Shown here: one piece after another, positions 1 through 64,000 of the stretch | Position numbering within the stretch: position 1 is the stretch's first letter | Layout of the letters: each line of letters begins with the position of its first letter | NCBI GenBank assembly: GCA_027923505.1 | Contig: BROI01000009.1 | Location: 930,001 to 994,000 of the forward strand | DNA: 64,000 nt | From: Mayamaea pseudoterrestris | Taxonomy: Eukaryota; Bacillariophyta; Bacillariophyceae; Sellaphorales; Sellaphoraceae | Reading direction: 5' to 3' | Position numbers and translations under genes: made by a program | The notes under the pieces: model-generated | What the model saw: the letters and a program-made list of their open reading frames with translations, nothing else | Databases searched by the model: none | Told to the model about the DNA's origin: nothing

Positions 1-1600
1 TGTCAAGGCATCTGCGGGCTGAGACTGGTGACAAGTTGTCACCAAATACATTGCAGTCCCCTGAGACACCAGCCAGGCATACCATCTTGTAGCGCATCCC
101 ATATAATGATGTTGGCACCATTCTGGTGTCATTTGGGTGTATACATGGCCTGCTGTAGGGGCATTTGAATGTCAAGGCATCTGCGGGCTGAGACTGGTGA
201 CAAGTTGTCACCAAATACATTGCCGTCCCCTGAGACAAAAGCCAGGCATACCATCTTGTACCATAGCTTTAATAATGTGTTGGCACCATTCTGGTGTCAT
301 TTGGGTGTATACATGACCTGCTGTAGGCGTGTTTGAATGCCAAGGCATCTGCAGGCTGAGACTGGTGACAAGTTGTCACCAAATACATTGCCGTCCCCTG
401 AGACACCAGCCAGGCATACCATCTTGTAGCGCAGCCTAAATAATGATGTTGGCACCATTCTGGTGTCATTTGGGTGTATACATGGCCTGCTGTAGGGGCA
501 TTTGAATGTCAAGGCATCTGCGGGCTGAGACTGGTGACAAGTTGTCACCAAATACATTGCAGTCCCCTGAGACACCAGCCAGGCATACCATCTTGTAGCG
601 CATCCCATATAATGATGTTGGCACCATTCTGGTGTCATTTGGGTGTATACATGGCCTGCTGTAGGGGCATTTGAATGTCAAGGCATCTGCGGGCTGAGAC
701 TGGTGACAAGTTGTCACCAAATACATTGCAGTCCCCTGAGACACCAGCCAGGCATACCATCTTGTAGCGCATCCCATATAATGATGTTGGCACCATTCTG
801 GTGTCATTTGGGTGTATACATGGCCTGCTGTAGGGGTGTTTGAATGTCAAGGCATCTGCAGGCTGAGACTGGTGACAAGTTGCACCCAAATACATTGCAG
901 TCCCGGAGACACCAGCCAGCCATCTGTCCTAAATAATGATGTTGGTACCATTCTGGTGTCATTTGGGTGTATACATGGCCTGCTGTAGGGGCATTTGAAT
1001 GTCAAGGCATCCAGGCTGAGACTGGTGACAAGTTGTCACCAAATACATTGCAGTCCCCTGAGACACCAGCCAGGCATACCATCTTGTAGCGCATCCCATA
1101 TAATGATGTTGGCACCATTCTGGTGTCATTTGGGTGTATACATGGCCTGCTGTTGGGGTGTTTAAATGTCAAGGCATCTGCCGGCTGAGATTGGTGACAA
1201 GTTGTCACCAGATACATTGCAGTCCCCTGAGACACCAGCCAGGCATAACATTTTGTATCGCAGCCTGAAAAATGATGTTGGCACCATTCTGGTGTTATTT
1301 GGGTGTATACATGGCCTGGGGTGCGTTTTGAATGTCAAGGCATCTGCAGGCTGAGACTGGTGACAAGTTGTCACCAAATACATTGCCGTCCCCTGAGACA
1401 AAAGCCAGGCATACCATCTTGTAGCGCATCCCATATAATGATGTTGGCACCATTCTGGTGTCATTTGGGTGTATACATGGCCTGCTGTAGGGGCATTTGA
1501 ATGTCAAGGCATCGGTGGGCTGAGACTGGTGACAAGTTGTCACCAAATACATTGCAGTCCCCTGAGACACCAGCCAGGCATACTATCCTGTAGCGCATCC
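1..1600. repeat. 169-bp satellite array A (left part cut by window edge)
   Basis: About nine head-to-tail copies of a 169-bp monomer are visible; the period is fixed by the recurring ends of the TGGTGACAA-G-TTGTCACCA dyad. Copies around 880-1010 and 1310-1340 are shortened. Each monomer holds that 9-bp-arm inverted repeat, a second one (CACCA-TTC-TGGTG) and a TGTATACA palindrome. The array ends near 1600 in unrelated sequence. Short open frames across it are by-products: 169 is not a multiple of three, so frames rotate from copy to copy. The same family returns as array B at 18.6-24.5 kb. Confidence 0.95.
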
Positions 1601-1628
1601 AAGCTTTATTCCATGGTGAGACTTTTTC

Positions 1629-1870
1629 ATTGATAGCCGTTGAAAATGAGTTATTGGCACTGTGCTCCAGGAATGTACTATGATAGCCATTGAAAATCAA
1701 AGTTTTCACACTGGTTCAGAGTGTAGCATTGACAGCTATTGAAAATCAAATTGTGTGGCACTGTGCTCCGGAATGTACTTTGATGCCGTTGAAAATCAAA
1801 GTTTTGCACACTGTTTCGTATAGTTGTGTTAAATCAATTTTGCCACTGTTCTCCGTATTTATTACTTCGA
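1629..1870. repeat. Degenerate ~50-bp tandem repeat
   Basis: Four to five imperfect copies of a 49-53-base unit begin with GATAGCC(A/G)TTGAAAATCAAAG or close variants at about 1629, 1682, 1731 and 1782, followed by a CACTGT-type segment. The core TTGAAAATCAAAGTTTT and the following GCAC...CTGTT match the much better preserved 50-bp minisatellite at 35361-35675, so the two loci appear to belong to one family, this one being older or less homogenised. Confidence 0.75.
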
Positions 1871-2722
1871 TTTGGTGAAATCAGTGACATCAATCAAGAC
1901 ACTGTTTGTGCTCAAGTCATTCATTTTTGGCATCGGAATAGATACCATGAAAATCAACATTTTTGCTTGGTTGTTGAAAATCTGGTGTGGCACTTCGTTT
2001 ACTCAGACAAAAGATCGACAACGGGAGCGCAGGGAACAAAACAATCACCAACACGCAATGGCAACATAACAATTCAACCGTCAGCGCAAGCTGAAACAAC
2101 GCGCGACCAACCATATGACGTACAAGGTGATTGCGCGGACGAACTCTGTCTTGTTTTTGATTCTTTGGAGCGTCTCCGAAACACGTGGCGAAAATTACCT
2201 AATAACAACAATCGCAATCAGATGGCGACAGACGCAACAACAACGAGCAGTCAAGCATGAATCAACATACAAGCTGCTTGCCGGACGTTCAGCAATCTGT
2301 CAAATGAGTCGCAGAAAGATGTTGCACTTCTCGAACCACCACCACACGAGAACAATGCGATGCTGACAAAGATCGGACTCCGACTCCAACACGCTCCTCG
2401 ATTTGCTGCGCATTTGAAACTCTTTGTACTGGGCTGAGCGTAAAGTCTTCAGGCGCAATAAAAAAGCATTCCAAGCAAGGGTTTTTTGGTGAGAAACTGT
2501 GGAACGGCCAAATGATGGCAGAAATGCCGACATGACAAGTGCGCTTTTGTAAGCAAAGCAGCGTCAATTTACATGATGGCAAGGAACTTGTGCATGGCTT
2601 GCGGCCAGGTTTGCTCGGCAAGGGGGTGCACCTATTTCAGGTGATACTGGGATGTTTTACGCAACCCTCTGGCGGGGTCTTTTGGCATAATCACTTACGC
2701 AGTTGCAACTTGACGAGGTTGG
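1871..2722. other. Intergenic region without a recognisable gene
   Basis: Only short open frames occur here, none with a recognisable motif or plausible codon pattern. The region separates the degenerate 50-bp repeat from the 3' end of the dymeclin gene. I see no tRNA, rRNA or transposon signature. Confidence 0.6.
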
Positions 2723-5694
2723 CTATCCCTGGAAAATTGACTCATCAGGGGCTATTGGATCTTCAGTAATGGGAAATACTTTGATCGCCGGTTTGGTCCA
2801 TTCATAGCACTGCCGTGCGCACAGCAAACAGATAATCTCCACCACATATGGCACAAAGAATGTTTCAGAGATCAGCCCTCTTCCCTCATACGTGAACGTA
2901 AATGCCTCGCTGTCTTGTTTTTGCTGCTTGCGCTCGACTACGGCACTACGCAGTTGCTCAATATTTTCGAACAAATACTTGAGTGCTTTAAACAATCGCT
3001 GTTCGAGCATTGCCCACTTCTAACAAACTGGATGCTGCAGTGATAAGTTTTTGAATGCGACCGACTTCAGTTTTCGGTAAAAGGCGTAGCTGAAAAGGAG
3101 TTGGTGTGAGGCAAGCGACATTAAAAGATGCGACTTTTCCGCGTCTCGTACTATAAATAAAAACATACCTTGCGCCGTCAGTCAACTTTTTAAATTCCAC
3201 TTGGTGGTAGACCATTGACGTAGACCAAGTAATTGCGATCATGCTCTTTGTCGCGAAACATTGTTTCCACAACTTGCAGCAGTGTTCCGGGCATGCTTCC
3301 CGGCATGGCGATCGGATGAGAAAGGTCCTCCTCGTCAACGTCAGGATACGATCTTGCTTCAGTGCGTATCGCTCATTGATGAGAGTGTCACGGACGCGCG
3401 AGTCGCATTGCAGCGTACTCATGCAGGTCGGAAATGGACGAGAGACGACAAATTCATCAAGATATGGCGAAGCGCATTGCCAACAAAAAGCCGCATCGTG
3501 GTAGTCGATCTAAGTTGAAGCAGGTCAATGACCGGAGCAAGCAAAAGCACTAACACTGAACCCAAATTAATGTCGTTGATGTTTCTCTCTTTGTACCAGT
3601 TTACGATTGCCACCATGACTCCGACGAAAGGCATCCCTTCCAGAGGACAAGTCTTGAGAAAAAAATAGACAGCAAAATGATAATGACGTAAAGGTGCGAG
3701 AGTGATCGAAACGGGGAACGTTCGAGACATTGCATGCGGCTCATCTGGTTCATTGCTGTGGCATTCAATCCATTCGGTCCATGCGCTCGCTGCAAAGTCC
3801 AGTGCAGCATAATTCTTCAAGGAAGTTGATATGTACAGCGTCCGCAACAGCGGCAAGACGAGCGTATCCAAATCACTGCGGACCGCCAGTGAGTCGGCAA
3901 AAGTTTGCGAGGCTTGCAGCAGAGTATACAGCAGCAAAGCTCCAACCTCTGTATGTGCCGTCAAACCAAACGATTTAAAAAGTGCTTCAAAATTGACTGC
4001 AAGAACTTTGGATGAAACATTCGACGACGAACGAATATATGCTCGTTCGTTTGCATCATCACCGGCAAGCAAAGGTGCCGCTGCCAGTGAAACATCTTCA
4101 CTTGAGATTTGCAAGTTACTTGTCAAGCTTGGCAAATCTGGCAAGCTATTTCCGTCGGCATGCCACCGATTGTCCGTCAACTGGGCGAGTTCGTCGCGAA
4201 ACGGATTCTGCATGGTTTGCATAGTTGCTACGTTTCCTTCACTTGATGATTGCTGCATTCTCCTTTCATTGTTGCTTACGAGCAAGAGCAAACAAGTTGC
4301 CAAATCAGCAACTGGACTGCTCGTAATCCATAGTACATCACGCGTCAAATGCTCGTCGCGTTGCTGCTTCAACTGATGTCGCAAATAGTGCTTGTCGTAG
4401 TCTTCTTTAGTGCTGCTTGAATGAAACAAGTTCAAGGCTAATGAAAGTAATCGCAATGGAAGCAGGAGAATAGTGCTCGACAATGTCCGTACGACGCCCT
4501 TGGTGGCGTCCAATAAAAAATTGTGCTGGCGGTGTGGATCTAGCAGCTGCTGCTGGCGTGAATTGCTGCTGTAACGCAAATGTCCTTCCTCCTGTTGTGT
4601 ATTGCTCTCTTCTTTACTCTGCGGCGCTTCGGCCAAGACGACAACGTGTGTTTCATACATGCCATCCATTCCAACGTGATGATGCGTGGATGCTGCCACG
4701 GAGCGAACAAGCTCCTGCAAGTGCAACTGAACGGATCGTTCCGGAGCGACCGGTCGTTGAATGGTCCAATTTAGCAAGGCTGCAAGCAATTGTCGAGGCG
4801 TCCATGATGTTGCATCTCGAGCTTGCTGCATAAACATGTCCCAAAAGTAGTAGCCACTAATTGTTATTGACGTTGGCCGTGCAAGGCTTGATTGCAAAGG
4901 CGAGTACAGTTGCGACGAAAACAAAATGAGCAGCAACTGAAGAACGCAGGTTGTCGCATCATATAGTTCCGGCGGTGATGACCATGAAAGTGACTGCTGC
5001 TGCGTCTCGAGTAATTGGTGTAGTTGAATCAAGTACTTGACCAGGGCTTCCACCAAGTCACTTCCAACTGCGTGTTCTCGATTCGAGTCTCGACTCCTGT
5101 AGGTAAAAACTTGTTTCAGATAGTCGCATGGATCTTGTAACGAGCAAGAATGAACCATTACTGAATGTATCAAAAGACGCAGCAAGTTCAAGCTTCCTGC
5201 CGTCGTGCGCGCCTTGGCTACCATGGCGATGCGATTAGAAAAGTTGTCGATGCTCGACGCAGAGAAGGTTCCATTTGTACCATTAGCAGGAACCCGCGAG
5301 GATGAAGCATTGACAGGAAGCAAGTCGTTCACTAGTCGTGTAACATGAATACAGAGAGCCGCTAGATTGGACGACTGCGGTGAGTGCAAGATCAATTGAC
5401 TCGTCGCTTGCTGCATCACCGATAGTCGCGATTCCACATGCATCCAAACCCCATAGGCGTGCAGCAACTCGTGCCATCGAGAATCCTGCCAAGACACATG
5501 AGCAGGTCCACATATTTGTAGCAGTATTGCGGCCAATGAATCTGATTCATTCAAGGCAAGGGCCTGTAATGAAATATGAAAAAGTGATGGAATGAGTCGA
5601 ACCAAAAAGGACTACACCGTGGCGAGAGAAACAAACCATCGCTTTCCCTTTACACGACATGGTATCAACATACCTTCTCTGGATCTCCCCACAT
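2723..5694 (-). CDS. DYM: Dymeclin (Golgi-associated scaffold), 3' third out of frame
   Basis: Dymeclin is a conserved Golgi-associated peripheral protein. The first exon is tiny: ATG at 5694 gives MWGDPEK, then a GTATGT donor (5674/5673); the second exon resumes at 5563 after CATTACAG and stays open to 3419. Family hallmarks are the segment ALLLYTLLQ...LDTLVLPLLRTLY, then INDINLGSVLVLLL, and near the C-terminus FTFTYEGR...ETFFVPYV, the counterpart of the FKYVEEE...EEFFIPYVW region of animal dymeclin. A further intron is likely at 3168-3090 (GTATGT...TTTTCAG). Between about 3470 and 3000 the best family matches move among frames: SSISDLHEYAAMRLA lies in another frame from the preceding exon, and later parts switch again. 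No combination of introns I tried fixes this, so either sequence errors or a decaying gene is likely. Identification is firm; integrity is not. Confidence 0.85.
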
Positions 5695-5924
5695 GATTGT
5701 ACAGCGCGCCAGTCAGAGAAATACGACAAGATGTGAGAAGCAGTAGAGAAGCAAAGCAGAAGTAAATCAATCATCATCGAGTCCATCGAGGCCGTCGATT
5801 CGAGGCGAGTACCAGTTAGACGTTAAGACGTTTTGCAATCAAGCGGTACTGATCGCATCGCATACGACACGAAATTGCCGACCGCAAACGCTTCATCCAT
5901 CGTCGCACAATTCTTTCTTCCACC

Positions 5925-8900
5925 ATGGCGTCCCTTCGACACCGCAAGCAATCGGCCAAGGCGAAGAAGGAGGTCCCGACTTGTGACGAATCGCTTGAGG
6001 AGACAGCAATCAACAATTTGATTACTGAGTCATTGTCGCCGACGAGCGTCACGCCGCTTCATATTCGACACTCGTTGATGCGACTCGACGTGTTTCCCTT
6101 TGGCATCGCGTACATGACCTGGTTTAGTCTGGATCATTCACAGCAACTAGAAGAATATCGCCTAATCATTAGTATTGGACTCTCATTGACGCTGCTACTG
6201 CATCTGTCGCTCGTCCTAGCGTCGACATGGAACGTAGGCGTGCGTGCCAAGGTTGGTTTTCGGACTGTCGGCAAACATGAATCATTGAGCATTTGGACGC
6301 ACGCATTGGTACAAAATCCTCAAGACGGTGAGATTGGAATTGTATTGCTAGAGCACGACGATCAAAACGGTTTAGTGAGATGCAACTTTCACGAGTCCGT
6401 CTTCATTTGCGATTCTCGCGAGCAACGTTTGGATCAAGCGCTTTGGAATGTATCGGAAAATGCAAGCAGCAGCGAGGAAATGAGGAAGAAGACAGTTGCA
6501 TCAAACTCGCACAGCACATCATCACGTATATTTCGACCTCGCTTCTATCCAATTCACTTGCCGCTATCGTTTTACACGTCGACTTGGAAGGGTCATGCCT
6601 CCTTGGATTCCCTTGCCACGGCTCACTCCATATACGGCCCCAATACGTGTGCACTCCAACCACCTACCTACTTGCAACTACTATGTCAGCAATTGATTGC
6701 GCCATTGTTCTTGTTTCAAGTCTTTTGCGTCGGACTATGGTGCCTCGATGAGTACTGGTACTACGCCATTTACACGCTACTAGCCTTACTGCTGTTTGAA
6801 AGCACCGTTGCCTATCAGCGGCATGTTAGTCTCACCAAGCTACAAAGGGCTGGAAGTAACGGAACGCGAGCAAGGCAAAAGGTCTACGTGAGACGGCAAA
6901 TGCAATGGATGCAGGTCTACTCGCACGAGCTTCTTCCTGGCGACATGATGAGTCTATCCTGCAATCAAAAATACTTTGCGGAACATACAACAACGGTGGT
7001 TCCAGCCGACGTTTTGCTCGTTGCCGGCACGGCCGTTTGTGACGAGTCTCTCCTGACGGGCGAGTCGGTGCCCCAGCTCAAGCATGCGCTGGAGGAATCA
7101 CAGTCGCCGCACGACGACGAAACGTTGCTCGATTTGACGGACAAGGAACACAAGGAGTCAATTCTGTTTGCTGGAACCGGTCTCATTGCGGCTACGAATG
7201 CTAATGCTGCGAATGAAGTCATTGCAAAGGGTTCGTCAAACTCTAACGAAAACATATTATACTCACCGCCTGATGGTGGCGTCGTGGCCATCGTACTACG
7301 GACTGGCTTTGAAACGACCCAAGGTTCCTTGCTGCGGACCATGGCGTACTCGTCGTCAAAGTCCGGTGCGCACGGGAATGCCAACATGGATACCTACATT
7401 TTCATTTTTATTCTTCTTTGTTGCGCAATTTTTGCCGCCGCAACTGTTCTTCAGACTGGTTGGCATGACGATCGACGCAACCGGTTTCGACTGCTACTTC
7501 ACGTTGTCATGATCATTACGTCCGTCGTTCCGCCCGAGCTGCCCATGGAATTGAGCTTGGCCGTGACGAATAGCGTGGCGGCGTTGATGCAAAAGTGTCA
7601 AGTCTATTGTACGGAAATCCATCGCATTCCGTGGGCGGGCGCCGTCGATGTCGTTTGTTTCGACAAGACCGGTACATTGACAAGCGACGAAATGCAGCTC
7701 AAGGGTGTCTGCTGCCTGGACGAGGGAGGCACGTCGGTATCATCCGACTTGATTCAGCCAAATGCAGATGACAAGACACTACCAATTCACTCACTCATGG
7801 TCATGGCAGCATGCCATTCACTAGCACTCGTCGGAGATGGCGGTTGGAGCTCCATCGTTGGTGATCCGCTGGAACGAGTAGTCTTGCAGGAAACTGGCTA
7901 TCGACTCATCGGCAACGATACGGTTGCGATGGTGGAGGAGGCCGGTGGTCGAGTTTCGCACGCTTACCATGTACTGCATCGGTACACATTTTCGTCCAAA
8001 ATGAAACGCATGACGACGCTAGTGATGGAAAATGAAGGTCAAGGAATGGTTTATACGCTGAGTAAGGGAGCACCAGAGACGGTCAGAGACATGCTAAAGG
8101 TAGTGCCCGGCCAATACGATGAGACAGCACGTTTTCATATGAGCAAAGGACGACGCGTGCTTGCCATGGCTTATGGCGACGCTGGGAAGCTTAAAGATTT
8201 GCGAAATTTAAAGGCGAACGGGAGAGAAAGCTTTGAGAAAAATCTTGTGTTTGCTGGATTTCTCATTTTGGATTGTCCATTGAAATTGGATTCTAGAACG
8301 GTTGTCACGGAGCTGCGAAAAAGTGGCCACTCTGTGTTGATGTGCACCGGTGATGCGCTCCTGACAGCTGTAGAAGTCGCCAAGCAAGTATCAATAGTCA
8401 AGAGAAAGCACATAGTTTACAATATACAAAAGCGCAGGTCAAAGGCGTTGCATCTATCGGACCCTTTGACGAGCTTTGAATGTGTCTCCCTGGACGAAAA
8501 GTCGGTAGATGCTCCATCGGTCGAATTGTCAAGCAATGCTATAAAGCAACTTAAAGACATGCGGGGAGAAGCGTCGTTCTGCATCACTGGCGACGTATTG
8601 GTCGACTTGGCCGCAGCAGCAGTTTCGCTCAACCGCAAGAATGTCCAGCATTTGGATGAGAAGCATGTTTTGCTACATCCCGATGCGCAATCTGCATTGG
8701 CTCGACTTGTTCCTCTGATTTCGGTCTTTGCACGACATGCACCGCATCAAAAGGAAGCCCTGATTGCTGCATTCAACTGTGGTGGGCACTGTACGCTCAT
8801 GTGCGGTGATGGCACAAACGACGTTGGCGCTTTGAAGCGAGCAAGAGTTGGTATCTCAATACTTTCCGCACCAGAGGTCGAATCGAAGCAGAGGCATGCT

Positions 8901-9883
8901 TCGGAAGCCATTGCCAAGTCGACGCATACAAAGAAAGGCAAAATTGCTCGGAAGCATGGATCAGGGGAAAATCCGCTGCGCCAGCTCCGCGAAGCGGAGA
9001 AGCAGTTAAATGAATTAGAATTAGGCGATGCCTCCGTGGCAGCACCCTTTACTTCCAGGGCTGTGTCCATTAAGTGCTGCAAGGATGTCATTCAACAGGT
9101 GAGTTGACACATTAAAAAATTTTGAGCTGTGAAATTACTTATCTAAGCTGCCAATATCTGCCTCTCTTGCAGGGACGATGTACGTTGGTGACGATGTTAA
9201 GTATCTACAAAATTCTGGGCGTCAATTGTTTAGTCAATGCAATGGTTTTGAGCAAGCTCTTTCTAAATGGAGTCAAGCAGGGTGATCGTCAGATGACAAT
9301 TCTTGGTATAGTTATTACAGCATTGTTCTACTTCGTCACACGAGCGGATCCTTTGCCGATTCTCTCATCCGAGCGGCCGCCATCGTCGGTCATGTGTCTC
9401 CGGGCACTACTGTCGATTGGTATCCAGTGCGCAGTACATTGCTTCACCATTGCGCTTGTGACGGACGTTTCCATTTCTTTTGTTGATCCATTTGATCCTA
9501 GCCTTGTCCCTGACGGGGCATTTAACGCCAACTCGCTAAATACAACAGCGTTTTTGATCACCTGCCTTGCCACGGTCAATACTTTCGCAGTCAACTACAG
9601 AGGTCGCCCATTTATGGCTGACTTGACAGAGAATAAACTCTTTTACCGCAGTCTTCAAGTTTGTTACGCAACGCTTTTCATATTGGTGACAGAATGCTTC
9701 CCGCCGCTGAACGACTTGTTTCAGCTCAGTCAGCTGCCGGCTGTCGTCGTCGACATGGGAGGCAGCAAAGTTAGCGGAGTCTTGTATGGGCTTGTCCTAT
9801 CCGTTGGCTATCCCACCTTTATTGGTGGTCTGATGATGGTGGATACTGTGTTGGTGTATGGGGCTGAGCGCATGCTGCGATGA
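5925..9883 (+). CDS. P5A-type ATPase (ATP13A1/Spf1-like transmembrane helix dislocase)
   Basis: P5A ATPases sit in the ER membrane and extract mis-inserted transmembrane helices. Exon 1 is 5925-9098 and exon 2 is 9173-9883, joined by a 74-base intron (CAACAG|GTGAGT...TCTTGCAG|GGACGA), giving 1294 residues against about 1200 in yeast and human. The start ATG lies in CACCATGGCG. Visible motifs are TGESVP (about residue 377), the family-specific PPELPMELSLAV in the fourth core helix (about 536), DKTGTLTSDE with the phosphorylated Asp near 580, and GDGTNDVGALKRA in the hinge (about 960). Exon 2 opens with GRCTLVTMLSIYKIL, the typical start of the C-terminal helices. The start lies only 230 bases from the divergent dymeclin start, so a shared promoter is likely. 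All catalytic motifs are intact. Confidence 0.96.
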
Positions 9884-10254
9884 GAGGTAACTAACTTTGA
9901 AAGCTGCCGCCAATATCGACCCTGTGTGATGAATTTAAAGGACTTAGAAGGTTGTATGCCGTGAGCTCGTGAACACAATCTGCTACATCGTTTTCGCGCA
10001 CCAAATGGCCGGTCTCAAGTTTAAGGTGTAATAAAAAATGCCATAACGCAATTGTCAACTTGTATATACTATATATTTAGACCATCAAGGATCGTCCAGT
10101 GGCACACATCCAATGGCAGCAAACTAGGCAAACGACATCCAACACATCATAATATCTTCATTACTTGGAGCTGCAGTTCACTATGATTACCGGTTTGAAC
10201 ATTCCTTCCAATGCGATCTAAATTAAACCAACCCAATGAGCTTCATGGCATTGC
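9884..10254. other. Short intergenic spacer before satellite 2
   Basis: The region is the 3' flank of the P5A ATPase gene and AT-rich spacer leading into the ~356-bp array. I see no gene in it. Confidence 0.6.
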
Positions 10255-13050
10255 TGGATGAGACTCTGCGAATCCCATTTAGGGAGGGGTTCCACACCCA
10301 AGATGACAAGCCTTTGAGTCCAAATCAGATTGAAACACAATGCACATTGTATTCCAATATTGGCAGGCCATTCTGGCAGTCTGAAGTGCCACTTGAGGTG
10401 CACTGCTAGCAGATCCAACAAGGTGTTGGATCTGCAAGCTGAGTCTCACCATGGCATACCTGGTGGTGGAGACTGGAATGGGCGCAACTGACCAAATCAT
10501 TGGCTCATCATGACACCAAACATAAATTGGAAAGGATTTCAGGGCTCCAAAGGCAGCGCTGATGATCCCTGTAGCCAAAAAGGGTGCACTGCTGGCACAT
10601 TCAACCATTGGTTGAATGTGCGGAGTCTCATGGCAAAGGGATGGGTTCCACACCCAAGGTGACAAGCCATTGAGTCCACATCAGATTGAACCACAATGCT
10701 CATTGTATTCCAATATTGGCAGGCCATTCTGGCAGTCTGAAGTGCCACTTGAGGTGCACTGCTAGCAAATCCAACAAGTGGTTGGATCTGCAAGCTTAAT
10801 CTCACCATGGCATACATGGTGGTGGAGACTGGAATGGGCACAACTGACCAAATCATTGGCCCATCATGACACCAAACATGAATTGGAAAGGACTTCAGGG
10901 CTCAGAAGGCAGCGCTGATGATTCCTGTAGCCAAAAAGGGTGCAACGCTGGCACATTCAACCATTGGTTGAATGTGTGGAGTCTCATGGCAAAGGAATGG
11001 GTTCCACACCCAAGGTGACAAGCCTTTGAGTCCTAATCAAATGAAAACACAATGCTCATTGTATTCCTTTGTTGGCAGGCCATTCTGGCAGTCTGAAGTG
11101 CCACTTGAGGTGCACTGCTAGCAAATCCAACAAGTTGTTGGATCTGCAAGCTGAGTCTCACCATGGCATACCTGGTGTTGGAGACTGGAATGGGCGCAAC
11201 TGACCAAATCATTGGCCCATCATGACACCAAACATGAATTGGAAAGGATTTCAGGGCTCCAAAGGCAGCGCTGATGATCCCTGTAGCCAAAAAGGGTGCA
11301 CTGCTGGCACATTCAACCATTGGTTGAATGTGCGGAGTCTCATGGCCAAGGGATGGGTTCCACACCCAAGGTGACAAGCCTCTGAGTCCAAATCGGATTG
11401 AAACACAATGCTCATTGTATTCCTTTATTGGCAGGCCATTCTGGCAGTCTGAAGTGCCACTTGAGGTGCACTGCTAGCAGATCCAACAAGTTGTTGAATC
11501 TGCAAGCTGAGACTCACCATGGCGTACATGGTGGTGGAGACTGGAATGGGTGCAACTGACCAAATCATTGGCCCATCATGACCCCAAACATGAATTGGAA
11601 AGGATTTCAGGGCTCAAAAGACAGCGCTGATGATCCCTGTAGCCAAAAAGGGTGCACTGCTGGCACATTCAACCATTGGTTGAATGTGCGGAGTCTCATG
11701 GCCAAGGGATGGGTTCCACACCCAAGGTGACAAGCCTCTGAGTCCAAATCGGATTGAAACACAATGCTCATTGTATTCCTTTATTGGCAGGCCATTCTGG
11801 CAGTCTGAAGTGCCACTTGAGGTGCACTGCTAGCAGATCCAACAAGTTGTTGGATCTGCAAGCTGAGACTCACCATGGCGTACATGGTGGTGGAACGGAA
11901 TGAGTGGCCCTGCCATCATTGGCCCATCATGACCCAAACATGAAAAAGGATTCTGGGCAAAAGGCAGCGCTGATGATCCCTGTAGCCAAAAAGGGTGCAC
12001 CACTGGCACATTCAACCATTGATTGAATGTGCGGAGTCTCATGGCAAAGGGATGGGTTCCACACCCAAGGGGACAAGCCTTTGAGTCCAAAACAGATTGA
12101 AACACAATGCTCATTGTATTCCTTTATTGGCAGGCCATTCTGGCAGTCTATAGTGCCACTTGAGGTGCACTGCTAGCAGATCCAACAAGTTGTTGGATCT
12201 GCAAGCTGAGTCTCACCATGGCATACATGGTGGTGGAGACTGGAATGGGTGCAACTGACTAAATCATTGGCCCATCATGACACCAAACATGAATTGGAAA
12301 GGACTTCAGGGCTCAGAAGGCAGCGCTGATGATTCCTGTAGCCAAAAAAGGGTGCACCACTGGCACATTCAGCCATTGGTTGAATGTGCGGAGTCTCATG
12401 GCCAAGGGATGACTTCCACACCCATGGTGACAAGCCTTTGAGTCCAAATCGGATTGAAACACAATGCTCATTGTATTCCTTTATTGGCAGGCCATTCTGG
12501 CAGTCTGAAGTGCCACTTGAGGTGCACTGCTAGCAGATCCAACAAGTTGTAGGATCTGCTTTGAGTCCAAAACAGATTGAAACACAATGCTCATTGTATT
12601 CCTTTATTGGCAGGCCATTCTGGCAGTCTATAGTGCCACTTGAGGTGCACTGCTAGCAGATCCAACAAGTTGTTGGATCTGCAAGCTGAGTCTCACCATG
12701 GCATACATGGTGGTGGAGACTGGAATGGGTGCAACTGACTAAATCATTGGCCCATCATGACACCAAACATGAATTGGAAAGGACTTCAGGGCTCAGAAGG
12801 CAGCGCTGATGATTCCTGTAGCCAAAAAAGGGTGCACCACTGGCACATTCAGCCATTGGTTGAATGTGCGGAGTCTCATGGCCAAGGGATGACTTCCACA
12901 CCCATGGTGACAAGCCTTTGAGTCCAAATCGGATTGAAACACAATGCTCATTGTATTCCTTTATTGGCAGGCCATTCTGGCAGTCTGAAGTGCCACTTGA
13001 GGTGCACTGCTAGCAGATCCAACAAGTTGTAGGATCTGCTGAGTCTCACT
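10255..13050. repeat. ~356-bp satellite array with strong inverted repeats
   Basis: About eight tandem copies, with landmark spacings of 356, 355, 357, 343 and 358 bases, then 480 across a duplicated block. Every full copy carries GCACATTCAACC-ATT-GGTTGAATGTGC (12-bp arms, 3-base loop; copies near 10598, 10954, 11309, 11666, 12009, 12367 and 12847). It also carries an arm pair GCAGATCCAACAA and TTGTTGGATCTGC around one central base (near 10410, 10768, 11124, 11483, 11838, 12179 and 12659), plus shorter dyads ACAATG-CT-CATTGT and CACCATG-GCATA-CATGGTG. Blocks 12080-12559 and 12560-13039 match base for base as far as I can read. The array sits between the P5A ATPase and a plastid-protein gene. 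It shows no obvious relation to the 169-bp satellite and no coding capacity. Confidence 0.95.
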
Positions 13051-13406
13051 ATTGCATACATAAGTGTTTGCTTGCCATGACTAGTTAATTTTGCTTCTTT
13101 TTCTTTATTTCAATATGTAAATGAAGCTTGTGTTGAGGTAGTGTAGGCTACTGCATGCACCATAGTCTGTACCGGTAGAAGGGAGGCGTGGATATCCAAT
13201 TGATCAGGACCTATCGCACCATGACTCCGTCTTGCATGTGAGTCGGATCGGTATTCAAGCAAGCAAGTTGAAGTCGCCTTTGGTTCCGCAGCGAGATCTT
13301 GCTGTCACGCTACGCTCCACCATCCTTATGATATAAATCAGCTTCTCGCTCACATTCAAGTCTTTTTCTACGCATTTCTTCCATCTTTTATACCTGAACA
13401 ATCGTG
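13051..13406 (+). promoter_or_regulatory. 5' flank of the plastid-protein gene
   Basis: A stretch of 350 bases of non-repetitive sequence between the satellite and the start codon. A TATA-like ATGATATAAATC lies at about 13328-13339, some 70 bases before the ATG at 13407, in a plausible core-promoter position. The call is positional only. Confidence 0.35.
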
Positions 13407-13914
13407 ATGAAGCTCTTTAGTCTCCTAATGGTCGTTGCTGTCGCATCCGTCTCGGGTTTCTCCGTCATTCCTCCATCATCCCGAGCAGTCGCTTCCTCGT
13501 CGTTTGCTCGCTCCATGTTCGCCACTGACAATAACGAAAACAAGGGGCTCGAAACGGTTGAATCTAGCTCTGATGCCGACGCCTTGAGTAGTCTTTCCAC
13601 GACGCAGACGCCTCGCAATGTCGTCAAAGACATGAACACTGGCGAAATCAAGGAGGTCAAGTGGGTCGATCCAGCCATGGAAGCGAATACTCGGTGAGTA
13701 TATATGAATGAATGAATGAGTGAGTGAATGATTTGGGTGAATGAGTGAATTAAACGACATTTGGCTGGCTCAATGATACACTTTCTCACATTGTTCATTC
13801 GTTTTATCATCCGGCAGACCGTGGGAAATGAACTGGTGGGCCTACCCATTGACTCTCTTTCCGTTCGTCTTGCTCCTCGACGATGCTTTCCACTTTTTGC
13901 CGCACAACAAGTAA
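13407..13914 (+). CDS. Small plastid-targeted membrane protein, unknown function
   Basis: Exon 1 (13407-13693) and exon 2 (13818-13914) are joined across a 124-base intron (ACTCG|GTGAGT...CCGGCAG|ACC), giving 127 residues. The N-terminus is a classical hydrophobic signal peptide (MKLFSLLMVVAVASVSG) directly followed by Phe, and then a Ser/Pro/Ala/Arg-rich stretch. A signal peptide with Phe at the cleavage point and a transit-like segment is the known bipartite plastid address of diatoms. The mature part is short and acidic and ends with a Trp-rich hydrophobic segment (EMNWWAYPLTLFPFVLLLDD), probably one membrane span, then AFHFLPHNK. A thylakoid location is an inference. I do not recognise the family. 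ATG at 13407 is used because the codon before it is GTG. Confidence 0.82.
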
Positions 13915-14328
13915 ACATGAACGACGAATATATGATTGCAGTTAGCGGCTTGCGTTCATTCTATATATTAATGCAAGCGAGTCCGAAAGGCAGCTGTAGG
14001 AACATAACGACCGGCGACAGGCAGAGCAAGAATTTATCAAGCGTCTCGGTCGAAGAATATGACTCGAAAGGGTAATAACTCTTATAAACATAAACACACC
14101 AATACATTATTAGACAGCTACTCATCCATCGCAGACTCTGTACCGGTACATGCTATTGTAAACTCACAACGAACAACCGCTAGCTGCAGTCTCGAACGAA
14201 GCAACGGCACGGAGCAAAATCTTCAGTATGCAAGAGTAACGCCAGGTGAGAACCAGTTCCAATCAGCGTATTTATACCAACCACTTATACAGTAGAGTAA
14301 CAAGTAGAATGAAATAAATGAGTTACAT

Positions 14329-14505
14329 TTACGGTGGCGGCTGCGGTTCTTGCTGCGGAGACTGTCGCGGCGGCAGCAATGGATGCGACGGTCCTTGTGG
14401 CTGCTGCGGCGAATGAACTTGGTTTTGCAACGGCGCCGCTTGGACGAGAGGGCGTTGCGTTTGCGGAGAAGGCAGTCCGGATTGGCCTTGCTGTTGACCT
14501 TGCTG

Positions 14506-14536
<31 letters not shown>

Positions 14537-17500
14537 TGCGTTGCTGGTGGTGAATGTATTGGTCCTTGCGGAGGTAACTGCTGCTGCTGCTGCTGCCCGC
14601 GATCCATGCCCATGGCATGCTGCGGCATGGGTTGCATTGGTCGCTGCTGCATGGCGTGTCCCAATGGCGGCATCGGCGGTTGCCGCGGATACTGTTGTCC
14701 TCGAATATTCAAATTTTGATGGTTGAGAGGCGCATAAAACTGCTGCATCTGCATGGCTTGTGGTGGCGAATACATCTGCTGGGTGCGACGTGGCGACGAA
14801 CCAGCTATCTGTCGCTGTTGCTGTTGCTGCATCATTTGCTGCAAGGCGAGTTGCCTCTGCTGTTGTGTCATAAAGTTAGGACTGGCCTGGGGGCCTGATT
14901 GTGGTTGTTGTTGTTGTTGCTGCTGTAGCTGCGGTGGCTGTGAAAAAAATGGTTGCTGGTGCATGTTTTGCGTTTGCGACATATTCTGCTTTTGTTGAAC
15001 CGGGAGCTGTCCAACAAATTGGCCATACGGGGACGCTAAAGGTATTTTTCCAGGGGTGGTTGGTGATTGAGCTGGTAATAATCCTTGACTGCTGACAGCA
15101 GATGCAAAGTTAGCATTGAGAACATTCTTAATGTTGCGTGGCGATTCAGATGGAGGTGCGACAGACCGCTGACTGACACCAAGATCTGACGGTCTCAGGT
15201 TTGGAGGAGTGGTTACTTTGGAAGAAGAGTTCCTGCGTCTTGGGATCTTGGAATCAGAGTCTGCCTTCTGCGATGCGGCGACAGTGTGGGCAGCATTCAT
15301 GCTTTGCACTGATGACGTTGACTGCTGTCGAATAGCCGGGGCAGGTTTTACGCTGGCAGGTGGAGGCTCTATGGATGAGCCGGACTTTCGCCTTGCTTGC
15401 GGCTGTCTGGGTTGTGCTTGAGTTGCAGGTGGCTGCTTAGCAGTCGACGGTAGCTTCGTCACAAACGTATAACCGTCGATGAGAGCGTTATCTGGTAAGT
15501 GAAGTGGGTCTTTCGACTGAGATTCTGTATAAACGAAGACACGGACATGTTAGCAAAGTACATGCAGATGAAAGAAAAGATTGGCTCGCATCAACCCACT
15601 TACTGTTCGTCGGGGAACTGGGTACAATCCCTGCTTCTGCTGGACTCGAAGCGACGGCAACGGCTGATAAAGGAGCGGCCAAACATTTGAAGTGTGACGA
15701 ACGGAGAAGAGAAGCGGCTTGACATCCAGGTGCAGAAGCGATCTCTGACAAATTGTCCTCAAGGACCGAGTAGGACGGTCGGCAAGGAAGAATCCGATCA
15801 TGCGAGATGGCAGGCTCCACAGACAAATCCAACAGACAACCTGGCTCTGCCCAGGGTAGATCACCCCGTGCACTAGGGACAGTCGACACGCTGTTTTCGG
15901 CAACAGGATGCGTTGCAAGAAGAAACAATTGCTCCACTTTCACCAACTGGTCTTCGACATTCAAAGGTTTATGGGTTCCACAATTTAGATTTTCTAATGC
16001 ACTGGACCGCAACTCTTTCAAAAACGAGGCGTGAGTAGGTCTTAAAACAATCTGTTGTTTCCGCCGGTGCATCTTATGCCAAAGACTCTTTTTTAGAGCC
16101 GAAGTGAGTCCGGGAAACGACTGCAGCCATGTCATGCTGACATTGCTATTCTTCTTTTCATTTAAAAGCTCGCGTCGGTGGGCTGCAACTTTTTTCAATG
16201 AACCAACAATATCTCTGATACGTGATCCCGAACGCTCAGCCGCAAACGCTTCCATTTGCTTCTGCGTCGCTCGCCCTGAGAGAATGACTTGCCGCTGCTT
16301 GACTGCATTAGTTATCAAAACCACGTTTCGCTGCGCAACTTTTAAAGTCTGTGCGAGTTGCTCTCCTTTCGACTTTGTTTCATTCGCCTTTTGCTTGGCG
16401 AGCATCTCCCTCTCCTCCGCGCGAGCCAGCTTTGACTTAATGTCAGCAACGTGTACCTCCAGCTTTTGTCGGTCGCTAGGATTCGGAGCGATAATCGATC
16501 CATCTAATATGCACGGCGGTGAGAGAAACATAGAGAACAAATTCGAGATTAGAAACATTTATGACGTACCAGGTCCAAAGTACTGCCGAAATTTGTGTAA
16601 AAACTCGTCCTGCGCCCGCTTGTACTTGTCAATATCCTTCCTTGCGGCATCTGCAGCAGTAATATATTCCTTTTCCTCCTGCGTCACAGCAGCAGATTGT
16701 TTCTCGGTTTCTGCCGCCATAGTTATCAGCATGTCGGCTCGCTTTTTGAGCTCCGCCAGATGTTCATGCTCATGTTCACTCATGGAGGTTGCTCTCAATG
16801 TTGCGGCAGACTCCTCGCTCGTTCGTAGATCCACCAAGACGCATCGCACTTGTCCACTCTGCAGTTCAGCCGCTTCCCCAAAGTTAAATTGCTCGAAAGC
16901 AGCGGGGATTTCGCCGCAAGTAACGCTGCAGAGAATATCATGTGCGCGAATCCCCCAAGGAATGAACTGCTCATTGCCCGAGCTGTTCTTCTTGTCGTCA
17001 CTCGTCGACTTGGGATTGATTTCGCCGTGACTGTCTTTGTGCACAATGAGGGAGATCCAGAGTCCTTCGTTATGGATCTCTAGCGACAATTGCCTCGACG
17101 AATGACTCATGACCGTCTTGCGGTGCTTGTGCCTGGCAGCCGCGCCCGACGACTTTTCTCGTGCCCATTTTGGTTTCGAGGTGATTGGCGCAGGCTGTCT
17201 GAGTTCAATCTTGTCCGGCTTGGCAACGGAGCGCGCATCATGGTGAGGATGTTCGGACGACAGCGTCTCCGCTAAGCTGGAAATATTATGATTAATAGTC
17301 GTCTCTGCTCTATCAGCACTGCCAGAACCAATCCCTTCATCCAAGGCTCGAATTTCGGCCACGATTGCTTGCTCTTGCTCCAACAAGTTTTGCAAGTGCC
17401 GCTTGATATAACGTTGTCGTATTTGCTGAAAAGACACAGTCAATTTCTCCGTCATTTTTCGCCGATTCACTTGAATTTGTCCAAGCCGATGATCCAAGTG

Positions 17501-18463
17501 CGCCTTTATTTTTTCCTGCTCGCGCTTGTACTCCGTCGCCATGCGATTTTTCAATTCGTCCGACTTTTGCGCAAATTCTGCTACCTGGCGCTGATGCTTA
17601 ATTTGAATCTGCTGAGCAATGTTGTGCCACTCTTGTTGCCCGGCGGCTGCGAACTGTTGTTGTTCATTTGGATTGATACTACTGCTTCGTTGCTGTTGAT
17701 GCTGCTGATGCGCCTGCATGGCGTTTTGTAGCTCGGCGGCGTGACGGTTCCGTAACAGCTTCATGCTTTGATTGATCTTTTGCAGATTGTGTGATGACTT
17801 TTCCGTGAATACTTCATAGAGTTTCTGCGAGTCCTTCTTTTCGTCCTGCGACGCTCGGAGCTTGTACTTTTCCAGCGAGAGTTCTGCGTTGGCGAGCTTG
17901 GCTTGCAGCTGATCGTTAATAAACTTGTCAATCTCTTGACGAGCGACTGTATCCTGCGTCTTGAGTGAAGCAAGCTTTTCCTGTAGAGCTTGTCGACGCG
18001 CCAGTTGTTCCAATCGTTGAAAGGCAGGGTCTTGGTCCTCGTGCGTTTCGGCAAAGAATGCAAGCGTATCTTCAAGTTCATCCGACGGAATCAGCGCCGT
18101 TTCATCTATATAAGTCGACTGCGTAGCTTGTTTGTTGACATTATCAACAAATGCACGCGCTGATGATTGAGATTTATCCGAATTTGAGATCGGTAATGAA
18201 GCTGATTGGATCGTCAATTCATCGGCACCAGTGAATGCATCCGTATCTAGTCCATGGCTCGCAGACGAGCCACTTGCTATGGCTGCTTTCGAAATGATAT
18301 TAATTTTGATCTTCTTCCCGGCTCCTATCGCAGGCACGTTTCTTGCCTTTCGCTTCATGGGATGGATGGGAAACGGAGAATCGTCGTCCTCATCGTCATC
18401 GTATTCATCGTCACTTTGATTCTCAGGATGCGCCGAGTCGGCTTTAATCGAAACAAGAGACAT
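14329..18463 (-). CDS. Large coiled-coil protein with polyQ C-terminus, unknown function
   Basis: Three exons read cleanly: 18463-16570, 16503-15604 and 15524-14329, with introns CCTG|GTACGT...ATTAG|AT and ACA|GTAAGT...ATACAG|AA, giving 1329 residues. The N-terminus is acidic, then has a basic nuclear-signal-like patch (MKRKARN and later GKKIKI). Long charged helices likely to form coiled coil cover roughly residues 125-400. A compact segment around 450-570 (starting near LSLEIHNEGLWISLIV) looks like a folded domain I cannot name, and a second helical, Lys/Glu-rich part follows in exon 2. The last ~350 residues are low complexity: Gln runs, Pro, Met and Ser. The architecture suggests a nuclear or RNA-associated scaffold, but this is inference. 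The start codon lies about 140 bases from satellite array B. Confidence 0.85.
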
Positions 18464-18604
18464 ATCAGATGATGAGATAAAGTATAAAATGTCTGTATAA
18501 ATAGTATGGATGAACGTCGGCGCTCAAACCCCTTGTCCCATGGTGCTGGTGGACGATGATCGCGCAGATCCTCCGAGTACCAATAAGACCTGCATAACCG
18601 CTAC

Positions 18605-21600
18605 GATGCAGTTGCTGGCTGAGACTGGTGACAACTTGTCACCAGTCACATTGCAGTCTACTGAGACACCAGCCAGGCATGTCATCTTGTAGCGCAGCCT
18701 GAATAATGATGTTGGCACCATTATGGTGTATTTTGGGCACCTACAGGGCTTGCTGTAGGGGCGTTAAAATGTCATGGCATCTGCGGGCTGAGACTGGTGA
18801 CAAGTTGTCACCAAATACATTGCCATCCCCTGAGACACCAGCCAAGCCTACCATCTTGTAGCGAACCGGAATAATGATGTTGATACCATTCTGGTGTGAT
18901 TTGGGCACCTACAAGGCTTGCTGTAGGGGCGTTTGAATGTCATGGCATCTGCGGGCTGAGACTGGTGACAAGTTGTCACCAAATACATTGCCATCCCCTG
19001 AGACACCAGCCAAGCCTACCATCTTGTAGCGCAGCCTGAATAATGACGTTGGCACCATTCTGGTGTATTTTGGGCACCTACACGGCTTGCTGTAGGGGCC
19101 TTTGAATGTCATGGCATCTGCGGGCTGAGACTGGTGACAAGTTGTCACCAAATACATTGCCATCCCCTGAGACACCAGCCAAGCCTACCATCTTGTAGCG
19201 CAGCCTGAATAATGACGTTGGCACCACTCTGGTGTATTTTGGGCACCTACAGGGCTTGCTGTAGGGGCGTTTGAATGTCACGGCATCTGCGGGCTGAGAC
19301 TGGTGACAAGTTGTCACCAAATATATTGCCATCCCCTGAGACACCAGCCAAGCCTACCACCTTGTAGCGCAGTCTAAAAAATGACGTTGGCACCACTCTG
19401 GTGTATTTTGGGCACCTACACGGCTTGCTGTAGGGGCCTTTGAATGTCACGGCATCTGCGGGCTGAGACTGGTGACAAGTTGTCACCAAATATATTGCCA
19501 TCCCCTGAGACACCAGCCAAGCCTACCACCTTGTAGCGCAGTCTAAAAAATGACGTTGGCACCACTCTGGTGTATTTTGGGCACCTACACGGCTTGCTGT
19601 AGGGGCCTTTGAATGTCACGGCATCTGCGGGCTGAGACTGGTGACAAGTTGTCACCAAATACATTGCCATCCCCAGAGACACCAGCCAAGCCTACCATCT
19701 TGTAGCGCAGCCTGAATAATGATGTTGGCACCATTCTGGTGTATTTTGGGCACCTAGAGGGCTTGCTGTAGGGGCGTTTGAATGTCATGGCATCTGCGGG
19801 CTGAGACTGGTGACAAGTTGTCACCAAATACATTGCCATCCCCTGAGACACCAGCCAAGCCTACCATCTTGTAGCGCAGCCTGAATAATGATGTTGGCAC
19901 CATTCTGGTGTATTTTGGGCACCTACAGGGCTTGCTGTAGGGGCGTTTGAATGTCATGGCATCTGCGGGCTGAGACTGGTGACAAGTTGTCACCAAATAC
20001 ATTGCCATCCCCTGAGACACCAGCCAAGCCTACCATCTTGTAGCGCAGTCTGAATAATGATGTTGGCACCATTCTGGTGTATTTTGGGCACCTACAGGGC
20101 TTGCTGTAGGGGCGTTTGAATGTCACGGCATCTGCGGGCTGAGACTGGTGACAAGTTGTCACCAAATACATTGCCATCCCCAGAGACACCAGCCAAGCCT
20201 ACCATCTTGTAGCACAGCCTGAATAATGATGTTGGCACCACTCTGGTGTATTTTGGGCACCTACAGGGCTTGCTGTAGGGGCATTTGAATGTCACGGCAT
20301 CTGCGGGCTGAGACTGGTGACAAGTTGTCACCAAATACATTGCCATCCCCTGAGACACCAGCCAAGCCTATTATCTTGTAGCGCAGCCTGAATAATGATG
20401 TTGGCACCATTCTGGTGTATTTTTGGCACCTACAGGGCTTGCTGTAGGGGCGTTTGAATGTCACAGCATCTGCGGGCTGACACTGGTGACAATTTGTCAC
20501 CAAATACATTGCCATCCCCTGAGACACCAGCCAAGCCTACCATCTTGTAGATCAGCCTAAATAATGATGTTGGGACCATTCTGGTGTATTTTGGGCACCT
20601 ACAGGGCTTGCTGTAGGGGCGTTTGAATGTCACAGCATCTGCGGGCTGAGACTGGTGACAAGTTGTCACCAAATACATTGCCATCCCCTGAGACACCAGC
20701 CAAGCCTACTATCTTGTAGCGCAGCCTGAATAATGATGTTGGCACCATTCTGGTGTATTTTGGGCACCTACAGGGCTTGCTGTAGGGGCGTTTGAATGTC
20801 ACGGCATCTGCGGGCTGAGACTGGTGACAAGTTGTCACCAAATACATTGCCATCCCCTGAGACACCAGCCAAGCCTACCATCTTGTAGCGCAGCCTGAAT
20901 AATGATGTTGGGACCATTCTGGTGTATTTTGGGCACCTACAGGGCTTGCTGTAGGGGCGTTTGCATGTCACGGCATCTGCGGGCTGAGACTGGTGACAAG
21001 TTGTCACCAAATACATTGCCATCCCCTGAGACACCAGCCAAGCCTACCATCTTGTAGCGCAGCCTGAATAATGATGTTGGCACCATTCAGGTGGATTTTT
21101 GGCACCTACAGGGCTTGCTGTAGGGGCGTTTGAATGTCATGGCATCTGCGGGTTGAGACTGGTGACAAGTTGTCACCAAATACATTGCCATCCCCTGAGA
21201 CACCAGCCAAGCCTACCATCTTGTAGAGCAGCCTGAATAATGACGTTGGGACCATTCTGGTGTATTTTGGGCACCTACAGGGCTTGCTGTAGGGGCGTTT
21301 GAATGTCACGGCATCTGCGGGCTGAGACTGGTGACAAGTTGTCACCAAATACATTGCCATCCCCTGAGACACCAGCCAAGCCTACCATCTTGTTGCGCAG
21401 TCTAAATAATGACGTTGGCACCACTCTGGTGTATTTTGGGCAACTACAGGGCTTGCTGTAGGGGCGTTTGAATGTCACGGCATCTGCGGGCTAAAACTGG
21501 CGACAAGTTGTCACCAAATACATTGCCATCCCCAGAGACACCAGCCAAGCCTACCATCTTGTAGCGCAGCCTGAATAATGATGTTGGCACCATTCTGGTG

Positions 21601-24475
21601 TATTTTGGGCACCTACAGGGCTTGCTGTAGGGGCGTTTGAAAGTCACAGCATCTGCGGGCTGAGACTGGTGACAAGTTGTCACCAAATACATTGCCATCC
21701 CCTGAGACACCAGCCAAGCCTACCATCTTGTTGCGCAGTCTAAATAATGACGTTGGCACCACTCTGGTGTATTTTGGGCAACTACAGGGCTTGCTGTAGG
21801 GGCGTTTGAATGTCACAGCATCTGCGGGCTAAAACTGGCGACAAGTTGTCACCAAATACATTGCCATCCCCAGAGACACCAGCCAAGCCTACCATCTTGT
21901 AGCGCAGCCTGAATAATGATGTTGGCACCATTCTGGTGTATTTTGGGCACCTACAGGGCTTGCTGTAGGGGCGTTTGAAAGTCACAGCATCTGCGGGCTG
22001 AGACTGGTGACAAGTTGTCACCAAATACATTGCCATCCCCTGAGACACCAGCCAAGCCTACCATCTTGTAGCGCAGTCTGAATAATGATGTTGGCACCAT
22101 TCTGGTGTATTTTGGGCACCTACAGGGCTTGCTGTAGGGGCGTTTGAATGTCACGGCATCTGCGGGCTGAGACTGGTGACAAGTTGTCACCAAATACATT
22201 GCCATCCCCTGAGACACCAGCCAAGCCTATTATCTTGTAGCGCAGCCTATATAATGATGTTGGGACCATTCTGGTGTATTTTGGGCACCTACAGGGCTTG
22301 CTGTAGGGGCGTTTGCATGTCACGGCATCTGCGGGCTGAGACTGGTGACAAGTTGTCACCAAATACATTGCCATCCCCAGAGACACCAGCCAAGCCTACC
22401 ATCTTGTAGCACAGCCTGAATAATGATGTTGGCACCACTCTGGTGTATTTTGGGCACCTACAGGGCTTGCTGTAGGGGCATTTGAATGTCACGGCATCTG
22501 CGGGACCGAGACTGGTGACAAGTTGTCACCAAATACATTGCCATCCCCTGAGACACCAGCCAGGCATGCCATCTTGTAGCGCAGCCTGAATAATGATGTT
22601 GGCACCATTCTGGTGTATTTTGGGCACCTACAGGGCTTGCTGTAGGGGCGTTTGAATTTCACAGCATCTGCGGGCTGACACTGGTGACAAGTTGTCACCA
22701 AATACATTGCCATCCCCTGAGACACCAGCCAAGCATGCCATCTTGTAGCGCAGCCTGCTTAATGATGTTGGCACCATTCTGGTGTATTTTGGGCACCTAC
22801 ACGGCTTGCTGTAGGGGCCTTTGAATGTCACGGCATCTGCGGGCTGAGACTGGTGACAAGTTGTCACCAAATACATTGCCATCCCCTGAGACACCAGGCA
22901 AGCCTACCATCTTGTAGCGCAGCCTGAATAATGATGTTGGGACCATTCTGGTGTATTTTGGGCACCTACAGGGCTTGCTGTAGGGGCGTTTGCATGTCAC
23001 GGCATCTGCGGGCTGAGACTGGTGACAAGTTGTCACCAAATACATTACAGTCAGCTGAGACACCAGCCAAGCCTATTATCTTGTAGCGCAGCCTATATAA
23101 TGATGTTGGGACCATTCTGGTGTATTTTGGGCACCTACAGGGCTTGCTGTAGGGGCGTTTGCATGTCACGGCATCTGCGGGCTGAGACTGGTGACAAGTT
23201 GTCACCAAATACATTGCCATCCCCAGAGACACCAGCCAAGCCTACCATCTTGTAGCACAGCCTGAATAATGATGTTGGCACCACTCTGGTGTATTTTGGG
23301 CACCTACAGGGCTTGCTGTAGGGGCATTTGAATGTCACGGCATCTGCGGGACCGAGACTGGTGACAAGTTGTCACCAAATACATTGCCATCCCCTGAGAC
23401 ACCAGCCAAGCCTAATATCTTGTAGCGCAGCCTGAATAATGATGTTGGCACCATTCTGGTGTATTTTGGGCACCTACAGGGCTTGCTGTAGGGGCGTTTG
23501 AATTTCACAGCATCTGCGGGCTGACACTGGTGACAAGTTGTCACCAAATACATTGCCATCCCCTGAGACACCAGCCAAGCATGCCATCTTGTAGCGCAGC
23601 CTGCTTAATGATGTTGGCACCATTCTGGTGTATTTTGGGCACCTACACGGCTTGCTGTAGGGGCCTTTGAATGTCACGGCATCTGCGGGCTGAGACTGGT
23701 GACAAGTTGTCACCAAATACATTGCCATCCCCTGAGACACCAGGCAAGCCTACCATCTTGTAGCGCAGCCTGAATAATGATGTTGGGACCATTCTGGTGT
23801 ATTTTGGGCACCTACAGGGCTTGCTGTAGGGGCGTTTGAATGTCACGGCATCTGCGGGCTGAGACTGGTGACAAGTTGTCACCAAATACATTGCCATCCC
23901 CTGAGACACCAGCCAAGCCTATTATCTTGTAGCGCAGCCTATATAATGATGTTGGGACCATTCTGGTGTATTTTGGGCACCTACAGGGCTTGCTGTAGGG
24001 GCGTTTGCATGTCACGGCATCTGCGGGCTGAGACTGGTGACAAGTTGTCACCAAATACATTACAGTCAGCTGAGACACCAGCCTGGCATGCCGTCTTGTA
24101 GCGCAGACGGAATAATGATGTTGGCACCTTTCTGGTCTGATTTGGGCATATACAGGGCATGTTATAGGGGCAATTGAATGACACGGCATCTGCTGGCTGA
24201 GACTGGTGACAACTTGTCACCAATCACATTGCAGTCTACTGAGACACCAGCCAGGCATGCCATCTTGTAGCGCAGTCTGAATAATGATGTTGGCACCATT
24301 CTGGTGTAATTTGAATGTATGCAGGGCATGTTATAGGGGCAATTGAATGTCATGGCATCTGCGGGCTGAGACTGGTGACAAGTTGTCACCAAATACATTG
24401 CCATCCCCTGAGACACCAGCCAAGCCTACCATCTTGTAGCGCAGCTTGAATAATGTTGTTGGCACCATCATGTTG
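18605..24475. repeat. 169-bp satellite array B, ~35 copies
   Basis: About 35 head-to-tail monomers with an exact 169-base spacing over most of the array. Each has three inverted repeats: TGGTGACAA-G-TTGTCACCA, CACCA-(T/C)TC-TGGTG and CCTACAG-GGCTTG-CTGTAGG. Higher-order structure is present: a two-monomer (338-base) repeat around 21275-22050, and an ~846-base five-monomer block seen near 22120, again near 22966 and partly near 23812. First and last monomers (around 18620 and 24200) share variants absent from the centre (CAACTTGTCACCA...ATTGCAGTCTACTGAGAC). The array fills almost all of the 6.2 kb between the coiled-coil gene and the SKI3-like gene, which point away from each other. It is the same family as array A. 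Confidence 0.97.
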
Positions 24476-24667
24476 TCTACTGGTTGTGGACATGGCTCTG
24501 AGAATGGGCTGTGGAAAGGCATGGGCTGGGGATCCAAATGATTACCGATGCGACGTATCTGCTCATTCGAGACCAATCGCAAAACCACCATGAAGATTGG
24601 CATTCTCACAGCCATTTCATTACCTTGCGCAACACTTAAGAGAGACGAATGAGAATAGTTTTAAGCA

Positions 24668-27600
24668 ATGACTACGAATGTCTCTGCAGCGAAATGGAAA
24701 GTCTTCTTGTCGTCCATTAAAGACTCACTTCTCGATCAGCGTGGTGATGACAATGCCGATGCGTCCACCAACGGCATTGATTCTCCAACGACACTTCTGC
24801 AATATCAAGCGCTCCTGTGCTTGGAATGCGCGCAACGAGGCGTACTAGTGAATTACAGCGACAGTCCTTCTGCCATTTTGGAAGTTATTCGTGGAACGGC
24901 TGGCAAGCCATTGATGGATGCAAATGATGCGGCATTTGCAACGAGTTGCTTGCCAACGCCTTTGCTTTCGGGCATGTCGGTACTGCAGGGACGACTGGCC
25001 GAGTCTATAGCAAACGCAAGCATGACTCAAGAATTTCACTTAACGAAAACATTTGATACTAAAACGCTCCAGTCCGTTTTGCGGCGCTGTCAAGAGGTTA
25101 AGGATGCTCGCTTGGAGTGTCTCGTGCAACTGCTGCTGCTGCTTGTTGCGACTATTAACAATGATTCAAGCACATCAGCGCCGCAAATGGAACAACAACA
25201 AGCGAGTTTACTACGCATTCTTGCCGAAGGTTGCTACTATCGAGCGACGCACTTCACGCCGGATGCTCCGCCAATATGGAAGCGCATTGTTGACTTGCAC
25301 ATTGGATCATCGTGTCAGTCACACGACAATTGGAGAGCCGTCGTGGCCTTGGAACACTTGCAACTAATTGCAATTAACAAATCTAACCATAAGCGAGCAC
25401 TGGAACTAGGATTGACTCTGGCGGAATGCGTCATGAGTGTGGCAGATGACAAGGACGAGGGCAGCAGCAACGTGAACGACTCGGCGTCGCCCTTGACAAA
25501 ATTCTACTTGCAAACTTTAATCCATCCGCATCGACCAATCGAGCCGTATTCGCTATTGGAGGCGACGCAAAAGGCAATTCATTATTTAAAGTCAAATTAC
25601 GATGCGGCGAAGGACGACGATGACAATGGCAGTGCAATCGACAATCTACGTCGGCGACTCTTGGCGTTGCGCATATCGCTGGTCCGAGAGCAAGCACTCG
25701 TTGAACAAGTAGCTGAGACGGACTATACTGCAGCCAGGAATCGTTCCATGGTGGCTGTCAGTAAAAGGGATATCACTGTCAAGGCTCGACATAAACACTT
25801 GGTGGCAGCAGCGATGGAGAATGAGGCGGAGGAAGACGCAACAATTCACGAGCAAGCGACAAACCTTTGGATCACGCTACTTGCTGCGGATCAAGGCAAG
25901 TCAAACGATGAGGATGGTGGTCAAACGAATCATGATACGAGCAGCGTCACAGCAACTCTCCGCATCAAGCAAGCCAACGTTGCTTTGCAAACGTACTTAA
26001 CGCGCCAACAAGATCAGGCAAAAGCGCTGGCCAACTCAAAGCAATCGTTAGCGACAAAGAATGTACTGGTTGACGTATGGCGGCGTTTGCAAGAATATTG
26101 TCTTCTGATTTTGAATCATGTATTGGATGAAACACAAGAGTCCGCGATTGAACCAATAAGTCGATTAAACTATGACACTGATGCACTGGTTCTGGGTCGA
26201 CTGGCGTCATGGCTAGAGACGTCGGAACATTACCAGTTGGTGCAGCACGCTGTTTGTAGTCTGTTTTTTACGGAGTGGATGCTGTCGGGTGTTGATCCAT
26301 CGTCAACCCTGATTTCGCTGCCTCTGCTGCATCTCGCGCAGGATGTGATGCAATCCATGCTATCAAGCGAGCAAAATGCAAAAACTGCAACGAGTAGTAT
26401 CCAAGGAAACCTCGTTGAGAGTGGCAAACATTCAAGCAGCACTTTGTCAAGACTTGAGTGTGCCTTCCGATCCGCGCGAGCTTGGCTGTATCTGTCATCC
26501 GCCATTGACACCACGTCGGCAATACTGGAACGAAACATTGTCGCGGTTGCAACGAAAAATCTAGATGACGTAGCAGTTTTTGCTGATGCCATCTACGAGT
26601 TTGGGATGTCGTATCTGGAATTTTTGGTGTGCTGGTCGGGATTGTTTAAGGAAGCTTGGACGTTTTGTATTATGGCTGAAGCACGCAGCATTTTGCTGAA
26701 AGCAAGTACTTGCGTCAATTCGTCTGTCAAAGACTATGGCCGACCTCTGTCACTTGATGAAAGAGCCATTCTCGACATTGCCTCGGCGGATGCTGAGCTT
26801 GACAGTGGTGGTTTGATGGACGAAGCAAAGATGCAGTACAAAAAGTTTAGCGATCTTGGTACAACTGAATCGAACTCGGCCTTGTCGCACTTGATTATGA
26901 GCAAATGTATTTTTGCCCTTTGCGGCCTATCGCTACGCGCTAACCAAAATAGAGGCGACTTCGAAGCCACTATTCGTTCGCGATTGGCGGCGTTGGAGCA
27001 GATGCAACTGGAAGATGGGCATGGCCCGTTCTTCATGTGGAGAAGATCAGACGCCACCTCCCTTTCGCTTCAGTATCATCTCGCCGCCGGTCGGCAGCTT
27101 CTCGCCGATGTCTTGTTGCGGAGCGAGCGCGCGCTTGAAGCGCAATCGTTTTTGGAGCAAGCCGCTACTGATTCACCGAGTGACCCTGGAGCACTTCAAT
27201 CTCTCGGAACCTTCCATTTACGAATGTTGTTTTTTGCTAACGAAGGCGACAGTGTCGGACGCAGTAAACTTGCTCAAGCGTTTCTATTGAGGGCGGCGAA
27301 AGCTGATCCAACAAGAGCGTCACCGTTCGCCCTCCTTGGTTACTGGTACGAGCATACAAACGACATTGCTAGAGCCACCGGGTGTTACTCGAAAGCTCTT
27401 ATGATGGATCCATCGCATCCTGTGGCGGGGCGTGGACTTATTCGCTTGAAGGGGTTAGAAGGGCTCCATACTATCATTGAAAAAGCAACTGCGGAAACAG
27501 CATCTCTCAATGGGTGGGCTTGGTTTGCACTTGGCGTTCTCAAGATGAAATTGGAAGGAAACGATGACCTCGCCATTGTTTCCTTTGTTGCTGCTCTTCG

Positions 27601-29479
27601 TTGTCGCGATATAATGCGCCCTTGGTCTGACAACCTATCTTATTTCTATTCCGATCCGCAACACGCATGTCCCCCCAGTGTGACGGAGATGGTAGCTGCA
27701 TGCACCGAATTGGCAGGATGCTACCGTCGCGCCGGTAGGTACACAGCTTCCGCTCGTTGCTACGATACGGCAATCGATGCGGCTGGAAGTTCCGTGTCCA
27801 ATTCTATACTGTGTTGTTGCGCCCAAGGTATGTTGTAGTAAAGAATGGATTGCTTGCACTTATGAACTTTTGGACTAATTCATTTTTATTTTGAAGTTCA
27901 ATATGAGCTAGGTTTATTTGAAGAAGCTTCAGAGAACTTTATTAGCGCGGTGCAAAGTGAGGAGCATGCGACGAAAACAATGGCTTTATACGGACTGGGC
28001 TTGACGCTACTGGCCATTGCCAAAAGACATTTCGAAGATGGCAAAGCCGGAGCGGCTTTTGACGTTATCCGTAATGGTATTGACTACTGTAATCTGTCTG
28101 GCGACGAAGCAGCCTGCGTACTGAAACTAAATGGGGATTTGCACACCTTTGCCACCAATCTTCCGCCTGATTTATTTTCGACCGACGGTTCCGACGAAGA
28201 TCAGGCACTGGCCAACCAAGTGTTATTCGTGAGGGAAGGCATTGATTATTTTCGCAGGGCTGACATTATTATCGTACAGCGAAGCATAGCTGACGAAAAT
28301 ATAAATGCTTTACGTGCTTCTCTCGCATCAGACATTGGCAGCACCTTTCTTTCATTGGGACAACTCCTTGCCCATGCTGAAGGAAAAGGTCTGGGTCTTG
28401 TGTCTACGAGTTCTATTGATTTCTTTCTGCAAGCTAAGGAGGCATTCATTTTAGCTTTAAGATTGTTCCCAGAGTATTCGCCGGCGTGGTGTGGGCTCGG
28501 CTGTTCGGTTAGCACGACAGATGCCCTCATGGCTCAACATGCGTTTAGCAGATCGATTGAGCTCGAAAGTCTGTCGCCCGACGCGTATTCGAACTTGTCA
28601 TTCTTATATACAAGCAACAATGCAGTGGGCGCAAGTCGACAGATGAGTGATGCAGTCACCAAGATTGGCGACACTCCCTTCATGTGGATTAATCGAGCAT
28701 TGTTGGCAGAGCGGGACGCAAGGAGCGACATTAGCGTCGACAAGGATGCGATGCTTGTGCAAGCGGCGGACGCGTATCGTGCGGCATTACAAGTGTCAAC
28801 GACATTGGAAGCCAAGGAAGGACTCGCCATGACATGTCGAGTTAGCAATGATACTTGGCAGATGCAAAACCAAATGTCTCATCTTTTGGCGGAATACATC
28901 GGGTCAGCTGGAACATCAAATGTACCAGCTCAATTATTTCTTGGACTGACCGAGATCGAAACCGGGCTGCAAGGGTCCAACCATTCAAACAATCAACAAT
29001 TTGTTGAAGAAATAAGAAAAGTCATGAACTATTCCGACTCTGCAACACAAACGCTTCAAGCCATCGATGTCCAAACGATTGCTGCTGTACTGAAGGAACA
29101 CACTGCTGTCGCTTGCGTAGTTTCAAGTGACGCGCCCACAGTTGACATCGCTCGTAAGGTTTTTTATGAACCGGATCGAGGGGAACTATGGTTGGCATTG
29201 GGAAAGAGCATGTTACACCAGGACGACGATTCACCACATCAACTCCACAGCGCTTGGAGAGCACTCTGTAAAGGGCGTCGCATTCTCACAGAGTCTGTTG
29301 TATTTAGAGAAGCGAAAGCGGAAGACTTGTCTGACGCGCTTGCGCTTGAATACTGGATAGGTCAGGTGACAAGCATGCCTTGCGCACGATCCGTAGATGC
29401 TCACTTGCAGAAATCTTTGTTACTGAATCCAGGAAACAGTTTCGCTCGTGATATATTTCGAGAATCAAAATTGCGTTAA
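24668..29479 (+). CDS. SKI3: SKI3/TTC37-like TPR protein of the Ski complex
   Basis: Ski3 (TTC37) is the TPR scaffold of the cytoplasmic Ski complex, which feeds mRNA to the exosome for 3'-5' decay. Exon 1 is 24668-27827 and exon 2 is 27897-29479, joined by a 69-base intron (GCCCAAG|GTATGT...TTTTGAAG|TTCAA), giving 1580 residues, about the size of human TTC37 (1564). Most of the protein is alpha-helical. The clearest TPR-type segment is near residue 880 (SPFALLGYWYEHTNDIARA...YSKALMMDPSHPVAGRGLIR); related helices continue into exon 2 (FPEYSPAWCGLGCS...HAFSRSIELE). The length and the position of this TPR block support Ski3 over a generic TPR protein, but SKI2 and SKI8 partners are not in the window. 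The start ATG lies about 190 bases from the end of satellite array B. Confidence 0.8.
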
Positions 29480-29624
29480 TTATAGTAATTGTAAATTTAA
29501 TGTAACACTTATAGTTCTATGCGGAAAGAATTACAACAGCCGCACCGGTGTGAACCTTGAATCACGACAGATGTTGGGTTCCCAGTACATTTACTCCGAC
29601 GCTGGTGCAGGGAAATCGATTGCT

Positions 29625-31871
29625 TCATTCGATTCCAGTAAGGGCGCCAACCTGGTGCAACAAAGGGTACACTTGCGACATGAGAGCATCTCGTGCGCTA
29701 AATTCGAAGCAATACCACCAGACACCTTGCTCGTTCACTTTTCCACCACATCCGTTGGCCAAACACACTAGTTTGGTCTGCTCCTCCCGCCAAGCCGCAG
29801 TATACCAGGTAACATCGCCACATTTTACTGGCAAACAGCGGATGGACTCATCGACGCTGTCTAGGGGAATCTTGATGTTAGCAAAAAGAGATGACAACGA
29901 CGCTGAGTCTTGATTCGTCTGCAGGTGGATACAACTGCAGCGGTTTTCACCACACTGGACTGAGTTTGCAGTGCACCACGCCTCGTTCCGCGAAAGAACC
30001 CACTCGGGTCCAAATGTCGGCAAATCCGCTGGCCTAGCCATTGCTAACGCGACACGAGCAGGTTGCTCACTGTGCGTAGCACTGGCATAAGGCTTGGTGG
30101 GCTCCGGCGCCATTAAAGCGTCATCGACATGCACGCGCTTTCCAAAAGAGAAGCGGCCTGCGTTTGGTGGCGCCAGTCGTTCGACGATCGGACCCACTGC
30201 CAGGCAATTCAAATTCACTGCAGCTCCACAGCGGCCATTTATTTTCGAAAAGACGACGAGCGCCGCCGATTTGCCAGCTCTGAGTGCATCCTGCTTCGTC
30301 TCGTACCAGAACAGTCCATCGGGAGACTGTTGTGCCAGTCCACCCTCTGCAAAAATAATGCAACGCCCGCGACCAACATCGTCAGGTTTATTGCCGCTAG
30401 CGCTGGTGTAAAACGCCGTGTACCACGCCTTCCCGTTGCCGCCGTCGCTCGCGCGAATAATTTTCAAGCACTGATCGAAATGAGAGGCGACTTGTGTGGC
30501 ACTTGGATCCATGCGATTCCATGTCTCTGTCAAGCGTTGCCCAGACGGCCGGTAGATGTGAATGCGAGAGCATTTGCCTCCAAACCCACATTCCCCTCTT
30601 TTTTCATGCGCGGGACAAATATCTTGAAGCAAGTTGTCAGGAAGCCACGTTTCTCGAAGCAGGCGGGGCATGCTGCTGCCAGGAGGGGCTGGAGTGTTAT
30701 TTGCGGAAGCTTGATAAGAGAGATCTGGAAGGTCGTCGTATAGAAGTGACAAAGTGTCTTCCAAGTTATGATTGCCAAAGCGCTCGGCGTGTGGCAGTGG
30801 GGCAATATAGAGTTCATTGGTGTGAGTTGGCTGCGTGTTCGTTACGTCGTGACCTTCATTCGGTCCAAGCATCATACAAGCACCTTCTTCGTCATGACAG
30901 GCAGGATAGGTTGTATTCGTAAAAGCTTCAACAGTGAGAGTGCTTGTGACACAGTCTGTCTCTCCCAAAAGCGTTTTTGAGATTGAGATGGCTTCATCCA
31001 TCGTTGCAGCTTTTAAAAGGCGCTCAGTGCCGGCACTCTTGACTCGGATCTTGCCATGATGAGCATCCATCGCATTTACAGAATGGCTCTCAGATTCAAG
31101 TGTCTGCTCGTTGTCAATTCGATAGTCGGACCCTCCAACCTTGAGACGGACCGTGACAAGCTGCCCGCGGATCCAGGTTGCCAGTTCTGGCTTGTACATG
31201 GAACCATTAACTAAGAGTCGAACGGAAGTAGTGCGACTGCCATTCAACGCCGTGAGAGAGATTCGACATGATAGTTCAGTTTTTGGACCAAAGTAGAAAC
31301 CGATTTGGCAAAGCTTTTCGTATCGATCCACCGACAAGGCTGGCTTCTTTCCGGCGAGACCGTTCTTGTACATTGCTCTCTGGTTCCTAATCCAGCCGCG
31401 TAGCTTGACACCTCCCACCACGTAATCCTCAGGCGGCGGAACTTTGGTTCCATGCTTGTTTCGATAGTCAATGTAATACTGTAGGATCTTGCACCATTGT
31501 TCCAGATCCATAGCTGCCTTGGCCTTTCGAGGCAAACCCGCAATCTCGTTGCCATTTGCAAAGTGCACCTTCGAGGCGTCTGACGTCTCTGCAGCCATTG
31601 ATGCGGCTACCAAGACATTTTGCTGCGATTCGCCAGTTGCATGCATTCTCTTACGATTGGGCAGAGGTTGAGAATCGTCGAGCGAATGCTTCTTGGTCAA
31701 AACGATGCGGCTGTCCGCTGCAGAAACCGTTCCGCTTTGCTCGAGTAAATTCATCCCATGCAAACCAACTGCCCCTGGGGTACGCGACGCCATTGGTCGC
31801 ATTGCAGGGCTTGTCTTTTGTTTGACAAGCTTGATTGAATGTTGGTTGCTGTCTTTCTCATCCGTATCCAT
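29625..31871 (-). CDS. Helicase-associated domain plus CCCH zinc-finger protein
   Basis: A single open frame of 748 residues from ATG at 31871; the frame extends further up but only through a GTG, so this ATG is preferred. At about residues 120-195 is a WCKILQYYIDYRNKHG...LRGWIRNQR segment followed by RYEKLCQIGFYF, the pattern of the 'helicase-associated' domain common in diatom and bacterial proteins. Near residue 420 a CCCH-type zinc finger (CPAHEKRGECGFGGKCSRIH) suggests RNA binding. Downstream, two related modules built around WYTA(F/A) and ending in FWYE or WWYC contain further Cys residues (for example CTANSVQCGENRCSC). No helicase core is present. Nucleic-acid binding is a reasonable inference; the process is unknown. 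It is tail-to-tail with the SKI3-like gene, 145 bases apart. Confidence 0.75.
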   Translation of the reverse strand: MDTDEKDSNQHSIKLVKQKTSPAMRPMASRTPGAVGLHGMNLLEQSGTVSAADSRIVLTKKHSLDDSQPLPNRKRMHATGESQQNVLVAASMAAETSDASKVHFANGNEIAGLPRKAKAAMDLEQWCKILQYYIDYRNKHGTKVPPPEDYVVGGVKLRGWIRNQRAMYKNGLAGKKPALSVDRYEKLCQIGFYFGPKTELSCRISLTALNGSRTTSVRLLVNGSMYKPELATWIRGQLVTVRLKVGGSDYRIDNEQTLESESHSVNAMDAHHGKIRVKSAGTERLLKAATMDEAISISKTLLGETDCVTSTLTVEAFTNTTYPACHDEEGACMMLGPNEGHDVTNTQPTHTNELYIAPLPHAERFGNHNLEDTLSLLYDDLPDLSYQASANNTPAPPGSSMPRLLRETWLPDNLLQDICPAHEKRGECGFGGKCSRIHIYRPSGQRLTETWNRMDPSATQVASHFDQCLKIIRASDGGNGKAWYTAFYTSASGNKPDDVGRGRCIIFAEGGLAQQSPDGLFWYETKQDALRAGKSAALVVFSKINGRCGAAVNLNCLAVGPIVERLAPPNAGRFSFGKRVHVDDALMAPEPTKPYASATHSEQPARVALAMARPADLPTFGPEWVLSRNEAWCTANSVQCGENRCSCIHLQTNQDSASLSSLFANIKIPLDSVDESIRCLPVKCGDVTWYTAAWREEQTKLVCLANGCGGKVNEQGVWWYCFEFSARDALMSQVYPLLHQVGALTGIE

Positions 31872-32227
31872 GGAGACGGATCCTCGGGCGGTATGAAAGA
31901 TATTCTTTCTCCATGGCCGAAGCAAATGCGTCAAGTGATAACGCACGACTCCGTATTTGTCGCATCGTTATCGTACGTCCATCATTCCTTCTTCCCCATC
32001 TCGTCGTCACCATGGCATCGGCGACAAGCCAACAACCTTATAATATACTTTGGCGTCGCTACTTGTACCTCGATAATTGCGTCTGACACACTGATAAGAG
32101 GCCTGCTTGATCTAATGACTGAACAGGCAGCTTTATCGAGGCGCGGGGCATCACACGCACCACATTCGCTCTGTAACTACTGGCACATAAATTATTATAA
32201 CGTAAAAGGATGCTATATTAGCCATAG
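31872..32227. other. Intergenic spacer between CCCH gene start and CDC48 stop
   Basis: 356 bases presumably holding the promoter of the CCCH-protein gene and the 3' flank of the CDC48 gene. No further gene or clear motif is visible. Confidence 0.5.
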
Positions 32228-35122
32228 TTACGAATACAAGTCGTCTTGTACTTGCTCCTCATCACCTGCACCCGTAGCAACCTCTGCAGAGTCAGCAAAC
32301 TTAAAATTGTTGGCAGCATCGCCTCGGCCAGCCTTTTGCTTCTCGGAGAATGCTTCAAACAAAGCGAGATCCTTTTCGCTTACACTTCGACGAGCTCGGC
32401 TCATGGCGAAGTTGAAGTGTCGCTTAGTGATGAGCATGTTTTGTGATACGTCTCTGGCATCCGCAGCTTCCATTTCACCCTCTTCAATTTGCTTATTTTG
32501 CTCCTCGGCGGCAAGAATGGCTTCTCGTATGGCAAGTTTCGACGCAGTTGTGCAAATTTCCGTGATATCGGCACCACTAAAGCCGTGCGTTGACCGAGCC
32601 ATTACCTCAATGTCAACGATCGGATCGACTGGTGCTTTGCGGAGCTGGGCTTTGAAAATGGCTGCTCGACTTTTGAAATCTGGTAGCGGAATGTAAATCA
32701 ATTGGTCAAGCCGACCAGGTCGAATGACGGCCGGGTCAAGAATATCGGGACGATTTGTTGCACCAATCACAAACACATTCTTGCGGGCGCCAACACCGTC
32801 AATCTCGGTCAAAATTTGGTTAATGACGCGGTCACCGGCCTCACTCCCTCCAGCACCTCCACTGCCGCGGGTCTTTGCAATCGAGTCCATCTCGTCAAAC
32901 ATGAGAATGCAGGGAGAAGCAGCCCGAGCCTTGTCGAAGAGCTCACGGACATTTGCCTCACTCTCACCAAACCATTGTGTCAAGAGCTCAGGGCCCTTGA
33001 TGCTGATGAAATTGGCACCGCATTCGTTGGCGATTGCCTTGGCCAGCAGGGTCTTTCCACAACCAGGAGGTCCGTAGAAAAGGACACCTTTGCTGGGGCT
33101 CATTCCGAACTTGATATACTTCTCGGCGTGCTCGACAGGATACTGCACGGTTTCGTGAAGCTCTCGCTTGACATCTTCCAAGCCACCAACGTCCTCCCAG
33201 TGAACGTCAGGAATCTCCACTTGATTCTCACGGAGAGATGACGGTGCAACAATTCCCATGGCGTGATCAAAATGTTTCGATTGGACGACAATACTATCCA
33301 GAACCTGCTTGTCGACGCTATCCTTGTCAAAGTCAATAAGGCCCATCTTGCTGCGAATACATTCCAATGCAGCTTCCATACAAAGCTGCTGCAAATCTGC
33401 GCCAACGTATCCGTGTGTATTGCGTGCAAGCAGTTCCAAGTCAACGTCGCTTCCAAGTCGCATGTCTCGCGTCTTGATTTGTAAAATCTCCAACCGGCCT
33501 GGCGCATCGGGAATACCCATGTCAAGCTCGCGATCAAATCGTCCCGGACGTCGAAGCGCCGGCTCAATCACACTCGGTCGGTTCGTTGCAGCAATGACAA
33601 TCACCTTTGATGCCGGTTTAATGCCATCCATCAACGTCAATAGCTGCGACACCATGCGCTTTTCAACTTCGCCACCCGCCTTTTCACGCTTAGGCGCAAG
33701 TGAATCAAGCTCGTCAATGAAAATAATTGCTCCATTGCTGTCCTCCGCATTGCTTTCAGCAGTTTCAAAGGCTCGTCGCAGATTGGATTCAGACTCGCCA
33801 GCGCGCTTGGAAATCAGCTCGGGTCCATTAATGACAAAAAAGTATGCACCCGTTTCCGCAGCAACAGCCCGCGCCATGGCCGTCTTTCCAGATCCAGGAG
33901 GCCCAGTTAGCAAGACTCCCCGAGGCGGATTGATTCCAAGTTTGCCCCATAGCTCGGGATGCCGCAGTGGTAGCTCCACCAACTCACGAACGGCGGCAAG
34001 ATGCTTGCTCGCTCCTCCAATCTGGTCGTACCCGGCATCTTCCAAGTCGTCGTAATCGTCTCGCTCCAGCGCGTCGCCCAAGTATGCAACTTCTGTGTCG
34101 TCCACAATAATGCATGCATTGTCACCATCTTGACCTTCCGAGTCAATCTCAACAATTTGAAACTGAATCTTGCCAAGGGGCCCATCGATAAAAAATGAAT
34201 CGTCTTGATGTACCGAACGAAACTTTTTATCAAAATACGGCTTGATGTAATCATCGAATAAATTCGCATCCTCAATACTCTTCGCTCCTGTCGAATCAAG
34301 CGAGTCTTGAAATGGCAGTATCAAAACTCGCTTTCCAAATTTGACAGTTGGCGCCGGCGTAACAGTCACGGAGTCGCCTTGACGCACCCCAGCATTCTTC
34401 ATGGCATCGTCCGACATGCCTAACTTTGGTTTCTCGCTGGATCCAGTATTTGCCGCAAGCGACGTAACGTCGGACGCATCCAAAATTGCCACGGTTGCAA
34501 TCGTCTTCTTGCCGCGCTTGCCCTTGATCATGACCGAGTCGCCTTCAAAGAGTCCCATTTGCGTCAATACTAGCTCGGGCATGCCGACAATGGAATGTCC
34601 CTGGTCACTGTTATATGAAAATACCTGCATTGAGTTTTTTGCAGCTGATCCCATGATTGCCATGCTCAAATCGGCTGCAGCAGTTGGGTCGATGCTATGC
34701 TTTGCTTTTGTCGTCGTCGATGACGAAGTCGGTTTTGCAGCAGCTACAGCAGCAGCAGCTTCCTTGTGCTTGTGCTTTTTCTTCTTCTTTGAGGACTTTT
34801 TCTTTAAGCTTTTTGATTTGGTTTCGTCATTGTCATTTACTGCAGCTGTAGGACGAAAAGAAAGGGTTTGACAGGTTTAGAAATAGATAACGACGAAGCA
34901 AGCTTGTACAGCTCGTTCCATTCATGGAACTTGCGCATCTATACGCCGATCTTCCATACCTGTAGAGCCTCCTCTGGTCGCAATCAAGTTTTCCAATCTT
35001 CCAAACGAAGATGTTCCTATCAATGTACTGCGCCTTGGAATCGTCCAAATATTCGCATCCGATGAGCTAACGTTGGAAAGCAGCAGCACTAGGAGTGCGG
35101 CTTGCTGCGACGAAAGAATCAT
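32228..35122 (-). CDS. CDC48: CDC48-type AAA ATPase with bipartite plastid leader (SELMA sCDC48)
   Basis: Exon 1 (35122-34960) and exon 2 (34845-32228) join in frame (CTACAG|GTATGG...TCCTACAG|CTG) to give 926 residues. Residues 1-19 form a signal peptide (MILSSQQAALLVLLLSNVS), followed by a Ser/Thr/Arg/Gly transit-like stretch (RRSTLIGTSSFGR...ATRGG) and a Lys-rich linker. The CDC48 body follows: N domain, D1 with GPPGSGKT (about 369-376) and FIDELDS, D2 with GPPGCGKT (about 646-653) and MFDEMDS, and a C-terminal DDLYS tail. Cytosolic CDC48 has no signal peptide. In red complex plastids a second, symbiont-derived CDC48 acts in the periplastidic compartment, pulling preproteins through the second-innermost membrane. 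The residue at the likely cleavage site is not Phe, which fits that compartment rather than the stroma. The leader and localisation are inferred from sequence; the ATPase assignment is certain. Confidence 0.93.
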
Positions 35123-35360
35123 TGTGCAGCAATGGCGGGAATAGTGAATTGTCAAGTTGATCAAATTGAACTCCTTCGTAGAAAGACTTTACAATAGTAT
35201 AGCCAAGTAATACTATTACAGCAGTGCAACAACTCCCTTGTCACGTGTCGAAAATGGAACATCACAAGCAACAACATCAACATGCGGTCCTCGCGCAACC
35301 GAATGACGATCGTTCGTGTACCGCTAGGTCTTCATGTCACGCTTTTTAGTCACGCATTCG

Positions 35361-35675
35361 AGCCACAGTCATCGTCCGTTGAAAATCAAAGTTTTTGGCA
35401 CTACTGTTTGAGACAGTCATCATCCGTTGAAAATCAAAGTTTTTGGCACTACTGTTAGAGACACAGTCAACGTACGTTGAAAATCAAAGTTTTTGCCACA
35501 ACTGTTTGAGCCCCAGTCATCGTCCGTTGAAAATCAAAGTTTTTGGCACTACAGTTCGAGCCACAGTTATGGTCCGTTGAAAATCAAAGTTTTTGGCACT
35601 ACTGTTCGAGCCACAGTCATCGTCCGTTGAAAATCAAAGTTTTTGGCACTACTGTTTGAGCCACAGTGGTTTCTT
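35361..35675. repeat. 50-bp minisatellite, six copies
   Basis: The core GTTGAAAATCAAAGTTTTT recurs with GAAAATC at 35381, 35429, 35479, 35529, 35579 and 35629, spacings of 48 then 50 bases. The remainder of the unit reads GGCACTACTGTT-(T/C)GAGCCACAGTCATCGTCC. Small dyads are present (TTGA-AAA-TCAA; ACTGT-TTGAGCC-ACAGT). It lies about 240 bases upstream of the CDC48 start codon, so it may sit in that gene's promoter region. Confidence 0.93.
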
Positions 35676-36091
35676 TGATGAGCCAATCAGAGCGCTCGAG
35701 ACGACCATCGATGACCAGATGACCATGATGATTTTCTGCCCTTCATGATCTCGACGACGCGACCCTCTGTTACTATAATCCACGAACAAGCGTCGTCTCT
35801 CTAGGCTGCAAGTGCTTGTCGACTACAACAGCGCAATGTGCATGACAAAAGTTTAGCCACTGCTATAGTACGATGAGCGAACAGGCTCTTTTGAAGCATA
35901 CTTCGATGGTGACGACGACGACGACGACTCTCTTCTGCTTTCATCAACCTCAATAACTTGACGACCCCGCAGCTGTCACTCATTTCGGTCGCTAGATATG
36001 CAGACTTGCTCTTGCCAAGTCAATACTTTCATGTTCAGTTGCAACGCCAAGGGCGGTTTTCCTTCCCCCGGCCCACACACCCCGCAAAACT
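35676..36091. other. Spacer between minisatellite and LTR element
   Basis: The region holds a CCAAT-type motif (GAGCCAATCAGAG, about 35679-35691) and a short GAC-rich run near 35917. No gene is recognisable. Confidence 0.45.
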
Positions 36092-39000
36092 TCGTTCCCC
36101 TCTTCTTACCAAGTTAGCAGACTGATCATCTTCTACTTGACCAAGTACTCAAGGTAACTCGACACAAGTTGCATTGATAGGTTATTCGCTCAAAGCAAGA
36201 AGGATGTCGCCAATTGGCGCCCGATGGACCACGAGAACAGCTCGATGGCGATCGAGTTCGTGTTGAATCACTTGAGCACGGCGATCCAACAGATTGTCGA
36301 GCCTCGCCGAAAGGAAGATGATACCTTCGCCATCTTCTTTATGCGCATCGCTCAAGCTAACGCTGACCTTTCATACGAAGCTGCCGACAAGATGAAGGCA
36401 GAGCTCCGTGCTTACAAATTGACCGACGTTTCCTTCCAAGACGTTCACCATTTTGGTGCCAAGTTCCTCAACACTGAGCGCCAGCTTCACAATGGCAAGC
36501 GCTGGGACCATTCCCTTGGATTAATCTTCATTAGAGAGCTTTCCACGTGTCCTTCGGAGGTGATGCGCGTTACGTTCATTGGCATTGGAGAACGGTACGA
36601 CACTGCCCTTCGTGAAATCAATCCCCTCTCCTACGACGAGCAGCGCACCCGCATGTTCAGTTTAAACGTTCATATCTCCCAGTTGGTTGAACGCGCTGAT
36701 GATCTTTACGCTCAAATCAAAGCAGTTGATGGAGGATGGCCTCCGCTTGTCAATATCGTCGACAAGAAAGCGCCCGATATCAACTCGTTGACGAAACTCA
36801 GTCACGCCGAGCAAGCTGCTCTCATCTCAAGCGGCCAAGTGGATATCAACAACCTCGTTCAATCCAAGGTCAAAGAGCTCCGCACAAAGGACAAGAAGCA
36901 GTTGGAGGCTTACAAGAAGCGATTCGCCAAGCAGTCGCCAACTGGCGACACCAAGGCTCCAAACACGACTCCTTCTGGCGATTCCACCAAGACCGCCGAA
37001 AAGCGAGCTGAACGCCCTTTACCAGCATGGCGCACAAAGCCGCCGGCTGCCAACAATAAAGATGAAGTCAAGGAGGTTGGCAAGTACAAGTTCCAGTGGT
37101 GCGACAAGTGCTCCAAGTGGGTGTGGAATCATACGTCTGCAACTCACAAATCCAAGTCGCCCGAGGCAAACAACTTCATCCTTGCCGACTCCGCCAACGT
37201 GTTTGAAGAATTCACCGACTACGCTCCCTTCGCTGACAGTCAGGAATGACTTGAATGCGGAAGGACGCCGCCTCTTCTTCTCTTTGTTCAAGCGTTTTGT
37301 TTCAAGACTGCCTTCGCCCGGTTCATCCTCAAGCCCGTCGCCGCCATGCTCCTCTTGGCTGCATTGAGTATGCTTCCTACCGTCCTACCAGCCGTTCTTG
37401 AATCATTTTGCGCCTGCGCAACGAGTGGACTTGCGCTCAATCAATGGTTCTGGTCTACGACTCTCGCCAACGCCTCTACGTTTGCCTGCACGGCGCTCCG
37501 CTTTTCGCGCGCTCCGCTCGCTCTTCCAACGTTTCTTCGCTGGTTTTGGTTTGAGTTACTCACGACTACGCTCGAGAGGGAGATGATGTTGCTGTGGATG
37601 ACAGTTATCCTCGAAGCATTAGCTCTTTCCTATCACCTTTCTCCGAGTCGCCCGCAACCAACTAGAGACAAGCTCCGTCAAAAACAAAAACACTACGACA
37701 AACGCAAGAACTCTACTGACGAACGTCAACTTTCCGTCCAATCAAAACGCCGCATTCGCCAACAGAAACGATTGAAAAGAACGCTCCGTGTCCCACTCAT
37801 CTATAGCTATCACCGTTCCTATCCAACAAGATTGCGCAGCGACGGCGTCTATCGTCAAAGAGTCCATTGCCCTCGTTTCGAGACCCTTCCAGATGCCAAG
37901 ACTGTTCCCATTGAAGTCATTAAAGGGTACAATGGCTTGTTTACGACCCTCGTCGAGTCCAAGGCATGCCGATGGATCGACAATCCCATCTCCCAATTTA
38001 ATTCCCTCGTCGAGTACCCCAGCCTCATGGATTACCTTGGCGCGCTCGCTCCACTCGAGTTCAACAACGTTACTTTCCAAGCAGACTCTACAGTCAATGA
38101 CTTTGCCTTCTCTCCAAGCAATGCTGCTCGATCCTCCACGTTCGAAATCATTCACGACAGCGGCGCTTCTGCAACCGTCGCCAATCACTTGGATGACTTC
38201 GTCCCTGGTACTTACCGCAAGAGCACAAAGAAGATCATTGCTAAAGGCCTCGCATCTGGATTGCAAGTAGTCGGCCATGGCATAATTGACTGGACCCTTG
38301 ATGGCAACGATGGCAAGCCTCTACGAGTCCGTTGTCAAGCTCTCTACATACCCGACAGTCCGCGCAAGTTACTGTGTCCCCAACAGTACACTCGATATCA
38401 CAAGCTACACGATCGCGAGGCGAATTTAACGTTTGCTATTAATGGAGAAGGATTCTGGTACTTTGATCTACACAAACAAGGACGCCCGTCCCTTCTTCAC
38501 GGCTCGCTCGATCCAGTCACCAACCTACCGACTTCTACAGCCATTGCAACTCAAGATAGTCCTGAAACCCTTCATGCTGAGTTTAATGCATGTGTAACAG
38601 ACGCTCGAAACGCCAACTTGTCGCCCGCGCAAAAGCTTCTTCTTCAATGGCATTTCAAGTGCGGCCACGCCAGCTTCCGCAGCATTCAAAACCTTCTACG
38701 CTCTGGTCGCCTCGCTACAAGCGATGAGATGCGCAAGCTCCATAAAGCAGCAGCCTCCTGTGAGATCCCGCGGTGCGCTGCTTGCGAGTTTGGCAAGGCG
38801 AAACGCCGACCCGCGCCCGGAACGAGTCGTCAACCAACGCCTCGAGCCGATGGATCGCTCAAGCAAGGAAAGCTTCGACCAGGACAACAAGTCTCCGTTG
38901 ATCATTACATCTGCAGTCAAAAGGGACGCCTCTATACATCTCGCGGCAAAACGTCGACCGACTCAATGTTCAGCGGTGGCGCGCTCTTTGTCGACCACGC

Positions 39001-42000
39001 AAGTGGATACGTCTTCGTCGACCATCAAGTTGTTATGAACACTCATGAAACCCTTCGCTCCAAATGGAACTTTGAAAAGTTTGCAAGAGACTGCGGCGTT
39101 TCAATTGAAAGCTACTTGTCTGACAACGCTGCGTGTTTCACCAGTCACGAGTACACTGAGCATCTTTCCAAATTCAAGCAGACGACTGTCTTTGCAGGCG
39201 TCGGCGCTCATCATCAAAACGGCATTGCAGAACGAAACATTCAAACCATTATGAACATGGCAAGGACGATGCTTATCCACGCTAATATGCATTGGACTGA
39301 CGTTGATGATATGTCGCTCTGGCCGATGGCTGTCGACTACGCAGTTTACATCTTCAATCGAATGCCAAACGTCGCCACTGGCCAAGCTCCCATTGATATC
39401 TTCACTGGTACCATCTGGGCAAGTCACAAGTTCCATCATCTCCACGTTTTTGGATCGCCCGCCTACGTTCTTGATCCTCGCATGCAAGACGGCAAGTCCA
39501 TTCCTCGTTGGAAAGTGCGCTCACGCCGCGGGATCTTTGTCGGCTTCTCCAGCAAGCACTCGGCTACAGTTCCTCTTGTCCTCAACTTGAATACATTAAC
39601 CATCAGTCCTCAGTATCACGTTACGCATGACGATTGGTTTACTACAGTTGACGCTCTTCCTGATTCGCCTCCAAATTTTACGGACGACAGATGGACGAGT
39701 CTCTTTGCGACAAGCAAGTACATGTATCCGTTCGACGACGATGACCCCCTTCCTGCTCTCAATCCTGAGTGGGAGGACAACTTTGATGCCTCAGCTGCTC
39801 GCCAAGATGCTATACATGCAGCACAGACTCCTTCTACCGCTCCAGTTTTACCTGCTCCCGCCGCTCCGCCCGCGGTTGCTCCAGTTCCTTCCAATGATTC
39901 TCCGCCCATTCCAGGCGCTCCGCCTACGAATCAGAGGGAGACAAGGCCTCCTGAAATTCATTCGCCTCCAGAAACTACAGAACCACAGCTTCAGAGGGAG
40001 CAGAGGGAGCATTTAGATCACATTGATGGCAATCCTTTGCGCTCGTCCGCACCAACACCGCGTGTCGCAGCCGATGTCACAGTCAATCCCAGTCCACCAA
40101 ACGCATCAAACGAGTCCACGATCCCGACGACAGCTCCCACGCTCGCACAACAACAACAACAAGCAAGTGATCCTCCTTTACGTCGCTCTGCACGTTTACG
40201 CGATCGTCCTCCTGAGCCAGTTATTACTCGAGCTCAGCGCCTTCGCCATGCTCGCGACGAAATGATTGAAACCAATATGCTGTTAGCAGAGCATGCGCAC
40301 GCGGAATACCCTTACTCAATTGGTTTAACGCAAGTGCTACTCGCCTCGACCAACGATCCCGACACACTCCGCTACGATGAAGCGATGCGCGCTGATGACT
40401 CTGAAGAGTTCAGGAAAGCCGCAGGAATAGAGATCAAGTCGCTCGAAGACCATGGAACGTGGGTTGTCATACCAAGGACCGAGGTTCCTCAAGGAAAGCA
40501 AATCATTCCCGGCACGTGGACCTTTCGCCGCAAGCGAACGCCCAGCGGTGAGCTCAAGAAACACAAAGCTCGCTTCTGCGTTCGAGGAGACCTACAGAAG
40601 GACGTATTCGAAACGTTTGCCCCAGTCGTTCAATGGAGCACCGTTCGTGTCCTCATGGTATTCGCCTTGACGTTCGGATACAAAACCAAGTGCATTGATT
40701 TCACCAACGCTTTCGTTCAGGCAGAACTAAAGGATCCAATCTACATTCAATTCCCTCGCGGCTTTCAACACAAAGACGGTCATCAATCAAGCGATTACTG
40801 TTTAAAGTTGCTCAAGTCGTGCTACGGAACGAAGATCGCCCCAAAGCTCTTCTACGAACACTTACGCGACCGACTCGTCGAACTCGGATTCACTCAAAGC
40901 TTCTTCGATCCCTGTCTCTTCTACCGCAATGGACAAATCATCGCCTGTTACGTTGACGATTGCATCTGCGTCGCCCGTACCGACAAGGAGCTACAGACCA
41001 TCATCGACGACCTTCGCTCCAAGTTCACGCTCACCGAAGAAGGCGATCTCAGTCAATATCTTGGCATTGATATAAAGCGCTCTGGCAAGTCTTTCACGCT
41101 CACTCAAACGGGTCTGATCGACAGTATCATTCAAGCTACTGGAATGGAGGCTGCTAACGGAGTCTTCACGCCCGCCAATGACACGCTCGGCAAGAACGCC
41201 GATTTACCTGATCATCAAGAGAGCTGGAGCTACAACTCGCTAATCGGCAAGCTTCTTTATCTCGCTGGTAACTCGCGTCCTGATATTGCTTTCGCTGTCA
41301 ATCAATGCGCAAGATTCAATCACTGTCCTAAAAAGCCACACTTTGACGCCGTTAAACGCATCGTCCGCTATCTCATCAAGACTCGCGAACAAGGACTCAT
41401 CATGACGCCCGAAGGCAACCTCACGGTTGACTGTTACGTTGATGCCGACTTTGCTGGTTTATATGGAAAGGAAGACGGACAAGATCCAGTGTGCGCTCAA
41501 TCACGTACCGGATACCTCATTATGCTCGGTGGCTGCCCCGTCTTTTGGCAAAGCAAGCTACAAACCGAAATCGCTCTATCTACAATGGAATCCGAGTATG
41601 TTGCTCTTTCTTCAAGTCTTCGCCAAGTCATTCCTATCCAAGCAATCGTCAAGGAAATGGGAAACAAAATGAAGCAACGCATTCAAGTAAACGCGCGCTC
41701 CTACTGCACGGTTTACGAAGATAACGCAGGCTGCCTAGCGCTCGCCAATGCCCCTCATCTTACGCCTCGCTCTCGCCATTACGCTACTAAGTATCACCAC
41801 TTTAAGCACCACGTAAAGCAGGGCACGATCAAAGTCGTTAAGATTGACACCAAGGAGCAACGAGCGGATATCTTTACAAAGGCGCTGCCCCAAGTCACAT
41901 TCGAGCACCTCCGCCGTCTCCTTATGGGATGGTAAAGTTGCTCATCTTCTCTGTTATTTGTCTCTATGTCTATAACATCGATCCAAGAGGGAGAGTCGAA

Positions 42001-42294
42001 ACAATTAAGGTTCAGGCCCTGCCAGTGTCCGTTTGTTTCGGTTGATCCTCATGGCTGGATATCTGTTAATATCCAGTATCTGTGAATACTCACGTTACTT
42101 AAGCTACAGAAGCAAGCCGACGTTACCAACACGTCGGCAACGGTCCCCTTAAAGTAGCGGTAACAACTAAATCAAATCATTCTATTGCAAAGTACACGCA
42201 ATCGTCTCGTTCCCCTCTTCTTACCAAGTTAGCAGACTGATCATCTTCTACTTGACCAAGTACTCAAGGTAACTCGACACAAGTTGCATTGATA
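36092..42294 (+). mobile_element. Ty1/copia LTR retrotransposon, CoDi-like, looks largely whole
   Basis: The element carries two long open frames in copia order. The first (36224-37249, 341 residues) is gag-like with a late CDKC...H...H zinc-binding pattern. The second (37346-41935, 1529 residues) is pol: aspartic protease (DSGASATV), a pre-integrase zinc region, integrase core, reverse transcriptase with YVDD, and a copia-type RNase H. Protease-integrase-RT-RNase H is the diagnostic copia order. An 88-base direct repeat is shared by the two ends (36092-36179 and 42207-42294) with no difference I can see, suggesting a young insertion. On the right the repeat is preceded by a purine-rich tract near 41985 and by what looks like the rest of an LTR; on the left that upstream part is not recognisable, so the ends are asymmetric. 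Confidence 0.93.
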
Positions 42295-43580
42295 CGGACA
42301 TATATGCTCCGCTTGTCGCCGAAGCAACTGCCATCTCGAACCTCGAGCATCGATCTTGCCTTGCTGCAAAAGAGCAATTGATCGACAGCCTCTATAACGA
42401 AGCATTACATTCACTAGCATGACCATGTACTACATGAATCGTAAACGTTGCGATGGAAGATTTCAGCGTGATGTGATTTTTAGTCGCTTGCTGAGCAAGA
42501 GCAAGGCGACGATGCGTTGGAGTTGTTGGTGACAAGCGGCGGACTCTGCTCAACCATTTCGACCAGCAGCAACGCAAGCTGCAAAGCGTAAACGATCGTT
42601 ACTTCACATCATATTCGCTCCCTCTTCTTTGATATGTCGATTGCCCCGATTACATCAAGAGTGGATAAAATGAGCAGTGTTCCATCCACATCCGCACGAC
42701 GGTAATCCAAAAGCAAATAGAGAATGTCCAAGAATGGAAAGCCAACAGTTTCAACAAATCGATTTGGATCATGTGGAGCTTAATGGAGTCTGATCGTGGG
42801 GGCGCGGTCAAAGAAGCGATAGCAGAACGGACGATTGGCACTCGCTTTCCAGTTTTCTTCGCCAACGGAGGTTCAAGTTATTGAGTCTGATAACGAGAAG
42901 TCAACGGCGTCTACGCTTTCACTGAGTGTCACAGCAAGTGCATTGTTTGGAAGGGAAACGCAAGTGAGACGACGCACTGATCTATTGTTGGCAGCAGAAA
43001 CCAACGAGAGTAAAACGCATTCGCTACTTGTCTCCGCTCTTCGGCCGCGAGTCTTTTGCCTCTAGAACCCACGTTTGTTGCTAGAAGTCCAAGTCGATGA
43101 CTGTCGTCAATAATAACTTGCTGACTGTGCGGGTAAAGGACTGCTCATCTGCACTTCGAACTACGGTAGTCAAACGAGTTGAACCCTTGTACATAGTCAG
43201 CTATACTCATTTTCATACGGTGCTCGGGCCATCACTCAACATTTAATCTGAGCAAACAGCAACACCGCTTGATTGTTTAAACGATTGCTACAGCACTTCT
43301 ATAAGGTTAAAAATGGAATGCAGTTTCCACAAGGAAGAGCTACAGGCATCCCCTCGGTATATCTTTTGCGACCCAATGACAAGACTGAAAGTGATGTCGT
43401 ACCAACACTCACAACGCCATGCGCGCAATGATTTTTCGATCGAACCCGGATCTACGGTACAAATCCTACGTCCCGTCTACGTGAACGGAAAACATTGCAT
43501 TCTCCAAATCGCCCTCGCTGCATCATCATTCTCTTCATCGTCAAACAGCATCATTCTCTTCATCGTCAAACAGCATCACC
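42295..43580. other. 1.3-kb intergenic region, no gene recognised
   Basis: Only short open frames are found, none with a family signature. One frame starting near 43313 overlaps the kinase gene start and looks like upstream leader sequence. The last 50 bases contain a duplicated ATTCTCTTCATCGTCAAACA next to the kinase start codon, probably 5' UTR. Confidence 0.5.
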
Positions 43581-46352
43581 ATGTCATTTGAGCAGCAGCA
43601 AAAGCCAAAACGACGCCCCGGACTCTATGATTTAGCCGAAATGCGCGTCGTTGCTCCAGCGTTCACAGTGGAGCAAGTGAACCGCTGGCTGGCCGAGCAA
43701 CGATTCATGGAGCAGCCGCAAGCAACAGCAACAACCAAGACATCGATTGATGCGACAAGCAATGCACCTACGCCTCTGACCTTGCAGCGCAAGCATAGCT
43801 TGGATTCGCTGCTCCAGCCAAGACTGCAGATTGCGTCAAACAATGGACGCATGCCATCCATGGAAGCAACAATTCCAGGAAAGCGAGTCGCTCCAGTCGA
43901 GCACGGAAATTTGGAGGCAAACAAGAGCAATCGAATGACGCATACCGTCGCGTCATTGACCGGAAATGAGAGTAGTGGAGCTACAGCTTCTTTTGGACAG
44001 CCTGCGTTTGGACCGACAGCGGCGGCAGCTGCTACATGTGACTTGCACGAGCACGGGGCGCCGCAGACTAATATGAATGATTTTCGGAGCAACGACAGTA
44101 CAAACAATGATCTGCAGCAGCTGCTGCATGAAGAAGCGACGAGTCGTTCTCAAAAGCAAAAGATTCGCGAATTGGAAGCGATCCTTGGCGATTTTGGTTT
44201 CTGTAGTTTCGATCCATCTTTATTCGTACAGGCTGATGAAAAGGTTGACGCAGACGTTGGTTATATCATCGACAAGATTGGCGAAGTGGCACTACAAGAG
44301 TTGCAAACAAAATGCCTCAACGAACTACTTTCCTACTATTATCGCTGCCTGAACAATGACTATAAAATCCCCACTTCTATACGATTGAATTTGTCGACGG
44401 CTCTTTTCATAAAGACTCGTCGAAGTTTGGTCCTCGGCTTGAAATCGATCCAAGAGTCACCAGTACCGAAACCTACTTACAGTCAGAAAGTAATCGCTTA
44501 CTTGCAGTGGACCATGCTATGTCCAACGAAGCAAAGTGGACATTCCATGACTCAATTCTTGGAGGCTCGCATCGATGTGCAAGAGGAAGCTTTCAAGCGT
44601 ATGGACGCGCCGTTGGTGAAACATGCACGCGACTTGCTCATGATCAAATCATGCAAAAGTTGCGATAAAGCAGGTCGATTGGATCTGGCATGCAAAACTT
44701 GTAAAGGTGAGCGCACGACGGTGGGTCAAAAGCGGTTGAATGACACTTTTTCCGCGCTAAAGCAACTGCATCATGCGCTTGTCAATGACGACTTGAAAGG
44801 AGGGGACGGTAATCCATGGAATTACTGTCTCGCGACTCAGATTCAGAGTCGAAAGCGGATCTCAAGCGCGTTTAGCAACGTCAATAGCGCACTCAAGACA
44901 CGGTTGCTAGCGCGTTTTGATCATATGGAGCATAAGATTCCGTCAGTTGATGGACCTTCGGAATGGTGCCAAGCACTTTACGAGTCATTTTATGATGAGA
45001 ATGTGTTCCATGTCTCCTTTGACAAGACTGTTTACGTGAGCGCGTCGCGTAATCAAGTCCTGTCGACTCGGTATGTTTTCTTTAAAATCGAATTTGCGAC
45101 TCGTACCTTTTTCGTATCGACACTGACGTCTTCTCTATACGACTTCGCAGCCTGGTCAGTCCGGCAGCTGAAATGGAGCTCATGTTTACGGTCTTGACTG
45201 GAACTGCCATTGGCGGCACAGTCACTAACAGAACTGATGCAACTGAAGGCGTTGAGATCGTTGACGACAATGGCGAGAAAGAATCATATGGAGCATGCTC
45301 CCTCCCTGTGATATCTTACGGAAAGTTCATTGATCAATGGTAAGGCATGTGTGGGTGTCGGTGTCTTGTAAAGTAGCTTGCCTCTCATCGTTGGTCATTG
45401 TTCTAGGGGCAAAGAGCGCCTTTGCTGGCTTACTCCGTTGGGTCAGCCTTTGGACGACTGGTTCAAGACGCTGGAGGAAATGGACGAATTGGCAAGAGCC
45501 GAAACCGTCTGTTGCATGTGCACAAGTCTTTGTACCGATTTGTGGAAAATGCAGACTTTTTACGGAATAGTGCAACGAGATTTGAAGCCGGCCAACATCA
45601 TCGTTCTGCCGCGTGTACAAGGTACTGGCAAGAAAGAGGTGCAGCTGACATCGACGAAGCCCTATGCCGTTGACGTGAAATTTGCCGGAGACACGCCGTC
45701 GTACAAATCTGCGGCAAATGCATTCTTGTTCAAAGTCATTGACTACGGCTCGGCTGACTGGATCCTTTCGTTGCGTCCTCATACTGTAACGTCTCCCGAG
45801 GTCAACAATCCAATGCAGCTGTTTGGCTGTCGGACGTTTGCCAATGGCACTGGACACGATCTTTTTCAGCTCCGTTGGATCATCGCTCAAGCTGCCAATC
45901 ATGGTGAAAACCCTGTCGCCACTGTTTTGTGCCCCCATGACATTCGTCTCTTCCTCTATTCGAAAATCGATTTTGGATCCATGGGTTTGCAAGGAACAGA
46001 TAACTATCTGTTGCGCGAACGAGTTGTCGCTTCACTTTACCGATGGTGTGTTTTTACGAGTACAGGCAATCGGTGGGCCATCGACATAATCGAAAAGGAA
46101 TGCCCACATATCGGCAACATTGGCAAAGAATTGGAAAAGAGCAGCAATTTTGTCCGCGACGTCGCCGCTTATTCGTTGAAAACTGGTACCAAGACGGAAC
46201 GAATTCGCAAGAACAAGGTTTTCTTATCCGAAGCTGCAGCGATTCTTGTATTGTCTATGCTGTTGCATCCGAACCCAAATTTGGCGCTTCTTCCCGAAGA
46301 TGTCATCAGATTCTTTCGTCCGTTTTCGGAGTTGCGAAAATCCGGTCGCTGA
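43581..46352 (+). CDS. Divergent protein-kinase-like protein
   Basis: Exons 43581-45070, 45151-45339 and 45407-46352 join in frame (ACTCG|GTATGT...TTCGCAG; CAATG|GTAAGG...TTCTAG), giving 874 residues. The first ~200 residues are low complexity. Near residues 357-376 a CxxC...CxxC pair (CKSCDKAGRLDLACKTC) suggests a small zinc-binding site. The C-terminal part carries kinase catalytic features: VQRDLKPANII at about 615 (usual HRDLKPxN with His replaced by Gln), IDYGSAD at about 672 (DFG as DYG) and SPEV in the activation-segment position. The Gly-rich loop and the N-lobe Lys are not obvious. The catalytic Asp, Lys and Asn and the metal-binding Asp are retained, so activity is possible. Substrate and pathway are unknown. 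Confidence 0.75.
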
Positions 46353-46599
46353 TCTCATTGCGTGAGCTACGTCAACACATAAAACGCTTCGTTGCGAGCG
46401 TCGTTGTCGAGATGCTTTAACGTAATTAGCATTATATTTATTGTTCTACTTGTCTTGTAGTCTACGTCGTGAAATAAGTGTCTCGGAATATGAGGCAGTC
46501 ACGATTTAGCGCCAGTCATGCCGTAGTTGGCAATGCTGCACCCCTTAGCCATGCTTCATCCGATTGAGCGCCTCGTCGACGCATTTATAGCCGCATCCA
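46353..46599. other. Tail-to-tail spacer between kinase and sulfotransferase genes
   Basis: 250 bases between two converging genes, presumably their 3' UTRs and polyadenylation signals. Nothing else is seen. Confidence 0.4.
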
Positions 46600-48036
46600 C
46601 TACAAGTTGTACAAGAGGATTGAGATGTAGTTGGTACTTAAGTGAGCGACAGAAGGAAAATCGCCTGCATCAACATTATCACATGAAACGTACAAGTCAT
46701 TTTCGTAGCACTCCTCCAACGGAAACATCACTTGGCCGTCGTTTGTGCAACCCGAACCAAGAATCCGGTCACCGCAGTATTCCATCACAAGCTGTTGTAC
46801 CTTACGAAAGTCGGCTAACTTTTGCTCAAACAGTCTTTCTCCAATCACTTCGTAGATTGTTCTATCTAAACTAGCATTCGCCGCCGCGTGCAGCAAGTAG
46901 TCGGCCTGGTTGATCCAATACCATTCGGGCGAGTCAAAGTAGGCATTCAAAGTGGCACTTTCCTGCGCGGACAGATTCGGTCGCTGCTTGCGCTGACAAG
47001 TATGTTTGTATCTTCCCGTTCGAACCAGCAAGTATGGATTGTTCGCAGTGACCTTGGCCGATGCAACCAACAAGACAACCTCTCGCCAGTCGTCGTCTAG
47101 TCCCAGCAAAATGGCCAGCGCCACGACTGACTCCTCCATGCGCTCCACGACTAGTACAAAGTCGTATGATTGCATGACATTGGTGTGTATTTCGGTCAAT
47201 AATTGCTGCGAGTTTAGCTGTAGTTTCAGTGGTTCCCATGGCTTGGACAAGTAAAATGGCTCGAGCTGTTTGGTGCTCAAGTAATTGTACTGGTAGCCAC
47301 CCTTGCCCTTGGTCTTGCCTCCTTGTCGCGATTGTAGTCCGTTCATTACAAGTCTTGTCATGTTGACAGTATTTGTGCTAGTAATTGTTGCGTTGTTTTC
47401 CAATAACTGCTGCTGCTGCTGCTGTAATTGCTCCAGGTATGGCATGACGACAAAGTAGTAAACCGCCGAAAGCGCTCGCTGGGCAGGATCTCGGACAGAC
47501 CCCAGCAGGAACGAGTTGCGTACGAATCGATTCACGTAAACGTAGCCTTGTCGATGCACGTGCTCGACGGCACAATGGCGGTGCCGTTGAATGCTCAAGA
47601 CAATGCCAGCCGTCGTACTGGACGCAGCCTTGGGGACCTTGACGTACAAGAGTCCCTGCCATGACGATTTATTCTTGCTTAATGCTGCCGCTGCAGCTGC
47701 TTGGTTTGTAATAGGCATCGTCTCATTGACGCACCAAGAATCCATGGAACGCTTGGAAAAGGCTCGAGCGATGCGACTGCCTCGTTCCTGAAAGCATGCT
47801 GCTGTCCAGCAAATTTCTTCTTGCGTTGTCACGGCAGTACATCTGGACTTGTTTTGTAACGTCGGATCAATCTCAAGATTTAACACGAAAGATTGCAAGG
47901 AGTTCGTGTTAAAAGTCGACTGCTCCAGCAGCATCCAGCTTGCTGTTGCAAAGAGGGCGATGCTCGTAGCCATCAAGCGTACTGCTCGCCGTCGCCAAAC
48001 GTTGAGTCGGTTGGCTCGCCATTGTCGTATTCTCAT
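46600..48036 (-). CDS. Type II membrane sulfotransferase-like protein
   Basis: ATG at 48036 gives 478 residues; the frame continues slightly upstream only to a TTG. A short basic cytoplasmic tail (MRIRQWRANRLNVWRRRAVR) precedes one hydrophobic span (LMATSIALFATASWMLL), the layout of Golgi type II enzymes. LLYVKVPKAASSTTAGIVL matches the 5'-phosphosulfate-binding loop of PAPS-dependent carbohydrate sulfotransferases, and FLLGSVRDPAQRALSAVYYF the 3'-phosphate-binding segment (Arg, Asp-Pro, Arg, Ser). Several N-glycosylation sequons occur. The expected role is transfer of sulfate from PAPS to a glycan in the Golgi; the acceptor cannot be told. The gene ends tail-to-tail with the kinase. Confidence 0.82.
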   Translation of the reverse strand: MRIRQWRANRLNVWRRRAVRLMATSIALFATASWMLLEQSTFNTNSLQSFVLNLEIDPTLQNKSRCTAVTTQEEICWTAACFQERGSRIARAFSKRSMDSWCVNETMPITNQAAAAAALSKNKSSWQGLLYVKVPKAASSTTAGIVLSIQRHRHCAVEHVHRQGYVYVNRFVRNSFLLGSVRDPAQRALSAVYYFVVMPYLEQLQQQQQQLLENNATITSTNTVNMTRLVMNGLQSRQGGKTKGKGGYQYNYLSTKQLEPFYLSKPWEPLKLQLNSQQLLTEIHTNVMQSYDFVLVVERMEESVVALAILLGLDDDWREVVLLVASAKVTANNPYLLVRTGRYKHTCQRKQRPNLSAQESATLNAYFDSPEWYWINQADYLLHAAANASLDRTIYEVIGERLFEQKLADFRKVQQLVMEYCGDRILGSGCTNDGQVMFPLEECYENDLYVSCDNVDAGDFPSVAHLSTNYISILLYNL

Positions 48037-48151
48037 GTTTCGATACGTTAACAAGCACCATGGTCAATACACTGATGAATGTTCTGGGTAGCCATCATGG
48101 TCACTGCTGGATTATGCGAGACTTGCGACTCGCGTTCGTCAAAAGGCGAAG

Positions 48152-48485
48152 GCAATAGTACGAAACGAGTGCCAGTGAAAACTACGCCACAAGGCAATAT
48201 TGTGAAACGAGTGCCAGTGAAAACTGATTAAGAAGGCAATAGTATGAAACGAGTGCCAGTGATAACTACGTCACGAGGCTATAATACGAAACGAGTGCCA
48301 GTGAAAACTGCGTCAGTAATTGAATTTATGAAACCAGTGCCAGTGAAAACTGAGTCATGAGGCAATACTGTGAAACGGGTGCCAGTGTCAATGACGTCAG
48401 TAGGCAATAGTACAAAACGAGTGCCAGTGAAAACTGCGTCATAAGGCAATAGTATGAAACGGGTTACAATGTCAATTACGCTTAA
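48152..48485. repeat. 42-bp minisatellite, eight copies
   Basis: The segment GAAACGAGTGCCAGTG recurs at 48162, 48204, 48246, 48288, 48330, 48372, 48414 and 48456, exactly 42 bases apart, each followed by AAAACT(A/G)CGTCA and GGCAATA(G/C)TAT-type sequence. Because 42 is divisible by three, an open frame runs through part of it on the minus strand, but with low-complexity content. The repeat lies between the divergent sulfotransferase and unknown membrane-protein genes. Confidence 0.95.
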
Positions 48486-48606
48486 AAGTTGATTCTGAGT
48501 GCATCTTACGAAACGATTCCAGTGCGGCAGCCAAACACTACTATGCTCCTCTACAAACACTGTCAATCTACTAGACATTACATCTGCATTAGATAAGGAA
48601 TATAGC

Positions 48607-49950
48607 ATGAGTTCCGATGCGATCACAACGAGTCAAACAGTCGAAAAAGGCGTCGACTCGGCAACGGCACACTCGCACGTGGAGAATGCAGCAGCTGCAG
48701 CAGGACGAAGCTGCATCGATGAATCAAAGTCACCGTTAGCCAGTGCCAATGTTTGTGGCGATACTGTCGTCTCGTGGTGTACTACAGTGAAAGCTTCAAA
48801 CACGGTAGGTCCCGATAGAAGCGTTTGCGCCATGGCCTGCGATGCGTATTGCGTATACGTGCATACGTGGTTTTTGATTTCGATGCTGGCTGCTGTAACT
48901 ACTGGCATGGCATGGCGCGTCACGGTCATGAACAAAAGAAAACTCCTTTTATACAATCACACCATTGACTCACTCATACCAATTTTACAAAGTCAGATCG
49001 ACAAGATCTTATTGGTACGTTACGTTGGATGTTCGATTTGTTGATATTGGGTCCGGTGTCCGGTGTATGCAGCGTCGAATAAGTGGCTCGACAGCTGCCT
49101 ACATAGAACTGTTTTACAAAAGTCAATCTTACCCTTTACTTGCTCATTAGGTAGCGTTCAAGATTTCCTTAATGACGCCTCGACACAAGTAAACATTGAA
49201 CATACGATTTCTTTGTTGCTACCGTACGCTAAAGGGAATGGTTTAATTGAACCAGTCATTCGACACGAATACACTGGAGTTGAATTGCTGTCGGCTCGAG
49301 TCACTCCCTTTTTGGAAGCGGTTCGTGCATTGGGCGAACGTGGTTGGTGGACGCGGGCGTTTCAAAACAGTTTGCTCGCGAGATTCATACCGCCGCCGCA
49401 GCAGGAAGGTGAATTGCAAGAGCCTACGAACGATGAAGCTTCCGGTCGCGGACGCCCACCATTGCGAGCTGTTGCTGTGCCTAATCGGAATGATGGTTCA
49501 GAAGGAACATCCAACTTGACTGATTCGAATAGAGCGGCGTTATTGAGTTCCTCGACTGGTGTCAGCAGAGACCACCATCGGGAACAGGCAAGACAGCGCG
49601 AACTGAATGGCTGGTGCTGCGTTAGCCGAACTTGCCAGCAACCAAATGATCACCTTCCTGAGGATTTGGTCTGTCACTTTTGTTTCCGTACTCTTCACAA
49701 TCCTGCCGAGCTGCCATGCTCCGTCGCTGTTCCTGAAGGTATCCAATGTTTGCAGGGCCAAGGCTGCCAACGTAAACGAGCAGCAAAACCGACTCCTCCA
49801 GGAAAGCGCAAACCTTCACCTCCGCCATCGCCGCCATCGCCGCCGGATGATGATGATATTGACACAAAACCGGGTATCAAGCGACGCAGAATGGGATCGA
49901 CTGAGGGAACACGTCGCTCGACACGTCGCGCTGCTTGTGCACATACTTGA
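48607..49950 (+). CDS. Unknown membrane protein with C-terminal Cys pairs
   Basis: A plausible model has exon 1 at 48607-49014 (donor TTATTG|GTACGT) and exon 2 at 49123-49950 (acceptor TTTTACAAAAG|TCA), giving 411 residues. Other acceptors are possible, so the junction is tentative. Exon 1 contains one hydrophobic span (TWFLISMLAAVTTGMAWRV) followed by a helical region (IDSLIPILQSQIDKILL). Exon 2 continues helical (FLNDASTQVNIEHTISLLL), then has a Cys-containing segment (WCCVSRTC...LVCHFCFRTL...IQCLQGQGC) that could bind zinc, and finally a Pro/Lys/Arg-rich tail with acidic and basic runs (PPDDDDIDTKPGIKRRR). I do not recognise the family. Confidence 0.5.
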
Positions 49951-50758
49951 GTAACATGCTCGCGCTGTGCCGGAGGATGGTCGTTCTAAGGAGTGATTCA
50001 TTTTTACATGATTTGTCGCGTCCCATTATTGATAGCATATTGGACGCATACACGTGCCACGTTTGTCGATGACGAAACATTATTACTTCCTACCTTGTTA
50101 ACACCTGGCTTGACAGCACAGCTACGTCGTATGGACTACCTCGGATACATCGTCTGCTTGCATACCGTTATGTGCTCTCTTGTACGCTCGGATTTCGTCC
50201 GACTTTGTTACACATCGTACCGAATCCTTATTGATCTGTTCCTACAGCAACAAGTTCCATCCTTTGTTTTTCATTCTGAAACAACAACTGCGCCATTTTC
50301 AACTTACTTTCGCATTGATGCCACCTTTACCATTTGCATAGTCCAGCAGCAATCGCAAGCTAACGAGCATATCAACGATTAGCTACGCATCGAATTGTCG
50401 CGATCGCTTCCATTAGAGCCGATGCGACTGCAGACAGCTGTGACCGGAGCGTCACGTTTGATTCCCGTTTCGTCCGTTTCCAAACGAACGCCTGAAAGTC
50501 ATCACCGTACACTATTGTCAATACTATGATTACTCTTGCGCGTCTGATGTAATGTTGGTGTCAAGCCCGGTGGTGACGCGGAGGTTCGTGATGGATGTCG
50601 GCGCGGCGGATGGCTGCCAAGAGCGAAACCGTTCCATTCGTTGCTTGTATAGGAAGGAGATGAAACTATATAGATCCCTTTGAAGCAGCGGGAAGAAGAA
50701 TTGCATCAAGGTATCAACGGAAGTAAGAGGATACACTGCTATAATAACAGCAGATACA
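49951..50758. other. Intergenic region, no convincing gene
   Basis: A frame of about 129 codons (49993-50382) is open but begins at a GTG and has no recognisable features. The remainder is probably the promoter and 5' UTR of the isocitrate lyase gene. Confidence 0.45.
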
Positions 50759-52855
50759 ATGCGCATCGTCACGTCATCGCTCGGAGGCGTCTCGGGAGGA
50801 TCTTCCAATCATGGAGCCGACAGCAGCAACAAGAAGAAGAAGGACTACGACATGGTAGTTTCCGGCAAGTCGTACCAAGCCAAGGTTCCTCGAGGCCTTC
50901 GAGTCTTGTCGTCTGGTAGCGCTGCTGGTAGCGCTAGTAGTGCGAACGAATTGGGCGATTTAAAGGCGGAAGCGTCACTGATCGAAAATTGGTGGCAGGA
51001 GCCTCGCTGGATGCACACGACGCGCATTTACTCACGTAAGTTATCAAGTGATATTATGTAATGAAGACAATCAGTATTGTGAGAGGGAAAGATATGTCGT
51101 GAAGCAGAGCTTGTTCCATTGTACTATCCGCATTCACTTTGCCGCCGCCGCTGCCGCTCTTCACGCGATGCACCTCTGTTTCCAATATTCGTTTCACTCA
51201 CACTTATACGACGAACCAACATTTTCCATGACAGCCATGGACGTTGCCTGCCTTCGTCCATCCGCCGAGGCGCGCGGAAACAATCGCATTGCCCCCAAGG
51301 CGTCCTTTTCGCACCGCCAATCCGTCAAGCTGTACACGTTGCTGCGCGACTTGTACCAAAACGGCGGTTACTCGCACACCTTTGGCGCACTGGATCCGGT
51401 ACAAGTGGTGCAAATGGCGCCGCACTTGTCCAGCATTTACGTTTCCGGTTGGCAGTGCTCCAGTACAGCGAGTAGTACCAATGAACCAGGCCCCGACGTT
51501 GCCGATTATCCGAGCAATACAGTGCCAAACAAGGTGGATCACTTGGTGCGCGCGCAGCTGCACCATGATCGGCGCCAGCAGCAGGCGCGTAGCAAGGCGT
51601 TGCTGGATGGTAAAGACTTGAGCGATGAAGACAAGGTGGACTACTTGCGTCCCGTTGTGGCCGATGGTGATACTGGACATGGTGGTTTGTCGGCTGTCAT
51701 GAAGTTGATCAAATTAATGGTGGAGGCCGGAGCAGCTGGAGTTCACTTGGAAGATCAAAAGCCGGGCACGAAAAAGTGCGGACACATGGGTGGCAAGGTG
51801 CTGGTCAGCACGCAGGAACATGTCGATCGATTGGTGGCGGCGCGACTGGCGAGTGATATCCTCGGGACAGACTTGGTGTTAATTGCGCGAACGGATGCAG
51901 AGGCGGCCACCTTGCTTGACAACAACATTGATGGACGAGACCATCCATTCATTCTGGGAGTTACGGTGCCAAACACTCCGTCGCTCAACCAAGTGACGCG
52001 CGATGCCAGTGTTGCAGACCGTGAGCGCGTACAAACGGAGTGGAAGGCGCGCGCCAAGTTGATGACGTTTGGAGAAGCCGTCTTGGATGCCATTGACAAG
52101 TCGGGAGCGCAAACTTACCAAAAGCGTCAAATGCGTGACCGCTGGTTGGCGGCGGAACCAAATACGTTGAGCAACGCCAAGGCGCGGCAAGTGGCGGATT
52201 CGATTCTCGGCAAGAAGAATGCGGTGAGTCATATGTTTTGCTATGCTTTGTCGCGTGACATGGTTTGGCAAATTTTCTGACGAGACTTCATCAATCATAA
52301 CAGATTTACTTTGACTGGGAACTTTGCCGCGTCAATGAAGGCTACTACCAGCTCCGTCCAGGCATTGACTATTGCGTTCAGCGCGCCATTGCCTACGCGC
52401 CGTATGCCGACTTGATTTGGATGGAGACGGCGGTTCCAGGCATTCCTGATGCCAAGCATTTTGCTGATGGCGTTCACAAGGTTCATCCTCAGCAAATGCT
52501 CGCGTATAACCTTTCGCCGTCGTTTAATTGGGACGCGAGTGGCATGAACGATTCCGAGATTGCTCGCTTCAACGATGATCTTGGCAGACTCGGATATGTT
52601 TGGCAATTCATTACATTGGCTGGTTTTCATTCCAATGGACTCATCGTCACGCAATTGGCGCGCGATTTTGGCGATCGCGGCATGTTGGCCTACGTGGAAA
52701 GAATTCAGCGCAAGGAGCGCGACGAAAAGGTGGAAATGCTAACGCATCAGCGATGGAGCGGTGCAGAGCTGGTTGATAACATGATCAATGTTGCCTCTGG
52801 AGGAACGGCGTCGACGGCTGCCATGGGAGCCGGCGTGACGGAGTCGCAGTTTTAG
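50759..52855 (+). CDS. ICL: Isocitrate lyase (glyoxylate cycle)
   Basis: Isocitrate lyase splits isocitrate into glyoxylate and succinate, letting cells grow on C2 units and fatty acids. Exons 50759-51035, 51235-52223 and 52304-52855 join in frame (CTCAC|GTAAGT...TGACAG|CC; AATGCG|GTGAGT...ATAACAG|ATT) to 605 residues. Conserved blocks are [49 protein letters not shown], the catalytic signature [12 protein letters not shown] (Lys-Lys-Cys-Gly-His near residue 272) and [12 protein letters not shown]. The first ~70 residues are a Ser/Gly/Lys-rich extension before the conserved part; targeting is unclear, and the C-terminal ESQF is not a standard peroxisomal signal. All catalytic residues I can place are present. 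Confidence 0.97.
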
Positions 52856-53343
52856 AAGAGAAAGTTGATGTCGGTAGGTTTACGATGTAAGAGTCGGTAG
52901 AGTAACATGTATACGCTTTTGTTATAACAAAATTACTATAAACCATCGCTCTGTGTTACGACAATTGTATATACGGCGGTGATGGATCGTTCGCAACCAA
53001 GCAACGCTTCGTTTCTCGGCCCAGCGTATGACACGAGAGTCTTGCTGGCTTCCTTATGTTTCTGCTTCCAGTCACTAACTTAGCAGCGTTTGCTCGAGTA
53101 CGTATCGCCTCAGCGGAGCCACCGCTTAAAGTAATCATCTCTTCACAACCGGCACAGCGTGATCGAGGGATCTATGTCTACGCAGTGCCTTCTAAGACGC
53201 ATGCTGCGTATCGACTCGTCGTAGATTCTCGCGAGAATCGTTTGAACTTGTAATTCGATCAGACAGCTGCTACGCCACGATCAATAGAGGAATGCGAAAG
53301 GTAGTATACCGTCACATTGCATACCCATTTTGACTCTCCCGTG
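52856..53343. other. Intergenic spacer after isocitrate lyase
   Basis: Converging 3' ends of isocitrate lyase and the FkbM-type gene. No gene or repeat is seen in the 490 bases. Confidence 0.45.
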
Positions 53344-54682
53344 CTATCGTGCGACAGCAGTTGTGCTCGTCGTCAACTCGTTCAATAGGGCCTTGCCAAA
53401 ATCCGAGACTGGTTCGTTTCCCAAAAGCTGTTCAGCTCCCGGTGCAACCGCAAGAATGTCGCTCCAGTATCCCATGTAATAGTCCGTCACGTTGATTTGT
53501 TGTTCCAATTCGTAGTACCATTGGCAATTTTTCTTGAAACCAGTCATTGGCCGAGTGGAGCGGAATGCCTTGTGAGCGGGACCAGCCTGTGGGTGTGTCA
53601 TGACGTGCAACGCGATAAGGCGATACCCTGCATCCGCGAGTCTGACGAGTATTTCTGCGGCAACGCAGTGGCCATTCTCGTAATTGCTCATCAAATCCAT
53701 GCCCTTGGGCCAGTATTCGAACAGTATGAACGAAAGTTTTCGTTTGCGAATGGATTCCGCAAGTCCACCAAACACGGCGGGTTCATAGCCCTGCGTATCG
53801 ATTTTGGCAATGAACACTTGCCCCTGTTTTGAAATGACGTCGTCTAATTTCATAGTCTCGACGACTACATCGGAACTTGTTGGTAAATTGTGTGAAGTCG
53901 CCGATGCCGATGGCGTACTGCGTGTCATTTTCCACGCATCAATTCCTTGCCCAACATGATCACCCGTTCCACCGTCACCGCTAAATGCGACTCTATCTCC
54001 CGAAGTTGCTCCGACTGCCACGTTGTAAAGCGATATTCCTCTTTGAATGAGTGTTTCAAGTCGTTGAAGCTGCTCCGTGATGCGTTCAAAGGATGCCGAC
54101 GATGGCTCGAAGCAATGCGCACTGAAACCGACTTGAGCTGCCTTTGCACATTGCTTAATATGGTGCTGTATTGTTTGCAAAATTGGATACAAATGAGGCT
54201 ACACGATATACGGGTCCATGCATATCATTGTTCCAGAATCACCGACACTGTCCATTCACGCATTTACGCACCATTCCAACCTCCACGACAATTCCGAGAC
54301 TATGATTCAGCCGTCCCTGCCTGCTGATGAGTGACTCTCCTTTCTCTAACAGTTGCTTATATACATGATCAGACTCGAATATGTGCATGTCAATGAGTTG
54401 TTCATCCTGCTCGTTGATGTTATTGCTGTTAGGAAAGGCACCTCCAGCACCTCCAGTCTTGCGCAGTCTGGACAAGGTATTTGATTCTACTAATTGAGTC
54501 TCATTCGCCGAGGCGGACGCAGTCAGGTTCAGCGACAAGAAACGCTGAACATTCTCGTTATATAAAGCTGTGTCGGTATCAAAGTACGTAATGAAAGTGA
54601 CGACGAAGAGACCGACGCAAAAGGCAAATGTCTGGAAAAACCGACAGGAATGGCCTCCCACTCTCTGTGATCGGACATGCAT
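53344..54682 (-). CDS. FkbM-type methyltransferase, type II membrane protein
   Basis: Exon 1 (54682-54272) and exon 2 (54198-53344) join across a 73-base intron (GGAATG|GTGCGT...TCGTGTAG|CCTCAT), giving 421 residues. A single N-terminal hydrophobic span (FFQTFAFCVGLFVVTFITYF) suggests a Golgi or ER membrane anchor. IVVEVGM at the exon junction is the degenerate SAM-binding strand. After it come FSAHCFEPSSASFERI and SLYNVAVGATSGDRVAF, the usual order in FkbM methyltransferases, and the KIDTQGYEPAVFGGL segment matches the family's (V/I)DxxGxE(xx)VLxG motif. FkbM enzymes O-methylate sugars or small molecules; the acceptor here is unknown. Confidence 0.82.
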
Positions 54683-55136
54683 TCCACGATGTAAATTCCA
54701 GTCGTCTCTTTGGATGAGCCTTTAATATTAGTAGCATGTATTGCGAATGCGTAGAACGTGCAGCTTCCATCGATATATTATGCAACGCATAACGCATGCC
54801 GCATGCCGCTCGCCAAAACGAGGTCGAGGTGCAATGTCGCAACGCGATCAATGCACGACCGTTTGGTCGTGTCAAGTGACAAATCGAGAAACTGAAATTG
54901 TCATGACGAATTGAGATTCGGTCAAGCTTCAACTTTTGATACATTCATCATAGGTTCAAGACTGTCAAAAATAGCCCATTGAAATTTGGGTTGAACATCT
55001 GGCGTCTATCTTTGCATTTTGGCGGTCACGCCGACATCTGTTCAGAACTCATTCCAATCAATGTCGCCACCGCGTCAATCTCATTATTTCACTGCGCCAA
55101 CTGCAAAGGTTGCCAGCCTCTTGCACCAAACAACGA
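54683..55136. other. Divergent promoter interval, FkbM gene and ankyrin gene
   Basis: 454 bases between two genes pointing away from each other. An alternative short frame begins at ATG 55061 and overlaps the annotated start of the ankyrin-type gene. No repeat is seen. Confidence 0.4.
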
Positions 55137-56327
55137 ATGAACGAAACGATGAATTCCTCGCTTCGACTTTCAGAAGCTCTCCATGGGGCTCTTGACGGCT
55201 TGGACGCTGACTTTCTGTCGCTTGACGATGACGACTGCGCTGCAACTATTGATTCCGTTTCCCAAGACATGTTTGACGATGACAAGCTCTGGGCTCCAAG
55301 TCGTACCATTTGCTCAGCGATTACATCATTCCCAGCATGCCATGCACCAAAGATTCCAACGAGTATTTATATCAAAGGAGGCGGAAGAGCAGCAGGAACG
55401 GGCTACGAAAATGGCGGGAACGACTTTCGAATCGAGTCATTTCCTTTCGCCGAGCAAACTACGCCAAGTCCCATATTCAGCAGTTTGATCTCCCTCATGA
55501 TGATACCAAAGAGCGAATCTGTCATTTCTAACGTTGAAATTACGGCATTTCAGTCTTCCACTGGTGATCCAACTAGGCAGTCGAGTATGGATGGATCGGC
55601 AATGATCAGGTCCTTGCCCATCCCGATTGGTTCTAAATCAGTGCCTTCGGTATCTCCACTTCCCTATTCCAGCCATTCCTTTCTACTTCATCGGCTGTGC
55701 ATGACTTACAAGGTGTCATTAGATAGCGCCAAGTTGCCTCGTTTGGTTCAGTGGACACTGGATAAAGATCCGGAATGCCTGCTCCGTCGGCATGTGTCGC
55801 TCGTAGCCAAAGCGGTGCAGGTTCCACAGACGCGTCAGAAAGGCAAGCGGCGCATCAAGGCTGCCTACCACTACCCTCTACATATGGCGTTGGCGAATCG
55901 AAATGTACCTGTTCCTGTCATACAAACTTTGTTAATGGTTGCTTTGCAGTTGAATTGCTGTGGTGGTGCGGCCGACCTTCTCACGCTCCGTGACGGTCGT
56001 TTACAGCAAACGCCCTTGATGATTCTGCTCAAGTATCGACCGCATCAAGTCAAGTTATTGGATGAGTTGATACTGGCGGCTCCAGCATCCGTCGCCCTCG
56101 CCGACCGTTGCAACGATACGGCCCTGCATGTTGCCGTTCGCCACGGAGCTGGGCTTGTCGCCATTCGCCACTTGGTCATTGTCGAGCCAAAGACTTGTTT
56201 GGCGGAGAATCGTCTCGGTGAGACGCCACTGCGAATTGCGCAACGAGTTGGGGGCATTCCTGACGGCGTTGTCAGCTTTTTGGCAGTGCGGACGCATCGG
56301 TTTCGTCTGCGGTACAGTGGCACATGA
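55137..56327 (+). CDS. Ankyrin-repeat-type protein
   Basis: From ATG at 55137 the frame is open for 396 residues. The C-terminal half looks like a set of degenerate ankyrin repeats: YPLHMALANRNVPVPVIQTLL, QTPLMILLKYRP, DTALHVAVRHGAGLVAIRHLV and ETPLRIAQRVG each follow the TPLHxA pattern at roughly 35-residue spacing. Such proteins are abundant in diatoms and bind other proteins; no partner can be named. The first ~180 residues are less convincing, because two other frames are also open over 55061-55530. The true N-terminus could differ and might include an intron. Confidence 0.7.
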   Translation: MNETMNSSLRLSEALHGALDGLDADFLSLDDDDCAATIDSVSQDMFDDDKLWAPSRTICSAITSFPACHAPKIPTSIYIKGGGRAAGTGYENGGNDFRIESFPFAEQTTPSPIFSSLISLMMIPKSESVISNVEITAFQSSTGDPTRQSSMDGSAMIRSLPIPIGSKSVPSVSPLPYSSHSFLLHRLCMTYKVSLDSAKLPRLVQWTLDKDPECLLRRHVSLVAKAVQVPQTRQKGKRRIKAAYHYPLHMALANRNVPVPVIQTLLMVALQLNCCGGAADLLTLRDGRLQQTPLMILLKYRPHQVKLLDELILAAPASVALADRCNDTALHVAVRHGAGLVAIRHLVIVEPKTCLAENRLGETPLRIAQRVGGIPDGVVSFLAVRTHRFRLRYSGT

Positions 56328-56507
56328 AGAAGTAGACGCCCTACATGTTCTAATTACTGATACGATCACCTTGCTGTCAAAATATATGTTTGGAACTATA
56401 TGAAATTACCAGTAGCATTGTGCTCGTTGCCTTGTCTTTATGTATGCTTGCTTTCCTACAGCCTCCGTCATCCTTCGACGCAACGCTTAAACCGTACTCC
56501 AACGATA

Positions 56508-59207
56508 TCACACGTTAGAGGCCCCATCTTCGGCGTCATTCGTCGCATTTTGTAGCCTTTCGCCATTGCTTGCTTCTATTGTTGTATCCGACGTTGTGGC
56601 TCTTGCTGTCGTCGTATTGGATGCTATTGCTGTTCCTTGACTATCGAGCAACGCATCGTTGAATCCAATGTTGGATTTCGAAGCCAAGATTCCGCTTACA
56701 TCCGCACTCACGTCCTGCCCTTCCACCATAGATTGCTGCTGGGAGTCGTTGTTCCCCTTGGAAGAGAATTCGTGGCCACTAGGTGCCGTTCCCAAGCCAG
56801 AAACATAAACGTTACCACCGTGTCGGCCGCGAATCTTCGGTGTGATTGTCACATTGTTCTCGGCCCTCCAGTATGCCATGTACTTTGGCACCATGACGAG
56901 CGAAAGTGCCGTAATAGGTAGAATCCAAAACAAAATCGCATATCCCATGATCTTGCCGTTTGTTGATACGTTGCGAAGAATAGCGACCAAAGGCGCTCCC
57001 ACCACTAGAATTTCGGCTTGTACGCAAAATAGGATGAAAATCCACCAACTTTCCGTGTATGCATCGTCAACATCCTTCGTCTTCCATGCCATGTATCCGG
57101 TCAACACAGTAGGAATGAACATGATCAGCGCCAATGGAACAACATAGGGAACCATATCATTCATTTGGCAACGGCCAATGGATGCGCCTGAAATCGGGTC
57201 CAGTTCAACTCGCACCCAGTAGGGTGCATCCAGCACTGTCCAGCAAGTAAGCACCACGAGCGCAGCCGACATGAGAAGCACTGCAGGCCAGAGCACATCC
57301 AAAATCTTAATCTCGCGGCGAGAAAATTGGAGTACCTTTTGCACGCGCCAAAGCTTACTGAATAGAGCAAGATAGATAATCATCAAACCCCATGTAATCA
57401 GCCAAGGCACACTGATACATGCCTTGCCAAGCTGCTCTGCAGACCATCCGTAACTCTCATCGTTGATGAAACACAAGATGGTCGATCCCAAAACTGACGT
57501 GCCAAACGCAAGGATGTAAAGAAACATCGGCTGGGCTGCCTTGACCACGCGATGCGAGCGATGCAGAAAAACCCAAACAACTGTAAACATCGAAGATATG
57601 TAAACGGTAGCCACCAAGAAGATGGACAAGCCTCTCAATTCTGGAGATAGGTAGTTTTGGTCCGGCATGTCGCGAAGTAAGGTGGGTGGAACGTTGCGGC
57701 CATCGGCAAATGTAAAATTAGCGACAGGAACCCACTGGTTTTCCATATCCGTCGCAGCCGGCATAATGGCGGCGACTGTGAAATGCTCAATAGACGTGTC
57801 CACATCACCATTAGTTTCTTCGTTCGGAAGGAGATTGAGCGCTCCCCAACTGACGGTAGTGCTATTCCGAATACCAGCGGCAAATGGATTTCCCTTGCTA
57901 AACTCAACATGGCCAGACGCTCCACTAAAGTTCGAATCTCGAATTCCGTTCTGGTGAGCAACGCCGTCCAGTGGCAAGCCGCTCTCCTGCTGTGCCAAAC
58001 AAGCTCCAATTCCAATACTCATGACAGCATCGTACATGAATCCCGATCCAATCTCCACGCGAAATCGATCGTGAAAAATCTTTGGCGGCGCACTAATGTA
58101 TCCAGCCTCGCCTCGTGAAATGGGATTCATGTCGTTCAACCGCTCAATGAAGTCTATATCAGCCGTTTCTAGCGCTTCGGCAAAGGGATCCGTGAGGTTA
58201 AAAAAGTTTCGGTATAGAAAGAGTTCAATCGCATTGATCCAGACGCTTCCGTACAAGAGTTTCACAATCTGCGGATCTGAAGTGTTCAACAACTCAGGGT
58301 CCATCAGCCCAAAAAATATATAAAAGTATTCTCCATTATTCAGTCCAACTTGATCGGCCGCTCGGGCCAGTCGCGGAACCTCCGCCAAACTGTCATCAAC
58401 TGCTATAATAATGGTTCGAAATCCCCGGTCCTTGACAAGCTGCATGGCAACAAGTTCTTCATTGCCAGGCTGATCATTGATACTGAAAATGGTATCAGCA
58501 TCTAAGTATCCTATCGTCTGGTACATCATGTTCCGTTGCAGCAGCTCCAAGGCAAGCAGCTCGCGCTGCTGTATTCCAAGATCAGTCGTCGGATACAAGA
58601 CGGCCGTAAAATTGGTTCGGTTCCATTCAACCAGATAGTCAATTGTTCGACTGGCCAGTTCATTCATGCTTGGATAAACTTGACTGGTAAATGGCTCAAA
58701 CTTGGCGCTACTGAGACGCAAATTGTAGGCTTGGTAGACAACGTGAGCATACTGATTTGCCGTGGCTTGCGCACCCAGGTCGAGGGACGGCATGTCATTG
58801 TAGGCGCCGGCAATGGCGCAGGGCTGATCCTCCTGCGCCACCAATGCTTGCGCCGCTTGGTGGTTGCGAGTGCCCGAGTCAAAGAATTTGGAATTGTTCA
58901 AGTCAAAGTAGACGGAGCAGTCGGAATAATTGGCCAGTTCAGGAACCACCGTCGAGTTGCGATCGTTAAAGTGCTGCATCGCTAATAGAGCAGCAGCCAT
59001 GTGATCAAACCCAAAGTTTGACGAAGCATCGCCACCTCGATGAAGAAATGATGTAGCGGATGTGCCACTGTGAGTCGAGGATTGAGGTGCATTAAAAGAA
59101 TGGTGAGCAAAATGGTTCAGCAGTAGATTCAAACCGAGAAAGTAACGACAAGAGATAACAAGTCGGCGATGACGAGACAAATAGTCAAACGCGCACAACC
59201 GAAACAA
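56508..59207 (-). CDS. GABA-B-like class C receptor (start uncertain)
   Basis: About 899 open codons. Residues ~60-520 resemble the periplasmic-binding-like ligand domain of class C receptors (FDHMAAALLAMQHFNDRN at its start, DQPCAIAGAYNDMPSLD shortly after). Then come seven hydrophobic spans of the 7tm_3 type, beginning LSIFLVATVYISSMFTVVWV and ending MGYAILFWILPITALSLVMV. The tail (last ~120 residues) is Ser/Thr/Gln-rich. Expected role: G-protein-coupled sensing at the plasma membrane; the ligand is unknown. The frame reaches a stop upstream without an ATG, so the initiator is probably in another exon. An ATG frame at 59244 encodes a hydrophobic signal-peptide-like stretch (LTICLVIADLLSLVV), but I could not find an in-phase splice. 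Confidence 0.85.
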   Translation of the reverse strand: MFRLCAFDYLSRHRRLVISCRYFLGLNLLLNHFAHHSFNAPQSSTHSGTSATSFLHRGGDASSNFGFDHMAAALLAMQHFNDRNSTVVPELANYSDCSVYFDLNNSKFFDSGTRNHQAAQALVAQEDQPCAIAGAYNDMPSLDLGAQATANQYAHVVYQAYNLRLSSAKFEPFTSQVYPSMNELASRTIDYLVEWNRTNFTAVLYPTTDLGIQQRELLALELLQRNMMYQTIGYLDADTIFSINDQPGNEELVAMQLVKDRGFRTIIIAVDDSLAEVPRLARAADQVGLNNGEYFYIFFGLMDPELLNTSDPQIVKLLYGSVWINAIELFLYRNFFNLTDPFAEALETADIDFIERLNDMNPISRGEAGYISAPPKIFHDRFRVEIGSGFMYDAVMSIGIGACLAQQESGLPLDGVAHQNGIRDSNFSGASGHVEFSKGNPFAAGIRNSTTVSWGALNLLPNEETNGDVDTSIEHFTVAAIMPAATDMENQWVPVANFTFADGRNVPPTLLRDMPDQNYLSPELRGLSIFLVATVYISSMFTVVWVFLHRSHRVVKAAQPMFLYILAFGTSVLGSTILCFINDESYGWSAEQLGKACISVPWLITWGLMIIYLALFSKLWRVQKVLQFSRREIKILDVLWPAVLLMSAALVVLTCWTVLDAPYWVRVELDPISGASIGRCQMNDMVPYVVPLALIMFIPTVLTGYMAWKTKDVDDAYTESWWIFILFCVQAEILVVGAPLVAILRNVSTNGKIMGYAILFWILPITALSLVMVPKYMAYWRAENNVTITPKIRGRHGGNVYVSGLGTAPSGHEFSSKGNNDSQQQSMVEGQDVSADVSGILASKSNIGFNDALLDSQGTAIASNTTTARATTSDTTIEASNGERLQNATNDAEDGASNV

Positions 59208-59811
59208 TCCAATATACGATCAACACCGAATGAAGACTTGTTCATGCGCTTTTTGCACGTAAATGAATCGTGTTCGGCAAGAGGAGAAGCTGCACTACGT
59301 AGAACCTTCTCGCTTCAAAAGGTCCTTTACTGTTCCAGGTCATATCCAGATCCTCACATTAATAAAACAAGTCCTCTTAATAAACCCGATGCAATCGTAA
59401 CTGCACAAGTAACTCACTTGTTGGTGAATGGAACGAACGTGTAAAGCGCACATAGTCCAGATTCGTTAATTTCCGCGACTGCAAATTGCACGTGAATCAG
59501 ACAGCATGATAGCAGTAATATTATAACACTCGAATATCTTAGTTTGGCATGATGAAGCATGGTAAGAGCGAACAAAACCGATTATAAAGGAGCGGCGCTC
59601 GCCATGGTGATGGGTCAAAAAGGCTCGGAGACGGCAGCCGAGACCGAAAAAGTGACTCTCGTCATCATTACGACGTACCGGTACTGGATGGCGTACGACT
59701 GCGTGAGTACCGTTACGATATAGTGAAGAATCGCTTCATCAGTTTGCTGGCGCCGCGATCGCGCCAATTCATTCAACCACGAAGACCAAATTCTCCTCAT
59801 TATCATCGAAA
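59208..59811. other. Divergent intergenic region, receptor and VAT1-like genes
   Basis: 600 bases likely containing both promoters and the missing 5' exon of the receptor. No repeat or RNA gene is seen. Confidence 0.45.
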
Positions 59812-61164
59812 ATGAAGACTCTCCTTGGAATTGATCGTTCTATTTTACAAGCAGTATGGGCAAATGTACTTTCTTGGTTTGTCAAAAGGTTTCTTCCGCA
59901 TTTAGTCCCCAAGATTCCGCAAGCCATCAGCGATTGCGACGACGATAGTCGAGAGAATCCGTTACGAAAAACCTGCTCCACAGGCACTACCAAGCAGCAG
60001 CAGCAGCAGCAGCAGCAAGAGCTCACGAAGTGCATTGTGATTGCACGTCCCGGAGGAAAGGAGCAGCTGAAGCTGATTACTCTCAAGCCTGGCATTGCAA
60101 CCTGCGGATTCAACATTGAGCAGCGTGACAAGGCATTTACGCATTCACTAGTCGGAGAGGAGGAATTGCCTTCCGATTGTATTCTACTGCGGAACCAAGC
60201 ATTTAGTGTCAACTACGCAGACTGCTGCATACGATGGGGATTGTATGAAAGTGCCAAGGAGTATGTCGGCTATCCCATTGTTCCTGGCTTTGACGTTGCA
60301 GGTGTAGTAGAGCGACTCGGATCAAAGGCTGCGGAGTATGGTTTCCACGTTGGAGATTTAGTTTATGGCTGCACCCTTTTTGGAGCGTACAGTAGTCGAG
60401 TGCTTGTGCCAGCCATGCAGTTGCGCAAGATACCCAAGTCAATTACCTTGACGCACGCTGCGGCGCTCCCCGCCGTTTCGTTGACGGCCTTGTATGCACT
60501 CTTTCTTGCTGGACATTGGCCAACACGGAGCAAGTACTCCAACAAGAGCATTCTCATTCACTCGGCTGCTGGAGGCGTTGGATCCATGCTTGTGCAAATG
60601 GCCAAGCTAGTCGGTTGCAGTCCAATTGTGGGCGTCGTTGGAAGGTCCAACAAGGTGGACGCCGCCAAGCAGCTTGGATGCGACACTGTCATTGACAAAT
60701 CGACGCAAAACCTTTGGCAAGAAGCTGAACGCGCGAGTCCAAATGGATATTCCACAATCATGGATTCTAATGGCGTTTCGACGCTCCAACAATCTTACGA
60801 CCACGTGGCCATGACGGGTCGCTTGATTGTATTTGGCTTTCACACCAACTTGCCGGTCGGTCGCGACATGCTCAGTCCACTGGAGTGGTTTCGCATGGCG
60901 AGACGAATGAGCGAGATGCCCAAGTTTGATCCAATGCACATGGGCGGACAAAACAAGTCAGTCTTGGCTTTCAACCTTTCATTCTTTGCGGAGGAACGGG
61001 AAATGCTTTCCGAGCTTTTTGACCAAGTGCAAACGTGGCTGGAGGATGGCTTGCTCCAGGTTCCTCGCGTCGTTGAAATGGAAATGCACAACATTGCCGA
61101 CGCCCACGATCTAATCCAGAGCGGAAGGAGCGTTGGCAAGATTGTCTTGTCGACGGACAGGTAG
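59812..61164 (+). CDS. VAT1-like zinc-independent MDR reductase
   Basis: A single-exon frame of 450 residues from ATG at 59812. After an N-terminal extension with a Gln run (residues ~62-69) comes a medium-chain dehydrogenase/reductase fold: ILLRNQAFSVNYADCCIRWG and YPIVPGFDVAGVVERLGS in the catalytic domain, then the NADPH-binding motif IHSAAGGVGSMLVQMA. The Cys/His zinc ligands of alcohol dehydrogenases are absent. The insert around LSPLEWFRMARRMSEMPKFDP and ALAFNLSFF-like text matches VAT-1-type proteins. A quinone oxidoreductase-like activity is expected; the substrate is unknown. Confidence 0.88.
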   Translation: MKTLLGIDRSILQAVWANVLSWFVKRFLPHLVPKIPQAISDCDDDSRENPLRKTCSTGTTKQQQQQQQQELTKCIVIARPGGKEQLKLITLKPGIATCGFNIEQRDKAFTHSLVGEEELPSDCILLRNQAFSVNYADCCIRWGLYESAKEYVGYPIVPGFDVAGVVERLGSKAAEYGFHVGDLVYGCTLFGAYSSRVLVPAMQLRKIPKSITLTHAAALPAVSLTALYALFLAGHWPTRSKYSNKSILIHSAAGGVGSMLVQMAKLVGCSPIVGVVGRSNKVDAAKQLGCDTVIDKSTQNLWQEAERASPNGYSTIMDSNGVSTLQQSYDHVAMTGRLIVFGFHTNLPVGRDMLSPLEWFRMARRMSEMPKFDPMHMGGQNKSVLAFNLSFFAEEREMLSELFDQVQTWLEDGLLQVPRVVEMEMHNIADAHDLIQSGRSVGKIVLSTDR

Positions 61165-61708
61165 CAATTCGGCCTGAAAATAAAATCAGTCCGTTCGCCA
61201 AAGTTTCGAGTATACAGTCATGGGCTGTGAAAGGTAATCCCTCGCTGGTTCGGTGTTACTATGCTTGGCAGCAGAAATAGTACAGTACGTTCTCGCACCA
61301 GCGCTCCTTGATCGCATGTTAACCCTGTCTCGGACAAATGTGCAATGGCGAGGCCCTGTAAAGGAGAAACTGTTTACGAGTTCTGTCGTCAAGAGAAGCG
61401 TGAGGATTGCGACTATGCTTGCTCATTCTCTCATCATTTTATTTCTTCGCAACAAGGTGTACCTTTGTTATAGACCGTCACCAAGCCTCTAGCGTCCGTT
61501 TCACCAGGCATCGTCACCGGCCACGCTCCATACTTTCTCAACAACTTTCTTGGATATCCAACTTTAAAGGCTTCTAAATGACTCGCTTGCTTAAAGATTC
61601 CGAGCAGCGATATCATAGATTACGTTACATTTCAGCAAATTTGTTCGTTTATCAAAATTTACCGCATTAGAGAGGGAGAAAACCAAATCAGGTAGTCCTC
61701 TTTGGCGT
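61165..61708. other. Converging 3' flanks, no gene seen
   Basis: 545 bases between the stop codons of the VAT1-like gene and the transporter. Short open frames only. Confidence 0.45.
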
Positions 61709-63532
61709 TCAAACCACTGATCCATGAAACGTTGAGTATACCGTCACGGAAGTGGTCAATATACTAATGAGTATGCCACCGACAAGTAGAATCGAAGCGA
61801 CGCATACCAGCTTTTGATCATTGAGGCGAAGTGCCAAGGTTCCTGGAATCATGTAGCCTAGAACTGATGTAGTCGTTCCACCCAGCAGTCCAAAAACAAC
61901 TGAAATGTCTGGTATCAAAATGGCGCAGCCCAGCGCAAGCCCCGTAAGCAGCAAAGTCACACAAATGTGTTGTCGAAGGTCAAACATTTCCTCATCGTCG
62001 ACACCATTCACAGGTAAAGTAGCCTCTGGCTCTTCCAAGACCAAGTCCGAAGCTGCATCGAGACTCAAGGAGCGACCAATAGTTCCGTATTGCGAACCAT
62101 TCGAGCCGGCCGACCTGTTATCGTCCGTATCATCAACGTCTGCGTCCTCCAATAGTGCTGCCGTTAGCGTTTCATTCGCTTGTTGTCTTTGCCGCTGCAT
62201 CCTCCTCGCCAGGTATCGCTTCCAAACACCAATAACGGCAATGCGAGCAGGAAAGACATTCAGCGGAAAGGCCGTAATGACGGCGGCCGCCATGCTTGCT
62301 GTTGCAAACTGCATCATGCCAGAATCATGCTTGTAGTTAACGAGAACGTTTGGTTCAATGCGATCACCAAAATCAGCGAGTGCAATGATTGAAATACTGG
62401 CATATAGTAAAAAGCAAACTGACACTGACAAATATGCAACCTTGTGCATGAGCTGCTGATTGTTATCAAGTTCCAAGTAAATGGATGGGACGTTAATCTG
62501 ACATGAAAAGGCAAACATGACGATAGGGCAAGCCTTGAGAACAGAAATAACTCCATCTGCAGGCCAAAGGTAGTCGGTCAACTTGACGATTGGAAAATCA
62601 TCGGACGTGGAGTTTCCTCCCAGATCGGTCACGTATGGACCGTACGTAACGTCCGCCACCCAAGTATCGTTCGTGTCCCATCGATCGTGACTTGTGTGAC
62701 CGTAATCGTCGTTGATCAAGTGCCACAAGGAGCAAAAGACGAGCGTCCCAATGGCAGCCACACCCGTGCCACTCGTCCATTGAAAGCTTTTCATGCGTCG
62801 AAACATGCTCAACGGCATCATCAAGGTGAGCCACACAATGAGCATGCTGGAGAGGCGCTTCCATCCCAGGGTGATGTAAAGTATATCGCCAACGGCAATG
62901 ACATAGCTCACAGAGCATCCGACGCAGAATACGACGATACATACTTCTGTCAGTTGTTTCATTCGATGCCCCAAAAAGTACGAAACCAAGCCTTCCATGG
63001 AAACGTTGGTAAAGGTCAAGCTATCAGCCGCCGTCGTTTGCGCAATCACCAATAAGCGAATCGAAACAATGGTAATGCCAGCGCTCGCTAGCAAGAGCAG
63101 CATTCCAACAATAATGCCAGCCTGCTGCATGGCAAAGGGCAAGGCCAAGACCCCAGCGCCCAAGGTGGCGCTGCAAAGATTGGCAGCCGCGCCAATGAGA
63201 ATGGACGCACGTGACGGCGTCGTCGTTAGTGGTGCGTGCGAAAATAACGTATCAGCAGCAGTGTTGAAATGAGTTGATTGTTCGCGTTCGCCATTGGCAT
63301 GACCATTTCCATTGACTAGAACGTCTAGATCTTTGTCTTGTTTCGCTCCCTCATCCTCCAATGTATACAGTGTCTCCTCCTCCATCGTGCCATTGCGATG
63401 CGTTAACTGTCCATTCATTGTCAAGGGATCCAGAGACGAAACATTTTGTGCAGGAGAGTCCAAAACTGCCCTCGCTTTTGTTATACCGTTTTTCGTGCGG
63501 TTCCTCTTGGATTTCTTCGAGTTGTTTGGCAT
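61709..63532 (-). CDS. Amino acid transporter, AAAP/SLC38 type
   Basis: A single-exon frame of 607 residues from ATG at 63532. A hydrophilic N-terminus (~110 residues) is followed by about eleven membrane spans. The first one, SILIGAAANLCSATLGAGVLALPFAMQQAG, carries the GAGVLALPFA signature of the amino acid/auxin permease superfamily (SLC38 and AVT proteins). A long acidic cytoplasmic loop (about residues 450-515, with QYGTIGRSLSL) interrupts the spans, and three hydrophobic segments follow. It probably moves neutral amino acids with Na+ or H+ at the plasma or vacuolar membrane; which of these cannot be decided from sequence. Confidence 0.92.
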   Translation of the reverse strand: MPNNSKKSKRNRTKNGITKARAVLDSPAQNVSSLDPLTMNGQLTHRNGTMEEETLYTLEDEGAKQDKDLDVLVNGNGHANGEREQSTHFNTAADTLFSHAPLTTTPSRASILIGAAANLCSATLGAGVLALPFAMQQAGIIVGMLLLLASAGITIVSIRLLVIAQTTAADSLTFTNVSMEGLVSYFLGHRMKQLTEVCIVVFCVGCSVSYVIAVGDILYITLGWKRLSSMLIVWLTLMMPLSMFRRMKSFQWTSGTGVAAIGTLVFCSLWHLINDDYGHTSHDRWDTNDTWVADVTYGPYVTDLGGNSTSDDFPIVKLTDYLWPADGVISVLKACPIVMFAFSCQINVPSIYLELDNNQQLMHKVAYLSVSVCFLLYASISIIALADFGDRIEPNVLVNYKHDSGMMQFATASMAAAVITAFPLNVFPARIAVIGVWKRYLARRMQRQRQQANETLTAALLEDADVDDTDDNRSAGSNGSQYGTIGRSLSLDAASDLVLEEPEATLPVNGVDDEEMFDLRQHICVTLLLTGLALGCAILIPDISVVFGLLGGTTTSVLGYMIPGTLALRLNDQKLVCVASILLVGGILISILTTSVTVYSTFHGSVV

Positions 63533-64000
63533 GACGAAGAAGGGAGCCGAAGGGACGAAGGGACTACCTAGTAATCTGAAACTTGTTGTGGTTCTCCGAT
63601 CCTTCTGCAGTCTCTTCTTTCAGTCAGGCCTCTATCCGTTAATGCTGCCGTCAACAGCTTACTTGCGCCCAACAATAGTGTTATACATGGAGATGAGCAA
63701 GCCGCAGCAAGGACGGTTGTTGTGGCAGTCGTCGGCGCAAAAAGCAGACGGACCACAATTTATGTCGCACTGGTGAAGAATGAGCTCGTACCGGTACTTG
63801 CATGATCGTTGAAATTGGCGTCCGTGCTTTGCATGGGTCATTCTCGGTCATGGGTCATTCTCCAAGGATCTTCGTGTCTTGCTTGGGATCTTGCGAGACG
63901 CATCAGCCATCTTCATCTTGGTCGTCTTGCTTATTGTCAAACAAGTCTTTATCTTCATCATACTGCCGACGAAGGATATTCTAGTCAACTAGCGATAAAG
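63533..64000. other. 5' flank of the transporter gene, no gene seen
   Basis: 470 bases to the window edge; probably promoter and leader of the transporter. An open frame crosses it on the plus strand but is antisense to the transporter for much of its length. Confidence 0.4.

Follow-up and report, generated by a model that had tools for sequence, protein, structure and literature searches.

A dispersed 169-bp satellite whose monomer carries one constrained palindromic box

A satellite with a 169-bp monomer is dispersed through a 30.6-Mb assembly, and within this monomer the arms of one 19-bp palindrome, TGGTGACAA-G-TTGTCACCA (IR1), change far less than the other positions in the 16 arrays compared. 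On balance, and with little confidence to spare, we regard IR1 as a sequence box kept for a putative DNA-binding protein, and not as the stem of a hairpin or the relic of a foldback element. Satellites in which a single box is conserved are already familiar. Then what is gained from another one? The constraint on IR1 is sharp enough to define a 19-bp bait for fishing out the protein, and the per-position test sorts eye-catching hairpins into one constrained site and two apparently incidental ones.

The window is the whole stretch of DNA that was analysed, 64,000 nucleotides in length. The features used below are as follows.

18605..24475, plus strand: array of the 169-bp satellite, 35 monomers in a single orientation, located by repeat finding (profile span 18608-24524)
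16559-18523, minus strand: ORF left of the array, first ATG near 18463 as counted from the translation
24665-27838, plus strand: ORF right of the array, ATG at 24668
1..1597, plus strand: second array of the same satellite, of another subfamily in which an arm of the third inverted repeat (IR3) is lost; it extends leftwards past the window edge
18626..18644, no strand assigned: the first IR1 met in the array, TGGTGACAA-C-TTGTCACCA; the 33 exact copies mostly lie 169 bp apart
19053..19065, no strand assigned: example of the second inverted repeat (IR2), CACCA-TTC-TGGTG, exact at 23 places in the array
19246..19265, no strand assigned: example of IR3, CCTACAG-GGCTTG-CTGTAGG, exact at 23 places and lost in the other subfamily

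The original prediction of a tandem array of about 35 copies with a 169-bp unit was borne out. Tandem Repeats Finder gives one array at 18613-24468, with period 169, 34.6 copies and 94% matches, and 35 monomers could be excised from 18605..24475. The array sits between two divergent ORFs, on the minus strand to its left and on the plus strand to its right. Next to the window on its left, the 10-kb segment L011 (C9:920001-930000) consists of satellite from roughly base 19 onwards and holds 58 core motifs at no more than 2 mismatches. An Rfam search of the window gave no match; the protein domains detected are copia-type RVT_2, 7tm_3 and helicase-associated domains, a set that hints at a diatom-like stramenopile.

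How unusual are three inverted repeats in one monomer? They had been said to occur in nearly all copies, which is right for IR1 (33 exact occurrences in 18605-24475, and 35 with up to 2 substitutions) but not for IR2 and IR3, each exact in 23 copies, about two thirds; where one strand of the array had been credited with about 100 hairpins, the count is 79 perfect inverted repeats. As a chance baseline, 1,000 dinucleotide-preserving shuffles of the consensus monomer were made. With arms of at least 5 bp and a loop of at most 20, the consensus monomer holds 3 inverted repeats while the shuffles hold 3.6 on average. A repeat with arms of at least 7 bp appears in 227 of the 1,000 shuffles, and one with arms of at least 9 bp in 15. 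Three hairpins per monomer are ordinary, and IR1 alone is individually unusual.

One explanation for the repeats is that structure is selected: strands or transcripts would fold into hairpins, or supercoiled DNA would extrude cruciforms, and the inverted repeats would be preserved for that. We hold this to be unlikely. The stems of IR1 and IR3 are present in the centroid fold of the window subfamily, and that of IR1 in the fold of L011, and short dyad symmetries are described as common in centromeres in a review (PMC8997354); but the DNA folding energy is ordinary, with z of -1.14 for the window subfamily (26 of 200 shuffles equal or better) and -1.19 for a stretch of the L011 array (28 of 200). 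Moreover, the arms of IR2 and IR3 vary like the rest of the monomer, and IR3 is lost in one subfamily.

Variation of the arms was measured on monomers from 16 arrays aligned to a profile, which gave 333 matches. Those exceeding 15 gaps, 42 in number, were set aside, leaving 291. Changes were scored against each array's own consensus, and the rest of the monomer, as used here, includes IR2 and IR3. Seven arrays (W1, W2, L011, L019, L021, L029 and L032, with 129 monomers) were chosen without the motif, and nine (L009, L033-L035 and L047-L051) came from pattern matches. In the 291 monomers, 31 of 5,234 IR1 arm cells are changed (0.59%) versus 1,865 of 43,072 in the rest (4.3%). The seven motif-independent arrays give 14/2,321 (0.6%) versus 671/18,980 (3.5%). 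In every one of the 15 arrays that supplied 6 or more monomers, IR1 arms lie below the rest (sign test 3e-5), and so they do in 6 of 6 motif-independent arrays. When the arrays are pooled, IR1 is the least variable among the 169 circular 19-mers; when each array is taken singly, IR1 leads the 169 windows in 7 of the 15, and in the remaining 8 its rank is between 4 and 30. Its flanks are moderately constrained, at 2.0% for positions 88-96 and 1.5% for positions 116-124, which makes the constrained block extend beyond the palindrome. The lower ranks and the constraint on the flanks both count against IR1 as a protein box.

The same is not seen at the other two repeats. Arm changes number 92/2,910 in IR2 and 151/4,071 in IR3 over the 16 arrays, neither rate being distinguishable from that of the rest (one-sided p 0.50 for IR2, 0.83 for IR3), and 30/1,290 and 45/1,806 in the motif-independent arrays. 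Thus the expectation that arm positions vary less than others holds for IR1 and fails for IR2 and IR3. Among the array consensuses, 7 of 14 IR3 arm bases differ. IR2 and IR3 are probably incidental, although none of the 10 IR2 arm bases differs among the consensuses (p 0.06), which leans against IR2 as purely incidental.

Could the low variation of IR1 arise without any reader, simply because plain satellite turnover homogenises the copies or because the site mutates little? Recent exchange is visible in the window array, where 3 of 29 monomer pairs at lag 5 are identical, and IR1 contains no CpG. However, the deficit persists when CpG sites are left out, the rest then changing at 1,417 of 39,005 cells (3.6%) in the 16 arrays and at 467 of 17,179 in the motif-independent ones (p 2e-4). 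It is also present in every base class, as well as in all 15 arrays mentioned above. Further, there is no fixed arm difference between arrays: none of the 18 IR1 arm positions differs among the 16 consensuses, whereas, with the centre excluded, 44 of the 150 positions elsewhere do (Fisher p 0.004). Turnover by itself therefore seems to us an improbable account of IR1. Still, recombinational homogenisation also keeps copies alike, and this counts against the reading of IR1 as a protein box.

Is it the structure or the sequence of IR1 that is kept? If stems were maintained, a change in one arm should be answered in the other, and such co-variation had been put forward as a check of the original prediction. 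All 31 changed IR1 arm cells are one-sided, with 24 broken pairs and 7 G-T pairs, so that compensation is 0/31 in the 16 arrays, a result of modest power because changes are few. In IR2, 2 of 90 changed cells were altered on both sides and 89 of 90 are not Watson-Crick, leaving at most 1 compensated. Co-variation of arms is hence none in IR1 and at most 1/90 in IR2, which speaks against selected structure. What had been suggested was selection on structure or a foldback origin; the part that finds support is selection, on one sequence box, while hairpins and foldback are not supported.

The centre of IR1 points the same way. Substitutions had been noticed often in loops or centres, and this is weakly true, but the IR1 centre is itself conserved, though less than the arms. 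It is changed in 14 of 291 pooled monomers, a figure inflated because five arrays (L033, L035, L049, L050 and L051) had been selected through A-centred copies; leaving these five out gives 4/218, and the motif-independent arrays give 3/129. Genome-wide, 99 exact-arm sites with the GAC prefix have a centre other than G (A 36, T 13, C 50), some 1.4% of the exact-arm GAC sites, whose total is put at roughly 7,100 (7,614 x 246/263). The 4/218 in the reduced set and the roughly 1.4% non-G genome-wide speak against a free central base. The rate of change rises from 0.5% in the outer arms to 1.0% in the inner four arm bases (12/1,164) and about 1.4-2.3% at the centre. Inner arm bases and centre that are somewhat more variable than the outer arms could also be expected of a hairpin stem whose loop tolerates change, but the would-be loop bases are still constrained, which is more easily understood if a protein reads the whole box than if a hairpin forms. 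Note that the symmetry of IR1 is imperfect, with G much commoner than C at the centre, a point against the protein-box reading. Among the first 212 monomers, 12 of 12 C-centred copies share one flank type. Two further C-centred copies (L048 and L049) carry the common flank, and therefore more than one G to C change of the centre took place. From the flip of G to C as a possible hairpin-mediated inversion we draw no conclusion.

Over its whole length, the assembly holds 7,614 exact IR1 sites. IR1 with its three-base prefix, at no more than 3 mismatches, gives 8,573 and 8,612 matches on the two strands. Since exact cores match both strands and changed cores practically one only, the total is estimated by arithmetic at about 9,570 sites, which would cover roughly 1.6 Mb, or 5% of all assembled sequence. 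The best 18-base control from elsewhere in the monomer has 5,626 exact copies, and as a one-sided motif it is balanced between strands (2,781 vs 2,845), the arrays lying in both orientations. Exact IR3 is found 3,977 times, and the variant of the subfamily that has lost IR3 has 1,417 exact copies. These repeat counts are lower bounds. When the matches listed are merged by hand, the satellite occupies upwards of 60 places separated by over 20 kb, and at least 31 of the 41 contigs have it, so the arrays are dispersed and do not form a single block per contig; some of these places are represented by a single copy. With its monomer repeated head to tail at many loci, this is a dispersed satellite DNA. 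On contig C1, exact IR1 sites among the matches listed begin at 609,837.

Such a distribution, at many separate places and in both orientations, resembles that of mobile DNA, and it might be asked whether the monomer was derived from a foldback or MITE-type element with terminal inverted repeats. This origin is barely credible. The inverted repeats are internal to a head-to-tail monomer, not terminal, and measure 13-20 bp in all. The observed array ends are spread over the monomer, and the long flanks shared between loci consist only of an LTR element (L021, L032) and 93 bp over which L019 matches L009. Three 5' ends do lie at monomer positions 79-83, but the others are scattered and no common end point is claimed. 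As for the surroundings of the arrays, those of L021 and L032, at contig starts, abut the LTR element, and those of L029 and L050 adjoin other tandem repeats.

Then why would one box be kept while the monomer around it diverges? Under the protein-box reading, a homodimeric or two-fold-symmetric host protein would read TGGTGACAA-G-TTGTCACCA as double-stranded sequence. Once bound, it would package, position or propagate the arrays, so that copies with a broken box would be removed or be unable to spread. The protein, the symmetry of its binding and its role for the arrays are what we infer from the constraint. IR1 might work like a CENP-B box, with the likeness lying in the conservation pattern of one conserved box amid a diverging monomer, and membership in the CENP-B-box class is not claimed. 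A genome search for DDE_1 of the CENP-B/pogo family gave no match, with the search controls silent too. Conserved satellite boxes other than the CENP-B box are described as mostly without a known reader (PMC3694981).

This analogy leads to the centromere. The dispersal of the arrays and their dyad symmetries are reminiscent of repeat-based holocentromeres, and a centromere function is possible. In a more specific scenario, this small protist-like genome would use the arrays as units of a poly- or holocentromere, or as some other platform that organises chromosomes; each monomer would wrap about one nucleosome and offer one palindromic box to a lineage-specific CENP-B analogue. We regard this as a long shot. 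The uneven spacing of the arrays argues against a strict holocentric pattern. In the diatom P. tricornutum, centromeres are reported as short simple AT-rich sequences (PMC7082073).

A literature search that included both half-sites found no paper on this 169-bp satellite within the literature covered, but several known systems are comparable. Human alpha satellite and Meloidogyne satellites, as described in PMC3694981, likewise have a short conserved block, a diverging rest and tandem arrays with variants. Compared with such CENP-B-box satellites, the block here is a 19-bp palindrome and the arrays are dispersed, and the likeness is one of conservation pattern. Many separate arrays along chromosomes are reported likewise for Tyba in Rhynchospora (PMC10048060), Lusy1/Lusy2 in Luzula (PMC11538461) and Chio1/Chio2 in Chionographis (PMC10264360). 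The Lusy2 monomer of 174-175 bp (PMC11538461) is similar in size to the 169 bp found here, and the Chio monomers are described with three or four dyad symmetries and with forward and reverse arrays (PMC10264360), as here. Unlike in these holocentromere satellites as described, the genome here is compact and protist-like and the spacing uneven. Among stramenopile satellites, PpSat1 and PpSat2 of the oomycete Phytophthora parasitica (PMC7290008) were likewise proposed to be under selection for secondary structure. PpSat1 monomers are given there as 290-338 bp and PpSat2 as a 426-member family of 142 bp, compared with 169 bp here. The structure proposed in that report was argued from folding energies and from base composition; for the present satellite the arm test favours sequence. 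Euchromatic satellites of Drosophila and the Pacific oyster (PMC10048060) likewise form separate arrays outside large heterochromatic blocks on many chromosomes; compared with what is described of them, the present arrays show one constrained palindromic box per monomer.

Outside the arrays, the palindrome is not enriched in the 266 kb searched, with 6 matches at up to 5 mismatches versus 2-19 in 30 permuted controls, a further point against the protein-box reading. The exact palindrome is also found in 10 IMG/VR contigs, with one site each, and the GAC-prefixed palindrome in 1 bacterial contig of genome_contigs, both of which are taken as chance. The 9-bp half-sites occur 11 times outside the arrays versus about 2 expected under equal base use; their contexts are mixed, and two of them lie in a 356-bp satellite.

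Identical monomers in the 35-monomer satellite array of the window occur at one spacing only: among lags of 1-12 monomers, such pairs were found at lag 5 (3 of 29). Judged visually, the stretch 22174-23866 holds two near-identical copies of a roughly five-monomer block (~846 bp). Outside the window, the 169-bp satellite at L033, a locus of the same assembly (array 804-3339), switches orientation near 3120-3124, and at another locus, L029 (C18:1-10000), it runs over 3499-4196 and is flanked on both sides by other tandem repeat families, two in number.

The window also holds the following repeats.

1630-1814, 50-bp tandem repeat, immediately adjoining the first 169-bp array
10281-12559, 356-bp tandem repeat, 6.4 copies
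12079-13040, exact 480-bp duplication, after the 356-bp tandem repeat
35360-35667, 50-bp tandem repeat, a little ahead of the retroelement
36092-42294, copia-type retroelement, from its RVT_2 domain

The retroelement is bounded by 88-bp direct repeats, one on each side and 6,115 bp apart, and their identity suggests that it is a recent insertion. The units of the two 50-bp repeats look alike, though the loci lie far apart. The unit of the 356-bp repeat contains GGTGACAAG, a near-match to the half-site of IR1, the 19-bp palindrome of the satellite monomer.
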